A DNA stretch of 64,000 bases. Source: an uncultured Opitutia bacterium (GTDB lineage: Bacteria > Verrucomicrobiota > Verrucomicrobiia > Opitutales > Opitutaceae). Of this stretch, positions 1 through 64,000 are shown one piece after another. Where the stretch lies: contig CAIUWA010000016.1 of the NCBI GenBank assembly GCA_903902745.1, forward strand, positions 124,001-188,000, written 5' to 3'. The stretch's first letter is position 1. Each line of letters opens with the position of its first letter. The translations under genes were made by a program, and so were the position numbers. The notes below the pieces were generated by a model. That model did no database searches, had not been told where the DNA came from, and worked only from the letters and a program-made list of their open reading frames with translations.

Positions 1-1141
1 GGCCGTGGCCCGACTTGACCCAACTGCTGTTGGCCTTGGTGCGCTTGCGCACGTCGAAGTGGTCGGCCGACGACTGGAACAGCGTGAAGTCATTCCAGAC
101 CGCGACGGTCTCGAACTGGCCGCGGCTCTTCTCGTCCATTTCCGCGACCGCCGGCATGCGCTGGCCGTCCAGCTGGCCGGTGAACATGTCCGCATAGGCA
201 AAACCGAAGCGGCCGGCCCAGCCGGGGATGTTGTGGACCGACTCGCCCCACATCCCCTGCCCCTCGCCGGCGAAGCGCACGTGGCGGTTGTGCAGTTCAT
301 CGCGCAGCGGCACCTCGAAGCGCACGCCGAGGCCCTGGATGAAATCCTGCGACTGCTCGCCGTCGAAGATGAACGTGTGCACCATCCGCACCGCGTCGCC
401 GCCGGCGTGGAAATAAAGCCGCACGGTGAAAGGCAGCCAGGCGCGGCCGCCGGGGCCCTCGTGCTTGCCGTCGAGCTTCACGACGGTGCGGACCGGGCCG
501 GACTGCTCGACGATCGCACTGCTGATCATGCCGGTGAACGTCTCGCGCCGCGTCACGCCCTGCGTGGCAAATTCCGTGCGGTCCTGCCGCAGGCAGACCA
601 GCCGGCCCGACCGCGCGATCTCGCGGCCGTCGCGCATGATCGACTCGATGATCGCCGGGCCGCTGCGCGCGACGCGGCAGATGATGACGCCCGTATCGAT
701 GGTGAATGCCGCCGGCAATTCGCTGACCTTGATCGCCTGGGCTGGCGCCGCCGGCGTGCCGGGGGCAATGGAGAGATGCTCCGCCCGGCCGGTGTTGGCG
801 GCAAGGGAGTGGCCGCTCCACTTGAGCGAGCCGTCTGGCCAAGTGGCCAGCGGCCAGCTCTGTACCGGCACCGCCTCGCCCGCCGCGGTGCGGACCGCAA
901 AGGAAGATTCCTTCGGCACCTGGCCGCGCGGCCAGGGCATGCCCCACGTTGCGCCGGGCAATTCGGCCGGCGTTCCGCCCTCGAGCCAGTGCAGATCAAC
1001 GGGGCCCGCCCCCGGCGCCGTAGCGGCCGCAGGGGCAGCGGGCGCGGTGGCTGCACCCATGACCGCCGGGAACTGCAGGGCGGCGGCGGCGAGGGCGGAG
1101 TTCTTCACAAAATCGCGGCGGGTGAGCGGAGGGGTATTCAT
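1..1141 (-). CDS. PL26/YetA-like exo-rhamnogalacturonan lyase family protein (N-terminal part, cut by window edge)
   Basis: An open frame runs leftward from the ATG at 1139-1141 and leaves the window without a stop, so only about 380 N-terminal residues are seen. The start has a Tat-like signal (TRRDFVK, then an Ala-rich hydrophobic stretch), so export in a folded state is likely. The mature part opens with LHWLEGG, then PWPRGQVPK and WPDGSLKWSGHSL, which matches my memory of the PcRGLX/YetA N-terminal RIFT-barrel domain; a beta-sandwich section follows (about residues 140-300). Known members are exo-acting rhamnogalacturonan lyases that release unsaturated disaccharides from RG-I ends. The catalytic alpha/alpha toroid lies mostly outside the window, so activity cannot be judged. 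The neighbours (GH51, GH35, CE12) support a pectin role. Confidence 0.68.
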   Translation of the reverse strand, partial: MNTPPLTRRDFVKNSALAAAALQFPAVMGAATAPAAPAAATAPGAGPVDLHWLEGGTPAELPGATWGMPWPRGQVPKESSFAVRTAAGEAVPVQSWPLATWPDGSLKWSGHSLAANTGRAEHLSIAPGTPAAPAQAIKVSELPAAFTIDTGVIICRVARSGPAIIESIMRDGREIARSGRLVCLRQDRTEFATQGVTRRETFTGMISSAIVEQSGPVRTVVKLDGKHEGPGGRAWLPFTVRLYFHAGGDAVRMVHTFIFDGEQSQDFIQGLGVRFEVPLRDELHNRHVRFAGEGQGMWGESVHNIPGWAGRFGFAYADMFTGQLDGQRMPAVAEMDEKSRGQFETVAVWNDFTLFQSSADHFDVRKRTKANSSWVKSGHG

Positions 1142-1194
1142 GGAAGTGATTGGGGCTAAAAAACCATTCGTATTGCTCGTTCTCGTCAGAATGA

Positions 1195-1286
1195 TTTCAC
1201 GCAGAGGCGCAGTGACGCAAAGAAAACCCAAGCGAGCCGAGGATATTCCGGTTCTTTGCCCCGCGGCTCTGCGCCTCTGCGCGAAA
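1195..1286. repeat. intergenic inverted repeat, 'CGCAGAGGCGCAG' family, copy 1
   Basis: The arms at 1195-1212 and 1269-1286 are near-perfect inverted copies (TTTCACGCAGAGGCGCAG against CTGCGCCTCTGCGCGAAA). It fills the gap between the GH51 and PL26-like genes. Three related copies occur at 26.9, 29.7 and 31.4 kb, always between locus genes. It may act as a transcript stabiliser or attenuator, but this is inference. Confidence 0.8.
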
Positions 1287-1303
1287 ACGATTGAAAAGAT
1301 CGC

Positions 1304-3289
1304 TCAGCCGCCGGTCTTCAGGCGGATGATCGTGAGCGAGTTGGCGGGGAAGCTGCGCGGGAAGGCCGGGCCGGGGATTTTCACGGTTTCCTCGCGCGGC
1401 GCGACCTGATTGGGCGCGTCGAAGGAGTTTTCATCATCGGCGCTGGCCGAGGTGAGCACGGTGGCGCGGGCCTCCGCGACGACGCTGGCCGCGCCGCGCA
1501 GCTCGATGTCCGCCGCGACCTCGCGGTCGGTCGCGTTGACGACGTCGAGGATCGTCTCGCCGGTCTTTTGATCGAGGCCGGCGACAACGTAGAGCGAGGG
1601 TCTGGCGGGAGCACTGGCGGCGGGCGGAGCCGGTTCGAGCGTCACGGGCAGCACGACATCCGGCCGGTTGCGGGCGAAGAGCGCCTGCACGTGATACGAC
1701 GGCGAGCCGTACACGCGGGTGTTGTCGAACCAGATGAGGTCGGGATTCCACTGCCACGCGCCGGCCTTGGCGAAAAGCGGGGCGTAGGAGGTCATGGTGA
1801 CGACATCGCTGTTCCGCACGAAGCCGGTCATGATGGCCGCCTCGGCGATCGCGGCGCGCAGGTTGTTGCGCTTGGCCGGGCCGTCGTGCGCGGCGAATTC
1901 ACCCGCGAAGATCTTCGGGCCGTTGCGGTCCTGCGCGTCGTAGCGGTTCACGTTGTCGAGGAACCACTGCGGCGAACGGTAGAAATGCTCGTCCACGATG
2001 TCCGCCGGCGTGCCACCGCGGAACTTGTCCCACGCCAGCTTCCAGCGCGCCTGATCGCCGGCGTCCACGCCCGGCCCGGCGCCGGTGACGATCTGCATGT
2101 CGGGGTACTTCGCCTTGATCGCCTTGTAGAAAATCGGGTAACGCTCGAAGTATTCCTCGCCCCACTGCTCATTGCCCACGCCGATCATCTTCATGTTGAA
2201 CGGCGCCGGATGGCCTAGCGCGGCGCGCTTCGCCCCCCACTCGCTCGTGACCGGCCCGTTGGCAAACTCGATGAGGTCGAGCGCGTCCTGTACGAACGGG
2301 TCGAGCTCGGCCAGCGGCACGAGCTGCTTGCTCTGGAACTGGCAGGCCATGCCGCAGTTGATGATTGGCAGCGGTGAGGCGCCGATGTCCTCGCACAGCT
2401 GGAAATACTCGAGGAAACCCAGGCCGTAGGTCTGGTAGTAATTGGGTGCGGTGAGGCGCACGGCGTCCTGCCAGCGGTTCCAGTTTTGCGGTCGGGTGGC
2501 GAGATCACCGATCGTGTCCTTCCACTGGTAGCGGTTGAGCAGGTCCTTGCCCTCCACAATGCAGCCGCCGGGAAACCGCAGGAACGACGGATGCATGTCC
2601 GCAAGCATCTGCACGAGGTCGGCACGCAGGCCGTTGCGGCGGTCCTTCCACGTGTGCTCGGGAAAGAGCGAGACGACATCGAGGTCGAGGCTGCCCGTCT
2701 CCGTCGCCAGCACGAGCAGGCGCGCATGCAGCGCGGTCGAGGAACTGCGGAGCATGCCCTCGAGCGTGCGCCACTGCATCCCCGGAGCATCGAAACGCGT
2801 TTCGCCGAGCAAGCGGCCGGTCTCGTCCTCGAGCAGCACGCGAAGCGGCGCCGTGCCGCGGGCGCGCACGGTGAACCGATAGTTGTCATTTGCCTTCAGC
2901 GCGATGCCGCCAAAGCCGGCGTTCGCCACGCCGAAGCCCTTGCCCGCCGCGCTCACGACCATCCGCGCATAATGGGGATTTTTGGCGTTGAGCGGATCGA
3001 GAGATTCGACCGTGAGGTTGCCGTTGGCCCCGCCGCGGCTGACTGGGGCCCAGGAAAAAAGATGCTCCTCGTGCTCGAACGAGCGGTTCTGCACCAGCTC
3101 GGCGTAAAGCCCGCCGTCGGCGCCATAGTTGATGTCCTCGAAGAAAATCCCGTGCAGCAGCGGGCTGACCTCATGGCCGGGATGGGCCACGTCGACGGTG
3201 ATGCGGGTGGCGGGCGCGGCGGCGAAGGCGCTGGCGGCCAGAGCGAGCGCGAGGATTGCGGACAGGCCGGGCATTCTAGATCGGAGCAT
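1304..3289 (-). CDS. GH51 alpha-L-arabinofuranosidase, secreted
   Basis: This 661-residue protein has a signal peptide (residues 1-24, ending near AFAAAP). It then has the GH51 N-terminal section with LLHGIFFEDINYGADGG and a beta-sandwich (carbohydrate-binding-like) insert at about residues 100-210. The (beta/alpha)8 barrel follows, with FLRFPGGCIVEG. The acid/base Glu lies in GVGNEQWGEEYF and the nucleophile Glu in FAGEFAAHD; both are intact. A C-terminal beta domain completes the usual length. It should remove terminal alpha-L-arabinofuranosyl groups from arabinan or arabinogalactan side chains. It lies between the PL26-like and GH35 genes on the same strand. The ATG at 3289 is used; an internal Met (residue 6) is also possible, and no clear Shine-Dalgarno decides it. 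Confidence 0.93.
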   Translation of the reverse strand: MLRSRMPGLSAILALALAASAFAAAPATRITVDVAHPGHEVSPLLHGIFFEDINYGADGGLYAELVQNRSFEHEEHLFSWAPVSRGGANGNLTVESLDPLNAKNPHYARMVVSAAGKGFGVANAGFGGIALKANDNYRFTVRARGTAPLRVLLEDETGRLLGETRFDAPGMQWRTLEGMLRSSSTALHARLLVLATETGSLDLDVVSLFPEHTWKDRRNGLRADLVQMLADMHPSFLRFPGGCIVEGKDLLNRYQWKDTIGDLATRPQNWNRWQDAVRLTAPNYYQTYGLGFLEYFQLCEDIGASPLPIINCGMACQFQSKQLVPLAELDPFVQDALDLIEFANGPVTSEWGAKRAALGHPAPFNMKMIGVGNEQWGEEYFERYPIFYKAIKAKYPDMQIVTGAGPGVDAGDQARWKLAWDKFRGGTPADIVDEHFYRSPQWFLDNVNRYDAQDRNGPKIFAGEFAAHDGPAKRNNLRAAIAEAAIMTGFVRNSDVVTMTSYAPLFAKAGAWQWNPDLIWFDNTRVYGSPSYHVQALFARNRPDVVLPVTLEPAPPAASAPARPSLYVVAGLDQKTGETILDVVNATDREVAADIELRGAASVVAEARATVLTSASADDENSFDAPNQVAPREETVKIPGPAFPRSFPANSLTIIRLKTGG

Positions 3290-3378
3290 GATTCGGAGGG
3301 AGTTGGCGGATTACACGAGGAATCACATTCGTCAGCAAGGATACAGGTCGTAAGCCGGCTTCGCGCTGGGTTTCTAAA

Positions 3379-3457
3379 GGTAGGGCGAACCGTCCCGGTG
3401 AGCCGCGACTCGTTCGACGGGTTCAGCGCAGGCTCGGCAGGGACGCCTCGCCCTACC
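3379..3457. repeat. intergenic inverted repeat, 'GGTAGGGCG' family, copy 1
   Basis: GGTAGGGCG at 3379-3387 pairs with CGCCCTACC at 3449-3457. Further pairing inside (GTCCC with GGGAC, GAGCC with GGCTC) gives a long imperfect stem. It occupies the space between the GH35 gene end and the GH51 gene start. The same arms recur at 63439-63554. Confidence 0.8.
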
Positions 3458-3484
3458 CTCGATCCCATTGTGTGATTTCAAATA

Positions 3485-5953
3485 TCACTGCCCTCCATCC
3501 AGTACGGCATCGTATTCTTGCACGAGCTTTACGCTCTTGAGTTGGAGGGCGTCCGCGCCGCCGGGAAATTCGGGCCGGGCGCCCGCGGCGAGGTAGAGCG
3601 GCGTGTCCGCGCGCAGCGGGAGGATCTTCAGGTCGAGCCCGCGGCTGAGTTCCTCAGGCGTGAAGCGCCACAGTGCGATTTCCCACGGCGTGCCCTTGTA
3701 GAAGTTGTCGTTGTCGAAGCGGTCGCCGGCATACAGGCGGGCGACATCGCCCGTGTAGGAAATCTCCAGGAACGTGCGGGAACCATCGAGGACCGACGGC
3801 GGAACGCGCAGATTCCACTGGGCCGCGCGGTCGAAGTCAGCGTCTTCCGGCTCCATTGCAACGTGGCGGCGCGGATTCGGATTCATCCGGGCAGGAGTGG
3901 AAGGCGCGGCCGGCTTCACCGTCCGGATGTCCACCGTCACCGACGGTTGCGTGACCTTAGCCGTGGACACGTATTGCGTGAAAATTCCGTCGCGGCCCGC
4001 ATCGCGGAAACCTGTGCCTGGACGCGCCAGCGCGGGGAAGATCTCGACTTTGAGATTGGCTGGATCGCGCGAGACCACGTGCACCTGGTCGTCTGCGAAA
4101 TAAACATCGCCGGACGACAGGACCAAACGTTCCCGGCCGGCCAAGGTCGCCTTCGCGAGATGCAAGGCCTGCTCGCGGGGAAGCACGATGATCTGCGTGT
4201 GCTTGCCACTGGCGTGGATCACATCGATTGCGACATCTGTGCCGGGGGTAATCGTCACCGTCTGGAGTCCGGCCGAAGGACCGTCTTGGTCTTTCGCGAC
4301 GACCAGCACTTTCGCGCCCGGCGCCTTGAGCGTGTCACCCTTCGGTAGGATGAAAGCGAACTCGGAGCGCAATTCCGGCCAGGCGGCAAAGACCAGCGTG
4401 GCAGGATCGTCGAGTCGGCCCACGAGCTCGGCGGTGGCGTATCGCAGCGTCACTCCGCCGACGTCGAGATTCACGGGCCAGTACGTGTAGACGCCGTTCG
4501 GAATCGTCACCGGCTGGCTGGGGATTTTCACCGTGCCGGCCGGGAGCTTGAGCGCGACCTGGAAATCCGCCTTGGCGCCCAGCGGGTGCTGTCGCTGGTA
4601 GTTGTTGATGAAGATGAATCCGCTCCGGCCGTCGGTCCGGGCGGTGAAGCGCGGCGTGGTAGCGTCTTCCCGATCCTTCGGCATCTGCGTTGGGAAATAA
4701 GCGGCCATCGGCGCAAGCTGCGCGCCGAAGTCGTGAAGGAAAAGATGCAGCAGCCGCATCGTCCGGTAAGATTCGTTAAACTGCCCGAACTCGCGGAGCG
4801 GCGCCTGAAAGTCATAGGACTTCGCCTCCATGTCGTTGTAGCCATTCCAGACCGACTGGGTTTCCTGCAGCGCGGTGAGGCCGGGGGGATTCGTGCCGCC
4901 GTGATACATGTAGTAGCCAAGCCCGGTGATGCCCGCGCCGACCTTCACGAGCGCAGCGGCGGTGGAATCGTCGGCGCCCATGATGGGCCGGCGGTGATAG
5001 GCGATCGACATGCCGCCGCCCATCTCGGCGGTGAGAAAGGGGAAGCCATCGTATTTCGAATTGTAGCCCGGATTCTTCGGCGTGAGGTCGCCCATGACAT
5101 TGTCCTCGGCGCGGATCGTCGTGAAGAAGAAGTTCTGGTTCGGCGGGAGCTCGGTGAGGCTGGCGCTCCAGAACTGCTCGGTGTAGCCGCCGAAACCCGG
5201 GAGAAACTCCGCCGGCGGCACCGCGGCATTGTCCCAGCCGGTCGCCGTGTAGAACGGCGCGTTGATCCCCGCCTCGTGCGCCAGCTGCAGCAGCGTCTGC
5301 ATGTGCTCGATGCCGCCGCGGCCGGGATGATACTCGTTTTCGATCTGCACGCCCGCGATCGGGCCGCCGTCCGACCAAAACAGCCCTTTCAGCTGCCGGC
5401 CGATTTCACCGTAGAAAATCTTCACCTTCGCGAGGTAGGCAGGATCGTTGGAGCGCGTCTGGCCGAACTTGACGAGCCAGTCGGGAAACCCGCCGTTGCG
5501 CACCTCGCCATGGTCCCACGGCCCGATGCGGACCCAGGCGTACAGGCCATGCTTCCCGCACAGCTCGACGAAGCGCCGCAGATCGCGCTGGCCCGACCAG
5601 TCGAATTTGCCCTCGGTTTCCTCGTGATGAATCCAGAAGACGTAGGTCGAGATCACGTTGATGCCGCCGGCCTTCATCTTGAGGATTTCCGTCTCCCACT
5701 CCGCCGCCGGGTAACGCGAGTAATGGAATTCGCCCATGACGGGAAACCACGGCTGCCCGTCGAGCGTGAGGTAGCGGCTGTTCGCCGAAAACTCATGGCC
5801 GGCCGGTGATCTGCCGCCGACGGCAAAGGCCAACGGCTCAGGTGCCCGGGCCGGCACGCTGGCGTCGATCGTCATCTCCATGGCCGGCACGCGTGAAACG
5901 AGCAGGAGGCAGGAGATCGGAGCAAAATGCAGGAGTCGGGATAAGGGGGGCAT
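3485..5953 (-). CDS. GH35 beta-galactosidase, secreted
   Basis: The 822-residue protein has a signal peptide (about residues 1-24) and then a GH35 catalytic barrel. RYLTLDGQPWFPVMGEFHYSRYP is the usual family opening, split here only for length. WVRIGPWDHGEVRNGGFPDWL is the conserved loop, GVQIENEY carries the acid/base Glu, and FLTAEMGGGMS carries the nucleophile Glu. Large C-terminal beta domains (from about residue 430) match long bacterial members. Expected substrates are terminal beta-galactosyl residues of (arabino)galactan chains on RG-I. It is upstream of the GH51 gene in the same transcriptional direction. The ATG at 5953 gives a full signal peptide. Confidence 0.92.
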   Translation of the reverse strand: MPPLSRLLHFAPISCLLLVSRVPAMEMTIDASVPARAPEPLAFAVGGRSPAGHEFSANSRYLTLDGQPWFPVMGEFHYSRYPAAEWETEILKMKAGGINVISTYVFWIHHEETEGKFDWSGQRDLRRFVELCGKHGLYAWVRIGPWDHGEVRNGGFPDWLVKFGQTRSNDPAYLAKVKIFYGEIGRQLKGLFWSDGGPIAGVQIENEYHPGRGGIEHMQTLLQLAHEAGINAPFYTATGWDNAAVPPAEFLPGFGGYTEQFWSASLTELPPNQNFFFTTIRAEDNVMGDLTPKNPGYNSKYDGFPFLTAEMGGGMSIAYHRRPIMGADDSTAAALVKVGAGITGLGYYMYHGGTNPPGLTALQETQSVWNGYNDMEAKSYDFQAPLREFGQFNESYRTMRLLHLFLHDFGAQLAPMAAYFPTQMPKDREDATTPRFTARTDGRSGFIFINNYQRQHPLGAKADFQVALKLPAGTVKIPSQPVTIPNGVYTYWPVNLDVGGVTLRYATAELVGRLDDPATLVFAAWPELRSEFAFILPKGDTLKAPGAKVLVVAKDQDGPSAGLQTVTITPGTDVAIDVIHASGKHTQIIVLPREQALHLAKATLAGRERLVLSSGDVYFADDQVHVVSRDPANLKVEIFPALARPGTGFRDAGRDGIFTQYVSTAKVTQPSVTVDIRTVKPAAPSTPARMNPNPRRHVAMEPEDADFDRAAQWNLRVPPSVLDGSRTFLEISYTGDVARLYAGDRFDNDNFYKGTPWEIALWRFTPEELSRGLDLKILPLRADTPLYLAAGARPEFPGGADALQLKSVKLVQEYDAVLDGGQ

Positions 5954-6103
5954 GGGGGAGGATTTGGAATTGGGAATTTGTGACTCGGAATTCGGAATGC
6001 GGAATTTGCAGTTGGATGTTGGGCGCTGGTCATCGCGCCAGCGGGCTTTCCACTAATTACCAATTCCCAATACCTCTGCGACCGGTTCAGCTCCCTCGCG
6101 CTT

Positions 6104-7141
6104 TCAGTGTGAATCCTCCGCCGGCGGTACAAGCCCGATCATCGTCGGCGCATCCCGGTCGCATGTGAGCCAACCGTCGGCATATTTCAGCTCCACGACT
6201 TGGATCGAGCTGCGCTTGGTGTCGCGCGCGCTGGAGTCGGCGGCTACGCCGGGATGAACGAAATAAAACAGGAAGGCGCGGTCGCCGCTAAGGATCACCT
6301 CGGGGTGATGGCCGCCGTTCTGGTCGTCCTTCCCCGTGCCGGGCTGGTCGAGGAGACTGGCGGGCTGGCGTTCCCAGGTGAGCGCGTCGTCAGAGCGATA
6401 AGCTCCGAGGCCGATGTTGCCGAGCAGATCGATCAGCAGCCAGTAGTGGCCGTGCCAGTAAAACGCCAGTGGCGCCTCCCCGCGGTCGCGCGGCAGGTGG
6501 GCCGAGCCCTGGTCGGTCCAGTGGTAGAGGTCCGGGCTGTCGGCGTAGTAGGTGGTCTTGCCGGTGCGCTCGTTGTTATACCACATGCGCCAGGTGCCGT
6601 TGGGCAGCCGCAGCACGCAGGGATCGATGACCTTGTTCGTGACCAGCGGGAGCGTGCCCTCGTATTTCCACTGCTTCAGGTCGGGGCTCGTGACGTGGAC
6701 GATATTCCGGGGATGCTCCCAGTCGGGAAAAATGCCGGGCACCACGACGACGAACATGTGATAGAGCCCCCGATCGTAAACGAGGGCCGGCGCCCAGAAG
6801 GTGGGCGTCTCAGCGGTGTCGGGGATGTCCTTCGGAAAATCCACCGTGCCGCGGTAGGTCCACGTCGCGCCGTCGGCCGACTCGGCGATACCGATGGGCG
6901 TGCCATGCACCCACGTGACCGCGGTGAGGCCGGGGACGTTGGCCCGGCGGTTGGTGTAGAACATCAGCCATTTCTTCCCGGCCCGGTCGTAGATGATGGA
7001 AGGGTCGGCCGCGCCATCGAACACCGGGTCGCGAAAAAGCGGCTTGGGGGCGAGCACGCCAGGCTGGTCCGCGCCGGAAGCGGCGAAAGGCGGCAGGGCC
7101 AGGACACCGAGCAGCGCGGTGAGAATCAATTTTCCATTCAT
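6104..7141 (-). CDS. GH43-like five-bladed beta-propeller glycosidase, secreted
   Basis: The 345-residue protein has a signal peptide (residues 1-23, before ADQPG). The beta-propeller shows the three acidic positions typical of GH43/GH32-clan enzymes: Asp in GAADPSIIYD (blade 1), Asp in NKVIDPCVLRL (blade 3) and Glu in RGEAPLAFYW (blade 4). A late His (GHHPEVI) sits where GH43 enzymes often coordinate a central ion. The substrate is probably an arabinan or a xylosyl/galactosyl chain; the sequence alone does not separate arabinosidase from galactosidase. It lies between the GH35 gene and a DUF4450 gene and is probably co-expressed with them. Confidence 0.82.
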   Translation of the reverse strand: MNGKLILTALLGVLALPPFAASGADQPGVLAPKPLFRDPVFDGAADPSIIYDRAGKKWLMFYTNRRANVPGLTAVTWVHGTPIGIAESADGATWTYRGTVDFPKDIPDTAETPTFWAPALVYDRGLYHMFVVVVPGIFPDWEHPRNIVHVTSPDLKQWKYEGTLPLVTNKVIDPCVLRLPNGTWRMWYNNERTGKTTYYADSPDLYHWTDQGSAHLPRDRGEAPLAFYWHGHYWLLIDLLGNIGLGAYRSDDALTWERQPASLLDQPGTGKDDQNGGHHPEVILSGDRAFLFYFVHPGVAADSSARDTKRSSIQVVELKYADGWLTCDRDAPTMIGLVPPAEDSH

Positions 7142-7215
7142 GGGGCGGACGGGGTTGCCGCCGAGGATGGCGGCGCGGGGTTCCAGAGCAAAGGAGTTTT
7201 GCCGGTCGCGTCGGC

Positions 7216-10200
7216 CTATCGCTCGAGGGTCGCGGCCATCAAGCCGATCACCACGTCGTTCGCCAGCGTACGGAGGGTGAGCGATTGCAGCTCCCGCCCG
7301 GGTTCGAGCGGAAGCGCGAGCACCGTCGCCGCGCCACCCGGCACGGCGCGTCCCTGACCCTGGAACGCGGTTTCATCGAGGAGGCGCACGCGTCCGGTCT
7401 GCAGGTCGACGCGCGGTGGCAGGGCGCCCGGCCGCGCGAAGGAAAAATCATCGATGAAATAATCCTGGTCGATCGGCCACCAGTTGTCGGGATTGCGGAG
7501 CGCGAGGCGGGCGTGGCCGCCGTCGCGGTAATTCACGACGATCTCCCCGTTGTCGAGATGGCTCTGCATCCAGTAAGTCGAGCCCGCCATGAGCAGATAA
7601 ACCTGCTGCGCGTGGCCGCCGAGCGGCACCGTCACCTCGCGCGGGTAGTTGTCCCATTGCGAGGTAAACACGATGTTCTTCGCCTCGCCCGGCCCCGGCG
7701 TGGCCAGCGGCACGCCATTCGGCAGCATGATCCGTCCGCCCTGCGCCGCGGCCGCCGCGCGCAGGCCGGCATCGTTGATGTCGGGCCGCGCGTTGAACGA
7801 CCCGGCCCAGCCGCCGATGCCCTGCTTGGGCAACGCCAGGGAGACGAAGGGCGAGCGCGGCGCGCGGTACTCGTTGCGGAAAATCTGCGTGACGCGGTCG
7901 TTGAATGCGGCCGAGAGGTCGACCGACTCCCATTTTTGAGCAGCTGGAAGCTTTGTGGTCCAGTCGCCCCCCATCCCCTCCGGCCGGGGCCGGGCGGGTG
8001 GCGGAGTCGCCGCGGGGCGCCACCAGCTCATCTGTCCCTGCCTGGCCGGGGAAAAGGCCACGGCGCCCGCCGGTCCCGCCGCCGTCTCCGGCACACCGCC
8101 GGTCCACGAGATGATCACGTCCTGGCGCGCCGCCGCGTCCGCGGTGATCTCGATGCGCGGTTCGCCGACCGCATCCTCGATCACGCGCCAGGCACCCGGC
8201 CGGCCGTTCACCGTCACCCCGGCCACCTGGTCGCGCCGCGCCACGACCTGCAGCCGCAGCTTTTGCGAAGCGCCAAATCTGGGTTCGACCGCATAGGTGT
8301 CGACCAGTCCGTCGCGGCGGAAGGTGAAGGTGAGATTCGGGTGCCGCAGATTCGCGTGATCCCATTGCGCGGGAAATCCCGGCACGATCCGCAGTTCGCC
8401 CGCCAGTGCGTCCGGCTTCACGCCAAACAAACCCTCGATCAGCGCGCGCGACAGCACGCCGCCGCCATCGGCGAAGTCGCGCTGCGATTCACGGCGATAG
8501 ACATCGAGATAGTTCATCGTGCCGATGTCGCCCGGGCACATCCCCAGGTACATGCTGGCGAGCAGCGCGCCCTTGGTGAGGCGGAACGCCTCATCGGCCC
8601 GGCCCGCCTGCCAGTAGCCGAGGGCGGTGTGCGCGATCTCGGCCAGGACGACGTTGTTGACCGACCACGAGTATGGCATCCAGTCGGACGTGGCCACGAC
8701 GTGATAATCGTCGTCCGCCGGCACGCCCGGGCCGCGGATCGGCAAATGGGGAATCTGCGTGTCGACCTGCCGCGTCATCTGCCACGCCTCCTGCGGCGTC
8801 GGCACCTCGGAATCGATCGTATGATAAAACGACCACACGGCGGCGTCCGGATGCACCAGCTGCCGGCCGAGGTAGTCCTTGTACTCGGCGAACCCGCCGT
8901 CGGGGAGCCACAGGAGTTCGCGCATGGCCCGCGCGATCAGCGCGGCCTCGCATTCGTAGGGCGCGTCATCGTGCCCGAGCAGGCGCGCGAGCCGCGCCGC
9001 CATCTTGTTGTGATAATAGTTGTAGGCCGATCCATGGGTCGTGCCGCCGCCGCCATACTGGATGTCGTCGCCGGCCCAGATGACCGTGTAGGCCTCGTAG
9101 AGCGGCAGCTTTTCCGGGCCGTATTCCCGGCGGAACAGCCGGCGTTCCCATGCGAGGTGCCGCTCGATCACCGGCCACATCTGCCGCGCGAACGCGCGGT
9201 CGCCGGTCCACAGCAGGTGACGGAACACCGCGTCGATGTAGACGGTATTCATGTCGTAGTGGGAATTCGAGATGTCGCCGTTGCTGTGCAGCGCCGCCTC
9301 GCTCCGCGCGAGATTCGAGGCCTCGTCGGGTGGTGGAATTTTTTCCGGGACCGGATCGGTGTTCTGCCGCGTCGCCCAAGAGGAAAAATGCCGGCGCGCC
9401 CGGTCGTGCCAGCCGAGCTCGTCCATCACATAGGGCCCGCGCCAGCCGAGCAGCTTCGTCCGCCAGGCAATCGCCCCGTGCATCACCGCGCCCTGCGTTT
9501 CGTCCCACACGCCGTCGGCCGCGATGTTCAGCGCCGGAACCGCGGCATTGATGTACGGATCCGGCGTCTCGACCGTGACCTGTTCGCGCAAGGCCTGAAA
9601 ATGGGCGTCGGTTTCGGCGAAAACGCGCGGCAGGTCGGCGGCGGTGTAAGCGGGCAGGAAACTCACCTCCGGCGGCCGGCGGTCGAGACCCGGGCGGTCG
9701 GCCGTGACCTCGAGATAGACGGGCAGCTCCTCCTCCTTGACCGGAACGTCGCTGGTGCGCTGCACGGCGAGAAACAAGGGCGTCCCCCCGGTCCGCAAAC
9801 CCGCGCGGCCCACGACGACGGGCGCGGCCGTCGCGCCGCCGGACGAGGCCAGCAGCTCGGCGAGGGACGACCACTTCGCCGCATCGGCGACCGCCAGCTG
9901 CGCCTCGACGGGTCCGGTTCCCACCAGCGTCGCCAGGGGATGGTGCAAGGTGAACGCGCCGCCCTGGATCGTGAAGGTGTCCTCGCGGCAATATTCGGGC
10001 CGCAGTTGGAACTGCGGCGTGAGCGAGGCGCCGCCGGCCAGGTCCCCGTCGCGGCTGCCGCGCTGGCCGTTCAAGCCGCCATAGGCCCAGACGAGCTCGA
10101 GGTCGGACGGCGTGCCGGCCACCGCCACGCGCAGGATGAGCCCGTCCGTCGCGGCCAGCGCGAGCACGGTGAGATTCAGGACGCCCTCCGCGCCCAGCAG

Positions 10201-10599
10201 CGGATCGCGAATCTCATAGAGCATCATGCCCGGCCGATAGCGGGTGACGATCCGCTGCGCGTCGTGGAGCCACTTCACCGCGGACGCCGTCCTGAGCCCA
10301 AGCCGCAAATTTCCCCCGCGACCCGGCAGGTAAAAGGTGAACTCGGGCCTGTCGCCGGCGTCGAAGCGCGCCGCAGTGTTCCTCCCATAAAGCGGCCGGT
10401 TGAAAAATTCCGCACCGTTTTCGATCACAAAATCGGTGCCGTCCGGGCGGTAACGGAGCGGGCGCCCGATGTTATCGACGAGATTGGGCCGCGGGCCGGA
10501 CTGCGCGATCGCTCCCGGACCGGCCGCGATGAGCAGCAAGCCCGACACGGAGGCGAGGGCGCCACGGATCCAAGACAAGCGACGAAGGAAAAAGCGCAT
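7216..10599 (-). CDS. DUF4450 family protein, putative six-hairpin glycosidase (copy 1)
   Basis: The 1127-residue protein has a signal peptide (about residues 1-32, ending AIAQS). The N-terminal DUF4450 region is recognised by NIGRPLRYRPDGTDFVIENG and FFNRPLYGRNTAARFDAGD (shown separately). From about residue 350 it has Trp- and Tyr-rich helices (ELGWHDRARRHF, LLWTGDRAFARQMWP, AYNYYHNKMAARLARLLG) typical of an (alpha/alpha)6 barrel. C-terminal beta domains follow. The biochemical activity is not known to me. The setting suggests action on an RG-I side chain. A paralogue with the same architecture lies at 31486-35088. Long open frames on the opposite strand here are compositional shadows. Confidence 0.8.
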   Translation of the reverse strand: MRFFLRRLSWIRGALASVSGLLLIAAGPGAIAQSGPRPNLVDNIGRPLRYRPDGTDFVIENGAEFFNRPLYGRNTAARFDAGDRPEFTFYLPGRGGNLRLGLRTASAVKWLHDAQRIVTRYRPGMMLYEIRDPLLGAEGVLNLTVLALAATDGLILRVAVAGTPSDLELVWAYGGLNGQRGSRDGDLAGGASLTPQFQLRPEYCREDTFTIQGGAFTLHHPLATLVGTGPVEAQLAVADAAKWSSLAELLASSGGATAAPVVVGRAGLRTGGTPLFLAVQRTSDVPVKEEELPVYLEVTADRPGLDRRPPEVSFLPAYTAADLPRVFAETDAHFQALREQVTVETPDPYINAAVPALNIAADGVWDETQGAVMHGAIAWRTKLLGWRGPYVMDELGWHDRARRHFSSWATRQNTDPVPEKIPPPDEASNLARSEAALHSNGDISNSHYDMNTVYIDAVFRHLLWTGDRAFARQMWPVIERHLAWERRLFRREYGPEKLPLYEAYTVIWAGDDIQYGGGGTTHGSAYNYYHNKMAARLARLLGHDDAPYECEAALIARAMRELLWLPDGGFAEYKDYLGRQLVHPDAAVWSFYHTIDSEVPTPQEAWQMTRQVDTQIPHLPIRGPGVPADDDYHVVATSDWMPYSWSVNNVVLAEIAHTALGYWQAGRADEAFRLTKGALLASMYLGMCPGDIGTMNYLDVYRRESQRDFADGGGVLSRALIEGLFGVKPDALAGELRIVPGFPAQWDHANLRHPNLTFTFRRDGLVDTYAVEPRFGASQKLRLQVVARRDQVAGVTVNGRPGAWRVIEDAVGEPRIEITADAAARQDVIISWTGGVPETAAGPAGAVAFSPARQGQMSWWRPAATPPPARPRPEGMGGDWTTKLPAAQKWESVDLSAAFNDRVTQIFRNEYRAPRSPFVSLALPKQGIGGWAGSFNARPDINDAGLRAAAAAQGGRIMLPNGVPLATPGPGEAKNIVFTSQWDNYPREVTVPLGGHAQQVYLLMAGSTYWMQSHLDNGEIVVNYRDGGHARLALRNPDNWWPIDQDYFIDDFSFARPGALPPRVDLQTGRVRLLDETAFQGQGRAVPGGAATVLALPLEPGRELQSLTLRTLANDVVIGLMAATLER

Positions 10600-10615
10600 A
10601 ATGAAGTCTACCGGA

Positions 10616-10696
10616 TCGACGTAGCGGGCAAGGTGACGTGGCTGGGTTTGGTGGGATCGGCTCGAACCAGCCTCCTTGCGTCAGCTGCTACATCGA
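10616..10696. repeat. intergenic inverted repeat, 'GTAGC' family
   Basis: TCGACGTAGC at 10616-10625 pairs with GCTGCTACATCGA at 10684-10696, and the interior pairs GGCTGG with CCAGCC. It is related in sequence to the nested repeat at 58249-58405. It lies just upstream of the DUF4450 gene. Confidence 0.65.
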
Positions 10697-10704
10697 GTCC
10701 TGCA

Positions 10705-10790
10705 TAAGGTGGAACGCGTTGTTTGGCCCGATCAACGTTTAGATGCAGACGGAGGTTCTCAGCGCGTTAGGGATAACGCGCTCCACCTTA
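10705..10790. repeat. intergenic inverted repeat, 'AAGGTGGAGCGCGTT' family, copy 1
   Basis: TAAGGTGGAACGCGTT (10705-10720) faces AACGCGCTCCACCTTA (10775-10790) with one mismatch. It sits directly after the stop of the DUF5107 gene, so it could end or protect that transcript. Copies lie at 14240-14318 and 18947-18980. Confidence 0.82.
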
Positions 10791-10802
10791 AGGCCCCCGA
10801 GT

Positions 10803-13800
10803 TCAGAGTTGGGTCAGCGCGAGCTTGGCGGCGAGTAGGTCTGGCGTGGACGCGAGCGCGGCGGAAAATTCCATCCGGGCTTTGTCCTTCTCCCCCAGTC
10901 CGCTGTGGCCGAGTCCCGCGATGTAATGCGCGGCGGCCGCGCGGCTGCGGGGGCTCGCTCCGGCGCGGCCGCCGGCACCCGGGCCAGCCTCGGGCGCGTC
11001 GGTTTGTTTCAGCGCTGCGGCTCCGGAAGCGACCAGCTCGCGGAAGATCGGCTCGGCGCGGTCGTTTTGACCGAGCTGGCGGAAGGCCAGCGCCTGATAA
11101 TACCGCTGCACGCCGCGGGTAAGCACTTGGTTGCCGAAGCCTCCACGTCCACCGCCACCACCGGCCGGGGCGGCGTCCGTCAGGGCGGTCACTTCCGTCC
11201 AGCCCTTGCGCGCGGGCTCGTGCTGCCCGAGCGCCTCCTGCGCGCAGGCCGTCCAGTACGTGAGCTCGGCCTGGCGGGTGTTGCCGGGGGTGGCGCGCAG
11301 GTTGGCGGGATATTTCGGCGCGGCCTCAAAGTCGGCCAGGGCCTCGCGGTATTGTTTCGCGGCATAGCGCTGCAGGCCGCGCGCAAGATGCGCGTCGGTC
11401 CAGGCGTCACCCGTGTTGAAGCGCGTGCCGCCCTCCCAGATGCTGAAGGTGCGGCCCTCGAGCAGCGCGATGGCCTCGTCGGGCCGGCCGGAAAAGGTCT
11501 TGAGGGTAATCAGGCTCGCGAGGCCCTCGTCCTTCTGCACGACGGCGGCCTGGTGCTTCTCAAGCAGCGTGAGCCGCTTTTCCACCGGCGTGCCGGCGTC
11601 CGCGTAAAGCTGGTCGAGTTCGGCAAAATGCGTCGGGTAGGCATCGCCCAGCGCCACGGCTTTTTCCATCGCGCCGATGGCCTTGGCCCTCATCTCGTCG
11701 CCCGGCTGGTGCGACCAGGCCTGCGCGAGGTTGCGCCACGTGATCGGAAACTTCGGGTCGAGCGCGGCGGATTTTTCCCAGAGCTTCACGGCTTCGTCCG
11801 GCTGCCAGTCGAAAAGCAAGTTGCCGAGGTAATACGGGGCGCGCGCATCCGATGGATTCGCCGCCATGGCGTCGCGCAGCACGGGGATGGCCTCGGACTG
11901 GAAGGGGAAAGCATAGTCCGGAGAAGCATGCGCGGCCATCAGGCGAAAATTCGTCGCCATCTCAGCCCAGCCAAGCTTTTCCGAAAACTCCCCGAGATAA
12001 TAAGCAACGATCGGAGAAACCTTCTTCTGGCCCGACACGGCGGTCGAGAGCACCTCAAAGCCGTCGTGCCAGAGGCCCGCGTTGGCATATTCTGCCGCGG
12101 TTTCCTGCGCAGTCGCGTCGTAAGCATTGAGAGTCGCAAACAGCGGGCGAGCATCGTCGGTGCTTTTCGTCAGGAGCCAGTGTTCGGCCATGAGCCGCAC
12201 GTCGAGCGGATCGGTCTTCCGGGCCCCAAACGCGAGGACCTCCAGCGCCTCCGCCTTGCGGTCGAGGTGGCGCAGCGCGGCGACCTTGATGCCGTAGGCG
12301 CGGACATTGAGCGCGTTGGCGTCGAGCGAGCGATCGGCATAATCCAGCACGGCGGCGAAGTCGCCACGCATGGCTGCGATTTCCGCGAGAGAGAAATACG
12401 CGGGCGACTTCCATTCCTGGCTCCAGGCCGCCTTGTAGAAGGCGTCGGTCGCCTCGGCGATCTTGCCCTGGGCCTTCAGCGCGACGCCGAGATGATAGAG
12501 CGGCTCGGCGTTCTTCGGCGTGGTGTAGTTGAACATGAGCCGCTCGAGCGCCTTGCGGAAATGGGCCTCGGCGTCGGCGAACTTCGCGCGCCGCAGATCG
12601 AGCCGGCCCATGCCGGTGTTGGCCTCGATGTCGCCCGGGTCGCGGCGCAGGGCTTCCTCCCAGAACGGATCGGCGTCGAGCGTGGGACTGTGGAATTGAT
12701 CCGCGCGCTGCCCGGCGAGGAAGAGCTCCTCCTCGCTCTTGATGTCCTTCGGCGCCGCCGGCGGCACGTAGATCGCCGGCTGCGGCATTGGCGCGAGGCG
12801 CACGGGCGAATAGGCGATGAGCTCGCGTCCGCCCGCAGAGAGCGAGGCGCGCAGATCGTGCTCATCCAAGCCCGCGGGCACGGCGAACTGCTTCACGTAG
12901 GGCTTGCCGGGGTTGATGGCGATTTTCTCCTCGAGCAGCACCTTGGTACCCGCCGTGAAGCGGACCGTCGCCGCCGGGAAATCCTTCGTGGTGTTGAAGC
13001 CGAATTTTGCGCTGCCGTCCTTCACCTCGAGGTTCACCGCGGCGTCGAGGTTGGCGTTCTTCACGCCGCCGATGTCGCGGAAGGGATACCAGTTCATCTG
13101 GAACGAGCGGGTCTCGAACGGCTGCAGCCAGGAGTAGTCGGGCTGATTGTCCGAGTAGGCGCCGACCATCAGCTCAATATAGGGGCCGTCGGTGTCGGTG
13201 AGAATGTCGTCCCACAGCTTGCCCCGCGGGCCGTTGCCCCAGGTCCAGAATTTCTTTCCGGGCACGACATGGTGGTCCGTAACGCTCATGGTGCCGGCGT
13301 TGCGGCCGTGATCATAACCGGCGAAGAAGTCATCCTGGTAGTTCCAGGCGAACATCGAGTTCGAGTTGATGTGGTTCTTATACCAGCTCACGTCCACACC
13401 GGCGGTGAAATCGGAGCCGCTGTAGCGCTGGTGCGAGATTGGCCATTCGGAGAACTGGTTCTTCGCGTGGAAGGTGACCCACTGCGTGCTCGGCGGGAAG
13501 ATGATCTGGTAGGAATCGTTGGCGGTCACCGCGAGATTGGCGAAGCAGAGCATGGTGTTGACCACGGGCGTGCGGTTCACGATGCGCACGGAACACTCAA
13601 GCACGGAGCTGCCGGGGCGCAGCGTGTAGCCAACGGCCCAGCGCATGCGGTGGCGGACCTCCTCCTCGCCGACCCAGATGGTGCGGCTGCCGTCGGCGTT
13701 TTCCTCGGCCTTCCATTGCACGGGCAGGAACGTGCTCGCGCGGTGGTGGTGCGGAATGTTCCACTCGATGCCGCCGGAGATCCACGCGCCGATGAGGCCG

Positions 13801-14207
13801 ATCAAGGCGGGCTTGATGACATGCTGGCGATAGACGAAGTCGTAATTGTTCGTCTTATCGAGGGCCGAGAACAGCCGGCCGCCCAGCTCCGGCGCGATGC
13901 CGATCCGGATGTAATCGTTTTCGAGGTAAACGAGATGATAGCTCTTCTCGCCCAGCTTATTCGAGAGATTGTCGTAGAGCGGATAGGGATAGGTGCGGCC
14001 CTCGGCGCCCTGCGACGCGCGGCCGAAGTAGAACATCGGGTTGGGGTCGGGCGGCAGCGAGAGGTAGGTCGGGATGGTTTCGTCGACTTCGCGCAGCGTG
14101 ACGGGGGCGGCGGCGCGGACTGAAGCGGGGGACAGGAGGCCCGCGGTCGCCAAGGCTATGGCGGGCAAGCAGGTGACCGTGGACAGGAGGAGCAGAGGGG
14201 AGCGCAT
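10803..14207 (-). CDS. DUF5107 domain protein with C-terminal TPR region, secreted
   Basis: The 1134-residue protein has a signal peptide (about residues 1-33). The N-terminal half has the DUF5107 pattern: YLENDYIRIGIAPELGGRLF, DKTNNYDFVYRQHV, GGIEWNIPHHHR and MNWYPFRDIGG. The fold is probably a galactose-mutarotase-like beta-sandwich, as in many glycoside-processing proteins (inference). From about residue 500 there are helical tetratricopeptide repeats, for example EANTGMGRLDLRRAKFADAE and AEPLYHLGVALKAQGKIAEA. Near the end there is a short Gly/Ala-rich linker. The function is unknown; in this locus it may bind or process oligosaccharides or organise other enzymes. It is transcribed with the DUF4450 gene downstream. 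Confidence 0.82.
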   Translation of the reverse strand: MRSPLLLLSTVTCLPAIALATAGLLSPASVRAAAPVTLREVDETIPTYLSLPPDPNPMFYFGRASQGAEGRTYPYPLYDNLSNKLGEKSYHLVYLENDYIRIGIAPELGGRLFSALDKTNNYDFVYRQHVIKPALIGLIGAWISGGIEWNIPHHHRASTFLPVQWKAEENADGSRTIWVGEEEVRHRMRWAVGYTLRPGSSVLECSVRIVNRTPVVNTMLCFANLAVTANDSYQIIFPPSTQWVTFHAKNQFSEWPISHQRYSGSDFTAGVDVSWYKNHINSNSMFAWNYQDDFFAGYDHGRNAGTMSVTDHHVVPGKKFWTWGNGPRGKLWDDILTDTDGPYIELMVGAYSDNQPDYSWLQPFETRSFQMNWYPFRDIGGVKNANLDAAVNLEVKDGSAKFGFNTTKDFPAATVRFTAGTKVLLEEKIAINPGKPYVKQFAVPAGLDEHDLRASLSAGGRELIAYSPVRLAPMPQPAIYVPPAAPKDIKSEEELFLAGQRADQFHSPTLDADPFWEEALRRDPGDIEANTGMGRLDLRRAKFADAEAHFRKALERLMFNYTTPKNAEPLYHLGVALKAQGKIAEATDAFYKAAWSQEWKSPAYFSLAEIAAMRGDFAAVLDYADRSLDANALNVRAYGIKVAALRHLDRKAEALEVLAFGARKTDPLDVRLMAEHWLLTKSTDDARPLFATLNAYDATAQETAAEYANAGLWHDGFEVLSTAVSGQKKVSPIVAYYLGEFSEKLGWAEMATNFRLMAAHASPDYAFPFQSEAIPVLRDAMAANPSDARAPYYLGNLLFDWQPDEAVKLWEKSAALDPKFPITWRNLAQAWSHQPGDEMRAKAIGAMEKAVALGDAYPTHFAELDQLYADAGTPVEKRLTLLEKHQAAVVQKDEGLASLITLKTFSGRPDEAIALLEGRTFSIWEGGTRFNTGDAWTDAHLARGLQRYAAKQYREALADFEAAPKYPANLRATPGNTRQAELTYWTACAQEALGQHEPARKGWTEVTALTDAAPAGGGGGRGGFGNQVLTRGVQRYYQALAFRQLGQNDRAEPIFRELVASGAAALKQTDAPEAGPGAGGRAGASPRSRAAAAHYIAGLGHSGLGEKDKARMEFSAALASTPDLLAAKLALTQL

Positions 14208-14239
14208 GGGGGTGATGAGGTTGAAAGAGATTGGGATTG

Positions 14240-14318
14240 AAGGTGGGGCGTGTTGTCCTCAACGCGCTGGTTTGGGGCGGAGTCGCAGAAGCGCGTTGGG
14301 GACAACGCGCTCCACCTT
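14240..14318. repeat. intergenic inverted repeat, 'AAGGTGGAGCGCGTT' family, copy 2
   Basis: The arms begin at 14240 (AAGGTGG, then GTTGTCC) and end at 14318 (CCACCTT), with a stem of about 25 bp and a loop of about 20 nt. It lies in the 272-bp gap upstream of the DUF5107 gene. The rest of that gap (14319-14479) holds no gene I can support. Confidence 0.8.
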
Positions 14319-14479
14319 TGTCATGGCTTCCGCGCGGGGGTCAGATAGCCGAGGCGGGCGGGGAGCACGTTGTGGTGCGCAAGCCTCATGGCTGCGACCA
14401 TGTCGGGATAAGGGCGGTCGGTGACGTCATTCGCATCATGGCTTCGGATTGCAATCAGGCCGGCAAAGAGACCGGGGAA

Positions 14480-15847
14480 TCACAAGCCCGCGAGGCGGGT
14501 GTCCGCGTCGCCGAAGTGGTCGAGCTTCACACCCATGCGGTCCATGATGCCGAGGTAAAGGCTGCACAGCTTGCGGTCCTCGTCGCCCCGGTCGCTGTAG
14601 TCGAGCACGCGGCCGGTGGCCAGCGCGCCACCGAGGCCGCCGGCCGTGACGATGGGCACCTTCTTGTTGTCGTGTTTCGTGCCGGAAAACATGTTCGACA
14701 TGAACATAATGCAGGAGTTGTCCAGCACGGTGCCCTCGCCCTCGGGCATGGCCTCAAGCCGCTGCGCCAGGTAGGCGAGCTGGCCCAGGTGGAAGCGGGC
14801 GATGCGCTCGTAGCCCTCCGAGGTGTCGTTGTGGGAGGCGCCATGGTGCGCCTCGCGCACGTCCAGGAACGGATAATAGAGGGACGAAAGATCGCGGGCG
14901 AGGATCAGCGAGGCGACGCGGGTCTTGTCGGTCTGAAAGCCCAGCGCGACGATGTCGCACATCAGGCGCGCGTGCTCGCGCAGGTCCTCGGGCAGGCCGT
15001 TGTCCGGCCGCTTCATGGTGAACACCGGCTGGCTCTTGCCCCGGGCGCGGTCCTCAGCCTTGTCCTTGTCGGCGCGCATCCGCTCAATGTTTCTTTCCAC
15101 CTCGCGCACGCTGGAAAGGTACTCGTCCAGCTTGCCCTTGTCCGTCGCGCTGATCTGGCGGCCGAGCTGTTCGGCCCGGTCCTTCACGCGGTCGAGCACG
15201 CTGGTGTTGCGCAGGGCCCCGCGGTTTTCGAACAGGCTGTCGAAGGCCAGCGAGGGATACATTTCGTTGGGCACCGGCGAATCCGCGTTCTGCCAGGAGA
15301 TGTGCGAGCTGTAGGCGTTCGAGAAGTTCGACTCGTGGTAGCCGGTCATCGGCTGCTCGCAGGCCAGCACCATGCTGGACTGCAGCGTGTCCTGGCCAAC
15401 GTGGTTGGCGATCACCTGGTCCATGCTGATCCCGCTGTGGACGATGGCGCCCTTGGCGAAGGGGACGCCGGAAAGCAGGTTCCCGGTCTGCGCGGGGTGG
15501 ATGCCCTGGCCGGTGGCCCGCTTGTTGAAGAGGCCGTTGATGACATTGATCTTTCCCTTCACCGGATCGAGTGGCGCGAGTGACTTGCTGAGTTCCATTT
15601 CCGCGCCAGCACCCTTCGCCCACCAGTGGTCGGGGTTGACGCCGCAGCCCATGAACAGCACGCCGAAGCGCTGGGGAAAGAGGGACGCCGCGCCGGCTTC
15701 GGCCGCAGCAACGGCCGCGGAGGCCGTGGTCGCACCGGGCAACGACTCGAGCCACGGCAGGGCCATCGTGACCCCGACGCCCTGAAGGAAGGTCCGCCGC
15801 GAAATACTGCCGGGGTTGGCCGGCGTGGGAGCTGGGGTTCGCTTCAT
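14480..15847 (-). CDS. DUF1552 domain protein, Tat-exported
   Basis: The 455-residue protein opens with a Tat signal (SRRTFLQGVGVTMALPWLES). The body fits DUF1552: RFGVLFMGCGVNPDHWWAKG, LNGV-type central segments, and a C-terminal FMSNMFSGTKHDNKKVPIV stretch followed by LGIMDRMGVKLDHFGD. The family is frequent in Planctomycetes, Verrucomicrobia and Myxobacteria and has a sulfatase-like (alkaline-phosphatase superfamily-like) flavour, but its activity is not established. It almost always travels with a DUF1592-type cytochrome, as here: that gene ends 5 bp upstream of this one's start. It is probably translated from the same mRNA. A link to polysaccharide breakdown is inference from position only. 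Confidence 0.9.
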   Translation of the reverse strand: MKRTPAPTPANPGSISRRTFLQGVGVTMALPWLESLPGATTASAAVAAAEAGAASLFPQRFGVLFMGCGVNPDHWWAKGAGAEMELSKSLAPLDPVKGKINVINGLFNKRATGQGIHPAQTGNLLSGVPFAKGAIVHSGISMDQVIANHVGQDTLQSSMVLACEQPMTGYHESNFSNAYSSHISWQNADSPVPNEMYPSLAFDSLFENRGALRNTSVLDRVKDRAEQLGRQISATDKGKLDEYLSSVREVERNIERMRADKDKAEDRARGKSQPVFTMKRPDNGLPEDLREHARLMCDIVALGFQTDKTRVASLILARDLSSLYYPFLDVREAHHGASHNDTSEGYERIARFHLGQLAYLAQRLEAMPEGEGTVLDNSCIMFMSNMFSGTKHDNKKVPIVTAGGLGGALATGRVLDYSDRGDEDRKLCSLYLGIMDRMGVKLDHFGDADTRLAGL

Positions 15848-15852
15848 GGTAT

Positions 15853-18800
15853 TTATTTTTGGGCGAGGTCATCGCGACCCCGCTTGGTTAGAAACTGCGG
15901 ACTGGTGACGATGCTATTGACCAGATTGTCGAACCGGTAGCCATCGGCCGCCAGCTTGCGGTGCATTTCCTTGACCAGCAGGTCATCGGAAACCAAGAGA
16001 CTGCGGCCCAGCGCGTAGGCCAGCAGTTTGCTGCTAAGATTATCGACGAAGTCATTCTGGCGCTTGTCGCGGATGTACCGCCGCAAGCCGTCCAAGCCCT
16101 CGCCTTCGAAACCGCCGGGGAACGTGGCACGGGCATCGACGATCCGGCCCGCCAGATCCTTTTCGCGCCGGTCACCGACCGGGCCGAAGCCTTCAAACGC
16201 CAAACCGAGCGCGTCGAAACGCGCGTGACAGGCCGCGCAATTGGGATCCGCCCGGTGGCGGGCCAGCATGTCGCGGAGAGGCAGGTCCATCTTGGCCTCG
16301 TCCTTCGGCAGTTCCGGTACCGACGGCGGCGGGGGCGGAATGCGCTCGCCGAGGACATTTTTCACGACCCAGTTGCCGCGCTTCACCGGACTGGTCCGCA
16401 GGCCGGGAGCGTTCTTGGTCAGGAACACCGCCATCGGCAGCAGGCCGCCGCGATTGTATTGGCTGGCATCCGCAATCTGCACCCACTCGTCGGGCGAGGT
16501 GGCTGTCACCGGGATCCCGTAGTGTTTCGCCAAGGCGGAATTCACAAAAGTGTCGTGGCCATACAACAGGTCGAGGACCGGACGGTTGTTCTCAAACACA
16601 TCCTGCAGCAGGCGGACCGGCTCCTCGAACATCGCTTCCTTCAACTCGGGGGTGAATCCCGGAAAGCGTTCCAGATCGACGGTGCCGATGCCCTCGAAGC
16701 GGCGGAAATCGAGCCAGTTGCCGCCGAACTCCACCGCCAGCGCCCGGCTGCGCGGGTCGTGCAACATGCGCCGCGCCTGCGCGGTGATGACCTTCGGGTC
16801 ATGCAAATCACCCTTCGCCGCGTGGGCCAGCAGTTCCGCATCCGGGATGCTCGACCACAGGAAATAACTCAGCCGGCTCGCCAGGTCATAATCTGACAGC
16901 GGCTGGATGCCCGTTGCGGCCCCGATCAGGTCGATCCGGTAGCACAGGTCGGGAGACATGAGCACGCTCACGATCGACTCGCGCATGGCAGCCTCGTGAT
17001 CCAGGCCGTCCTTCTCCCGCATGGAATGGTAATACGCCAGGATGTCATCCTTCTGCGCCTTGGTCAGCGGGCGCCGGTAGGCCCGGGCCGCGAATTGCAG
17101 CAGCGACTCCAGGTGGCTCGGCTCGGCATCGATCCGGGCTTTTTCGGTCCAGCGGATGGTGGCATTAACCCAGTCGAAATAGTCCGTGATCGCCTTGATC
17201 CCCACTTCGCCGCCGCCCTTCGCCATGTTCAGGAAGCCGGCCTTGAGCTGCCGGATCTTCGCCTCCGAGGTGACAGTCTTGTCCTCCGGTTGCACGACCC
17301 CCTCCGATTCAACGGTGCCCAGCGCCTCGCGATTGCTGCCAAACTGAATGTACATGCGGCTCGTGGTCGAGGCGACGAAATCCATTTCGCGCCACATCTC
17401 GTCCAGCGCCTTCTGCCCCTGATCGTCCAGCAGCAGCTCGTAGAGCGGCTGGTCGTCGCGAAAATAGCCCATCACATTGTGGAAGCCTGCGCTCAGATAA
17501 CGTCCCTTATCCCGGGAAGTGTTGAAATAATTCCGCCCGCGCTCCTGCTTGTAGAACATGTCGGGGAACACGCTGCAAAACCGGCCGAAGGCCGCCTCGT
17601 AGCGCGCGCGTTCGCCGGCGGGAACAGCCAGATCGGGATCACCCGGCGTATTCTTGACGAGCTGCGTGCGGCCGGGCCCGAACTCGCCGGCGGCACCTGG
17701 TTCATTGGCCACATCGGGCGGGACCGCCGGCGGTTCGCCCGCGACCTGCAACTGGGCCGGATCGAAGGTCCGTCGGTGGGTCGCATACTGGACATTTTTC
17801 CAAATCAGCAGCGGCTGCCGGCCAGGGGGGACGTTGCCGGCGGTGATATTCAGGAAGCGCGGCTCAACCTTCTTGCGCAGCTCCACCACGTAATTGCGCA
17901 TCTGTTCACAACCCGCGCGCGCCACGTCGGGTTGGGCTTTGTCCGGCGCCGGCAATTCCCGCCAGAGGGCCTGCAACTTCACCAGCGGGCCGACCTCCTC
18001 CTTCGTGCCCTCGAGCGTCGCCTGGATGATCGCCAGATACTTCGCGCTGACTTTGCCCGCGGCGGCGAAATCCGCCAGCGTGGCCTTCGGCTGGCCGAGC
18101 GCCGCCCGGTGCTTGAAGCGCCAGGCCGCCTGAAAATAGTCGGCGTAATCAATGTCCTGCCGGTGGTAGAGATCGATGATCTGCTGCACGCAGTATTTGT
18201 CGCGGTCCGTCTCGACCAGCATGGGATGGGACGCAAAGGCGAATCCGTCGGGCTTTAGAAACAGGTGGTCGGCCACGTCGCGCGCCGCCTTCAGGTATTT
18301 GTTCAGCAGGGCCGGCGACATGGTCAGCGACTCGCCCGAGTTATCAAACCCCGCCATGTTGGACGGATCGGCCGGAAACTCGCGCGTGGGCTTGAGGTCA
18401 ACGCCCGTCAGGTCGCGGATGGTGTAATCGTACTCCGCGTTGCTCAGCCGGCGCGCGAGCACCAGGCCCGGGTCGCCGGCATTGCGCTGCGTCTCGTAAT
18501 CATGGAGCGCCTGGAACCAAGCGACCGCCTGGCTGCGCACCTGCGCCGAGGGATGGAGCTTCGCCTTGTCCGGCGGCATTTCCTCCGACTGGAGGCGATC
18601 GAGCACCAGGTCCCAGCGCCGGCCATCCTTCAACACCGCGGCCAGCGAGGCATAGGAGGTGAGATCCAGTTCCGCCTCGGTCTTTTCCTTGCCGTGGCAG
18701 GTGACACAGTACGTCTGCAGGAATGGATGGACGCTCGCGCTGAAGCGGTCGTCGAGCCGGCGGAGGGCGTCATCCGCGCCGCGGACCGGCAGGAAAAGCG

Positions 18801-18867
18801 CGGCCACGACTGTAACCGCGAGAATGAGTGACGAAGGGTTCCGCATGGGCGGCTGGGGCTGGGGCAA
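15853..18867 (-). CDS. planctomycete-type cytochrome c, DUF1587/DUF1595/DUF1592/DUF1588/DUF1585 protein
   Basis: The 1004-residue protein has a signal segment (residues about 8-30) and then a PSCyt1-like haem c site, YCVTCHGK (Cys54, Cys57, His58), with a downstream Met-Pro-Pro (EEMPPDK) as possible axial ligand. The DUF1587, DUF1595, DUF1592 and DUF1588 sections follow; LSYFLWSSIPDAELL is the DUF1592 signature I recognise. A second CxxCH (CAACHARFDALG) lies in DUF1588, and a C-terminal DUF1585 ends in IVTSPQFL. It is presumed to be a periplasmic redox partner of the DUF1552 protein. The start could also be Met8 at 18846, which places the signal peptide closer to the N terminus. Confidence 0.92.
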   Translation of the reverse strand: MPQPQPPMRNPSSLILAVTVVAALFLPVRGADDALRRLDDRFSASVHPFLQTYCVTCHGKEKTEAELDLTSYASLAAVLKDGRRWDLVLDRLQSEEMPPDKAKLHPSAQVRSQAVAWFQALHDYETQRNAGDPGLVLARRLSNAEYDYTIRDLTGVDLKPTREFPADPSNMAGFDNSGESLTMSPALLNKYLKAARDVADHLFLKPDGFAFASHPMLVETDRDKYCVQQIIDLYHRQDIDYADYFQAAWRFKHRAALGQPKATLADFAAAGKVSAKYLAIIQATLEGTKEEVGPLVKLQALWRELPAPDKAQPDVARAGCEQMRNYVVELRKKVEPRFLNITAGNVPPGRQPLLIWKNVQYATHRRTFDPAQLQVAGEPPAVPPDVANEPGAAGEFGPGRTQLVKNTPGDPDLAVPAGERARYEAAFGRFCSVFPDMFYKQERGRNYFNTSRDKGRYLSAGFHNVMGYFRDDQPLYELLLDDQGQKALDEMWREMDFVASTTSRMYIQFGSNREALGTVESEGVVQPEDKTVTSEAKIRQLKAGFLNMAKGGGEVGIKAITDYFDWVNATIRWTEKARIDAEPSHLESLLQFAARAYRRPLTKAQKDDILAYYHSMREKDGLDHEAAMRESIVSVLMSPDLCYRIDLIGAATGIQPLSDYDLASRLSYFLWSSIPDAELLAHAAKGDLHDPKVITAQARRMLHDPRSRALAVEFGGNWLDFRRFEGIGTVDLERFPGFTPELKEAMFEEPVRLLQDVFENNRPVLDLLYGHDTFVNSALAKHYGIPVTATSPDEWVQIADASQYNRGGLLPMAVFLTKNAPGLRTSPVKRGNWVVKNVLGERIPPPPPSVPELPKDEAKMDLPLRDMLARHRADPNCAACHARFDALGLAFEGFGPVGDRREKDLAGRIVDARATFPGGFEGEGLDGLRRYIRDKRQNDFVDNLSSKLLAYALGRSLLVSDDLLVKEMHRKLAADGYRFDNLVNSIVTSPQFLTKRGRDDLAQK

Positions 18868-18946
18868 CTTGCAACAGATGTTTAACGCGGGCCCCGATGA
18901 GCGTCAATGAACCTCATGCCCCGAAACTGGCTTTTGTCGTTTGAAA

Positions 18947-18980
18947 AGGTGGAGCGCGTTGTCCCCAACACGCTCCACCT
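18947..18980. repeat. intergenic inverted repeat, 'AGGTGGAGCGCGTT' family, copy 3 (short form)
   Basis: AGGTGGAGCGCGTTG faces CAACACGCTCCACCT with one mismatch and a loop of about 4 nt. It follows the GH39 gene stop and precedes the cytochrome gene, where it could act as a minus-strand terminator or stabiliser. Confidence 0.82.
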
Positions 18981-18984
18981 CGGC

Positions 18985-20691
18985 TCACCACTCCAGCACG
19001 AGCAGCGAGACCGCCTGGCGCGGGAGCATGAATTTCAGCGTGGTCGCGCCATTGGCGACCGTGACATCCGCCGGTTCGGTGAGCGAAGCGAGCTTGCCGG
19101 CCTTTTCCATGACGACGTACTGCGCCTGGTTGGGCGAGGTCGGCGAGCCGAACTTCTTCCACTCCGTGAAGGAATTGCTGTGGGTCTCGTCGATCCGATA
19201 GTGGCTGAGCTTCGCCTTGGCGACACCCGCGGGCAGATGATCGAGCGCGAGCTCCACCGCGGCATCGGGGCCGGCCACATCGTCGTCGTGGTAATGCCAG
19301 ACCATCACGCAGAGCTTGTGCCCCTCGAGGCTGGAGATCGCCGAGACATCGGGCGCGCCGCGGACGCCGTCGCGCATGATGGCGTCGAGCGCCACCTCGC
19401 CCGTGCTGGTGGTCGCCACGCGCTGGCCGCCCATTTTGCTGAACATGCGGTAGATGTTGAACACCGGCAGGTCGATACCGGCGCTCGACACCGTCCGCTG
19501 GCCGGCGAAAAAGGGCTGGTCCTCAAACTCGAAGGACCACGTGAGCGCGCCCTCGAGGTTCACGCCGCGACGGTCGGCCAGCAGGTATTTGCGGGCGAAG
19601 ACGGCGGCCTGGTAGCTCGAGAACATCGTGGTGTTGCGGTAGCCGAGCTGCGGGCCCTGGCAGGCGGCGCAGCCGTCCGGATCGGACTCGCCGATGACGA
19701 TGGGCTTGTCCTTCAGCTCCGGCACGGCGGCGATCAGCGCGAAACCGGCGTCGGCGGTGCGCAGCTGGTTGGCGATGCCGAGGCGCACGTGGCCGTCGAC
19801 AAACCCGGGCGAGCCCTTGGCGTGGAAGGAGACAAAATCGGTCTTGGTGCCGGTCTCGCCCGTCGCGTAGTTCTTGCCGCGGGCGACGTGCGCGAGGAAT
19901 TCCTCCATGAACTTGCCGCCGGCACCGGCGACATCGGGCCCGCCGACCCGCGCGGTCGGGAGGGCGCGCAGGACGCCCGCCACCGCGTAGTCGTGGAGCT
20001 TGCAGAATTCCTCGACGGTGCCGTGCCAGTAGCCGGCGCCGTTGGCTTCGTTCCAGACCTCCCAGTACCATTTCTCGACCTCGGCCCGGCCGTAACGCTC
20101 GACGCAATGCTTCACCCACTGGTAGGCGAGCTCGCTCCATTTGTTGTAATCCTTCGGCGGGTAGCCCCAGCCGGCGCCAATGTTGCCGGTGCCGGTGCCC
20201 GGCCGCCAGGCGTGCTGATAGGGTTGCGGACCGGTGGTCATCGCCTCCGGCATGAAGCCGAGCTGAGCGTAGGGGTGCACGCCGCGGGCCCGGTAGGTGT
20301 CAAAGATGCGGTCCACGATGGTCCAGTCGTAGATGGGCCGGCCGGCGGTGTCCTCGGTGTAGACATTGGTGCTGCCCCACTTGTAGGCGGGAGTGCCGTC
20401 GCCGGTGTTGAGCAGGTTGTGCGCGCGGAAATACATGTCGTCGGACCGCAGCTCGCCGATCTCGCCCAGCAGTTTCTTGCCGTCCTTCATGTAGGCGTAG
20501 TTCGGCTCGTCGGCGCCGAAGAACTTCCAGATCGGCTTCATCTCGCCGACGGGTTGCCCGGCATTCACATGGATGCCGACGGGAAAGGGCGTGGTCGTGG
20601 TGGCGTACGCAGCCTTGGTGTCAGCGGCGGCGGCAAAAAGGCGGGCACCGAGCACGGTGAACGCCAGACAAAACAGGGTGCGAGGGTACAT
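18985..20691 (-). CDS. GH39-like glycosidase, secreted
   Basis: The start is placed at the internal ATG at 20691 (MYPRTLF), which leaves a clean signal peptide of about 20 residues and a mature protein starting near AAADTK; the upstream ATG at 20733 would add 14 non-conserved residues. The protein is about 568 residues. The (beta/alpha)8 barrel has WYWEVWNEANGAGYW with the acid/base Glu in NEA, and KPIVIGESDPDG with the likely nucleophile Glu in GES. GH39 includes beta-xylosidases and other retaining enzymes, and the true substrate here is uncertain. A C-terminal beta-sandwich (from about residue 430) is usual for the family. It is followed by the DUF1592/DUF1552 pair downstream. Confidence 0.85.
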   Translation of the reverse strand: MYPRTLFCLAFTVLGARLFAAAADTKAAYATTTTPFPVGIHVNAGQPVGEMKPIWKFFGADEPNYAYMKDGKKLLGEIGELRSDDMYFRAHNLLNTGDGTPAYKWGSTNVYTEDTAGRPIYDWTIVDRIFDTYRARGVHPYAQLGFMPEAMTTGPQPYQHAWRPGTGTGNIGAGWGYPPKDYNKWSELAYQWVKHCVERYGRAEVEKWYWEVWNEANGAGYWHGTVEEFCKLHDYAVAGVLRALPTARVGGPDVAGAGGKFMEEFLAHVARGKNYATGETGTKTDFVSFHAKGSPGFVDGHVRLGIANQLRTADAGFALIAAVPELKDKPIVIGESDPDGCAACQGPQLGYRNTTMFSSYQAAVFARKYLLADRRGVNLEGALTWSFEFEDQPFFAGQRTVSSAGIDLPVFNIYRMFSKMGGQRVATTSTGEVALDAIMRDGVRGAPDVSAISSLEGHKLCVMVWHYHDDDVAGPDAAVELALDHLPAGVAKAKLSHYRIDETHSNSFTEWKKFGSPTSPNQAQYVVMEKAGKLASLTEPADVTVANGATTLKFMLPRQAVSLLVLEW

Positions 20692-20769
20692 AATGGGGTT
20701 CGGAAAGCCTGCCCTCCGTCCACATCGGGGCAACCGCTTATTTTTAGGCGCTAACTGGTCACTTCGATC

Positions 20770-20797
20770 CCGGAATTTTTAGCCACAAAAATTCCGG
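20770..20797. repeat. AT-rich perfect hairpin downstream of the S9-like gene
   Basis: CCGGAATTTTT (20770-20780) and AAAAATTCCGG (20787-20797) form a perfect 11-bp stem with the loop AGCCAC. It lies between the S9-like gene (ends 20832) and the GH39 start at 20691. It may serve as a terminator or processing site; no U-tract follows outside the stem, so the role is uncertain. Confidence 0.6.
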
Positions 20798-20831
20798 AGG
20801 GCGTCCGCGAGGAACGCCCCCTACACGCGCG

Positions 20832-23270
20832 CTACTTCTGCACCTTGGGAATGCCGATCTTCACGTCGAAGTCGTAGAGGCTGATCATCATGAATTCCTG
20901 GACCTTGGTCCACGCCTGCAGGCGGGCCTTGGGCAGGCCGCGGGTGAACTCACCCGAGATTTCAAGATATTCGGGCGGGTTGCCGGCCTTGCTCAGGGCC
21001 GAGCGCAGGGCCGAAGACACGCCGGCCTCGCCGCCGGCGTCGTAGGGATCCTGCAGGAGGAGGACCGGCTTGGTGAACAACTCCGGATGTTGCGCCGGCG
21101 AAAGGGCGGCGAGACGGGCCTTGTCGTGACCAAAATACCAGCGACGAAGCTCGCTGGCAAAATTCACGTATTCGGGCGGGAACGGCGGGGGTGGCGGTCC
21201 ACCGCGTCCGCCCGCCGTCGCGGGGGCCGCGGCGGTGCCGGCGGCATCCGGCTGGGTGCCACTCACCGGGTCGGGGTCTCCATTGGTCGACGGAGCGGCA
21301 TCCAGCGCGCCCATGCCCTGCTCGGCAAAGGATGGCACCAGCAGGCCCCGCTGCGCCAGCGGGCCACTCTGCCCCGGGCCGAAATTGATCATGAAATCCT
21401 GCGTCTGCTTCATGGTGCTGTTCGCCACCTCTCCGCGATCGATGGCCTCCCGCCAGCTCTCGGGCTTGCGGCTCCACTGCTCCAAGTCGGTCGGGGCGTT
21501 GATCGCGACGGCGCAGCGAAAATCATCCGGGTAAAGCTGCAGCGCGCGCAGGGCCAGGTAACCGCCGAAGCCCTGGCCGAGCAGCGCGACCCGCTTGCGG
21601 TCGACATTGTAGCGGGCCTCCACCCACGTGATCGCGGCGCGGATGTCCGCGACGGGAATGCCGTCGAGACTCTCCCGCAGGGCCTCGCGAAACCGCGTGC
21701 CGAAGCCGGCGGAGCCGCGATAGTTCACCTGCAGCACGAAAAAGCCCATGGCCGCGAACATCTGCGCGTCGTGGTTGAAGCCGGGGGCATCGCGGTCCCA
21801 CGGCCCGTCATGACACCAGACCAGCAGCGGCGGCTGGGTTTTCAGCGGTGTCTTGGGCACGGTGAGGTAGCCGGTGAGATGAACCCCCTCGGGCGTATCG
21901 AAGGCAAAGGTCGTGGCGGCGTTGGTCTGGTCCGGATCCACCGCCGGCGCGCGGCGGACGATCTGCACGAGCCGGTTTTCGGCGCGATGATAGAGATAGT
22001 AGCGTCCGGGATCGCCCACACTGGAGGCGAAGACAAGAAACCGCGTGCGCGAATCATCCCAGTCGATGAGCTGCACGCTGCGGCCGGGAAACTTGCCGTC
22101 GAGCGTCGCCTGGAGGCCAGCCAGTTCGGGATCCAGCCATTGCGCCGCCGGCTCCAGGCCGGCGACACGGACGCCGACGAGCCGGCGCTGCTTCTGGTCA
22201 AACACCAGGGCCGGGAGGGAGCCGGACGTTTCAAATCCCGCGAGATCGAACGCGGGATGCTCGACCGCCAGGGCCGTGCGCTTCGCCGTGCGGAGGTCGA
22301 GCGCGTAAAGTCCGTAGGTGTCGCGGCCGGCGTTGGAGGCGAGATAGAGGATGTCCGGGTCGTAGTCGAAACCGACGGGAAAAGTGCGGGTTCCGAGATA
22401 ATTGGCCGGGGTGACGGCATCGCCGAAGAGTTTGTCCAGCTCCTTGCTGGCCCGCCGGCCGGGAGACGGCAGGGAAATGAAGCTCTGCCCGGCCCGGTCG
22501 ATGGGGTCCCAGATTTCGATGCGGGCCTGGCCATTCCGGTCGTACAGCAGACGGCCATTGACGTCCTGCTCGTGCAGCACCTGCCGCTGGCCCGTGCGGA
22601 CATTGATGCGAAACAAGCCGGTCGCCACGCGACCGTAAAGGGAGGGATCGGCGCTGCCGGAGCCCAACGCCGGACGAACCGCCTCGACCAGGATGGAGTC
22701 CTGCACATCCGCCGCCAGGTCGATCACGCGGGGCTGACGCGGCAGCCTTTCGGTGCTGCCGTCCGGCAGCGGGAACAACAACACGAGATTTTCCTCGTCA
22801 GCCAGTTTCATCAAATGCCGGCCGTCGGCATCCACCGCATAGACCACGGTGACATTGGCGGGCTCATGCACGCGCCGCACATCGACCTCGTCAAGCGAGG
22901 GCATCTCGGCGGCAAAGACCAGCCGGCCGGGGCCGACCCAGCGGAAAAACGGCACGCGCATCGGCGACTTCTCGTGGTCCCGCGAATCGCGGATGACCAC
23001 ATCCCGGCCCACCGGCAGGACGGCCTTTTTGGTCGGATCGTCCACATCGATGATGACGATCATGGTCAGTTCTTCCTCGTGCACGGTGTAGGCGAGGTGA
23101 TGTCCGTCCGGGGCCAGCGTGGCCTGCTGCGTCCGGTCCGGCTGCAGCCACGCGGCCAGATCGCGGGAGGTCGGCGCGGCGGCGTGCGCGGGAGAGGCGA
23201 GCCACCCCAAGCAGGCCGGGAGCAGCAGCGGCAATAAAGTCCGACCACTAAATCGAGGATGGCTGTTCAT
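20832..23270 (-). CDS. S9 prolyl-oligopeptidase-fold protein lacking catalytic Ser and His (predicted pseudoenzyme)
   Basis: The 812-residue protein has a signal peptide (about residues 1-30), a beta-propeller-like N-terminal half and a C-terminal alpha/beta-hydrolase domain. The hydrolase landmarks are in order: PLLVWCHDGPWDRD (oxyanion region), VLQVNYRGSAGFG, then LLGQGFGGYLALRAL where S9 enzymes have GxSxGG. The Ser position is Gly567 (codon GGC at 21570-21572). The Asp region is present (LLLQDPYDAGG), but the usual GHGF-type His motif near the end reads GEFTRGLP. A Pro/Gly/Ala-rich insert (about residues 640-690) separates the Ser and Asp regions. Peptidase activity is therefore unlikely. 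It overlaps the upstream gene by 4 nt (ATGA). Confidence 0.88.
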   Translation of the reverse strand: MNSHPRFSGRTLLPLLLPACLGWLASPAHAAAPTSRDLAAWLQPDRTQQATLAPDGHHLAYTVHEEELTMIVIIDVDDPTKKAVLPVGRDVVIRDSRDHEKSPMRVPFFRWVGPGRLVFAAEMPSLDEVDVRRVHEPANVTVVYAVDADGRHLMKLADEENLVLLFPLPDGSTERLPRQPRVIDLAADVQDSILVEAVRPALGSGSADPSLYGRVATGLFRINVRTGQRQVLHEQDVNGRLLYDRNGQARIEIWDPIDRAGQSFISLPSPGRRASKELDKLFGDAVTPANYLGTRTFPVGFDYDPDILYLASNAGRDTYGLYALDLRTAKRTALAVEHPAFDLAGFETSGSLPALVFDQKQRRLVGVRVAGLEPAAQWLDPELAGLQATLDGKFPGRSVQLIDWDDSRTRFLVFASSVGDPGRYYLYHRAENRLVQIVRRAPAVDPDQTNAATTFAFDTPEGVHLTGYLTVPKTPLKTQPPLLVWCHDGPWDRDAPGFNHDAQMFAAMGFFVLQVNYRGSAGFGTRFREALRESLDGIPVADIRAAITWVEARYNVDRKRVALLGQGFGGYLALRALQLYPDDFRCAVAINAPTDLEQWSRKPESWREAIDRGEVANSTMKQTQDFMINFGPGQSGPLAQRGLLVPSFAEQGMGALDAAPSTNGDPDPVSGTQPDAAGTAAAPATAGGRGGPPPPPFPPEYVNFASELRRWYFGHDKARLAALSPAQHPELFTKPVLLLQDPYDAGGEAGVSSALRSALSKAGNPPEYLEISGEFTRGLPKARLQAWTKVQEFMMISLYDFDVKIGIPKVQK

Positions 23271-24982
23271 GGCGCGGCTGCGGGTTGAGCCATGGCGGCC
23301 AGATTCACGCGCAGTTGTTCAAAGCGGGTTTGGAAGGCGGGGTCAGTTCCGACCTTCAGGCCGCGAACAATCAATGCCTCGGCCTCGGGCTTGAAGCCCT
23401 GCCGGGCGTTAAGCCAAGCGGCCTGGTAAATGAGAGGGGCGTTGCGCGGGAAATAGGCCACGCCTTCGTCCAGCATGGCCAGATTCTTGCGCGTGAACGC
23501 CGGGACGCTGCGGGCCCATACGTCGGCGGTCAGGGCATACATCTCCAGGAGCGCCGGCGGCTGCCGCCAGGCGGTGACCAGGGGCTGGAGCACGCTGGTC
23601 GCCTGGGCTGCACTGAGGCGGCCGCCGGGCGCGTCGGGGGCTTTCTGCGCCTCGGCATAGCGCAGTCGGGCCAGTTCGTAACTGGCGCGCGGCCGCACCA
23701 CCCCGCCCTGCACCGCGGCCTCGAGGAACTTGCGCGCACCAGCGTCATTGCCGGCGTCGCACTCGCAGAGGCCGATCACGGCCTGTAGGCGCGGATCGCG
23801 TTCGCCCTTGTCATAGGCACGCATGAGCGTGCGCCGCGCCTGTTCGGCGTATTTTGGCACCAGCTGCGGAAACCGGGGCTTGACCCAGCCGATTTCCAGG
23901 CGCTCGAGGTCGCCCTTGATCCGCGCGATCTCGAGATCCGTGGCCGGGCGTGGCGTCAGGCGCGGCAGCGCGGCCAGCTTGCCGGGCTTGAGGCGGAGCG
24001 TGCCGAGCACGGCGTTGGAAAGATAGTCGCTCATGCGTTCCTGCGCATCCACGTAGCCCAGGCCGAAGCATTCCCGGAAGACCTCCTCGGTGACCGGCTC
24101 CGCGCTGGCGCGCGCGACAAACTTCCAGAGCGCCGGCTGGCGCGGATGATCGTCACCCTCCATCGCCCAGCGCAGGAACAGGGCGGCCTGGCCCCGCCAG
24201 AGCGCTGCATCGGCGCCCGGTCCCGGCGAGGAAAAAAACTCGGCCAGCGGCAGCAGCGACCGCGGATAATCCGGATCCCTTTTCAGATTTTTGGTTTCCG
24301 CGGCGGAAACCCACTCAACGGGACTCAAGGTGATTGGATTCCGCTCGAAATCCCCCGCGTCATACAGATCCACAAAACCTTCCACGAACCACGCGGGCGG
24401 GGACGGCGTCCGGCTCTTGATTGCGTACCGGATATAATCGGGCGTCAGGGCCAGCTGGGCCTGTGCAAAGCCCCCCTCCTCCAGAATGAAAAACGCCGAG
24501 GTCGCATCCCGGTCGGTGAGCCGCAAGTTGGGCATGGAACGGTAGCCGACGCCCCGGCTGGACCGGCGGCTCTCCCCGCCGGCATCTTTCCCGTCCCGCA
24601 ACAGGTCCGCCACCACTTCCTGCGCGACCACCGGCTTGCTTTCCTCGCTGTAAAGCACCGCGGTGTCCGGCACGGCGCGCTTCGCCTGCAGGTCGGGGGG
24701 CAACATCACGGCAAGCAACTGCTGCAGCCGGTACATCTCCTCCACCAGGTGCAGGGTTGTGCCATCGCGGCAGCGCGAGAGCACCTCCAGTCCGGGAATT
24801 TCCACATATCGCCAGGGCGGTCCGTTCACCTGCTCCGCCACCATGAGCGGCGGCAGCTCGACAAACCGATCGGGCGCCGGCGCGTCCTCCGCCGCCTGTC
24901 CACGGCCGGCAGCCAGCCCGGCGATTGCCAGCAGGCAGAGGGGCAGACGGAGGGGCGACATCAGGGGGTGGGACGTTGTCAT
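23267..24982 (-). CDS. secreted protein of unknown function, gluzincin-like region without HExxH, TPR-like C-terminus
   Basis: The 571-residue protein has a signal peptide (about residues 1-30). The centre has PPAWFVEGFVDLYD (residues 195-208), which resembles the segment after the zinc motif in peptidase-MA/DUF1570-type proteins (P-x-W-x-x-E-G). However, the place where HExxH should stand reads YIRYA (183-187), so zinc binding is not expected. Residues 350-560 are helical and TPR-like (MRAYDKGERDPRLQAVIG, then EARKFLEAAV-type helices). Its stop overlaps the start of the S9-like gene by 4 nt, so the two are almost certainly co-translated. The function is unknown; the pairing suggests a joint binding or scaffolding role. 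Confidence 0.75.
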   Translation of the reverse strand: MTTSHPLMSPLRLPLCLLAIAGLAAGRGQAAEDAPAPDRFVELPPLMVAEQVNGPPWRYVEIPGLEVLSRCRDGTTLHLVEEMYRLQQLLAVMLPPDLQAKRAVPDTAVLYSEESKPVVAQEVVADLLRDGKDAGGESRRSSRGVGYRSMPNLRLTDRDATSAFFILEEGGFAQAQLALTPDYIRYAIKSRTPSPPAWFVEGFVDLYDAGDFERNPITLSPVEWVSAAETKNLKRDPDYPRSLLPLAEFFSSPGPGADAALWRGQAALFLRWAMEGDDHPRQPALWKFVARASAEPVTEEVFRECFGLGYVDAQERMSDYLSNAVLGTLRLKPGKLAALPRLTPRPATDLEIARIKGDLERLEIGWVKPRFPQLVPKYAEQARRTLMRAYDKGERDPRLQAVIGLCECDAGNDAGARKFLEAAVQGGVVRPRASYELARLRYAEAQKAPDAPGGRLSAAQATSVLQPLVTAWRQPPALLEMYALTADVWARSVPAFTRKNLAMLDEGVAYFPRNAPLIYQAAWLNARQGFKPEAEALIVRGLKVGTDPAFQTRFEQLRVNLAAMAQPAAAP

Positions 24983-25116
24983 CGGGGCGGCGGTTACCCT
25001 TCACCTTTCGCCGGCATCATGCAATCCCGCGCCGGGCCGGACATGGGGCATGGCTGCTCGGTCCATTGGCTTCTTGTCTCAGTTTTTTGCGATCAGTTTG
25101 GATCCACGCGGAGGCT

Positions 25117-25182
25117 AACGGCCCGAGCAAGCTCGGGCCCTACAGCTGATTTATTGTAGGGTCCGACCTTGGTCGGGCCGTT
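25117..25182. repeat. compound palindrome: two hairpins inside one larger inverted repeat
   Basis: AACGGCCCGA (25117-25126) pairs with TCGGGCCGTT (25173-25182). Within it GGCCCGAGC faces GCTCGGGCC with a 2-nt loop, and GTCCGACC faces GGTCGGGC. TGTAGGG/CCCTACA pairs across the centre. It ends only 6 bp from the stop of the tandem acetylesterase gene and probably shapes that mRNA 3' end. Confidence 0.8.
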
Positions 25183-25187
25183 TGTCA

Positions 25188-26930
25188 TTAACGCGAACCG
25201 GATCCGATGGCGGCCACCGGCTTCGCTTTGTCCGAGAAATAGGATGCGAGCGGATTTCCCGGCAGGCCCTTGAGCCCGGCGACCACGAAGGTGGCGTTGA
25301 GCTCGGCACCCTCACGGTTGGGATGAGTGTGCTCATCCGGTGTCGGCTGCGGGAAGAGTTTCATCACCGCGTCATGCCCGATCTGGTCGTAGCGGTCGGC
25401 GATGTTGCCGTTGAGGTCAATGAACCCGATTTTTTCCGCCGCCGCAACTTGCGCCGCCCAGCCGGCATAGTCGGCGGCGTTGCGCTTGATCTTGCCGTCG
25501 TCAGTCCAGATGCGGCGCGGAATGAGTGAACACATGATCGGCGTGGCGCCCTTCGCCTTGGTGTCAGCGATGAACTTCCGCAGGTACCAGCCGTAGGTGT
25601 GCACGACCTCGTGCTTCTTGGTCATGACGTTGTCGATTTCCTTCGTCTCCTCGCCAATACCCTTGAGCGTGCCGCGCGCCCGAAGCGGCCCGGGCGGCTC
25701 GTCGTTGAGTGCGTAGTCGTCGTTGTGACCAAACTGCATGAGCACGAAGTCGCCGGGCTTGAGCATCGGGATCACCCGGTCCCAGTTGCCACCCGTGAGG
25801 TAGGTCCGGCTGCTCAGGCCGCCGACGGCACGGTTGACGAGGTTGACCTTGGCCGGATCGAAATAGGCCGCAAGCGGCTCGCCCCAACCCCACTGCCCTT
25901 GGGCGCCGAGGCCCTGGCCGTCGCCCGCACCGTTGCGGACCGTGGAATCGCCGATGAGAAAAACGGTCGGGAGCTTCGGGTTGGCGGGCTCGGGCTGGGT
26001 CATGCGGGGGCGGGCGGGCTCCGCGACGCGCTCCGCCGGGGCGGCCGCAACGGCGGCGCCCTTGGGCGAAAGATACTGCGCGAAGCGTACGCTGCGCAGT
26101 GCCTTCAGGCCGGAGACGACCGTGGCGGCGTTGTAGTCCGCGCCCTCCTTGTTCGAATGCGTGCGGTCCGGCTGGTAAAGTTTGCCCATGGCCTCCTGCC
26201 CCATCTTTTCATAACCGTCGGCGGCGAGGTTGGTGAGATCGACGAAGGCGTTGCTGCCGGCCTGCGCGATTTCCCGGGTCCACTTGACGTATTCGCCCAG
26301 CCCGCGCTCGACCTTGCCGTCGGTCCAGTTGTTGCGGACCGTGACCGAGACGAGAATCGGCGTGGCGCCTTTCGCCTTCGTGTCGGAAACCATCTTCCGC
26401 ATGTACCAGCCGTAGGTGTGGACGACCTCGTGCTTCTTGGTGACGACGTTGTCGATTTCCTGCGATTCCTCGCCGAGGCCGGGCAGCGAGCCGCGGGCGC
26501 GCAGCGGACGGTTGGAACCGGCGGGTTCCTCGTTGATCGCGCCGCCGTCATTGTGACCGAACTGGATGAGGACGTAGTCGCCGGCCTTGGCCTTGCTGAT
26601 GATATTTTCCCAGGAGCCGTCCGTGATGAAGGTGCGGCTGCTGCGCCCGCCGCGCGCGCCGTTGAAGACGTTGATCTTGGCCGGGTCGAAATAGCCGGCA
26701 AAGGGCGTGCCCCAACCCTGGATGCCGGTGTCGCTGCCGGGCGCCGCGGTGGAATCGCTGGCGATGAAGAGGGTCGGCAATTTGGGATCGAGGACCACCG
26801 CCGGCGCGGGCGGCGGCGCAGGCGGCGGCGCCACGGTCTGGTCGGCCGCCCGGGTTGAAGACACAGGCAGGGCCAGGCCCGCGAGCAGCAGGAGGCCGGT
26901 GAACAATGATTTCAGGGAGGGGGGGTGCAT
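25188..26930 (-). CDS. tandem rhamnogalacturonan acetylesterase (two CE12-type SGNH domains)
   Basis: The 580-residue protein has a signal peptide, a Pro/Ala linker and then two homologous SGNH hydrolase domains. Domain 1 (about residues 45-290) has FIASDSTAAPG (block I Ser), IQFGHNDGG (block III) and DRTH (block V). Domain 2 (about 320-570) has FLIGDSTVRNG, MQFGHNDDY and EHTH. Members of CE12 remove O-acetyl groups from RG-I backbone galacturonic acid so that lyases can act. In domain 2 the third residue before His is Glu where Asp is usual, though an Asp sits one residue earlier, so activity there is uncertain. Two single-domain relatives follow at 27059 and 29863. Confidence 0.88.
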   Translation of the reverse strand: MHPPSLKSLFTGLLLLAGLALPVSSTRAADQTVAPPPAPPPAPAVVLDPKLPTLFIASDSTAAPGSDTGIQGWGTPFAGYFDPAKINVFNGARGGRSSRTFITDGSWENIISKAKAGDYVLIQFGHNDGGAINEEPAGSNRPLRARGSLPGLGEESQEIDNVVTKKHEVVHTYGWYMRKMVSDTKAKGATPILVSVTVRNNWTDGKVERGLGEYVKWTREIAQAGSNAFVDLTNLAADGYEKMGQEAMGKLYQPDRTHSNKEGADYNAATVVSGLKALRSVRFAQYLSPKGAAVAAAPAERVAEPARPRMTQPEPANPKLPTVFLIGDSTVRNGAGDGQGLGAQGQWGWGEPLAAYFDPAKVNLVNRAVGGLSSRTYLTGGNWDRVIPMLKPGDFVLMQFGHNDDYALNDEPPGPLRARGTLKGIGEETKEIDNVMTKKHEVVHTYGWYLRKFIADTKAKGATPIMCSLIPRRIWTDDGKIKRNAADYAGWAAQVAAAEKIGFIDLNGNIADRYDQIGHDAVMKLFPQPTPDEHTHPNREGAELNATFVVAGLKGLPGNPLASYFSDKAKPVAAIGSGSR

Positions 26931-26947
26931 GGGGAATTTGGGAAATG

Positions 26948-27042
26948 TTTTAAACGCAGAGGGCGCGGAGACGGAAGGAGGGCTTAGATCCGATGAATCT
27001 AGTTCGATCTCCCCGTTATCTCTGCGTCCTCCGCGTTAAAAT
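26948..27042. repeat. intergenic inverted repeat, 'CGCAGAGGCGCAG' family, copy 2
   Basis: The arms start at 26948 (TTTAAACGCAGAGGGCGCGG) and end at 27042 (CTGCGTCCTCCGCGTTAAAA). It lies between the tandem acetylesterase gene and the next CE12 gene. Confidence 0.75.
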
Positions 27043-27058
27043 GGTTTGCGCTGAAAAA

Positions 27059-28462
27059 TCAGTTGCCGCGCGGGGCTTGGGTCGCGCGGCCGGGGCTGGC
27101 GGGGACGTCGAACTTGTCGGGATCATCCGGATGCGCGGGGTTGAATGAGCCAAAGTCGTCCACGATGTATTTTGCCAGGTCGAGCTTGTTGTCCCGGATG
27201 CCCTGGACGATGCCCTTGGCCAATTCATAGGCGCCGTACGCGCTGTGATGCGTGGCGTCGCGGCCGCCGCTCTGGAGCACCCAGGATTTTTCCGGCCCGA
27301 GAGTCTCCATGAGCGTGATGCTCAAGGCGGTGAGATCGATGAAGGCCACGCCCTCCTCCTTCGCCACCTGGCGCACGGCCTCGGGATAATCGCCGTGCGA
27401 ATTCTTCACCTTCGCGCCGTCAAACTGGTGGCGCTGCATCGGGTTCACGATGACCGGGGTGGCGCCGCGGCGGCGCGCCTCGGCGATGAAGGTCTTGAGA
27501 TAGGATTTGTAGGTCGTGTTCGCCTCAACGTACGTCTGCGGCCAGTTCGCTTTACTGTCGTTGTGGCCGAACTGCATGATCAGGTAGTCGCCCTTTTTCA
27601 TCTGAAGGAGGACCTTGTCGAGGCGCAGCTCGGTGATGAAAGACTTCATCGTCTCGCCGGACTCGGCGTGGTTGGCCACGACCACCCCGGGCTTGAAAAA
27701 GCGGGGCAGCATCTGGCCCCAGCTGGTGGTGGGCTCGCGCGGCTGGTCGGTCACGGTGGAATCGCCGATCACAAACACCGTGGGGAGATCGTCCACGCGG
27801 TCGATCGTGACCGCCCCGATGCTCGGATGGGTGTCGCTGAACTCGAGCGTGAGCTTGTCGTCCCAGTGCAGCACCAGGCCGTTGGGGCCGTTCTCGCGGT
27901 TGTTCAGCTCGACATGGTCGTTGCCGGGCGCATTCAGCGGCGGGGGCGGAACCTTGGCGTTGCGGACGTTGGCGATGAAGGTGCGGGTCTCGAATTTCCC
28001 GGCGGGCGTCCGCACGCGCTCCAGCATGAGCCGGCGCGACTCGGACTTGATGGTGGTGATGGATTCGGCCTGGGCGTCGCCGAGCGCAACCGTGACCCGA
28101 TAGCTGCCCTCGGGCACATCCACGGAGAAAAAGAACGGTTGGTCGCTGGTCACAAAGCCGTCGTGGAGCGGATCCGACCCGCCACGCTCGAAGGCGGTCG
28201 GCTTGGTACCGAGGTCAAAGCCGTAGCCGGAAGCGGCGGAATAAACCGTCGCCGGCGTCACCGCCACATAACCGGGCGCGGCCTTGCCGCCGAAGTCGAA
28301 CTTGAACGACGTGGGCGCCGGAGGAGCGGCCGGAGCGGCGGGAGCGGCGGGAGCCGCCGGGGCGTCAGCGGCCGTGGCGGAGGACAGGCCGAGTGCAAGA
28401 GCGGCGAGACCGGATGACAGGAGCCGGGTGACCGGGGACGGGGGACGGAGCGGAAGAATCAT
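27059..28462 (-). CDS. rhamnogalacturonan acetylesterase, CE12-type, with N-terminal beta domain
   Basis: The start is set at the ATG at 28462 (MILPLRPPSP), which gives a signal peptide (about 30 residues) and an Ala/Pro linker. The longer frame from 28672 adds 70 residues of repeat-derived sequence and is rejected. The protein is 467 residues. The N-terminal beta domain begins KFDFGGKAAPGYVAVTP. The SGNH domain has FVIGDSTVTDQ, IMQFGHNDSKAN and RDATHHSAYG, so Ser, Asp and His are all present. It is predicted to deacetylate RG-I in the periplasm. It is closely similar in layout to the gene at 29863-31221. Confidence 0.88.
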   Translation of the reverse strand: MILPLRPPSPVTRLLSSGLAALALGLSSATAADAPAAPAAPAAPAAPPAPTSFKFDFGGKAAPGYVAVTPATVYSAASGYGFDLGTKPTAFERGGSDPLHDGFVTSDQPFFFSVDVPEGSYRVTVALGDAQAESITTIKSESRRLMLERVRTPAGKFETRTFIANVRNAKVPPPPLNAPGNDHVELNNRENGPNGLVLHWDDKLTLEFSDTHPSIGAVTIDRVDDLPTVFVIGDSTVTDQPREPTTSWGQMLPRFFKPGVVVANHAESGETMKSFITELRLDKVLLQMKKGDYLIMQFGHNDSKANWPQTYVEANTTYKSYLKTFIAEARRRGATPVIVNPMQRHQFDGAKVKNSHGDYPEAVRQVAKEEGVAFIDLTALSITLMETLGPEKSWVLQSGGRDATHHSAYGAYELAKGIVQGIRDNKLDLAKYIVDDFGSFNPAHPDDPDKFDVPASPGRATQAPRGN

Positions 28463-28625
28463 GGGGCGGAGGGGGATTTCAAACTTGGCAGGAAGTGCGT
28501 GTGACCGCACGGCTGAAATTAACCGATGACCGGAGGCAATGAAGCACGACGCACCGGCCCTGAACAGGTGACCGGGGTCTCCGTCTTTAAATCGCCTTCT
28601 CCGGATGATGCCCTGCGGGGCTCGG

Positions 28626-28687
28626 TTGTAGCGGCGCTCCACGAACGCCGATTTTCCCAAGCCGGCGGTCATAGACCGCCGCTACAA
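28626..28687. repeat. intergenic inverted repeat, 'TGTAGCGGCG' family, copy 1
   Basis: TTGTAGCGGCG (28626-28636) faces CGCCGCTACAA (28677-28687), an 11-bp perfect stem with an internal GGCGGTC/GACCGCC pairing. It follows the stop of the GH43 gene at 28694. The same arm sequence is the inner stem of the repeat at 58249-58405. Confidence 0.82.
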
Positions 28688-28693
28688 TAGAAA

Positions 28694-29698
28694 TCAAGGC
28701 GTCGGGACATGGCGCAGCGCGGCGACAATGTCGCCGGGTACGGCGATGACGGTGCCGTGGCGCATGCGTACGGGCGTGCCTTCGTCGGGGAAGCTCATCT
28801 TCGCGTGCACATCTTCCCAGGTCTTGAGATCGCGCGAGCGCAGCGCGCTGTAGTGCTTCTCCGTGTACGCGTCGAAATAGATGAGGTAGTCATCGCCAAT
28901 CTTGATGGCCGTCGGGCCCTCGGACCAGAGCTTGTCCGGGGTGATCGGCGCGGACAGCGGGCCGAACGGCCCCTGCATGTCGTCGGTCTGGGCGATCTGC
29001 AGGTATTTCCGGGCCGCCGTGCCCGTCGCGTCATCCTTGCCGGTCTCGTCCTTGACGATGAGATAATAATGCCCGTTCGCCGGGAGGAACGTGGCGTCGA
29101 TGACGCTGAAACCGGGGTCGTAGAAAAGCTTCGTCGGGGAAAACTTCACGAAGTCCTTCGTCGTGGTAAAATAGATCTTGTGGTGGTAGCCCTCCACCGC
29201 GCCCGTCACCTTCGCAGCTGTCGCGGGGGTGGAGGAGTTCTCCGGGATGGTTGAAGCCCAGAAGATAATGAACTCCTTCCGCTTTGGATCGTAGTGGATT
29301 TCGGGGGCCCAGGAATTCCGCACGGTGGGCTCGTGGGCCATGACCGGGATTTCCCTTTCCTCCGACCAGTGGACCAGGTCCTTCGACGAGGCGTAGCCAA
29401 TGTTGTTTTCGTTCCAGCCCGACGTCCAAACCATGTGGAAGGTCCCGTCGGGCCCCCGCACGATGCACGGATCGCGCATGAGCTTCGAGTTGCCGACCTT
29501 GGGCGCAAGGTAGCTCTTGCCGCCGTTGAGCGACTCCCACTTGTAGCCGTCCTTGCTCCAGGCGAGGTGCAGGCCGTCCTCGCCGTTCTTCGTGAAGTAG
29601 GTGAAAATGTAGGCGTCGGAATTCGTCTCGGCGCGGACAGCGGCAACAAGTCCGCTCAAAACAAGAACCAAGACAGCCAGACGTGGGAGGGTTTTCAT
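28694..29698 (-). CDS. GH43 family glycosidase, secreted
   Basis: The start is set at the ATG at 29698 (MKTLPRL), which begins a standard signal peptide; the frame extends 19 residues further upstream but those come from repeat DNA. The protein is 334 residues. The beta-propeller carries the GH43 triad pattern: Asp in LMRDPCIVRG, Asp in SVIDATFLPA and Glu in LWSEGPTAIKI. WAPEIHYDPK is a further typical GH43 segment. It is predicted to act on arabinan or a related side chain. It sits between two CE12 genes in the same direction, which again points to decorated RG-I. Confidence 0.87.
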   Translation of the reverse strand: MKTLPRLAVLVLVLSGLVAAVRAETNSDAYIFTYFTKNGEDGLHLAWSKDGYKWESLNGGKSYLAPKVGNSKLMRDPCIVRGPDGTFHMVWTSGWNENNIGYASSKDLVHWSEEREIPVMAHEPTVRNSWAPEIHYDPKRKEFIIFWASTIPENSSTPATAAKVTGAVEGYHHKIYFTTTKDFVKFSPTKLFYDPGFSVIDATFLPANGHYYLIVKDETGKDDATGTAARKYLQIAQTDDMQGPFGPLSAPITPDKLWSEGPTAIKIGDDYLIYFDAYTEKHYSALRSRDLKTWEDVHAKMSFPDEGTPVRMRHGTVIAVPGDIVAALRHVPTP

Positions 29699-29713
29699 GC
29701 AGGGTTGATTTGG

Positions 29714-29850
29714 TTTCGCACAGAGGCGCAATGGCGCGGGAGCCGGAGGGATCAAAGAAGGGAATCTGGCACTCAGGCGTGAACCATCAGCTGTGTCCCT
29801 GATTCCTTGGTTCTCGGGCTTGGCTTCGCGCCGCCGCGGCTCTGCGTAAA
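29714..29850. repeat. intergenic inverted repeat, 'CGCAGAGGCGCAG' family, copy 3 (diverged)
   Basis: TTTCGCACAGAGGCGCAATG begins at 29714, and the opposing arm (GCCGCCGCGGCTCTGCGTAAAA) ends at 29851. Pairing is weaker than in copies 1 and 4. It lies between the CE12 and GH43 genes. Confidence 0.6.
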
Positions 29851-29862
29851 ATCCTGGTTTGC

Positions 29863-31221
29863 TCAGTCGCCGAGCGGGCGCTCGTTCGTGAAGTTCGGGC
29901 TGGGCGGCATGACGAATGTGTCCAGTGAATCCGGATGCGAGGGATCAAAGCCCTTGAAGTCATCCTTGATGTGTTTCGCCAGCGTCAGGTGGTTGTCCCT
30001 GATTCCCTGGACGACGATCTGCGCCAGTTCGTAACTGCCATAATTGTCGTGGTGGGTCGCATCGCGCTGGGCGCCCGTGCCGGCAAACGCGAGGGGGGCC
30101 TTGTCCTTCCCCAGCGCCTGGTAGAACAGGATGCTCTTCGCATTGAGGTCGACGAAGGCGACGTTCAATTCCTTCGCCGCCTGGCGCGAGGCCTCGGCGT
30201 AGTCGGACAGCGTCGGCTTGAAGCTGCCGTCGGCGTTGTAATTGCGCCGCTCCATCGGAGACACGATCACGGGCGTCCCGCCGTGCGCGCGCACCGCGTC
30301 GACATGCGTCTTGATTTCCTGCTTGTAGGTGGTGAAGGGACCGCCGGTGCCCGGCGCGATCTGCTTCTGGTCGTTGTGCCCGAACTGCATGATCATGAAA
30401 TCGCCGGGCTTCATCACGCTCAGCATCTTGTCGAGGCGCCGGCGGCTGATCGAGGCGCGGTAGGTCTCGCCGGACTCGGCGTGATTGGCGATGGCGATGT
30501 CGGGCTTGAAGAAATTCGTCAGCATCTGGCCCCAGCTGTTGAAGGGTTCGCGCGATTGGTCGCACACCGTGGAATCACCGATGATGAAGACCGTGGGCAC
30601 GTCGACCTTGGTGATCTCAATGCCGCAGACCGCGGGATGGGCATCGTTGAACTCGAGGGTGATCAGGTCGTCCCAGGCCCAGCCTTCCTGGATGCTTTCG
30701 CGCGGCGCCTTGAGGTCGACCACGCCGGCCTTGATGTCACCGATGGCGGTGATCTTGGGCGTGCGGGTGTTCACGATGAAGCTGACGGTCTGGAACTTGC
30801 CGGCCGCAGTGTGGACCTTCTCCGCCATCAGCCGGCGCAGCTCGGCCTTGATCGTGGTGGTGGACTCGCCCTCCTTGTCCCCCAGCGTGACGGTCACGCG
30901 GTAATTCCCCTCCTCTGCGACGTGCGCGGAAAAGAAAAAGGGCTCGTTACTGGTGATGAAATCATCGCGCAGCGCGTCGCCGCGACTGAACAGGCCCGTT
31001 TTTCCGGCCCGGTCCACCGCGCTAAGCTTGGCGCCGGCTTCGAAGCCGAAGCCACGTTCCTTGCTGAACACCATGTCTGGCGTCACCTTGGTGTAGCCCT
31101 CGGCCACCTTGCCGGAGCCAAAGTCGAATTTGTAGACGGTGGTCTCCGCCGCGGAGGACCGGGCGGGAAACGTGAGCGCCGCGAGGGCGAGAAGCGAAAG
31201 CAGTTTGGTCGCAGGATTCAT
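29863..31221 (-). CDS. rhamnogalacturonan acetylesterase, CE12-type, with N-terminal beta domain
   Basis: The start is set at the ATG at 31221 (MNPATKLLSLL), giving a signal peptide ending near SSAAE; the 29 residues before it are not conserved in the sister gene. The protein is 452 residues. The N-terminal domain starts YKFDFGSGKVAEGY, and the SGNH domain has FIIGDSTVCDQ, MIMQFGHNDQKQ and RDATHHDNYG. All catalytic positions are intact. It is close in sequence to the 27059-28462 gene throughout, so the two look like a local duplication that diverged. The predicted role is RG-I deacetylation ahead of lyase attack. Confidence 0.88.
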   Translation of the reverse strand: MNPATKLLSLLALAALTFPARSSAAETTVYKFDFGSGKVAEGYTKVTPDMVFSKERGFGFEAGAKLSAVDRAGKTGLFSRGDALRDDFITSNEPFFFSAHVAEEGNYRVTVTLGDKEGESTTTIKAELRRLMAEKVHTAAGKFQTVSFIVNTRTPKITAIGDIKAGVVDLKAPRESIQEGWAWDDLITLEFNDAHPAVCGIEITKVDVPTVFIIGDSTVCDQSREPFNSWGQMLTNFFKPDIAIANHAESGETYRASISRRRLDKMLSVMKPGDFMIMQFGHNDQKQIAPGTGGPFTTYKQEIKTHVDAVRAHGGTPVIVSPMERRNYNADGSFKPTLSDYAEASRQAAKELNVAFVDLNAKSILFYQALGKDKAPLAFAGTGAQRDATHHDNYGSYELAQIVVQGIRDNHLTLAKHIKDDFKGFDPSHPDSLDTFVMPPSPNFTNERPLGD

Positions 31222-31354
31222 GGGATTTTCAGGGTGGGTGAATTGCCGGGGGATCGGCAGCCAGACGTCACGTTCGACGCAGGCGGGGGGGTGAAAGTTG
31301 TGCGCCAATTCGCCGGAGTCCTCAACTGTGATTTATACGAACCGCTCCAAACCA

Positions 31355-31471
31355 GTTTCGCGCCGAGGCGCAGTGACGCAGAGCGGAACCAAAGCCGGAA
31401 ACCAGAGCCGGGTAATTCCTGACGGATTGGTTATTAATTCCCTCTGCGTCACCGTGCCTCTGCGCGAAAAC
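31355..31471. repeat. intergenic inverted repeat, 'CGCAGAGGCGCAG' family, copy 4
   Basis: The arms are 31355-31383 (GTTTCGCGCCGAGGCGCAGT, continuing) and 31442-31471 (ending CTCTGCGCGAAAAC). It is a long stem, second only to copy 1 in quality. It lies between the DUF4450 gene end and the CE12 gene. Confidence 0.8.
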
Positions 31472-31485
31472 ATGTCCCAGCATTT

Positions 31486-34400
31486 CTATCGTGCGAGGGT
31501 CAGGCCCAGCAGGCCGATCACGACCTCGTTGGACAGCGGCTTGATCGTCAGCGAGAAGAGCTGCTTGGCGGGATCGAGCGGCAGGTCGAGGATCGTGGCG
31601 GCTCCGCCGACGGGCTTGCTGGTGGCGTCGGGGACGTAGATTTTTCCGGTGCCGAGTTCCACGCGCAACGGCCGCGGACCCGGGACCTGGAAGGCATAAT
31701 CGTCCGTGAAATAATCCCGCTCGATCGGCGTCCAGTTCGTGGGATTGCGCAGCAGCAGGCGCTCACTCGTGCCGTCCCAGTAGCCCACGGTCACCTCCGC
31801 GTTGTCGATCTGGGTCTGCATCGGGTTGGTCGTGCCGGTCAGCAGCAGATAGGCGTGCCGGGCCCGGCCTGAGACCTGGAGGGAGATTTCCTTCGGGTAA
31901 TGGTCCCAGAGCGAAGTGAACGCGGCGTTCTTGGCCCCCTCTTGTGGCGGCATTTGAAAACGCACGCCGGACGGCAGGGCCAATCCGCCAGGGCCGCCGG
32001 CCACCCGCCGCAACCCCGAGTCGTCGACCGCGAAGGTGCGCGAGAAAGTATCCCACGTGCCGAGCCCCTGCTTGGGCACCTGGAGCGAAGTGAAGGGGGA
32101 GCGCGGCGAGAGATATTCGTTTTTGAAAATCTGCGTGACCGGATCGTTGTAGGCCGATCCCAGGTCCACTGGCCGCCAAACGGTTTCCGCCGGGGCGGGA
32201 ATCTGCCAGTTCACCACGTTATCAGCGGCCGCGCCGGCCTCGGCCAGGTCCACTCGCACCCGGATCGTGCCCGGCAACAATCCGGCCGAGGTAAACGCGA
32301 TCTCGGTCGATTCGCCCAGCGCGGGAATCTTGATGGTGGCGGTGCTTTTCTGGCCGCCAACCTCCAGCGTGGCCCAGCGCTCGATGGCCGTGGCCGTGTT
32401 GTTGCGCACGCGGAAACGCACGGTCTGCCCGTCCTGTTTGGCCGAGGGAATAATTTGCAGGGGCAGGCGGACCTCAAAGTCGACCGGCATCCACCAGGTC
32501 AGGTCGTCCTGCCGGACCTTCGCGAATACCGTGTGCCAGCCGGGCAGGCCGTTGACCACGCCGGTGAGTTCCTTGTCCCGGGGGGCGGCGGACTTCAGCG
32601 CATTCTGCGGGTCGAGAATCTCGAGGACCGTGGCGGGTGCGAAATCCATCCGGAACGGCCGGTCGAGCACGGTCATTGTCACCGGACGGGGACCCACGGT
32701 GGCGCCGCCAACCCAGCGGATACTCACCTCGTAGCGCGGGGCGGCCACCGTGGTCACCACCTCGATGACCGGGGCGCCAATCGCATCGGCGACGATGGTC
32801 CAGGAGGCCGGCTTGCCGTTCACCTGCACGGCGGCCACCCGTTCGCCGCGCGCCACGGAGCGCAGGCGCAGGCGCATGGGTTTGGAAAATTTCGGCTCGA
32901 TGACGAAGCGCTCCGACTGGCTGTTATCGAGGCGGTAATTATAGCTCACGTCCGGCGTGCGGATTGAGGCGTAGGCCCACTCGCGCGGGAAGCCGGGGCG
33001 GATCAGGAGCTCTCCGGCGAGCGCATCGGGCACGATGCCGAACAGGCCCTCGACCAACCCGCGCGACATCATGCCGGTGGTGTCACCGAAATCGCGGTAG
33101 GTTTCGCGGCGGTAAGCATCGTACTGGGAAAGATTCGGCAGATTACCCGGCGAGGTTCCGAGGTACATGGAGTCAAGGATCATGCCCTTCCAGAGTTTCC
33201 AGGCCTCGTCGGTCCGGCCCGCCTGCCAGTAGGCCAGCGCAGTGTGTGCGAGCTCGGCTGGCACGACGTTGTTAATGCTCCATTCGTAGGGGACCCAGTT
33301 GCTCGTTGGCAGCACGTACCAGTCGCCCGCGGGGACGCCGGCCCCGCGCACGGGGATGTGCGCGATCTGCGTGTCGATGTAGCGCAGCGCCTGGTAGGCT
33401 TGGAAGGCATCGGGCACCTGCGAGTCCATGGCATGGTAAGCCGTCCACAACGCGGGCGCGGGATGCACGCGCTTCAGGCCAAGCACATCCTTGTATTCGG
33501 CGTACCAGCCGCGGTCGGGAAGCCAGAGGTCATGCTGCATGGCGTCGGCAATCCACCCCGCCTCCTGGTCGTAGGGCTTGGGATCCTGGCCGATCAGTTT
33601 GGCAATGCGTGAAGCCATGCGGTTGTGCCAGAGGTTGTACGCCGTGGCGTGAGCGGCGCCGCCGCCGCCGTAGCCGAGGCCGTCGCTCGCCCAGATGGCG
33701 GCGTAGGCCTCGTACAGTCCGTCCCGGTCGAACAGGCGTTTCTCATAGGCGAGGTGGCGCTGAAGCACCGGCCACATCTTGCGCGCAAATTCAAGGTCGC
33801 CCGTCCAAAGCAGGTGCCGCAGCAGCGCGTCGATGAACACGAGGTTCATGTCGTAGTGCGCCGCCGGGATGCTCCCGAAGCTGTGCAGCGACTTCCAATC
33901 GTCGGTGGCCAGGTTCTTGACCGGGTCCGCCTGCGGCGCGGGCGTGTCCTTTTCGTCGGTGTTCTGCTTCGCCGCCCAGAATTCGAAATGCTGCCGCGCC
34001 CGGTCGTGCCAGCCGAGCTCGTCGAGCAGATACGGGCCGCGCCAGCCGAGCAGCGGCTGGCGCCATGCCACGTTGCCGTGCATCACGGTAGGGGCCTGCC
34101 AGAGTGCGTCGGCGGACACCGCAATCGCGTCGGCACTGGCGTTGATGAAGGGATCGGGCGTCTCGACCGCGAGCTGTCCGATGACCGCCAGGCGGGCGCG
34201 GTCGGCGAGTTTGTAAGCGAAGGGCAGGCCCTCGGGTCCGGGCAGAACCTTCCCGCCCCCGCGCTGGATCATCACGTGGACCGGCTGGCCGCTCCGGACG
34301 GTGACCCGGCCCACCAGCACGGGATGGTCGGTGCCCTTTGAGGCCAGCAAGCCGTCAACCGTCGCCAGCGCCGCGGCATCACCGACGAGCAGTCGCCCCT

Positions 34401-35088
34401 CGGCGGGGCCGACTCCCTGCAAGACGCCGCCCTTGCCCTTGTACTCGAACGCCGCGCCGGTAACCGCGCAGGTGCTGTCGGCATAATCCTCCAGCTGAAA
34501 ATTCCACGCCGCTCCCGGATCGCGGCCCCCCAGCAGGTCGCCGCCGCGTTCGTTCACCGCCGTCCCGCTGGCGCCGCCAAAAGCCCAGACGAATTCCACC
34601 GGGGCGCCGCGCGTCACTTCCACATAAAGAATCAACCCTTCGCTGTCTTTCAGGGGGAGGGCCGTCACCTTGAGCGCGCTGTCGCCGATCGCGGAATCGA
34701 CGACATCGTACACCATCGAGCCCGGCCGGTAGCGCGCGAGCACCCGCTGGGCCTTGGCCAGCCAGTTGGAGCCCTTGGGGGAGACAAAACCCAGCCGCAA
34801 CAACCCGCCCTTGCGTGGCAGATAAAAGGCAAAATCCGGCCGGTCGCCGGCATCGACGCGGAAGGCGGTGTGCGGACCGTAGAGCGGGCGGTTGAAATTG
34901 GCCGTGCCGTTTTCGATCAAGAAATCCTGGCCATCCGGCCGGTAGCGCAGCGGCCGGTCGATGTTCGCCGCCGTGTTCGGGGTTTGCGCCCGGGCCGGCA
35001 GGCCGGCAACCAGCAGCGCCAGCAACACCCCGGCCCACCATCTGGTCGGGAATGGGCCGGACGGCAGGAGGGGATGGATCGATTTCAT
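31486..35088 (-). CDS. DUF4450 family protein, putative six-hairpin glycosidase (copy 2)
   Basis: The 1200-residue protein has a signal peptide (about residues 1-34, ending PARAQT). It shows the same domain order as the 7216-10599 protein: NIDRPLRYRPDGQDFLIENG and FNRPLYGPHTAFRVDAGD at the N terminus, then the helical barrel (ELGWHDRARQHFEFW, HLLWTGDLEFARKMWPVLQ, AYNLWHNRMASRIAKLIG), then C-terminal beta domains. It differs by an extra beta region of roughly 100 residues (about 830-960). The activity is not known; two divergent copies in one pectin locus suggest two related linkages. It is the first gene of the minus-strand locus, so the main promoter may lie in 35089-35400. Confidence 0.8.
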   Translation of the reverse strand: MKSIHPLLPSGPFPTRWWAGVLLALLVAGLPARAQTPNTAANIDRPLRYRPDGQDFLIENGTANFNRPLYGPHTAFRVDAGDRPDFAFYLPRKGGLLRLGFVSPKGSNWLAKAQRVLARYRPGSMVYDVVDSAIGDSALKVTALPLKDSEGLILYVEVTRGAPVEFVWAFGGASGTAVNERGGDLLGGRDPGAAWNFQLEDYADSTCAVTGAAFEYKGKGGVLQGVGPAEGRLLVGDAAALATVDGLLASKGTDHPVLVGRVTVRSGQPVHVMIQRGGGKVLPGPEGLPFAYKLADRARLAVIGQLAVETPDPFINASADAIAVSADALWQAPTVMHGNVAWRQPLLGWRGPYLLDELGWHDRARQHFEFWAAKQNTDEKDTPAPQADPVKNLATDDWKSLHSFGSIPAAHYDMNLVFIDALLRHLLWTGDLEFARKMWPVLQRHLAYEKRLFDRDGLYEAYAAIWASDGLGYGGGGAAHATAYNLWHNRMASRIAKLIGQDPKPYDQEAGWIADAMQHDLWLPDRGWYAEYKDVLGLKRVHPAPALWTAYHAMDSQVPDAFQAYQALRYIDTQIAHIPVRGAGVPAGDWYVLPTSNWVPYEWSINNVVPAELAHTALAYWQAGRTDEAWKLWKGMILDSMYLGTSPGNLPNLSQYDAYRRETYRDFGDTTGMMSRGLVEGLFGIVPDALAGELLIRPGFPREWAYASIRTPDVSYNYRLDNSQSERFVIEPKFSKPMRLRLRSVARGERVAAVQVNGKPASWTIVADAIGAPVIEVVTTVAAPRYEVSIRWVGGATVGPRPVTMTVLDRPFRMDFAPATVLEILDPQNALKSAAPRDKELTGVVNGLPGWHTVFAKVRQDDLTWWMPVDFEVRLPLQIIPSAKQDGQTVRFRVRNNTATAIERWATLEVGGQKSTATIKIPALGESTEIAFTSAGLLPGTIRVRVDLAEAGAAADNVVNWQIPAPAETVWRPVDLGSAYNDPVTQIFKNEYLSPRSPFTSLQVPKQGLGTWDTFSRTFAVDDSGLRRVAGGPGGLALPSGVRFQMPPQEGAKNAAFTSLWDHYPKEISLQVSGRARHAYLLLTGTTNPMQTQIDNAEVTVGYWDGTSERLLLRNPTNWTPIERDYFTDDYAFQVPGPRPLRVELGTGKIYVPDATSKPVGGAATILDLPLDPAKQLFSLTIKPLSNEVVIGLLGLTLAR

Positions 35089-35674
35089 GGCTCGGACAAC
35101 GGAATGCGCTCCGGGAAAATTGGGGCCAATCCGTCTTCAGGAAAGGCTAATTTTCTGCTTTCGACCGCCGTGGCGGAATCCGGCCGGCACCACCCCACGG
35201 AGGCCCGAAAGCCCGGCGCGGGAGATTTTCTCATTCCACCGTCCCTTCACGGTTCAAACTGATTTGTCTCACCGGGCAGACCAACCCAATCCGGGTTTTT
35301 CATTTCGTCATGCTTCACAAGGCAGCAGGCGTCCGCCGGGCGCAAAGTGTCCGGGGAGTTCCGGCCTGGATGGATTCCAATGTTTTTTCGTGTCCGCGCG
35401 GGTTAGTTTTCAGCTTCTTAATTCTTTGATCTCCCTTTTAACTTTTTCCGCCCCGTCTTCTGCCCCCCGACAGCACGATCCCCCACCTCCGCGATGAGCG
35501 CATGGCACCCCTTGATTTTCATATCCCGCCCGACCGTCGCCGGGCTCTTCCCCGCGGGGCCGCAAGCCGGCCTGTCGGCCCGTCCGATCGTTCCGCGCAA
35601 AGGCGGCGTCCAGCTCGCCAGCCTCAGCCATAGCCAGAAGCTCCGCCCCATGCCCAACCCAAAGTCGGAATAAC
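35089..35674. other. 586-bp intergenic region between divergent genes, no gene supported
   Basis: It separates the DUF4450 gene (leftward) from the sensor kinase gene (rightward), so it should hold both promoters. The short frames inside (for example 35410-35631) have no start signal, no recognisable domain and arginine/glycine-rich shadow composition. I see no clear operator, riboswitch or repeat. The segment 35400-35460 is more AT-rich than its surroundings and is the best place to look for a promoter. Confidence 0.5.
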
Positions 35675-38122
35675 GTGGCGCCTCATCAAAGTTCTATTTT
35701 AACCCCGCACCTTGGGCTTGCCCTGGCCTTCATGCTGGCGGGCGTCTTCGCCGATTCCAGCCGGGCTGGGCCGCTTCGAGTTGGCATCGACATCGACGGC
35801 GAGCCGATGACTTTCGTGGATTCCAAGGGCGTGCCTTCGGGCTTCGCCGTCGAGATCATGAACGGCATCGCCCTCGAGCTGGGCTTCGAGGTGACCTATG
35901 TCCCCAAGCACTGGCCGGAAATGCTTGCGGATTTCCAGGCTGGCCAGACCGACGCGCTGGCCAACATCACTTATACCGTCCAGCGCTCGGCCTTCATTGA
36001 TTTTTCCGTCCCGCACATCGTGATGAATGGCGCCATCTTCGTGCGGAAGGGGGACCACTCCATTGGGAGCCTGAGCGACCTGCGGGATCACCGGGTCGCG
36101 GTCAAACCCGGCGGAGCACCCTACGAATATCTGGTCGCCCATGGCTGGGCGCAACACGTCGTCCCCACCGCCACGCTGCGTGACTCCCTCCGCGCCGTCA
36201 TCGAGGGCCGGGCGGATGCCGCCCTGGATGCGCGCATCATGGGCCTGAAAAACATCCGCGACGAGCATCTGACCCATCTTGAAGCCGCCGATGTGGCGGT
36301 GACCGATTTCGCCCAGCAGCTCCATATTGGCCTTCATCCCGGCAAGTCCGCCGACATCGCCCGGATCAACGAGGGTCTGGCCCGCCTGCATGCCAACGGC
36401 ACATATGACCGCATCTATGAAAAATGGATTGATCCGCTGGACCCCCGCGGCCTCCGGCTCCGGGATTTGCGGCCGTATCTCTTCCCGGCCGCCCTCGGTT
36501 TGGCCATGATCATCGGCGCCTTCCTTTGGCAGCGGCGGCTGCTCCGGCATCTCGCCCGGCAGGCAGAGGCCCTCCGCCTGAGCGAGGAGCAGCTGACCCT
36601 CGTGTTGGAAGGCAGTGAGGATGGATTCTGGGACTGGGATCTGCGCACCGGCCGCATCGAGCGGAGCAAGCGCTGGGCCGCCATGCTCGGTTACACCCCC
36701 GCCGAGATCGAGCCCACCTTCGACGGGGGCATGAAGCTGGTGCACCCGGACGATCGGCGTACCAGTGAATCGTTCCAGTCGCTCCGCGGTGCCAGCGAGA
36801 CCGGCCGCTACAACATTGAATACCGCATGCAGACGAAATCCGGCGAGTGGCGCTGGATCCTGGGGCGCTGCAAGGTCGTCACCCGCGCCCCCGATGGCAT
36901 CCCCCTGCGCATCGCTGGCACCCACACTGACATCACCGACCGCAAACTGCTGGAGGAGGAACAGGAGAAGCTGAACCTGAAGATGCTCGAGACGCAGAAA
37001 CTCGAGAGCCTTGGTGTGCTCGCCGGCGGCATTGCTCATGATTTTAACAACCTCCTCACGGTCATCATTGCCAACGCCAGCCTGCTGCGCACCGAGAATG
37101 ACAACATCGGCGAACGGGCCTCGCAGCTAGCGGACATCGAAACCGCCGGGCACCGGGCCGCCGACCTCTGCCGCCAGATGCTCGCCTACGCCGGCAAGGG
37201 CCAATTTGTCGTCTCGCAAGTCGATGTGGGCGGGCTCGTGCGTGAGACGATCGATCTGCTGAGGGTTTCGGTCAGCAAAAAGGCCCATCTCATCCTGAAC
37301 CTCACGCCCAGCCAGCTCGCCATCGAGGCCGACGCTTCCCAGATCCAGCAGGTGGTGATGAACCTGGTGATCAATGCCTCCGACGCGCTCGGCGATGGCG
37401 CCGGTGAGATCCGGCTGACAACCCGGCGGGGCCGGCCTGAGCCGGTGCCCCACGGGGTCGCGCATTTCTTCGATCTGCCCGAGGGGGAGTGTGCCTGCCT
37501 TGAGGTCTCAGATACCGGCCGCGGCATGGATCCCGGCACGCTGGCGCGGATCTTTGATCCCTTTTTCACGACCAAGTTCACCGGTCGCGGCCTCGGCCTC
37601 GCGGCGGTGCTCGGCATCATCCGGACGTGCCGCGGCGCCCTGACGGTTGAAAGCTCACCCTCCCGTGGCACGATTTTCCGGCTGTTTCTGCCACTCGCTC
37701 CCACCACGCCGCCTGCCTCCTCGGCCTTGCCGACCCCTTCCAATGAGCAATCCCGCCGCGGCACCATTCTCGTGGTCGATGATGAGCCTACCGTCCTTGC
37801 AACGGTCAAATTACTGCTCGGCAACCTGGGCTACCCGGTAGTGACGGCAACCGACGGGCAGGAAGCCGTGGATCAATTCCGGGCGGCTCCCGAAGGTTTC
37901 ATGGCGGTATTGCTCGACCTCACCATGCCCCGGCTAAACGGGGCGGAGGCGCTGCGGGAGATTCGCCGGCTCAATTCATCCGTGCCCGTTCTCGTGATGA
38001 GCGGCTTCAGCGAGCAGGATGTGCTCAACCGGCTGAAGGGCCTGGGCCCCGTCGAGATCCTGCACAAGCCCTTCAACCGCGAAGCGTTCATCACCCGCCT
38101 CACCCGGATCACCGCGCGCTGA
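35675..38122 (+). CDS. hybrid sensor histidine kinase with periplasmic solute-binding sensor and receiver
   Basis: The 815-residue protein starts at GTG 35675, since the signal/anchor helix begins almost at once. Domains in order: an SBP_bac_3-type ligand-binding domain (about 30-265, starting LRVGIDIDGEPM), one membrane helix (YLFPAALGLAMIIGAFLW), a PAS/PAC domain (about 310-430, WDWDLRTGRIERS), a dimerisation helix with phospho-acceptor His in GGIAHDFNNLL, an ATPase domain (NLVINASDALG, then DTGRGMD, GRGLGLAAV) and a C-terminal receiver (VVDDEPT, phospho-acceptor Asp in VLLDLTMPR, Lys in LHKPF). No DNA-binding output is attached, so a separate phosphotransfer or response partner is needed; none is adjacent. 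The periplasmic domain could sense a sugar acid or amino acid. Confidence 0.92.
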   Translation: MAPHQSSILTPHLGLALAFMLAGVFADSSRAGPLRVGIDIDGEPMTFVDSKGVPSGFAVEIMNGIALELGFEVTYVPKHWPEMLADFQAGQTDALANITYTVQRSAFIDFSVPHIVMNGAIFVRKGDHSIGSLSDLRDHRVAVKPGGAPYEYLVAHGWAQHVVPTATLRDSLRAVIEGRADAALDARIMGLKNIRDEHLTHLEAADVAVTDFAQQLHIGLHPGKSADIARINEGLARLHANGTYDRIYEKWIDPLDPRGLRLRDLRPYLFPAALGLAMIIGAFLWQRRLLRHLARQAEALRLSEEQLTLVLEGSEDGFWDWDLRTGRIERSKRWAAMLGYTPAEIEPTFDGGMKLVHPDDRRTSESFQSLRGASETGRYNIEYRMQTKSGEWRWILGRCKVVTRAPDGIPLRIAGTHTDITDRKLLEEEQEKLNLKMLETQKLESLGVLAGGIAHDFNNLLTVIIANASLLRTENDNIGERASQLADIETAGHRAADLCRQMLAYAGKGQFVVSQVDVGGLVRETIDLLRVSVSKKAHLILNLTPSQLAIEADASQIQQVVMNLVINASDALGDGAGEIRLTTRRGRPEPVPHGVAHFFDLPEGECACLEVSDTGRGMDPGTLARIFDPFFTTKFTGRGLGLAAVLGIIRTCRGALTVESSPSRGTIFRLFLPLAPTTPPASSALPTPSNEQSRRGTILVVDDEPTVLATVKLLLGNLGYPVVTATDGQEAVDQFRAAPEGFMAVLLDLTMPRLNGAEALREIRRLNSSVPVLVMSGFSEQDVLNRLKGLGPVEILHKPFNREAFITRLTRITAR

Positions 38123-38198
38123 TCCCCGGAAAGGCCCGGCCGCTGCGCCACTCCAAACTTGCCCCTCGCCCCGCGACGCGCGACGTTGTCGCCGGCGC

Positions 38199-38274
38199 GG
38201 GCCTGTAGCTCAACGGTCAGAGCAGAGGACTCATAATCCTTTGGTTCTGGGTTCGAATCCCAGCGGGCCCACCA
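38199..38274 (+). tRNA. tRNA with anticodon CAU, probably tRNA-Ile2 (lysidine-type)
   Basis: The cloverleaf closes fully: acceptor GGGCCTG with CGGGCCC, D stem GCTC/GAGC, anticodon stem GAGGA/TCCTT with loop CTCATAA (anticodon CAT at 38232-38234), T arm TCTGGGTTCGAATCCCAG with TTCGAAT in the loop, and an encoded CCA end at 38272-38274. CAU can be Met or Ile2. The C4-G69 and C5-G68 pairs match what TilS prefers in Ile2, so Ile2 is favoured over elongator Met, but this is inference. Confidence 0.95.
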
Positions 38275-38320
38275 TTCCACCCACCATGACTCCGTCGAGC
38301 CCGGTCGATCCCATCCGAAC

Positions 38321-40354
38321 TTGGCGGCCCTGAACCGGACCCCGCCCCTGTCTCCATTGAAACCAGAATCCGCCGTTTCCCGGGCCTGGCAGGCGGGCCT
38401 CATCCCCGCCGGCCTGCTGGTGCTTGCGGCCTGGATGGCCTATGGCGGTAGTCTTTCGGGGCCGTTTTTTTTCGACGACCTCGCCGCCATCGTCGACAAT
38501 CCGACCATCCGGCATCTGGGATCCCTCAGCCAGGTGTTGTCGCCACCGGCGACAGAAGGCAGCTCCGCGGCGGGCCGGCCGTTGGTCAACCTTTCGCTCG
38601 CCCTCAACTTCGCCTGGGGCGGTCTGGATGTGCGGGGCTATCATGCGACCAATCTGGCGATCCATGTGCTGGCCGCTCTCGCGCTGTTCGGAATCACTCG
38701 TCGAACAATGGCGCGGCCCGGGGAAACCATGTCCGCCGGCGGAACCAGCGGGAGCCCCACAGTGCTCGGTTTCATCGTGGCGCTCCTCTGGATGCTGCAC
38801 CCGTTGCAGACCGAGTCGGTGACCTTCGTGATCCAGCGGACCGAGTCATTGATGGGGTTGCTCTATCTGCTGACGCTCTATGGCTTCATCCGGTACGTCG
38901 ATGGAACGGCTTTCGGCGCGACCACGTGGGCGGGATTTTCCCTCACGGCCTGCCTGCTGGGCATGGCGACGAAGGAGGTGATGGTCTCTGCTCCCGTGCT
39001 CGTTTTTCTGTATGACCGCACCTTCGTCAGCGGAAGTTTCCGCACCGCATGGATGCGGCACCGGCGTTATTATGCCGGACTGGCGGCAACGTGGCTGGTG
39101 CTGGGCGTCATTGTGGTCCACGCGGGTGGAAGCCGGGCCGGGGCGGCGGGCTTCGGCTTGGGCGTGAGCAGCTGGTCGTACGCGCTGACCCAATGCCGCG
39201 CCCTCTTGCTTTATCTCCAGCTGGCGTTCTGGCCGCATCCCCTGGTGGTCGACTACGGAATCGATGTCGCCAGGCATCCCAGTGAGGTGGTGCTGCAAGC
39301 AGTCGTGTTGCTACTGCTGCTCATGGGGACGGTGGTCGCGCTGTGGCGACGACCGGCACTGGGCTTTTTGGGCGCCTGGTTTTTTGCCATCCTGGCCCCG
39401 AGTTCGAGCATTGTCCCTCTGGTAACACAGACGATGGCGGAGCATCGCATGTACCTGTCGCTGGCCGCCGTGATCGCACTCGTCGTCTGCGGCGGTCATG
39501 CGGTGCTTACCGGGTCCGGGCGCGACCGCGGGGAATTGTACGCCGGGATGGGACGGGGCTATCTCGCGATCCTGCTGGCGCTGTCCGGCGGGCTCGGATT
39601 TTTGACCGCTCGCCGCAACGGCGATTATCGCAGCGTCCGCGCCATCTGGAGCGACACGGTGGCGAAGCGCCCCACCAATGCCCGCGCCCACAGCAACCTG
39701 GGGAGTGCGCTGGAAGCGGATGGCCGGATCGAGGAGGCTGTCGCGCAATATGAAGAGGCGCTGCGCCTGAATCCTGACTATACCGAAACCCACAACAATC
39801 TGGGCAATGTCCTGTCCGGCCTGCCGGGGCGGTCGGGTGACGCCATCGCCGAATTTCAAGCGGCGCTGCGGCTCAAGCCGGATTCCGCCGCGGTCCATTT
39901 CAACCTGGGCAACCTCTGGTTGAGAACGCCAGGGCGGCTGAATGACGCCATCGCGGAGTATGAAGCGGCGGTGCGCCTGCAGCCGGATCATGTCGCCGCG
40001 CACAACAATCTGGGCGGCGCCTTGTCAGGCCAGCCCGGGCGGCTGAATGACGCCATCATCCAATATGAAGCCGTGCTGCGGCTGAAACCGGACTTTGCCG
40101 AGGCCCACCTCAACCTGGGCAACCTCTGGTCAAAAGTACCCGGACGGCAAAACGATGCAGTCGCCCAGTATGAAACGGCGCTGCGGCTGAAACCGGATTT
40201 TGCCGAGGCCCATCTCAATCTCGCAATCATCCTGCTCGATCAATTCGGACTGCGCAACGAAGCCGAGGCGCATCTTCGGGCGGCCCTGAAAATTCAGCCC
40301 ACCAATACCGCGGCCCGGCAAATTCTGGATGAAATTCGGGTGGCCCCCCCCTAG
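38321..40354 (+). CDS. polytopic membrane protein with C-terminal TPR array (TMTC/O-mannosyltransferase-like layout)
   Basis: The 677-residue frame uses TTG 38321; TTG 38357 is an alternative. There are about nine to ten hydrophobic helices across residues 25-440. The first luminal loop has FFFDDLAAIVDNP, which recalls the DD motif of GT-C glycosyltransferases and eukaryotic TMTC proteins, and LHPLQTESVTFVIQRTE is also typical of that group. From about residue 445 there are six TPR units (for example AHSNLGSALEADGRIEEAVA), unusually even and with near-repeated DNA. It is likely a lipid-linked sugar transferase acting on exported proteins, though no substrate is visible. It begins 47 bp after the tRNA. 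Confidence 0.82.
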   Translation: MAALNRTPPLSPLKPESAVSRAWQAGLIPAGLLVLAAWMAYGGSLSGPFFFDDLAAIVDNPTIRHLGSLSQVLSPPATEGSSAAGRPLVNLSLALNFAWGGLDVRGYHATNLAIHVLAALALFGITRRTMARPGETMSAGGTSGSPTVLGFIVALLWMLHPLQTESVTFVIQRTESLMGLLYLLTLYGFIRYVDGTAFGATTWAGFSLTACLLGMATKEVMVSAPVLVFLYDRTFVSGSFRTAWMRHRRYYAGLAATWLVLGVIVVHAGGSRAGAAGFGLGVSSWSYALTQCRALLLYLQLAFWPHPLVVDYGIDVARHPSEVVLQAVVLLLLLMGTVVALWRRPALGFLGAWFFAILAPSSSIVPLVTQTMAEHRMYLSLAAVIALVVCGGHAVLTGSGRDRGELYAGMGRGYLAILLALSGGLGFLTARRNGDYRSVRAIWSDTVAKRPTNARAHSNLGSALEADGRIEEAVAQYEEALRLNPDYTETHNNLGNVLSGLPGRSGDAIAEFQAALRLKPDSAAVHFNLGNLWLRTPGRLNDAIAEYEAAVRLQPDHVAAHNNLGGALSGQPGRLNDAIIQYEAVLRLKPDFAEAHLNLGNLWSKVPGRQNDAVAQYETALRLKPDFAEAHLNLAIILLDQFGLRNEAEAHLRAALKIQPTNTAARQILDEIRVAPP

Positions 40355-40394
40355 GCATCACGCGCAGGGCGGGTACGGGTGCGGGACTCTCCAG

Positions 40395-40412
40395 ATAGCT
40401 CAGTCGGAGCAA
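40395..40412 (+). other. short tRNA-like D-arm fragment
   Basis: ATAGCTCAGTCGGAGCA is what the D arm of many bacterial tRNAs looks like, but there is no anticodon arm, T arm or acceptor pairing around it. It could be the remnant of a tRNA-targeted integration or chance. It lies 2.1 kb downstream of the complete tRNA. Confidence 0.3.
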
Positions 40413-40496
40413 TTCAGTCGGATTTTTCCTCGGATTGTACGGATCTGCGCGGAGCATGGAGCCAGAATTTAAAAACTCGATCATCCCAGCCACCCG

Positions 40497-40598
40497 ATCC
40501 GGTGGGTGATGGAAGCGGCATGACGAATCCATGGTTCGCCTCTGGAATTTCCGCGTCCACTTGTCTCGCCAGAGCCCAAAAGGGCGACGGCGGATCTG
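40497..40598 (-). repeat. dispersed element, copy A (about 90 bp)
   Basis: Read on the minus strand, this segment matches 62600-62688 of the plus strand at roughly three positions in four by eye. Shared blocks include CGCCCTTTTGG, GCGAGACAAGTGGA and CATGG.TTCGTC.TGCC.CTTCC. It occupies part of the 451-bp gap 40355-40805, which holds no gene I can support; the short frames there are repeat-derived. Confidence 0.7.
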
Positions 40599-40720
40599 CG
40601 ACTTGCGCGGTTCCTGTTGCATGAGTCGGTATTGGCGTGGCTCCCGCCGGCGCGGGTTGACCGCCGGTCATGGCTGAGCGTGAACCCGGATCTCGCGCCC
40701 TTTCCCTCTCCGGAAAAGAA

Positions 40721-40752
40721 AAAGCCTCCCCGCCGGACGGCGGAGAGGCTTT
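40721..40752 (-). terminator. Rho-independent terminator of the TonB-dependent receptor gene
   Basis: On the minus strand AAAGCCTCTCCGCCG pairs with CGGCGGGGAGGCTTT with one mismatch and a short loop, and is followed by TTCTTTTCC. It lies 54 bp after the receptor stop, exactly where a terminator is expected. Confidence 0.9.
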
Positions 40753-40805
40753 GAGATTTTTCCGCTGTGATCGCACCCGGAACCCGGTGCGATCCAGCGC
40801 GACGT

Positions 40806-43800
40806 TTAGAACGTAAACGTTGAGGTCAGGAAGAAAGTCCGGGGATCGTTGATGCGGTACTGGGCCGGCGAGCCATCCGACTCATAGAGGATGGCGGTCA
40901 ACCCACCACTCTCCGTGAGCGACCGGACATTAAGCTGGAATTTTGCCTTCACGCTCTTGCCAAACATCGGCAGGCGCGTGGAGTAGGAAACCCAGGCATC
41001 CATGTTGAACAAGGCCGGCGTTGTCTGCGGCTTGGTGAGATCCGGATAGGAAATCAGGTTCTGCGTCGTGGTCGGGTGGGTGAACGTGGCCGGATCCATG
41101 TTGGAGTAGTAGCCGGAGACAGCGTTGGAGGACCAACGCATGGAGCCGCCCACCGTCCAGCCCTTCAATCTTCCTTCCGAAAACGCATAGTTGCTGATGA
41201 TATTGGCCGAATATTCCCGCTGGCTGGGCGTACGCTGGTTTTGCAGCGTGATCAGGGAATAGAGCTGCGAGTCGACGATGCCGTAATAGGTGCTCCGCGG
41301 GGTGCTCGTCGCGCCCGCGGCGTTGGATCCGGCGTCCGCGGTGAAGCCGTAGCCATTCCAGAAGGAACCCAGGTACAGCTTGCTGCCGCTATTCAAGGTA
41401 TAGACGGTCGGCAAGTCCGGCGCCGACAGGTTCTGCCAGTAGTTCAGGCGGCTGCCGGGGGACGGGTTGGTGGTGTCGCCGGCGCCGTAGAGCCATTTCG
41501 TAATCTCACTGGAGGCATTGCTGTAGCTCGAATACTGCTGTCCCCCGGTCACCTTGATGTTCCAGTTGCGCGTGGGATTGTAGATGATCGAGGCCTCCAT
41601 GCCCTTCGACTTCAAATCATTCGTGGCCGCGATGATACCGCTGTTCCAACTCTTCTGGACCACTCCGCCTTCATTGACGTCATACGCATTGAGGAAGGAG
41701 TTGGGGCCCTCGGTCAGCTTGTTGATCGCGATCTGCTCCGCGGTGGTCAGGGGGGTGGTGGTATTGTTATTGAAGAACTGATCGGACGGATTCTGGCCGT
41801 CCCGAATGCGCACGACCTGGGTCGCCCACGCATACAACGAGCTGTTGTCGATGCGGGCGGCGCGGCCGACGGCGATTGGCACAATGGAGGCGTGTTCAGC
41901 CGTGGATTTGTACCAGTTGAGGCTCCAGGACAGCTTGTTGTTAAACATGCTGCCACGGACGCCGTAGTCAGAGCCCCCGCCCGACGGCTTGGGCAAGCGG
42001 GCGCCAAAGAAGTCGGTCTGGACCGTCGTCGGCGCGGTGAAATTTTCCGAATGGTTGTAGTTGAAAGCCAAGCCGCGAACAAAGTCCCAGAGGCGGCTTC
42101 CCCGCTCGACCCGGGCGTCGATCCATTTCCAATTCCCGAACGGCCGCACGACTCCACCCAGCGTGGTGGTGTCGCCGCCTGCATCCAACGGGCTCGGGTC
42201 GAAATAACCGAATTGCTGGATATTGTTGGCAAAACCGTTTGTGAACCGGTCCGCGGTCGCAATGCCGGTGGCCCGGGTCCAGATCCTGACCTTGTCATAG
42301 CGGGTGCCGAGCAACGGAATGATCCGATCGCTCCAGAGGCTGCCCTGGTAGGCGAAGCTGGTCGACGTGATAATATTGTTTTGGGGGCTGCCGCCGGCCA
42401 GGTTGGAACCGATGCTCATGGTGGTTTTCTGCCACGTGTTGGTCGAGTTCCAGTCGTAATAGCCCATGGACACCTTGCCGGGTCCGCCGAAGCTTGGCTC
42501 ACCGACGGGTTGCGAGCCCTTGGTGATGGCCCCGTTACTTCCGTCGCCTACGTAGTAGTGGCGCTCGAGATTGTTGGAGCCGGAAAAAGTGAAGTTGTTT
42601 TTGATGGGCGGATTCTGGTTGGGCAGAAACCGGGGATCCCCGCCATCATAGGAGAGGTTGAAGGAATAATTATCGACCCAGTCCGTCTGCTTGCTCGCCA
42701 GGCCCACGAGGCGGTGCTTGCCCAGATAGCGGGTCCAGCCCTCCCGTTTGGTGAAATCGTAATCATACGCCAGCAACGCGCGAAGACTGTTGTTCTTTTC
42801 AGGGGCGTACCTCGTGATCATTTGATAATCATAAGTGTACGGATGGCCGAAATAGGGGTTGGGGGTTCCATCCATCAGCTTGGTGTTGGGATCCACCTGG
42901 ACCCGCTCGAGTTGGTTCCCCGAGCCTACCCCGTAATGATCCCATTCCGTCGCTTCCTGACGGAACCAGCCAAGCTGCAGGTTCAGGTGATTGCCGAGCC
43001 GCTGGTTGAGTTCCAAGTGAAAGGTCTTGTTCCCGGTCTCGCCGTAGTTGCTGCCCGCAACATTGTACTTCGTGTAATCGTAGAGCGCCCGGTTGGTGAT
43101 ACCGCGCTCATAAAACGTGGTATAGCCCGTGGCGCCCGTGGAAGGGGCCGGAGGCGTGGCGGTCGCCTGGGTCGTGATCATCATCACCTCATTCTGCGCG
43201 ATCCACTGCTGCAGGGTCCGCGAAGCCGCGGCGGGGATGGGAGCCGAGCCATTGGTGTTCGCGCCCGAGCCACCGCTGGAAAACCAGGCACCGACGAGCT
43301 TGCCGTTGTCGATCAGAAAGGTGTTGTGGGTTTCCGGGGTGAAGGAAGGAATATAGAAGGCCGAGCTTGAGGTGGTGTAAGCGGCGGATCCATTGGCCGT
43401 GTAGCCCTGAGCGGCGAGCGCCGGCGTAAAGCGCGGATCCTGCGTCGAGTTCAGGAACGGCCCCGTGACCGTGCCGTTAGCGAAGGTGATGGTCTGTGCG
43501 ACGGGATCCCAGCCGGGCCGGCCTGAACTGAGCCAGTTGCTGATCTCGTCAAGCGGCGCGACGAAATTTGGGGTATGGGCCTTGTTGTTGAAGTGCTCGA
43601 AGTCGGCGGTGATCTTGGTCGAAGACCACGGCTGGAAGGTGAGCGCGGCGTACTGACGACGGGTGATATTCGACGAAGGCTTCCGCGCGTACTCCGTGTC
43701 ATCGTAAAGTCCGGCCACATAAAGCGCCACCTTGCGGCCAAGGGGGACGTTGGTGTTCAAACTCACGCGATAGGAACCATAATTGTCGAAGCGCGTGCTC

Positions 43801-44561
43801 ACTTGCGTGCTTTTCACATTCAAGGCTGCTTCCGCCGTGCTGTTGTTGACGATACCGGACGCACCACCCGACCCGAAGAGCATCGAGTTCGGGCCACGGT
43901 TGATTTCGACCGACTGCGTGTTGTAAGAGTCAAAAGGAATGCGAGCCAGAGTCGGGTAGTTATTCTGGGCCGTGTCGGCTGCACCCAAACCGCGGATGCG
44001 GTTGGCCGTGTTGGCATTGGTCACGCCGCCGGAGCTGTCATATCCGCCGAGCGTATCCGCGGCCTCGCCGCGGTTGACCACGAGGGGGGTGTAGGTCCCG
44101 GCACCCTCGGTGTTCGCCTCATACAGAAACACGTCGTTGATGTTGAGCGCTCCCGTGTCCTCAAGCTGCTGCTTGGTCACGACCGTGATCGAGCTGGCCA
44201 AGTCGCCGACGTTCGTCTTCAGGCGTGAGCCGGCGAGCGTGTTTTCAGCGTAATAACCGATATCCTTGCTCGCATCGACCGAGAAGGGGTTGAGGGTCAC
44301 AATCTCGCTGCTGGATGCGGCAGCCGTGGTCGAAACGGGAATCTGTCCCGCCTTCGCCTGATCGGCTTGCATCGCGGCAACTTCGTTGGCGTCGAGCACG
44401 CCATTTTTATTCGTGTCATACTTGCTGAGCGTGGCGGCGTCCGGCTTTGCTCCCTGCGCCCAAATCGGCAGGGGATTCAGCAAGGCCACGGCCAGGAAAG
44501 CGGTCGGCAACAAGCCGATCGCGGAGCGGGTCGATACATTACGGTTACGGGGTGTTCTCAT
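40806..44561 (-). CDS. TonB-dependent outer-membrane receptor with N-terminal EF-hand-like loop
   Basis: The 1251-residue protein has a signal peptide (cleavage near residue 36, IWAQGA). Residues 49-60 (DTNKNGVLDANE) match a calcium-binding EF-hand loop. A TonB-box-like segment (EIVTLNPFSV, residues 86-95) comes next, then the plug (SRLKTNVGDLASSITVVTK, and later NRIRGLG and EINRGPNSMLFGSGG). A long beta-barrel follows and ends in aromatic FFLTSTFTF as expected for BAM insertion. It imports a ligand driven by the proton gradient. Given the neighbouring locus, oligogalacturonide or RG-I fragments are plausible ligands, but siderophores cannot be excluded. No SusD partner is present, which is normal for Verrucomicrobia. 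Confidence 0.92.
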   Translation of the reverse strand: MRTPRNRNVSTRSAIGLLPTAFLAVALLNPLPIWAQGAKPDAATLSKYDTNKNGVLDANEVAAMQADQAKAGQIPVSTTAAASSSEIVTLNPFSVDASKDIGYYAENTLAGSRLKTNVGDLASSITVVTKQQLEDTGALNINDVFLYEANTEGAGTYTPLVVNRGEAADTLGGYDSSGGVTNANTANRIRGLGAADTAQNNYPTLARIPFDSYNTQSVEINRGPNSMLFGSGGASGIVNNSTAEAALNVKSTQVSTRFDNYGSYRVSLNTNVPLGRKVALYVAGLYDDTEYARKPSSNITRRQYAALTFQPWSSTKITADFEHFNNKAHTPNFVAPLDEISNWLSSGRPGWDPVAQTITFANGTVTGPFLNSTQDPRFTPALAAQGYTANGSAAYTTSSSAFYIPSFTPETHNTFLIDNGKLVGAWFSSGGSGANTNGSAPIPAAASRTLQQWIAQNEVMMITTQATATPPAPSTGATGYTTFYERGITNRALYDYTKYNVAGSNYGETGNKTFHLELNQRLGNHLNLQLGWFRQEATEWDHYGVGSGNQLERVQVDPNTKLMDGTPNPYFGHPYTYDYQMITRYAPEKNNSLRALLAYDYDFTKREGWTRYLGKHRLVGLASKQTDWVDNYSFNLSYDGGDPRFLPNQNPPIKNNFTFSGSNNLERHYYVGDGSNGAITKGSQPVGEPSFGGPGKVSMGYYDWNSTNTWQKTTMSIGSNLAGGSPQNNIITSTSFAYQGSLWSDRIIPLLGTRYDKVRIWTRATGIATADRFTNGFANNIQQFGYFDPSPLDAGGDTTTLGGVVRPFGNWKWIDARVERGSRLWDFVRGLAFNYNHSENFTAPTTVQTDFFGARLPKPSGGGSDYGVRGSMFNNKLSWSLNWYKSTAEHASIVPIAVGRAARIDNSSLYAWATQVVRIRDGQNPSDQFFNNNTTTPLTTAEQIAINKLTEGPNSFLNAYDVNEGGVVQKSWNSGIIAATNDLKSKGMEASIIYNPTRNWNIKVTGGQQYSSYSNASSEITKWLYGAGDTTNPSPGSRLNYWQNLSAPDLPTVYTLNSGSKLYLGSFWNGYGFTADAGSNAAGATSTPRSTYYGIVDSQLYSLITLQNQRTPSQREYSANIISNYAFSEGRLKGWTVGGSMRWSSNAVSGYYSNMDPATFTHPTTTQNLISYPDLTKPQTTPALFNMDAWVSYSTRLPMFGKSVKAKFQLNVRSLTESGGLTAILYESDGSPAQYRINDPRTFFLTSTFTF

Positions 44562-44856
44562 GGTAAGGTCAGCTTGGTTTGGTCAAAATCAGGAGGTGTT
44601 TGCCTGAAAATAATTCTGCCGCATCCAAGGTTCGGATGCAGTTACGGGGGGTAGTAGGGGTAGCTTATCGCTCTAGTGGGGCGCAGCTTTATAGGGACGT
44701 CCCCTTCAAATAGGGCCGGAGTCCGGCCGCTAGCGACGCTGAGTTTGTTCATATCAATGAATGAAGTTGGCGCTCCGCGGTCCCAAGGACCAGTTGTTTG
44801 CGGGGTTGACCTGTCAAAATCATCCCCGCCCACCGTGGTCGCCGCGCATTGAAAAT
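44562..44856. promoter_or_regulatory. 295-bp upstream region of the TonB receptor gene with several palindromes
   Basis: It must contain the receptor promoter. Visible elements, left to right: GCATCC/GGATGC hairpin (44621-44639), a run of G-rich steps (44645-44662), palindrome GGGACGTCCC (44694-44703) and GGCCGGA/TCCGGCC hairpin (44714-44728). Which of these is an operator is not clear. No second gene is supported here. Confidence 0.45.
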
Positions 44857-45942
44857 TCAGCCTTTGCGCAGGACCCGCACGCGGTTCGACTCGCTGTCGC
44901 CGATGTAGACCGAGCCGTCCATGTCGACAAAGATGCCGTGGAGGCGGTTCAGCGCGCACTGGAGGGGGTCGCCGTCGGCGCCGTTGCCTTTCTCGCCGGT
45001 GCCGGCGATCCATTCGAGGTTGCCGGTCCGCGCATTGATCATGCGTACCGAGTGGCTCTCGGTGTCAGCCAGCCAGGCGTTGCCCTCGGCGTCGAGCGCG
45101 ATGCCCTTCGGTCCGCTCAGCTTCGCCAATTTCGCCGGCCCGCCATTGCCCGTGAACCCGGACTCGCCGGTGCCCGCCATATGGTGGATGACACCGGCCC
45201 TGAGGTCGAACTTGAACACCTGGTTGCCCTCGCGGGTGGTAAGCCAGAGATTGCCGGCGCGGTCGAAATCCATCGAGCGCGGAGCCCGCAGCGGCGTGCC
45301 CGCGATGGGCGAACCATCCGGCGTGGGGCCAGCCTTGCCCGTGCCCGCAAAGGTGCTGATCAGCCCCGTCTTCATGTCCACGCGGCGGATGACGTTGTTG
45401 CCGATGTCACAGATATAAAGGCTGCCATCCGGCCCGAACTGCAGGCTGTGCGGCTGGTTGAGCGAGGCCTGGTTCGCAGGGCCGCCATCGCCCGCGTAGC
45501 CGCGCTGCCGGTTGCCCGCAAAGGTGGTGATGATGCGGGTCTTCCCGTCGATGCGCCGGATCGCGTGGTTGGACATGTCGGTGATGAAGAGATTGCCCGC
45601 GGCGTCGAATCGGAGTTCGTGCGGCAGGTTGAACGTGGCCTGCAGGGCCGGACCGTCATCGCCGGTGTAGCCCTTCTGGCCGGTGCCGGCCACCGTGCTG
45701 ATCGTACCGTCGGGCGCAAGGCGGCGGATACGCTGTCCGGAGTATTCGCAAAACCAGAGGGCGCCGTCGGGCCCGCGCACGATGCCGTAGGGATTGTCCA
45801 CCTTCGCGGCGATGGCCGGGCCGCCGTCGCCGCCGAAGCCCTGGACGCCGGTTCCGGCAACAGTGGCAATGCTCCAAGAAGCAGCCTGCGCTGGCGGGGC
45901 CAGCAAGACGAGAAGGGGCAACAGACGGATCAGAGGGGGCAT
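44857..45942 (-). CDS. NHL-repeat beta-propeller protein, secreted
   Basis: The start is set at the ATG at 45942 (MPPLIRLL), which begins a signal peptide ending near AQAASW; the frame reaches 46002 but the extra 20 residues are hydrophilic. The protein is 361 residues. Six NHL-type repeats are visible with the shared pattern AGTGxxGxxGDGGPA..A.L..P.GI..D..GNLWI.D, for example AGNRQRGYAGDGGPANQASL. These form a propeller with no catalytic site that I can see, probably for binding polysaccharide or protein at the cell surface. It lies upstream of the receptor gene on the same strand but with 295 bp between them. Confidence 0.9.
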   Translation of the reverse strand: MPPLIRLLPLLVLLAPPAQAASWSIATVAGTGVQGFGGDGGPAIAAKVDNPYGIVRGPDGALWFCEYSGQRIRRLAPDGTISTVAGTGQKGYTGDDGPALQATFNLPHELRFDAAGNLFITDMSNHAIRRIDGKTRIITTFAGNRQRGYAGDGGPANQASLNQPHSLQFGPDGSLYICDIGNNVIRRVDMKTGLISTFAGTGKAGPTPDGSPIAGTPLRAPRSMDFDRAGNLWLTTREGNQVFKFDLRAGVIHHMAGTGESGFTGNGGPAKLAKLSGPKGIALDAEGNAWLADTESHSVRMINARTGNLEWIAGTGEKGNGADGDPLQCALNRLHGIFVDMDGSVYIGDSESNRVRVLRKG

Positions 45943-46080
45943 GCCGAAGTCTGTTAGCGGCGCTCCCGGTTTATTCCACCCTTTATTATCCGGCCGGTGC
46001 AATCCGGCTTCGCCCCTCCAGCCAATGATAGCAGGGCCGCAGTCGCCTGGTCTGTTTTGGGGCCGCGGCGCGGCGCACAG

Positions 46081-46800
46081 CTAACTCTTCGACCGCGCTT
46101 TTTGCAGTTGGGCGAGGTCGGTCTCGGCTTTTCCCAGCTTCGCTTTCATCGCCTCGGCGCCGGCCTGACTTTCCTCCAATTGTTTTTGGATCCGGGCCGT
46201 ATCGGCCTTGGCCTCGTTCAATTGGGTCTGCATCACCGTGGCCTGCGCCTTGGCGAGTTCCACTTCCCCCTGGTGCCGGATGGACGCAACCTTGGCGTCC
46301 TCCATCTGCGATTGAAATTCGTGGGAAACCGCCCGGGCCTTGTCGAGCTGGACCTGGAGTTCGGCGGCGCCGGCCTTGGCTTCCGCCACCTCCGTCTTGA
46401 CCTGCGCCGAGCCAGCCCCGGCCTCATCCAGTTTTTTCTGCAGCTTCACCGCCCCCGCCTTCGCCTCATCCAGCTGCGTCTGCATCAGGGCCGTGGCGGC
46501 CACATTTTGGTCGGATCGATTCTGGTTTTCGACGATCGTCTTGTCCCGCTCGGCCACTCTGGACCAGAGAACCATCGCGACGATGAAAAGGATCGCAGCC
46601 GATGCACCGAGCCCGATGGCGAGAAACGGCGTTTTTGCCGGGGCGGTTACCGGGGCTGCCTTCCAAGTGGAATCGGCCTCACGCGCCGCGGGCTTTCCGG
46701 AAACGGCGACCGGGGAAACGGCTTGGGCAGGACGGGGAGCCGTGGGAACCGAGGCAGGAGCGTCGGTTTTTGCAGGGTTGGAAATAGGAGCATCAGGCAT
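46081..46800 (-). CDS. single-pass membrane protein with long coiled coil
   Basis: The 239-residue protein has a Pro/Ala-rich N-terminal segment (residues 1-56), one membrane helix (57-80, FLAIGLGASAAILFIVAMVLW) and a C-terminal heptad-like helical region (about 85-239) rich in Ala, Lys, Glu and Gln. The coiled coil is made of near-repeating units of 28-35 residues built on LDEAKAGA / LQVQLDKA. No catalytic motif is present. The topology suggests an anchored periplasmic rod or spacer. I do not recognise a family. The gene ends 139 bp before the NHL protein start and may share its transcript. Confidence 0.72.
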   Translation of the reverse strand: MPDAPISNPAKTDAPASVPTAPRPAQAVSPVAVSGKPAAREADSTWKAAPVTAPAKTPFLAIGLGASAAILFIVAMVLWSRVAERDKTIVENQNRSDQNVAATALMQTQLDEAKAGAVKLQKKLDEAGAGSAQVKTEVAEAKAGAAELQVQLDKARAVSHEFQSQMEDAKVASIRHQGEVELAKAQATVMQTQLNEAKADTARIQKQLEESQAGAEAMKAKLGKAETDLAQLQKARSKS

Positions 46801-46900
46801 GATGCCATAAAGCTACACCCCGCCCCATGCGCGCGATATAAGGTGTTACCCGGCCTTGTACCGGGCCTCGGTAAAACGACGGCCGGCTGAAAACGAAGAA

Positions 46901-46924
46901 GGGCCGTCCACCCCTGGACGGCCC
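46901..46924 (-). terminator. intrinsic terminator, orientation best on minus strand
   Basis: GGGCCGTCCA and TGGACGGCCC form a perfect 10-bp stem with the loop CCCC. On the minus strand it is followed by TTCTTCGTTTTC. It lies 100 bp upstream of the coiled-coil gene and 29 bp downstream of the small ORF at 46953-47042, so it must terminate a short transcript from that region. Confidence 0.82.
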
Positions 46925-46952
46925 TTCACCCTAATTCCAAGCAAACCTAGTA

Positions 46953-47042
46953 CTACTTGACTGCGCCGGGGGAGACGCCACCGCGGGCCACGCCGTTCAA
47001 CCTTCCCGGCCAACCAAGGTTGAATTTACCTGGCCGTAACAT
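46953..47042 (-). CDS. candidate 29-residue ORF or small RNA with its own terminator
   Basis: A short frame starts at ATG 47040-47042 (MLRPGKFNLG) and ends GGVSPGAVK before TAG at 46953. The DNA also forms a hairpin: TTCAACCTT and AAGGTTGAA (9-bp perfect stem, 46996-47025). The terminator at 46901-46924 follows. A transcript of roughly 130-180 nt is therefore predicted. No good Shine-Dalgarno lies at the right distance; the nearest purine block (GGGGAGGGG) is about 19 nt upstream. A non-coding structured RNA is as likely as a peptide. I have no family assignment. Confidence 0.4.
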   Translation of the reverse strand: MLRPGKFNLGWPGRLNGVARGGVSPGAVK

Positions 47043-47088
47043 TGCGCTTTTTTGAAAGATTCCCCTCCCCGCCTGCGTTACAGGAGGT

Positions 47089-47430
47089 ATGGAAGAAACC
47101 CGACTTGAAATTTTTTGGACCCAGAAGCTGCGCGGCCCCGTGCCCCACACCCGGATCGTGACGGTCGGGGGGATATTGCCAGCAGGACGCTGGGAGATGC
47201 TGGAAAGCGAGGCGGTCAACGCCGTGGCCCTTCGCCGCAATTCCTTCTTTGTGACGGTCGCTGGCTGTAAAATCGATGTGGTGATCGGCCATCAGGACGA
47301 CCGCTGGTATTTGAAAGGCGCGGTGGACAGCTACTCGCCCAAAACCCTGCTGGTCCTGCCGGATGGCCCGCCGGGCGAGGACATGGTCCGGGGCGGCCTG
47401 GCAGTCGCTCCCGACCTCCGCCCGCAATAA
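47089..47430 (+). CDS. 113-residue hypothetical protein
   Basis: The start at ATG 47089 is preceded by a near-perfect Shine-Dalgarno (AGGAGG, 47082-47087 region), rare in this window, so the gene is almost certainly translated. The protein has no signal peptide and no membrane helix. The pattern of short beta strands (RIVTVGGILP, FFVTVAGCKIDVVIG, DRWYLKGAVD) suggests a small all-beta cytoplasmic protein. One Cys is present. I do not recognise the family. It is divergent from the small ORF/RNA at 46953-47042, with 46 bp between starts, so the two may share control. Confidence 0.7.
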   Translation: MEETRLEIFWTQKLRGPVPHTRIVTVGGILPAGRWEMLESEAVNAVALRRNSFFVTVAGCKIDVVIGHQDDRWYLKGAVDSYSPKTLLVLPDGPPGEDMVRGGLAVAPDLRPQ

Positions 47431-47479
47431 CGTCCAGGGCCGGGATCAGTCCTCCGGTTTCCCTCGTAAAATCCGTCCG

Positions 47480-48067
47480 CTATCCCTTCGCGCCAATCTG
47501 GCCAGAGCGGGCATCGATGAGACCGGAAGAGGAAGGAAGGAAGTTGAGGGCGAGAAAACCGAGGGCCGAGCGGGCGTCGGAATAGACGGAATCCAGCTCG
47601 TTCTGCAGGGGGGCGGCCGCCACCAGCGTCGCGGCCGGCGGGACGACCGCATTGATCAACCGGGTGGAAAAGGATTCGCCCTGGACCATGACTTCCGGGG
47701 CGGGAGATTTCACCACTGCCATCGCGGGTTGTACCCGGGGCGGGTGTGGCACCAGAATCACGGCCAGCGCGACCGCCGCGGCGGTTGCCACACTCACGCC
47801 CGCAAACCAGCCGGCGCGGGAATGGGAGCGGGCCGGGGCCGGAGCGGCGTCCCGGATGGCCTGCATGATGCCGCGCTCGAGCCCCGCGGGGGCCGGTGGC
47901 GCAAACCGGACGGCGTCGCGACGCAGCGCCGACTCCAAGCGGGTGGAGGCGAGGAAATACTGCCGGCAATCCGCACAACCTTCGGCGTGGCGGGAAGCCC
48001 GGCCGGGCGCAGACGACAGGCGGACCAGACGGCAGTAAAAACGGGGGCGGACAGGCGTGGTGTTCAT
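47480..48067 (-). CDS. anti-sigma factor-like membrane protein (zinc-binding-like N-terminus)
   Basis: The 195-residue protein starts at ATG 48067, overlapping the sigma factor stop by 4 nt. The N-terminal part has HAEGCADCRQYF, matching the H-x3-C-x2-C pattern of ZAS-type anti-sigma domains. One membrane helix follows (about residues 82-106, AGVSVATAAAVALAVILVP). The periplasmic C-terminal region is about 85 residues without a known domain. It is expected to hold the ECF sigma factor from the gene just upstream until a signal arrives. Larger frames to the right (to 48325) run antiparallel to nothing useful and are rejected because the sigma gene occupies that DNA in another frame. Confidence 0.8.
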   Translation of the reverse strand: MNTTPVRPRFYCRLVRLSSAPGRASRHAEGCADCRQYFLASTRLESALRRDAVRFAPPAPAGLERGIMQAIRDAAPAPARSHSRAGWFAGVSVATAAAVALAVILVPHPPRVQPAMAVVKSPAPEVMVQGESFSTRLINAVVPPAATLVAAAPLQNELDSVYSDARSALGFLALNFLPSSSGLIDARSGQIGAKG

Positions 48068-48657
48068 AGCGGGATGTCTCCTTTCATCAATTGCTGGCGG
48101 GCACGGTAAACCAGGACTTTCACGTGCGTTTGGGTAAGCCCGGCAATGCGGGCGGTTTCCTCCGTGGACAGTTCCTCGGCAAAACGGAGCCAAAGTACTT
48201 CGAATTCCCGCGGGGACAGGATCCTGCGCGCATGGGCCCAGAGGTTTTCCGTCCCGTCGCGGGATTCGGTCTGATGGGCGGGCGAAGGCGCCTCGCTGGC
48301 GGCATCCTCGGGCACGGATTCCCATGATTTGGCGGCGCGGAAATGGTTCAGGGCGGACCGGCGCGCGATCGTGAAGAGCCAGTTGATCAGCGGCCGGCTG
48401 CAGTCGAAACGGTGCAGGTTCTGGTAGGCCTTGACGAACGTCTGCTGTGTCAGGTCCTCGGCGTCCTGGTGATGCCGGGTGAACTGGTGGAGAAAATTAT
48501 AAACCCGGCGGCTGTGACGCCGGACAATTTCCTCAAAGGCCCGCGGGTCCGCTCCCAGCGTGTCCCGGACCAGGGCGGCCTCGTCGGCGGGCGCCTCCGG
48601 CGTGAGCGGAAACTCCTCCGCCGGGGAGTGTGAGAACAGCGTCATCATGGGAGGCAT
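48064..48657 (-). CDS. ECF-type RNA polymerase sigma factor
   Basis: The 197-residue protein has region 2 (residues about 35-100: FEEIVRRHSRRVYNFLHQF, DAEDLTQQTFVKAY, LINWLFTIARR) and region 4 (about 135-190: LSPREFEVLWLRFAEELSTE, then TARIAGLTQTHVKVLVYRAR with the helix-turn-helix). The linker between is about 30 residues, typical for group 4 sigma factors. The downstream overlapping gene is its likely anti-sigma factor. Upstream on the same strand lie a large secreted protein and ABC exporter genes that could be its regulon or signal source. Met4 or Met5 are alternative starts. Confidence 0.94.
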   Translation of the reverse strand: MPPMMTLFSHSPAEEFPLTPEAPADEAALVRDTLGADPRAFEEIVRRHSRRVYNFLHQFTRHHQDAEDLTQQTFVKAYQNLHRFDCSRPLINWLFTIARRSALNHFRAAKSWESVPEDAASEAPSPAHQTESRDGTENLWAHARRILSPREFEVLWLRFAEELSTEETARIAGLTQTHVKVLVYRARQQLMKGDIPL

Positions 48658-48677
48658 GGCACTAGCCGGCCGACCGG

Positions 48678-50141
48678 TTATTTCGCGCCAAGCGCCGGCA
48701 CGGCATCAGGATTCCTGACGGTCACGCTCATGGTGGTCTTGCCCGGCACCTGCTCGACGTAGCGCACATTGATGCGATAGTTGCCATCCTCGCCGGGAAA
48801 ATCGAATTGGGCGCTGCCGATCGACCCATTGAGGGAGATGAATTTGCCGCGCGAGGCATAGGGCGCGTCCTGGACCCGGTAGCGCTGGAGCCGCATGTTC
48901 TCGGCTTCGAAGTGGAGCGGGGAGCCGGCGCCAGATGCCGGGAGGATATCGACACAGTCAAAGATCGCGTTCCCGGTGAGGTCGCGCCGGGCGGTGAGCG
49001 TGATGGTCGCGCCGTTCACCAAGCTGACATTTTCAATGGTGTGATCCGCGAGGAGGGCCGCGCCCGGCTGCGCTCCCGCCGGCGCCTGGCCGAGGCTCCA
49101 TTCCGCCACGACCTTGCCGGCCGCCACGGGCATGGGCGGGGGAACGTTCGGCGCCGGGGGTGCAATCTTTCCCAGCTGCTGGGCGGTGGATTGGACCATC
49201 TGGACCACGCGGTCGCTGGAATAAGCCAGTTGCACGCTAACCGTGCGGCCCTGCTTCTCGACCGTGGCCGATTGCAGGAACTCCGCCAGCTGCTTGTCGG
49301 TACTTTCGGCCAGGGACATCATGGCGACCATGCCCTGGATGATCTTCAGCAGCTTGTCCGCCGACTCATCCGAGCTTCCGACCAGTTGCATGTGCGTGAC
49401 CGTCCGGGGTTCCTCCTCCCCCACCGCGAACATGCCGGAGCTCATCAGTTGCAGGATGCGCGTCTGGGGTCCGTCGGCGGTGAAGAGATTGTTCGGCGGC
49501 ACCACGCTGGCCGCGACAAGAAAGGAGTGGCCGGATTTTGCCAGCAGCGCGCCCAGCGGAGTGGCCGGCGCCTTGGCCAGAGAGGGAGCAGCTCCCCGGA
49601 CCACATCGTGGGCCTTGAGCAGGCGGGCCTTCGATTTGCTAATGATGATGACCGGCTCCGGCGGGAAAGCGACGATCAGCTCGCCCCCCAGTTCATACGC
49701 CGCAAAGGGCAGATCCTTCAATTCCTTCACCTTGTCCGGGGCGACCAGGGTTCCCTGCAGGGCCAGCGCCTCGGCGATCTTCCGCAAATCCGGCGTGCCC
49801 TGGAAGACCAGGGCGCCATCCATCTGTTTCGGGTCCGGGGAAAAATTCGAGCCGTAGGCCGTGACCGAGCCAACCATCTCGGAGAATTTCTGGTAGTTGA
49901 TCCGGATGTTGCCGACCACGAGGTCGGCCGCCTGGGGGTTGCGGGCGGTCTCGATCGCCATCTGTTTTTGCGCCATGTCCATCAGCCCTTTGCCGAGGGT
50001 GCTGTTGCGCAAATCATTCAGGTCGATGGCCACGACCCATTGCGCATCGGCCGCGATGTTGGAGGGATTGATGTCGGCGTGAACCGGGCAGAGCATCAGC
50101 AGGGGAAGGGGCAACAGGGCGAGGCGGGAGAGATTATTCAT
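48678..50141 (-). CDS. secreted protein of unknown function
   Basis: The 487-residue protein has a signal peptide (residues 1-22, ending PVHAD). The N-terminal region (WVVAIDLNDLRNSTLGKGL) and centre (AALALQGTL-type helices alternating with strands) look like a mixed alpha/beta fold found in planctomycete and verrucomicrobial secreted proteins that I cannot name. After a Pro-rich hinge (about 325-340, APPAPNVPPPMP) comes a beta-rich C-terminal domain. No catalytic motif is seen. It lies 20 bp from the sigma factor start and 89 bp after the ABC genes, on the same strand, so a shared operon is likely. Confidence 0.65.
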   Translation of the reverse strand: MNNLSRLALLPLPLLMLCPVHADINPSNIAADAQWVVAIDLNDLRNSTLGKGLMDMAQKQMAIETARNPQAADLVVGNIRINYQKFSEMVGSVTAYGSNFSPDPKQMDGALVFQGTPDLRKIAEALALQGTLVAPDKVKELKDLPFAAYELGGELIVAFPPEPVIIISKSKARLLKAHDVVRGAAPSLAKAPATPLGALLAKSGHSFLVAASVVPPNNLFTADGPQTRILQLMSSGMFAVGEEEPRTVTHMQLVGSSDESADKLLKIIQGMVAMMSLAESTDKQLAEFLQSATVEKQGRTVSVQLAYSSDRVVQMVQSTAQQLGKIAPPAPNVPPPMPVAAGKVVAEWSLGQAPAGAQPGAALLADHTIENVSLVNGATITLTARRDLTGNAIFDCVDILPASGAGSPLHFEAENMRLQRYRVQDAPYASRGKFISLNGSIGSAQFDFPGEDGNYRINVRYVEQVPGKTTMSVTVRNPDAVPALGAK

Positions 50142-50229
50142 GGGAGGAAGGAAGTGAGTGAGGTTATATCCTGTTATAACCGGGAAACCTTCCCGGGGTT
50201 ACAAATAGATGCCCAAAAGCGCCGGCCGC

Positions 50230-51024
50230 TCAGGCTTCGGCGGGGCGGGCGCCGGCGAGTTCCTGCAGGGAGAAAACCACCGCCGCCGCAGCCAGCATGA
50301 CGGCGGCATAGGCCAGCAGGATCGCCGTCGTGGCCAGGGGCCCATCAGCCACCAACCCGGCGCGGGCGTGCGGCAGCAGCGGCTCCAGCATCGCCTTCAC
50401 GTGGTGCGTCATGGCCAGGCGGTTGAGCTGGATCGGGATGTTCCCGACGCCGGCCTCAATGATGGCGCCGTAGAACAAACCGATGACGAGAAACTTGGAG
50501 GTGATCACGCCGCAAAGAAACCCGAGGGCGGCAAAGGCCGTGACCGTGATGACCTGGCCCAGCAGCAACCATGGCAGGACTGGGAAAAAATCCGGGATGT
50601 GGCGAAACCCGCCGACGCCGACCATCACCGCCAGACCCAGCAGACAAAGGAGCTGGAGACAGACGAGGTGGGACAAAAATTTGAAGACCAGGTAGACCGG
50701 CCGCCGCACGGGCCGGGTGAGGACGTAATCCACCGTTCCGGATTTCAAGTCATCGCGGATGGCGCCGCCGCTGGAAAGAAAAGCCATGATCGGCAGGAGG
50801 AAGGTCAGGTAGAATCCAGCCGCCCAATTGAAATATTGACGGGAGTTGCCGTCGCGGATGACCGCCGAAGCCAGCACGGCAAGGCCGGCGAGCAAGGCCA
50901 GCACCGGCAGCCACTGCGCCGGGGCGAGCAGCCGGCGGGCCGTGAGCCGCCAGACGCCACCGAGGGCATGCCCGGCGTTCGGCGCCACGCGCGGCGCCGG
51001 TGGAACGGAGGGGGTCGGGCTCAT
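50230..51024 (-). CDS. ABC-2 type transporter permease
   Basis: The 264-residue protein has six hydrophobic helices: LLAPAQWLPVLALLAGLAVL, FYLTFLLPIMAFLSS, LCLLGLAVMVG, LLGQVITVTAFAALGFL, VIGLFYGAIIEAG and a final LLAYAAVMLAAAAVVFSL. The motif DDLKSGTVDYVLTRPVRR after helix 2 is typical of ABC-2 permeases that act on their own membrane partner. It overlaps the ATPase gene by 4 nt and forms an exporter with it. The substrate is not visible; ABC-2 exporters often carry peptides, lipids or polysaccharides. Confidence 0.86.
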   Translation of the reverse strand: MSPTPSVPPAPRVAPNAGHALGGVWRLTARRLLAPAQWLPVLALLAGLAVLASAVIRDGNSRQYFNWAAGFYLTFLLPIMAFLSSGGAIRDDLKSGTVDYVLTRPVRRPVYLVFKFLSHLVCLQLLCLLGLAVMVGVGGFRHIPDFFPVLPWLLLGQVITVTAFAALGFLCGVITSKFLVIGLFYGAIIEAGVGNIPIQLNRLAMTHHVKAMLEPLLPHARAGLVADGPLATTAILLAYAAVMLAAAAVVFSLQELAGARPAEA

Positions 51025-51950
51025 AGGAGGGGCGGCGGGGCGATCGCCTTTTCGAGGAACGACGTGGTGCTGCGCACTTCAAAGATCCGGACTCCGCTTT
51101 CGAGCAGGTGCTGGTGGAAGCTGCCGTAGAACAGCTCGGCGTCGCGCCACTGCGCGTGCAGCAGGCCCGACTCGGCCACGATCTCGCAGCCCCGCAGGAG
51201 ATGCCGGTCGAAAAAATACCGCGCGAGCTGCTCCGGCGATTCGCAGCGAAACGTGGTGGATTCCGGCCAGCGACGGCGGGCCTCCGGCGAGGCCGCATCC
51301 TGGTTCGAGCGGGGAATCCGGCCCCAACGAAGCAGGAGGAACTCGCCACACAACGCCTCGAGGTCGTGGAGGATGTGGCTGGAAATGATGACGCTCGTGC
51401 CGTCGCGGGCGAGCTGGCGCAACACGTTGCCCATGTCCTCGCGCCCCATCGGGTCGAGCCCGTTCATCGGCTCGTCCAGGATCACCAGCGCGGGGGCGTG
51501 CAGCAGGCATTGGGCGAGCTTCACCCGTTGCTTCATGCCCTTGGAAAGTGCGGTCACCGGTTTTTTCCAGTGCTCGGGCAGCAGCTTCACGCGATCCAGC
51601 GCCTCGCGGCTATGCGTGTGGGCCTCTGCGGCGGAGAACCCTGAGATCATTCCCAGCCCGATGAGCCAGTCGAGCGGCCGCAGTCCCTCCGGGACGGCCT
51701 CGCTCTCGGGACAATAGGCGATCCGGCCCTGGATGGACGGGTTGTTCCAGGGTGATTCTCCGAAAACCCGGAGCGTGCCGGAGCTCGGCTGGATTTGTCC
51801 CGTGAGCAGCCGGAACAGCGTGGTTTTGCCCGCGCCATTGGGGCCGACTACGCCGGTGATGCCGGGATTCACGGTAAACGTGACGTCGTTCAACCCGAGA
51901 ATCATCCCGTAGAAACGGCTCAAGCAGTCGGCCTGGACGATGGCGCTCAT
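51021..51950 (-). CDS. ABC transporter ATP-binding protein
   Basis: The 309-residue protein has Walker A (GPNGAGKTT), a Q-loop region (RIAYCPESE), an LSKGMKQRV signature, Walker B with catalytic Glu (ALVILDEPMNGLDP) and the switch His (VIISSHILHD). The C-terminal about 80 residues form a regulatory extension. All catalytic positions are intact. It overlaps the permease genes on each side by 4 nt (51947-51950 and 51021-51024), so the three are translationally coupled. It probably powers the 50230-51024 and/or 51947-52933 permease. Confidence 0.93.
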   Translation of the reverse strand: MSAIVQADCLSRFYGMILGLNDVTFTVNPGITGVVGPNGAGKTTLFRLLTGQIQPSSGTLRVFGESPWNNPSIQGRIAYCPESEAVPEGLRPLDWLIGLGMISGFSAAEAHTHSREALDRVKLLPEHWKKPVTALSKGMKQRVKLAQCLLHAPALVILDEPMNGLDPMGREDMGNVLRQLARDGTSVIISSHILHDLEALCGEFLLLRWGRIPRSNQDAASPEARRRWPESTTFRCESPEQLARYFFDRHLLRGCEIVAESGLLHAQWRDAELFYGSFHQHLLESGVRIFEVRSTTSFLEKAIAPPPLL

Positions 51951-52933
51951 TCGGGTCGGAGCTTGCGCAGGAAGACCGCGGAGGAGAGCACGGTGAGGAC
52001 CGCGAGCCCGGCCAGGGCACCGTTGGCATCGGTGGCCTCGGCGCTTTTCTCCGATTTTTCCATGTTCTTGGTGAACTGCTGGCTCAGGACCGGCAGGTCC
52101 TTGGCGGCGCTCAGCGCCTCGTCCAGGCGGAAAACCGTTTTTCTCACCTCGCCCAGGTCGTGACTGAAGCTCACCCGGGTCAGCGAGAGAGGAGCCTCGG
52201 GAATTTTAGCCACACTTCCCGCCACAAGCCACAGGGCGACCGAGATGGCGACGGTGACCCGGGCTGAGCGGGCGAGAGCGGATACCCCCAGCGCGATGGC
52301 CGCGATGGCCACCAAGGCAATGCCGTTGAACAGTAGGGCCCGCAGAAAAGGCGCGAAGGCATACACGATGAAATCGCGATCCGGCGCGAGCAGCATGCTC
52401 ACCAACCACCCAAACACCAGCGGTCCGGTCCATGTCATCATCAGGACCCCCGCGATCATGCCGAGCTTGCCCAGCAGGTAGTCGGTGGACGTAAGCGGCC
52501 GCGAAAGATAGATCGTCAGCGCATTGCTCGCCCGGTCGCGCGCAATCAACTGCGGCACCATGATGGTGAGGGCGATCAGGCTGACCCCGAGCCCCACGAA
52601 GGAGTGGAGCCAGAAAATCAGGGTGAAGAGGCCGCCGATACAGATATCCGGATAGAGCGTGACGAATCCGCCGAAGGCCGTGACGACCGCCTCGGCGCGC
52701 GGCCCGAAGTTAGCGGAGTAGCTTTCCAGCCAGCCACCGCTGGCGACCGCTTGGGTGAACAGGAAGCCCGCGGCCGCGATCAGCAGCCCTGCGGCCCACG
52801 CTCCGATCAGCAGGGCCGGGAAAAAACGGACGCGCAGCAGCTGGCGCAGCCCGGTAAAGATGATGGTCCGGCGCCGGTAGCCCAGCCCTTTGGGCGTCTC
52901 GCGCCAGCGGGTCAGATCAAGGCTTGCTTCCAT
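51947..52933 (-). CDS. ABC-2 family permease
   Basis: The 328-residue protein has a cytoplasmic start (residues 1-35), then helices at FFPALLIGAWAAGLLIAAAG, LYPDICIGGLFTLIFWLHSF, VSLIALTIMVPQLIA, KLGMIAGVLMMTWTGPLVFG, NGIALVAIAAIALGVSAL and VTVAISVALWLVAGS. The segment ARDRASNALTIYLSRPLTS after helix 3 matches the ABC-2 coupling region (compare TVDYVLTRPVRR in its neighbour). A short tail ends in another hydrophobic stretch (LAGLAVLTVLSSAVFL). Its start overlaps the end of the frameshifted ATPase gene by 17 nt. Confidence 0.85.
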   Translation of the reverse strand: MEASLDLTRWRETPKGLGYRRRTIIFTGLRQLLRVRFFPALLIGAWAAGLLIAAAGFLFTQAVASGGWLESYSANFGPRAEAVVTAFGGFVTLYPDICIGGLFTLIFWLHSFVGLGVSLIALTIMVPQLIARDRASNALTIYLSRPLTSTDYLLGKLGMIAGVLMMTWTGPLVFGWLVSMLLAPDRDFIVYAFAPFLRALLFNGIALVAIAAIALGVSALARSARVTVAISVALWLVAGSVAKIPEAPLSLTRVSFSHDLGEVRKTVFRLDEALSAAKDLPVLSQQFTKNMEKSEKSAEATDANGALAGLAVLTVLSSAVFLRKLRPE

Positions 52934-53899
52934 GGTCGGTCGCGAGGGCCTGGACGAACAGCTCGTGCAGGGCGTTGGGGTTGGAGACGACTTCGGCGGG
53001 TGGCAGCTGGTGGGTGCGCATCAGCTCGAGCACCCATTCGATCGAGTCGGAGGCGGACTCCACGCGGAGCCGCCCGTTGGAGCGCCGCTCGACCTTCAGG
53101 CCGGCCTCCACCAACACGGCTTGAAAGCGCTCGGTCTCGGCGGCCGGCGCCAGCTCGACGATCCGGCGGTGGCGGTTTTTCAGCGCCTCGATGCTGTCGT
53201 GCTCCAGCAGGCGGCCGTGGGCGATGATGATCACCCGGTCGCAAATCCGCTCGATGTCCTGCAACAGGTGCGAGGAGATCACCACGCTGATGCCGAGGTC
53301 ATGCCAGAGCGAGCCAATGAGCCGCAGGATGTGCTCCCGGCCGGAGGGATCGAGCCCGTTGGTCGGCTCATCCAGGAAAATCACCTCGGGATCATGCACC
53401 AGCGCCTGCGCCAGCTTCACCCGCTGCCGCATGCCGGTCGAATAGGTGTCCACCGAGCGGTAGCGCTCCTGGCCCATGCCCACGAGATCCAGAATTTCAT
53501 GGGCGCGCTGCCGGGCCTGGCGGAACGACATGCCCGAAAGCTGGCCACAGTAGGCGACGTATTCGCAGCCGGCCATGCCGGGGATGTGGCAGTCCAGCTC
53601 GGGACTGTACCCGACTTTTTGCGGGAGGCGCGATGCCGCGCGCGGATGTCGCGCCCGAGCACCCGGGCCGTGCCGGAGGTCGGCGACGTGAGATTCAGCA
53701 GGCACTTGATGAACGTGCTCTTGCCCGCGCCGTTCGGCCCGAGCAGCCCGATGGTGCCCGCCGGCACACGGACATTGACGTCTATCAGCGCCTTTTGTGT
53801 CCCGTAGGTTTTGCCCAGACCCTCCGTCTCGATGATGAAATTGCCGTCGCCGTTCCCGGGCAGGACGGGCGGCAGAAGGGCGGGGTCGGTCGGGTTCAA
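52917..53899 (-). pseudogene. ABC transporter ATP-binding protein, frame broken at an A5 run
   Basis: Walker A (LLGPNGAGKST) is read from ATG 53899, but after residues RHRASRKK the reading frame fails. The signature region (YSTGMRQRV), Walker B (EVIFLDEPTNGLDPSG), switch His (VISSHLLQD) and the C-terminal part are in the next frame. The switch is at the run AAAAA at 53616-53620 on the minus strand (CGC AAA AAG). Adding one A, or a -1 slip there, gives a normal Q-loop segment (KVGYSPELDCHIPGM). All catalytic motifs are then intact. Explanations are assembly deletion, true mutation or programmed slippage. The downstream permease looks functional. Confidence 0.85.
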
Positions 53900-53982
53900 G
53901 GGGATGGACGCGGGCGGGCCTGAGCTGGGTTCTCATGCACTACACGCTTGGCCGCGTCGAGGTTACAAAAACATCCGACCTG

Positions 53983-54059
53983 CCGCGGATTTCACGGATC
54001 GACGCGGATGAGATGATCGAAGTCATACCGGATCTACGCCCATCCGTGTAATCCGCTGG
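53983..54059. repeat. intergenic inverted repeat, 'CGCGGAT' family, copy 1
   Basis: CCGCGGATTTCACGGAT at the left faces CATCCGTGTAATCCGC at the right, with a degenerate centre. It lies between the ABC operon start and the ferritin-like gene end, in a 338-bp gap (53900-54237) with no gene. Confidence 0.7.
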
Positions 54060-54141
54060 AGAAAATCCCGATCCTATTCCCCGAACTTCGGGATATAATT
54101 CCCGAGGCTTGGCCAGATCGGTCAAATCAGCCCCCCCCGGC

Positions 54142-54230
54142 CTTTTGCCGCGGATTGCGCGGATTAACCCGGATCGGATATGAGGAAACTTTCCTTATCC
54201 GCGGCCATCCGTGTCATCCGCCGGAAAAAA
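54142..54230. repeat. intergenic inverted repeat, 'CGCGGAT' family, copy 2
   Basis: It starts near TTTTGCCGCGGATTGCGCGG and ends near CATCCGCCGGAAAAAA. It lies immediately after the stop of the ferritin-like gene, so it may end that transcript. Half-copies are seen at 54805-54840 and 62576-62592. Confidence 0.72.
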
Positions 54231-54237
54231 CCGGCTC

Positions 54238-54693
54238 CTATTCGGTGAACTTCGGATTATCGATCCCCAGGGCATTCGCCAGGTCCGTCAGATGCTCTTG
54301 TTCCTGGACGATGATCTCGCGGAGAACTTCACTGAGTGCGAATTCCCCCATGGCCTCGGCCTGGCGGATCCGCTGGCGGTAGGCGATGATCGTCACCCGC
54401 TCGTTCTCCAGGTCGAAGCGCAGCATGTCCTCCGCCTTCGCCGACATCTTCACCGGGCGCGGCATCGTCACCGGCGTGCCGTTGAAATAATCGATCTGCT
54501 TCGCGATCTGCATCGCGTGGCTCAGCTCCTCGGTGGCGTGGCGCGCCAGCTCACCGGCGATGTGCTGGAATTTCGCGCCCTTCATCGTCTGGCTGTAAAC
54601 AATGTAGCCGATGACGGCCTGGTATTCCCGGGCCAGATCCTGATTCAGGAGCTTGATCATGTGCTTGCGGGAAATGACGGCGGATTTTTTCAT
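54238..54693 (-). CDS. ferritin-like (bacterioferritin-type) diiron protein
   Basis: The start is set at ATG 54693 (MKKSAVISRKH); an upstream ATG at 54714 is also in frame. The protein is 151 residues, with four helices. The metal-ligand pattern is that of ferritin-like proteins: Glu in LAREYQAVIGY, ExxH in TEELSHAMQI, Glu in DLENERVTIIAY and ExxH in VQEQEHLTDL. It binds a diiron centre and probably stores iron or reduces peroxide. A haem-binding Met (as in true bacterioferritin) is not certain. It is transcribed toward the ABC genes but separated by the repeats. Confidence 0.85.
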   Translation of the reverse strand: MKKSAVISRKHMIKLLNQDLAREYQAVIGYIVYSQTMKGAKFQHIAGELARHATEELSHAMQIAKQIDYFNGTPVTMPRPVKMSAKAEDMLRFDLENERVTIIAYRQRIRQAEAMGEFALSEVLREIIVQEQEHLTDLANALGIDNPKFTE

Positions 54694-54955
54694 AAGTAGC
54701 CCGACTGACCGCATCTCGAGCCAAGGGTTCGGCCTTCGGAGCCAAACTTCGGATTTTTCCCGCGGAAAACGCGGGTGGTTGCAGATCAGAAATCGTTCAG
54801 ATCATCCGATCCGCGTTCATCCGCGGCATCCGCGGAAAACTCCCCCCTGCCGGCTGCTGCGGCTGGTAAGGTCCGTAAACCGAGGCGTGACTTTTCCGGC
54901 GGTATCGCCGTGCTGGGATTTTGATTCTGCACTGAGCTTTTCCTCCCTTCTTCCT

Positions 54956-56011
54956 GTGACCGCCTCTTCCTCATCTGCGCCGATCGGCTTTGGCATCTTC
55001 GGCTTGGGCATGATCGCCGGGTATCACGCCGATGCCATTGCCGGCGTAACCGGCGCCCGGCTCGTGGGTGTCGCCACGCGGAACGCCGAGAAGGGCCGGG
55101 CCTTTGCCCAAAAACACAACGTACCCTTTGCGGGCACGAGCATGGAGGAACTCGTGGCCCTTCCTGGGATTGATGTCGTGTGCATCACCACGTCCAGCGG
55201 CGCGCATCTCGAGCCGGCGCTGACGGCCATCCGGGCCGGCAAACATCTCGTCGTGGAGAAGCCGATCGAGATCACGATGGAGCGCACCGATGAGATTCTG
55301 CGCGCCGCGGACGCCGCCGGCGTCGTGGTGGCTCCGATTTTCCAAAGCCGTTTCGGCGCCGGCGCCCTCACGGTCAAGGCGGCGATTGACGCCGGCCGCT
55401 TTGGGCGTCTCGTGCTCGCGAGCGCCTACGTGAAGTGGCACCGTTCCGCGCAATATTACACCGGCACTCGCGGCACGATGCAGAGCGACGGTGGCGGCGC
55501 CCTCATGGTCCAGGCCATTCACGCCCTCGACCTGCTGCAGTGGTTCGCCGGGATGCCGGCGGAAGTCTATTGCCAGACCACGCGCCGCATTTATGACGGC
55601 ATCGAGGTGGAAGACACCGCCAGTGCGACCGTGAGATTTCCGGTCGGAGCGCTCGGCACGATCGAGGCCAGCACCGCGCTTTGGCCCGGCTGGCAGCGGC
55701 GGTTGGAGATCTGCGGTGAACATGGCTCCGTGTCCCTCGAGGACGACCATATTGCGCGCTGGGATTTTCGCGAAGCCCGGCCGGAAGACCAGGCGATCCG
55801 CAACGCGAAGGACGCGGCGGCGCTGGGCTCCGGGGCCAGCAAGCCCGATGCGATCAACTTTGTCGGCCACCAGCGGCAGCTTCAGGATCTCGTCGACGCA
55901 CTGCGCACCGGCCGCGCGCCGGCGCTCAACGGCCACGAGGGCCGCAAGGCCGTGGCCCTTGTGTGCGCGCTGTATGCCTCGGCCGCCGCCGGCGCGCCCG
56001 TCAAACTCTGA
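54956..56011 (+). CDS. Gfo/Idh/MocA family dehydrogenase
   Basis: The start is placed at GTG 54956 because the longer frame (from 54653) runs antisense through the ferritin-like gene. The protein is 351 residues. The Rossmann motif is FGIFGLGMIAGYHADAI, followed by ARLVGVATRN; the substrate-side Lys is in VVEKPIEIT (EKP motif); the C-terminal domain has YYTGTRGTMQSDGGGALMVQ and HALDLLQWFAG (His of the catalytic HxxD-type site). It oxidises a sugar, inositol or sugar acid with NAD(P). It forms a likely operon with the MFS transporter 83 bp downstream. Confidence 0.9.
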   Translation: MTASSSSAPIGFGIFGLGMIAGYHADAIAGVTGARLVGVATRNAEKGRAFAQKHNVPFAGTSMEELVALPGIDVVCITTSSGAHLEPALTAIRAGKHLVVEKPIEITMERTDEILRAADAAGVVVAPIFQSRFGAGALTVKAAIDAGRFGRLVLASAYVKWHRSAQYYTGTRGTMQSDGGGALMVQAIHALDLLQWFAGMPAEVYCQTTRRIYDGIEVEDTASATVRFPVGALGTIEASTALWPGWQRRLEICGEHGSVSLEDDHIARWDFREARPEDQAIRNAKDAAALGSGASKPDAINFVGHQRQLQDLVDALRTGRAPALNGHEGRKAVALVCALYASAAAGAPVKL

Positions 56012-56094
56012 ACTTCCTTCAGCTCTCCGTCCCTGCTTCCTTTTGCTCCACTCGCCTTGGGAGCTGACCTCCCGCCGGCGCTCTTCCCCACCCC

Positions 56095-57435
56095 ATGACC
56101 CCACCTCCGACCGTCACGCCTTGGTGGCGGACGTTGAACCGCCACCATTGGTTCGTTTTCATCGTCGCCTCGCTCGCGTGGCTCTTCGACTGCTTCGACC
56201 AGCAGATCTTCAACCTCGCGCGCGATGGCGCCATGGAGGACTTGGTCGGGGACAAGAAGCTGGCGCTGGTGTACGGCCCTTACACCACCTCCGTCTTCAT
56301 GGTGGGCTGGGCGATCGGCGGGCTCTTTTTCGGCGCACTCGGCGACCGCTTCGGCCGGGCCCGGATGCTCACTCTCACGATCCTGCTGTATTCGCTGAGC
56401 ACGGGGTTGAACTCGTTCGCGCACAGCGTCACCGGATTTTGCGTTTATCGTTTCCTCACCGGCCTCGGGGTCGGCGGGGTGTTCGGGCTCGCGGTGGCAC
56501 TGGTCGCCGACTCGGTGCCGGATCGCGCGCGGGCGCCGGCGCTCGGCCTGCTGCAGGCCCTCTCGACCTGGGGTAATATCGCGTCGGGCCTGACCGGCAT
56601 GGCCGTTGGCACCCTGGCGCTCTTGCCGTTCGGGTTGAAGCCATGGCAGGCCCTGTTCCTGATCGGCGCGTTGCCGGCGTTCCTGTGCGTGTTCGTGATG
56701 TACCGCCTGAAGGAGCCGGAGAAGTGGGTGCGCGCGCGGGAGGAAGGTGGCAAAAGCGGCGTGAAGTTCGGCTCCTACCGCGCCCTGCTCTCCCACCCAC
56801 GCTGGAAGCGGAACGCCTGGTGGGGCCTGATCGCCTGCACCGCCGGCATTGTCGGACTCTGGGGCATCGGCAACTTCCACCCCAAGATCGTCGGCTCCAT
56901 CATTGAACAGGAACTGGCCGCGAGAAACCTCTCCCCCGCGGCCATGGCGAGCGAGAAGACCTTCTGGCGCGCCGCGGGCCTGCTGCTGCAGAACATCGGT
57001 GGCTTCCTCGGCATGCTTTCCCTCGCGAAGCTGGCGCAGACCTGGGGGCGCCGGCCGGCGTTCGCGCTCGCGCTGCTGCTCTCGTTTCTCTCGACCGTGC
57101 TGGTCTTCAAGTTCATGCGCCACACCGGCCAGATGTACTGGATGCTCCCGATCATGGGCTTCGGCCAGCTCTCGGTGTTCGGCGTCTACGCGGTCTACCT
57201 GCCCGAATTGTTTCCGACCAGCCTGCGCAGCACCGGCACGAGCTTCTGCTACAACGTCGGCCGGATTATCGCCGCCACCGCACCGTTCACGATGAGCAGG
57301 CTCACCTCCCGCCTCGGCGGCGACATCGAGGCCTTCCGCACCGCGGGCCTGTGGGTGAGCCTGGTGCTCCTTGCCGGCATCGTGGTGCTGCCACTCCTGC
57401 CGGAGACCAAGGACCAGCCGCTGCCGGAGGAGTAA
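56095..57435 (+). CDS. MFS sugar/organic acid transporter
   Basis: The 446-residue protein has twelve membrane helices. Motif GDRFGRARML follows helix 2, the first half has FLTGLGVGGVFGLAVALVAD, and YLPELFPTSLRSTGTSF (aromatic-acid/sugar porter family style) comes in the second half. The N terminus FVFIVASLAWLFDCFDQQIF is typical of the metabolite:H+ symporter group. It probably takes up the substrate of the dehydrogenase just upstream. It converges on the sigma factor gene with 23 bp between stops. Confidence 0.92.
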   Translation: MTPPPTVTPWWRTLNRHHWFVFIVASLAWLFDCFDQQIFNLARDGAMEDLVGDKKLALVYGPYTTSVFMVGWAIGGLFFGALGDRFGRARMLTLTILLYSLSTGLNSFAHSVTGFCVYRFLTGLGVGGVFGLAVALVADSVPDRARAPALGLLQALSTWGNIASGLTGMAVGTLALLPFGLKPWQALFLIGALPAFLCVFVMYRLKEPEKWVRAREEGGKSGVKFGSYRALLSHPRWKRNAWWGLIACTAGIVGLWGIGNFHPKIVGSIIEQELAARNLSPAAMASEKTFWRAAGLLLQNIGGFLGMLSLAKLAQTWGRRPAFALALLLSFLSTVLVFKFMRHTGQMYWMLPIMGFGQLSVFGVYAVYLPELFPTSLRSTGTSFCYNVGRIIAATAPFTMSRLTSRLGGDIEAFRTAGLWVSLVLLAGIVVLPLLPETKDQPLPEE

Positions 57436-57458
57436 GCGCCAGCGCGAATTAACCGGGA

Positions 57459-58163
57459 TCAGGCCGCGGCTTTGGCTTCCGTCCCCGCGACCGACTGCTT
57501 CCAACTGCCCGGGCGACCGGAGGCCAGTGTCTTTCGTGGACGCTGGCAACCGAGCCCGTCCCACTTGGGCAGGTTTAGCGCGAGGCGCTGCATTTTTCCA
57601 CGCGCGCGAAACAGCCGCATTTTCACGAACTCCAGGTCCCAGCCGGTCGTCCGGCTGATTTCGAGCAGGGTCCTTTGTTCAAGATGGAAGAGCCGGACGA
57701 TCCGGCGGTCATCGGGCTTCAGGCCGGCCAGCATGTGCTGGACCATTTCCCGCGCGCCCAGCCGGTCACCGGGATTGCCGCCATGCGGGTCGGCCAGCGT
57801 GGTCTCAATCCGGGAAGCCTGATCCTCCCCAAGGTCGGCCCAGCGCAACTCAGGCCGGCAACGCTGCGCGCGCAAGTGATCGAAGCAGGTCCGAAGGGCG
57901 ATTCGCGCGAGCCAGTGGATGAACGGGGCGCCCCCATGATACTGGCCGAGCCGGGAAAACATCTTGATGAACACTTCCTGCACGAGGTCCTCCTCCGTCT
58001 CCCGGCGAGGCAGACGCCGGCGCACAATCCGGACGACGACCGGCCGGACCAGGGCGACCAATTCCCGCGCCGCCTGCTGGTCACCGGCCCGGACGCGCTG
58101 GAGACAGTCGGCGAGTTCCTCGGCGGCGGTGGGCACGGCTGGCGTGGTGTGATCGGCGATCAT
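57459..58163 (-). CDS. ECF-type RNA polymerase sigma factor (long form)
   Basis: The start is set at ATG 58163 (MIADHTTPA), preceded by AGAGG at a good distance; the frame extends to 58208 but this adds palindrome-derived residues. The protein is 234 residues. Region 2 is at LVALVRPVVVRIVRRRLPRR, then EEDLVQEVFIKMF and FIHWLARIALRTCFDHLR; region 4 is at GLKPDDRRIVRLFHLEQ and EISRTTGWDLEFVKMRLFRA. A Lys/Pro-rich tail of about 40 residues follows. No anti-sigma gene is adjacent. It lies between MFS and the giant autotransporter-type gene and may control the latter. Confidence 0.9.
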   Translation of the reverse strand: MIADHTTPAVPTAAEELADCLQRVRAGDQQAARELVALVRPVVVRIVRRRLPRRETEEDLVQEVFIKMFSRLGQYHGGAPFIHWLARIALRTCFDHLRAQRCRPELRWADLGEDQASRIETTLADPHGGNPGDRLGAREMVQHMLAGLKPDDRRIVRLFHLEQRTLLEISRTTGWDLEFVKMRLFRARGKMQRLALNLPKWDGLGCQRPRKTLASGRPGSWKQSVAGTEAKAAA

Positions 58164-58248
58164 GTTCCTCTTGATTACACGTCGCGGCCGGGCGGGGTTA
58201 CAAAACACCGGATTATGCCGGGACCGAGCCAGGCTCAGGCCGTTGGAG

Positions 58249-58405
58249 GTAGCAGCCGAGGTAACGAGGCCGGGGTTCGAAGATGTAGCGGCGGTCTACT
58301 TGTCCGCCGTAGCTTTTCAGCGAAGCAGGATGACCGCCGGTTTGAAAGATCGGCGCTCATAGAGCGCCGCTACAACGAACCCAGCCTCGTTACCTCGGCT
58401 GCTAC
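58249..58405. repeat. nested inverted repeat, 22-bp perfect outer stem
   Basis: The outer arms are 58249-58270 and 58384-58405, perfectly inverted over 22 bp (beginning GTAGCAGCCGAGG). Inside, TGTAGCGGCG (58284-58293) faces CGCCGCTACA (58365-58374), the same arm as the repeat at 28626-28687. It lies between the sigma factor start and the stop of the autotransporter-type gene and could act as terminator or cruciform. Confidence 0.88.
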
Positions 58406-58446
58406 ATGTCCAAGCCGGGGTGATTTCGTTGCGGGAGACAGAGCGT

Positions 58447-61400
58447 TTACCGCCCCGGTAACTTACCGGCCTTCTGGCGCCGGCGCAGCGAGCTCCCGGC
58501 CAGCATCATCGCCCCGGTGAGCAGCAAGTCCCACGTCGCGGGTTCTGGCACCGGCGTGAAGTTGAGGAAAAGATTATTGCCCGTCTGCGACAGGAAGAAA
58601 TTCCCGACGCCGAGGCTGTTCTGAAAACCGGGCGTGCCGCCCGTCGCGGCGGTCGAGATGACAAAGGCGTTCGTCGCAAACCCCGTGATCCCGCCGGGCG
58701 CGGTGGCGATCAGCCACGAGTAGGACTGGGCGGAATTGAAATTGATCACCGCGCCGGCGAGGTTCGCCGCGGTCACGGAATTGATGGAGAGGCCAAACGG
58801 CGTGGACCCGTTGGCGGTGATGTTGAGCGCCCCGGAGACATTCAGCAGGCTCCAGTTTGCCCCGGACGCACCGTTGGCGTCATTGATGAAAAAGTACATG
58901 AGCCCGTTGCCCGCCATCGTCGCCGCCGGGGTGGTAAAGGTGCCCGGGGTGAAGGTGCTGCCGGCACTGTTGAACAGGCCGGGGAAAAGCTTGCCGCCAC
59001 CGCCAATGGTGAGCGACCCGGCAATGCTGGTGTTGCCAATCAGCGCGCCGCCGCTGCCCATGGAAGTCGGGGTGGCGCTGGTGATGGTGACGGCACCGGA
59101 ACCGAGCGCTGAGCCGGACGAATTGGTGAGCAGGAGGTTGCCGCTATTGATGGTGGTGCCGCCGGAGTAGCTGTTGGCGTTGGGCAGCGTGATGTCGCCC
59201 GAGCCATTCATGACTAGGGCGCCCGTGCCCGACACCGCGTTCCCGAAGATGGCACCCGAGCCGTTGAGGGCCAGGCTCAGCGTGCCATTGTCGATAATCG
59301 CGCCGGCGACGGACGCGGTGTTGTTGGAATTGTTTCCAATGCGCAACGAGGCTCCACTGTTGATGGTGGTGCCACCGCTGTAGCTGTTCACGCCGGTCAG
59401 CGCCTCGGTGGTGGTGCCACCGATCACGAGCGCGCCCAGACCGTCGATGATGCCGGCAAATGTGCGGGTCGAAGTGTTGGGATTGAGCGTGAGGGTCTTG
59501 CCGCTCCCAACGGTGACATTGGCCGTGGCATTTCCCTGCAAGCCGGCGACGACTTCGTCGAAATTGACCAACAGATGGGTGCTGGCGTTCATCGAAACCA
59601 AGCTGTTGGCGGAAAAAGCCCCGAGCTGGCCATCGGCGAGGGTGCCGGCCCCGACGACCGTCTGACCCGAATAATTATTCACCCCGCCCAGCGTGAGCGT
59701 GCCGGTGCCGAGCTGCTGGAACCCGCCGGTGCCGGTGATCCCGTTCGCGAAGGAAGTATTCGTCGTGAGGTTAATATTAAAGTTCGCCGTGCCGTTAACG
59801 GTGATGGCGCCTGAAACGGCTCCGGTCGCGCCGCCGCCGGCCGCGCCCACCTGCAGCACTCCGCCGCTGTTGATCGTGACGGAGCCCGTGCCTGTCGCCG
59901 AGCCGCTGGCGTTGGTGGCGAAGATAATGCCACCGTTGATCGTCGTGCCGCCCTGGTAAGTGTTGCCGACCGTGAAATTCTCGCTGTTGGTGCCGGCCTT
60001 GATCAAGGCGCCCAAGCCGGCGATGGTGCCGTTGAAGGGACCCGGCGTGTTGCTGCCGCTGATGGTCAGCGTCTTGGTGCTCGCCACGTTCACCGTGCTG
60101 AAGCTGCCGCCCGTCAGGCCGGCGATGGCCTCGTCGTTGTTGACCGTGAGCGTGGCGCCCGAGTTGATCGAGATCGTACTGTTGGAGGAAAAGGCGTTGG
60201 TCTGTCCGTCGGCCAGCGTGCCGGAGTTGACGTTGGTCTGGCCGGAATAGCTGTTCACCCCGCCCAAGGTGACGGTGCCCGCGCCCGCCTGGGTCACAGA
60301 GCCGGTGCCCGAAATTCCGTTGGCGAAGGAAATGTTGCTCGAGAGGTTGAAGGTGAGGCCGCCGTTGTCGGAGATGGCGCCCGAAACCGCGCCCGTCGCG
60401 CCGCCGCCGCCGGAAGCCCCAAGCTGGAGCGTGGCGCCGCCGGCAATCGTGATGGTTCCGGTCCCCGTCGCCGAGCCGGTGCTGTTGGTCGCAAACAACG
60501 AGCCCTGATTGATCGAGGTGGGCCCCGAGTAAGTATTGGCGCCGGACAAAGTCTCCCCGCCCGTCCCGGTCTTGATCAGGCCGCCCGAACCGCCGATCGT
60601 GCCGCCATAGGTTTGAAGGGTGCCATGATTGATCGTCAGGTTGCCGCCCAGGTTCACCGTGCCGCCGGACCCGCTCAAGCCCTTGACCGTCTCGGCGAAA
60701 TTCACCGTGAGGGAGCCGCCATTCAGCGTCATCAGGCTGTTGGCGGAAAAATCGCCCGCCGCCCCATCCACAATCGTGCCGGAGTTGATGGTGGTGGTGC
60801 CGGAATAAGTTTTGTTCGTGCCCGTGAGTGTAAGCGCCGTCGAACCATTCTGGGTCAGACCGCCGGTACCGGAGACCGCGTTGCCAAAACTGGTGTTGCT
60901 GCCGAGGTTGAAGGTCAGGGTGCCGTTGTCGGTGATGCTGCCGGAAACCGCGCCAGTGCCGCCGTTGCCGATTTGGAGGGTGCCGCCCGTGTTGATCGCA
61001 ATCGCGCCGGTGCCGGTGGCCGAGCCGGTGGAATTGGTCGCGATCAATTTGCCTCCCGAATTGATGGTCGTGCCACCCGAGTAGGCGTTCGCGCCCGTGA
61101 CCGTGGCGTTCGCCCCGTTCAACACGGAAACGACGCCGGTGCCCGATACCGTGTTGCCGAAACTGTTGGTGTTACCGAAACTCAGAGTGCCGTTGTCGGT
61201 CACCGCGCCCGTGATGGCTCCGGCCGTGCCGGCGCCGATGGCGCCGATCTGCAGCGTGCCGCCGCTGTTGATCGTGACCGTATTTGTGCCGGTCGCCGAG
61301 CCGGTGCTGTTGTTCACGACCAGCGTTCCGGTGTTCACCGTCGTGCCACCGGTGTAGCCGTTGGCTCCGTCCAACGTCGTGGTGCCGGTGTTGCCGGCAC

Positions 61401-62470
61401 CGATGGTGAGCGCTCCCGCGCCATTGATCGTGCCGGAAAACGATCCCGGGACTCCCGTGGTATTAACAGTCAGGGTTGCACCCGATCCGATGTTCACCCC
61501 CCCCGCCGGTGCCACCGTTTTGGAGGCCAGCGATCGTTTCGTTGAAATTGACCGCGAGCGTGCCGAGGTTGGAACCGCTGTTGCCCACGCGCACAATGCT
61601 GTTTGAGGAAAAAGCTCCCGCCATGCCATCGGCCAGCGTGCCGTTGCTGATGGTGGTGTTCCCGCTGTAGGTATTGGCCCCGCTGAGGGTGAGCGTCGCG
61701 TTGTTGACCCCGGACAAGGCAAACAGGGAGACATTGCCGGTCCCGGAGATCACACCGCCGTAAGTCTGGGCGGCTCCAGCGGCACTAAAAAAGTTCAGAA
61801 CCCCGCTGTTGCTCACGTTGCCAGCGATCATCGAGGTGGTCAGGGTGCCGTTACCCACGGTAAAGGCGCCGGTGGAGATGATGGTATTGCTCGATGTGCG
61901 GCTATCGATGCCGGAGAATTGGAGGGACTGGGAGCTGTTGTTAACGATTGTGATATCGCCGGTGCCGCTGAGGTTGCCGCCGAACTGCAGGCCCGCGGTG
62001 GCACCCGCGGTGCTGGTGACGGTCACGTTGCCAGCCAAATTAATGGGAACGTTAACAAAAATGCTGGAGGCCGCCGAGGTGTCGTTCGTAACGCCGGCGC
62101 TGGCTCCGCTTAACTGGAGCGTGTTCGTTCCGTTGATGATGTAGCCGATCGTTCCATTAAAAGTGACCAGGTTGGCGGAGAAATCCGCGTTAAAATTAAC
62201 TCCCGATTGGACGCCGCCGGTGCCAAAAATAATATTGGACCCCGTCGTCGGCAGCACGCCGCCCGTCCAGTTTCCACTCGTGTTGGTATTGTGATCACCA
62301 CTGCCGTCGCTCCAGTTGAACGTGGCTTGGGCGAGGACGGAAATGTCCAAAGTCGCTCCCACCAGAATCAGCAGCGCCAGCGTTCGCAGATTTTTCAATG
62401 CCCCATGCTTAAACAATAGCTGCAAATCAGGGGCGGGGCAGTTTCGCATAAAGCAGGGGATTTCCCTCAA
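58447..62470 (-). pseudogene. giant PEP-CTERM protein with autotransporter-type beta-strand repeats, frame broken at a G8 run
   Basis: TTG at 62470 or ATG at 62449 begins a signal peptide (cleavage near VLAQATFNW). About a dozen beta-strand repeats follow with the pattern GANTYSGGTTINSGTLxxxN (TIGR02601-like), then GTGTxTITSGGTLQLG-type units, then a C-terminal PEP-CTERM sorting signal (VPEPAT, hydrophobic helix, RRRQK tail). The reading frame is broken at a run of eight G on the minus strand (plus-strand C8 at 61497-61504). With seven G the frame continues as GGTGGGVNIGSGATL. The full product would be about 1340 residues. It could be assembly error, mutation or slipped-strand phase variation. 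Such proteins are exported and anchored by exosortase. Confidence 0.85.
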
Positions 62471-62575
62471 CCTGACAAAAACCCGACGAACAACAAGTGA
62501 ATTGCATTATGCTGTGCCCAGCAGGCAGATCCATCCCCTAAAGAGACCGGCTAATTCGGAATCATGCAGAAAGAA

Positions 62576-62692
62576 ACCGCGGATGACGCGGATCTGAGGT
62601 CGCCCTTTTGGCTATTGCGAGACAAGTGGATAGGGATTTTCCGGAGTCAAAATCATGGGTTCGTCGTGCCACTTCCCTCACCGACCCAATCA
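62576..62692 (+). repeat. CGCGGAT half-copy followed by dispersed element copy B
   Basis: CCGCGGATGACGCGGAT (62577-62593) is followed directly by the element shared with 40497-40598 (see copy A), which runs to the stop codon of the PAP2 gene at 62690-62692. The two element copies are in opposite orientation, 22 kb apart. The gap 62471-62575 holds nothing I recognise. Confidence 0.7.
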
Positions 62693-63370
62693 AGACCTGA
62701 AGCCTCGCAAATTGCGTTTCGTTGCGCCGCGCAAATGAACCGCCGCCCCCACCGCGCCCAGCACCGCCCCGGCCAACACGTCAATGGCCACATGCTGCTT
62801 GGTGGCCAGCGTGGAGTAGACGATGCCCGCGCACCAGGCCCAGCTCACCCCGCGGGCGAATCCGCGATCCCCGATTTCACGCAGCCGGCGGTGCAGCAGT
62901 AGCGCGCAGAAAACGGCAAAGGCCACATGCAGGGAGGGACAGGCGTTGCCCGATCCGTCGACGGCCTTGAGCTGTGAAAATACGCGTTGCCCTGACCAGT
63001 CGATGTCCAGTGGGGCAACGACAGTCGGCCAGAAGAAGAAAAAGGCGAACCCCGCGAGACAGAGCCACCCTGCCGTCCGGTAGAATGCGATGATCTCGCC
63101 TTTTTCCGCGATCAATCCCGGCACGAGCGAAACATAGGGCCACAGTGAAAAATAAAGCAGCAGCGCACCGGGCCGGAATGTAATCAGCCGGTCCAGCGCG
63201 GTCACGGGCATTACCGTTACCGTGAAAACCGGGAATTTGAGGAGCAGAAAATACCCCGCGAAGAATGCCACCCCGAAAAAAAACAGGGCCGTCACCTTGA
63301 ATCCGGCGTGCGCCTTCAGCCGGGAACCGAGCGGCTGGCTCCGGACGATTTCTGAAGAAAACGGAGCCAT
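62690..63370 (-). CDS. PAP2 family membrane phosphatase
   Basis: The 226-residue protein has six hydrophobic helices. The acid-phosphatase motifs are clear in the second half: C2 is ACPSLHVAFAVF (Ser-x-x-His, catalytic His), C3 is YSTLATKQHVAIDVLAG (Ser-x...-His-x3-Asp, nucleophile His). C1 (KxxxxxxRP) is not obvious, which is common in divergent members; DIDWSGQRVFSQLK takes its place. It probably removes phosphate from a lipid-linked pyrophosphate or phosphatidate in the inner membrane. The neighbouring PEP-CTERM gene suggests a link to surface glycan recycling, but this is only context. Confidence 0.85.
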   Translation of the reverse strand: MAPFSSEIVRSQPLGSRLKAHAGFKVTALFFFGVAFFAGYFLLLKFPVFTVTVMPVTALDRLITFRPGALLLYFSLWPYVSLVPGLIAEKGEIIAFYRTAGWLCLAGFAFFFFWPTVVAPLDIDWSGQRVFSQLKAVDGSGNACPSLHVAFAVFCALLLHRRLREIGDRGFARGVSWAWCAGIVYSTLATKQHVAIDVLAGAVLGAVGAAVHLRGATKRNLRGFRS

Positions 63371-63438
63371 GCAGGTTGTGTCCGACCATGCGTGCGGCCA
63401 CGAGTTAAAGCAAAGGAAGAAGGCGAATGCGTTCCCTT

Positions 63439-63554
63439 GGTAGGGCGTGGACTCCGCTCCGCGCCGGGAATGCCACCCGAGTCCATCCGGAGCCGCTCGT
63501 TGTCAGATCATCCCCGTCCTTATGCCCGGCGCGGAGCGGAGTCCGCGCCCTACC
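63439..63554. repeat. long inverted repeat, 'GGTAGGGCG' family, overlapping a stop codon
   Basis: The arms are 63439-63468 and 63525-63554 with 29 of 30 positions pairing. The right arm contains the TAG stop (63550-63552, minus strand) of the cytochrome gene. The structure should fold immediately at the transcript's 3' end and act as a stabiliser or terminator. Confidence 0.88.
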
Positions 63555-64000
63555 GGGTACCGGCCACGTACCACTCGCCGCGCAGCCAGTCGGCAATCAG
63601 GCCGATTTCCTGCTCGGAAAGCTTCTGGTCGGCGCCGAAGGCGGGCATGCGGTCGTTGTGCGTGCCATAAAAGCGTTCGTGAGCGGAGTTGGAAATGAAG
63701 GCGACCAGCCAGTCGCGCGAGCCATAGCCCGTCAGGTCGGGGGCGCCGCCGTTCTCATCGGCCTCGTGAAATTTATGGCAGCTCGTGCAATTCATGGCGT
63801 CGCTGGCCAGCTGTTTGCGGCCCTCGGCGATGAGCGCCGCATCGCGGGTGTCGGCGACGGACTGCGCCTTGAGCCCGGCCTCGGCGGAAAGGGCGGCGAG
63901 CGCCTGCTTGAGCTGCGCCTGGTCGGCGGCGGAAAAGCCGGCAACATCCTCCTTCACGAACTTCACCATGTTGCCGCCCTTGTGCTTGCTGCCGCCGAAA
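63550..64000 (-). CDS. cytochrome c domain at the C-terminus of a respiratory protein (cut by window edge)
   Basis: The frame is open to 64000, so the protein continues upstream; at least 150 residues are visible. It reads FGGSKHKGGNMVKF at the edge and then a helical linker rich in Ala/Glu. A haem c site follows, NCTSCHKFH, with a possible axial Met in DRMPAFG. The end is WLRGEWYVAGTR. The pattern resembles the C-terminal cytochrome domains fused to cytochrome b-like subunits in Verrucomicrobia and Planctomycetes, which would place it in a quinol:cytochrome c reductase; the fusion cannot be proven here. The gene stop lies inside the palindrome. Confidence 0.72.
   Translation of the reverse strand, partial: FGGSKHKGGNMVKFVKEDVAGFSAADQAQLKQALAALSAEAGLKAQSVADTRDAALIAEGRKQLASDAMNCTSCHKFHEADENGGAPDLTGYGSRDWLVAFISNSAHERFYGTHNDRMPAFGADQKLSEQEIGLIADWLRGEWYVAGTR

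Follow-up and report, generated by a model that had tools for sequence, protein, structure and literature searches.

Pseudopeptidases are already known as accessory subunits. DPP6 and DPP10, whose S9 fold carries an inactive or peptidase-like annotation, are accessory subunits of Kv4 channels; both were among the PDB sequence matches of the S9-like protein described here, but they are eukaryotic membrane proteins whose partner is an ion channel, whereas ours is an exported bacterial protein whose gene accompanies that of a second protein, the product of ORF A. A gluzincin-type fold within a noncatalytic complex occurs in TFIID, of which chains 7edx_B and 6mzc_B, which we take to be TAF2, an inactive M1-like gluzincin, matched the N-terminal domain of A with Z scores of 6.3 and 5.8, respectively. 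TAF2, however, belongs to a eukaryotic nuclear transcription factor, and to our knowledge it has neither a motif like that of TonB-dependent receptors (TBDTs) nor an S9 partner. In the M16B complex, the subunits are homologous to each other and the assembly still cuts, whereas the two proteins considered here both lack catalytic residues and have unrelated folds. The likeness to M16B lies in its layout, since, according to the accessible part of PMC11266112, these prokaryotic M16 homologues are made from a two-gene alpha/beta operon, that is, a bacterial operon for one active subunit and one pseudopeptidase subunit of peptidase fold. The same article reviews inactive metallopeptidase homologues, and the A-S9 pair is not described in its accessible part; nor was a description of the pair among the papers listed in our open-access literature searches, a scope outside which most subscription papers fall.

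The window, by which we mean the whole 64,000-nucleotide stretch of an uncultured Opitutia genome that was analyzed, encodes A and the S9-like protein as overlapping neighbors (Table 1). A preliminary description of this DNA had called them two inactive-peptidase-like proteins in one unit, and this characterization is supported: the model of A is gluzincin-like, both proteins lack key catalytic residues, and the pair is tightly coupled elsewhere. Its ATGA overlap and the PAWFVEG stretch of A (residues 196 to 202) are likewise present, and its claim of signal peptides in both proteins agrees with the N-terminus of each, which is hydrophobic and closes with an AxA-type end (...GRGQA/AED in A and ...SPAHA/AAP in the S9-like protein), which by eye are putative Sec signal peptides.

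Taken together, the pair points to an undescribed, noncutting complex, possibly tied to nutrient uptake. The reading that we favor, and to which we give about even confidence, is one heteromeric complex whose exported, noncatalytic subunits (pseudopeptidases) are A and the S9-like protein, with the N-terminal motif of A docked to the TonB machinery. Coupled translation would supply the two proteins in equal amounts, and after export they would bind each other in the periplasm, where their dead clefts and the TPR repeats would bind a ligand or a protein partner instead of cutting it; for the pair as a whole we infer a binding or scaffolding role. The motif of A would dock the complex to TonB/ExbBD, the machinery that reads this motif in TBDTs, and the complex would be an accessory of TonB-dependent uptake, in the window's genus serving a rhamnogalacturonan/arabinan locus. 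If this is true, cotranslated dead peptidases of two unrelated folds that stayed together when their gene order was reversed would represent an arrangement of a new kind; and if A docks to TonB, it would extend the TonB clients by a class distinct from the outer-membrane receptors and would provide a testable component of the uptake machinery of this group of Verrucomicrobiota.

Table 1. Features of ORF A and the S9-like gene, in window coordinates
Feature	Position	Strand	Basis
ORF A, 571 aa	23267..24982	-	Putative signal peptide, then the VxLPPxxV motif, a degenerate gluzincin domain, and a TPR-like C-terminus
A residues 38-345, gluzincin-like domain	23948..24871	-	AlphaFold2 model; Foldseek and VIA-align matches
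A residues 41-48, VELPPLMV, conserved N-terminal motif	24839..24862	-	TonB-box-like position; invariant residues and motif statistics
A residues 181-185, PDYIR, at the place of HExxH	24428..24442	-	Aligned to HEATH of L155:1238-3367
A residues 198-201, WFVE; E201 at the third zinc-ligand position	24380..24391	-	Alignment
A residues 346-566, TPR-like helical repeats	23285..23947	-	Family profiles and fold searches
ATGA, stop (TGA) of A overlapping start (ATG) of the S9-like gene	23267..23270	-	Sequence
S9-like nonpeptidase homologue, 812 aa	20832..23270	-	Pfam Peptidase_S9 (PF00326), 1.9e-21, residues 497-608
S9 residues 565-570, GQGFGG; Gly567 replaces the nucleophile Ser of GxSxG	21561..21578	-	Alignment
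S9 Phe775 at the catalytic His position	20946..20948	-	Alignment
YDFDVKIGIPKVQK, C-terminal tail of the S9-like protein, of a type typical for the clade of dead S9s	20835..20876	-	Tail pattern

Because sequence searches of A against Pfam, NCBIfam, and PDB gave weak TPR-type matches or nothing, the fold was taken from AlphaFold2 models of A, made at full length (pLDDT of 84.4, pTM of 0.84) and for residues 38 to 345 folded alone (pLDDT of 80.7). The best Foldseek matches listed for the full model are mostly TPR proteins. For the domain, rows 1 to 12 are all clostridial collagenases (E values of 2.8e-5 to 1.4e-3; best match, 7zoc at 2.8e-5), followed mainly by M1 aminopeptidases, with lugdulysin (M30), one M61 enzyme, and a few unrelated rows. 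Alignment with VIA-align gave Z scores of 7.1 to 8.1 (rmsd of 6.2 to 7.4) for the collagenases and of 7.1 for the M30 enzyme, the best Z score, 8.1 at an rmsd of 7.0, being middling by the tool's own scale. The Foldseek TM-scores are low (0.3 to 0.4), and the match to gluzincins is therefore at the superfamily level. By its model, then, the N-terminal domain of A is a degenerate gluzincin with the fold of clan MA(E), as the preliminary description had supposed. No gluzincin family is among the Pfam matches listed for 28 A members, and the window's A has no Pfam family, with only weak TPR matches at its C-terminus (E value of 0.15). TPR_14 and TPR_19 each match 22 of these 28 members at E values of ≤10 (the best at about 1e-5), and on these profiles and the full-length model the C-terminus is TPR-like, with predicted tandem helical repeats.

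The sequence evidence agrees: a distant relative, L155:1238-3367, has a full site (HEATH...WLDEG) and scores 84 bits against the A-family profile; profile A2 finds the same place with an E value of 1.9e-8, in a match that starts just after HEATH. In an alignment of the A family (166 distinct ORFs, each 350 aa or longer), the window's A and this relative align at the site with no gaps between the two. The sequence of the window's A there is P181-D-Y-I-R185...E201, from which both His residues and the catalytic Glu are gone and in which the third-ligand Glu is kept; the combination of HExxH and third-ligand Glu by which gluzincins are recognized is thus absent from the window's A. The preliminary description was right about the loss of the site in A and two residues off in placing it at YIRYA, the site being PDYIR (residues 181 to 185) together with E201. 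This loss, along with the TPR-like C-terminus, separates A from the M9 collagenases and the M1, M61, and M30 gluzincins that are the best structural matches of its domain. An HE..H pattern at L209, considered as a second intact site, was rejected, as it sits in the C-terminal part, away from the site.

The partner belongs, on the sequence match of its catalytic domain, to peptidase family S9, but the Ser-Asp-His triad is not present in the window's protein, which has Gly567, Asp744, and Phe775 at these positions. We compared 79 distinct S9-like ORFs, of which 35 adjoin an A ORF and 44 do not. Gly replaces Ser in all 33 A-adjacent S9s that could be aligned at this position (2 of the 35 could not), and a full triad was found in none of the 35 (the same two being unalignable). 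The nucleophile is kept in 13 of the 44 S9s with no A neighbor, including L237, an ordinary S9 of the window's own genome. In a tree of 77 sequences, 61 dead S9s form a single clade (support of 0.958), and all 33 A-paired S9s placed in the tree fall within a subclade of 40 (support of 0.941), whose remaining 7 members, all from the genus g30, lack an adjoining A hit; three more S9s without the Ser lie outside the dead-S9 clade. A tail of the type YDFxVxxG, scored by pattern, ends 26 of the 35 A-paired S9s, 16 of the 28 S9s without A that score above 400 bits, and none of the 13 live S9s. Same-strand ORFs of at least 300 aa adjoining dead S9s without A showed no A-like P-x-W pattern among the matches listed. 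The g30 loci with dead S9s and no A neighbor are L210, L211, and L212; two of them, L210 and L212, have two successive dead S9s and, upstream of these, a third large ORF.

The N-terminal motif of A, in which L43, P44, P45, and V48 are invariant in 46 homologues, lies in a stretch modeled at low confidence. A search of the first 200 aa for its Pro form, VxLPPFxV, found it in 139 of the 166 A ORFs, 2 of 1,185 other genes, and none of the 79 S9s or 25 TBDT-like ORFs. A loose form is present in 141 of the 166 A ORFs (14 when shuffled), 18 of the 25 TBDT-like ORFs, 1 of the 79 S9s, and 65 of the 1,185 other genes (71 when shuffled). In the TBDTs of this lineage, the motif lies about 30 residues before the Plug domain, which is where the TonB box lies. 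The window's own genome has 17 Plug matches and 6 TonB_C matches, and among the 17 Plug proteins, 5 carry the strict motif, 2 carry the looser form by pattern, and several others carry variants seen by eye. The relative with the intact HExxH site is without the VxLPPFxV motif. An STN domain is present in five A relatives, four of them above the Pfam cutoff: L155:4801-7095, where it is N-terminal to the motif, and four others, which came from 10 scanned proteins, most of them selected within a single clade of unpaired A proteins whose N-termini are long. None of these five has an S9 partner, and no STN domain is among the matches listed for the 28 A members, S9-paired ones included. Neither the window's A nor the families listed for the 28 members include a match to Plug or the barrel.

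On its position and resemblance, the motif may tentatively be viewed as a TonB-docking signal. A bolder formulation, which we likewise put forward as a conjecture with less than even prospects, is that A is a nonreceptor TonB client that gained a TBDT-type N-terminus (VxLPPFxV and sometimes STN) on the loss of catalysis and that, with a dead S9 whose relatives lie beside TBDTs, it would form a motif-docked, catalysis-free adaptor alongside outer-membrane uptake in the Opitutaceae.

The main competitor is a noncatalytic complex unrelated to TonB, in which VxLPPxxV would be an N-terminal strand or a sorting signal and the pair would act as a general periplasmic chaperone or scaffold; we consider this possible but doubtful. 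It would accommodate the TPR-like C-terminus of A, the short modeled strand (residues 39 to 43) that covers part of the motif, and the varied neighbors of the pair loci, where 77 neighboring proteins showed no dominant function among the best 25 of 115 families (PcRGLX, 4; GDSL, 3; ABC, 3; Plug, 3). It is at odds with the pre-Plug position of the same motif in TBDTs, its rarity in other genes, and the STN domain of some unpaired A relatives, which in L155:4801-7095 precedes the motif. Gene proximity can be cited on both sides: in a search with six TBDT seeds, at least two of which are themselves neighbors of dead S9s, a TBDT lies within 500 nt of just 2 of the 35 A-paired S9s, but also of 6 of the 31 dead S9s without A (and of none of the 13 live S9s), so that dead S9s can adjoin TBDTs where A is absent.

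Several observations were made in passing on these proteins. At L217, L218, L222, L225, and L227, a dead S9 gene immediately precedes a TBDT gene of the same strand; the four of these TBDTs that were scanned (L217, L222, L225, and L227) have CarboxypepD_reg and Plug domains. An EF-hand-like stretch, DxNxNGxLDxxE, was seen by eye shortly before VxLxPFxV in 5 of the 17 Plug proteins of the own genome (L280, which is window positions 40809 to 44582, L281, L283, L284, and L286). One A relative, L123:8899-11229, has a C-terminal PDZ domain, and just before it lies a separate PDZ ORF with the sequence VKLDPFEV (L123:7594-8313).

Loss of the known catalytic residues is compatible with a different chemistry, and the two proteins could be moonlighting enzymes rather than pseudoenzymes, with a novel site formed, for example, by D182 and E201 of A or by the S9-like protein without its Ser. 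The residues that might serve such a site are partly retained: E201 in the window's A (87 of the 166 A ORFs have a Glu there), Asp744 in the window's S9, and RE..H/R..E in one clade of A. Of the other key residues, the first His is kept in 5, the Glu in 57, and the second His in 19 of the 166 A ORFs, and all four (HEHE) are kept in 1, the relative L155:1238-3367. Among S9-paired A proteins, the site varies widely (PDRE, MDAA, ASRE, TNRE, and others), and the Asp and His positions vary among their S9 partners, which is unlike a conserved new site, and we consider this explanation improbable. In a part of one A clade, genes stand in tandem A-A arrangement, with mainly RE..H or K/RE..R and the Glu, an intermediate state; these loci (L162, L165, L166, L167, L169, L171, and L174, with further cases at L179, L185, L187, L190, L199, L204, and L206) are a second paired arrangement of pseudogluzincins.

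The reading of A and the S9-like protein as noncatalytic partners draws on how the two genes are kept together. That the pair would recur elsewhere, as the preliminary description anticipated, proved correct: for 35 distinct A ORFs there is a co-oriented S9-like ORF no more than 400 nt away, and these pairs belong to 26 genomes and 12 genera (by contig matching, with contig L087 unassigned), one of the paired S9s, at L149, being a weak match (66 bits). The S9 gene comes first in 32 of these pairs and A comes first in 3, all of them in the window's genus. Mere cotranscription, by which unrelated secreted proteins would stay together by descent with no interaction, has little to recommend it, for although 4-nt overlaps are not rare here (start codon at -4 in 93 of 827 other codirectional neighbors) and A occurs without S9 too, the overlap is found in 30 of the 35 pairs (the overlapping S9 being preferred where A has two), is kept in all 3 pairs with reversed gene order, and occurs in a family in which A-S9 pairs also stand in tandem (L089, L136, L139, and L175). 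The count becomes 29 of 35 if the most-overlapping neighbor is always taken and 30 of 39 across all A-S9 junctions.

Pairwise distances of A and S9 are correlated (r = 0.88; mirror tree, with none of 2,000 permutations as high), a value to which shared species history contributes. Within the window's genus, dN is 0.24 to 0.40 and dS is 0.76 to 0.97, and both genes are therefore under purifying selection there. Since the site losses recur in 35 conserved pairs and selection is purifying within the genus, the pairing of degenerate sites is more than chance. From coupling and coevolution alone, A and the S9-like protein probably form a complex.

Of the 166 A ORFs, 131 lack an adjoining S9, 35 of these being members of tandem A-A pairs and the other 96 being arranged in neither way; A can therefore act without S9. 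The proportion of paired ORFs, 35 of 166, is not a frequency, as the regions were picked from hits (100 A-hit regions, from the rows listed, and 40 S9-hit regions); the pair is present in 7 of 49 unselected loci. Of 200 genomes in the window's family, 115 have A homologues, as do 33 of its 49 genera. When 387 genomes across the phylum were searched by profile, with just three candidates scored per genome, 26 genomes gave matches, of which 23 belong to the same family and 1 to another family of the same order; in the other 2, the match covers the TPR part only. In these searches, A was nearly confined to the family of the window, which is Opitutaceae judging by the relatives that have names: the 49 A-bearing relatives are MAGs of Opitutaceae, Opitutus, Opitutae/Opitutia, Verrucomicrobiaceae, and other Verrucomicrobia.

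In the window, the pair is surrounded by GH39, GH43, GH51-type, GH35, PcRGLX, and GDSL genes, and the congeneric locus L069 has the same gene order, GDSL-GH43-GDSL-GDSL-A-S9. The placement of the pair inside a pectin locus, as first described, holds for the window and this congener and is mostly lost elsewhere. With genes in the neighborhood loci called by a codon-scored caller, a stretch of 6.5 kb around 23 of the 29 other S9-paired loci shows no homologue of any of 14 window genes, some of the 23 being truncated by contig ends. The other 6 have such a homologue, 4 of them by PcRGLX alone: a rhamnogalacturonan-exolyase homologue is nearby at four loci of another genus, and a GH43 homologue is nearby at one locus. 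A general link of the pair to pectin was rejected, as the context is mostly lost outside the window's genus. Many of the A genes that lack an S9 are preceded, on their upstream side, by a conserved oxidoreductase-like gene, among others, and we read the genes near unpaired A, from their sequences, as probably of the Gfo/Idh, DUF6807, and DUF481 types. The carbohydrate locus of the window also encodes two DUF4450 proteins (positions 7219 to 10680 and 31486 to 35088), and adjoining it is a hybrid histidine kinase with a solute-binding domain (positions 35516 to 38119), perhaps a sugar sensor.
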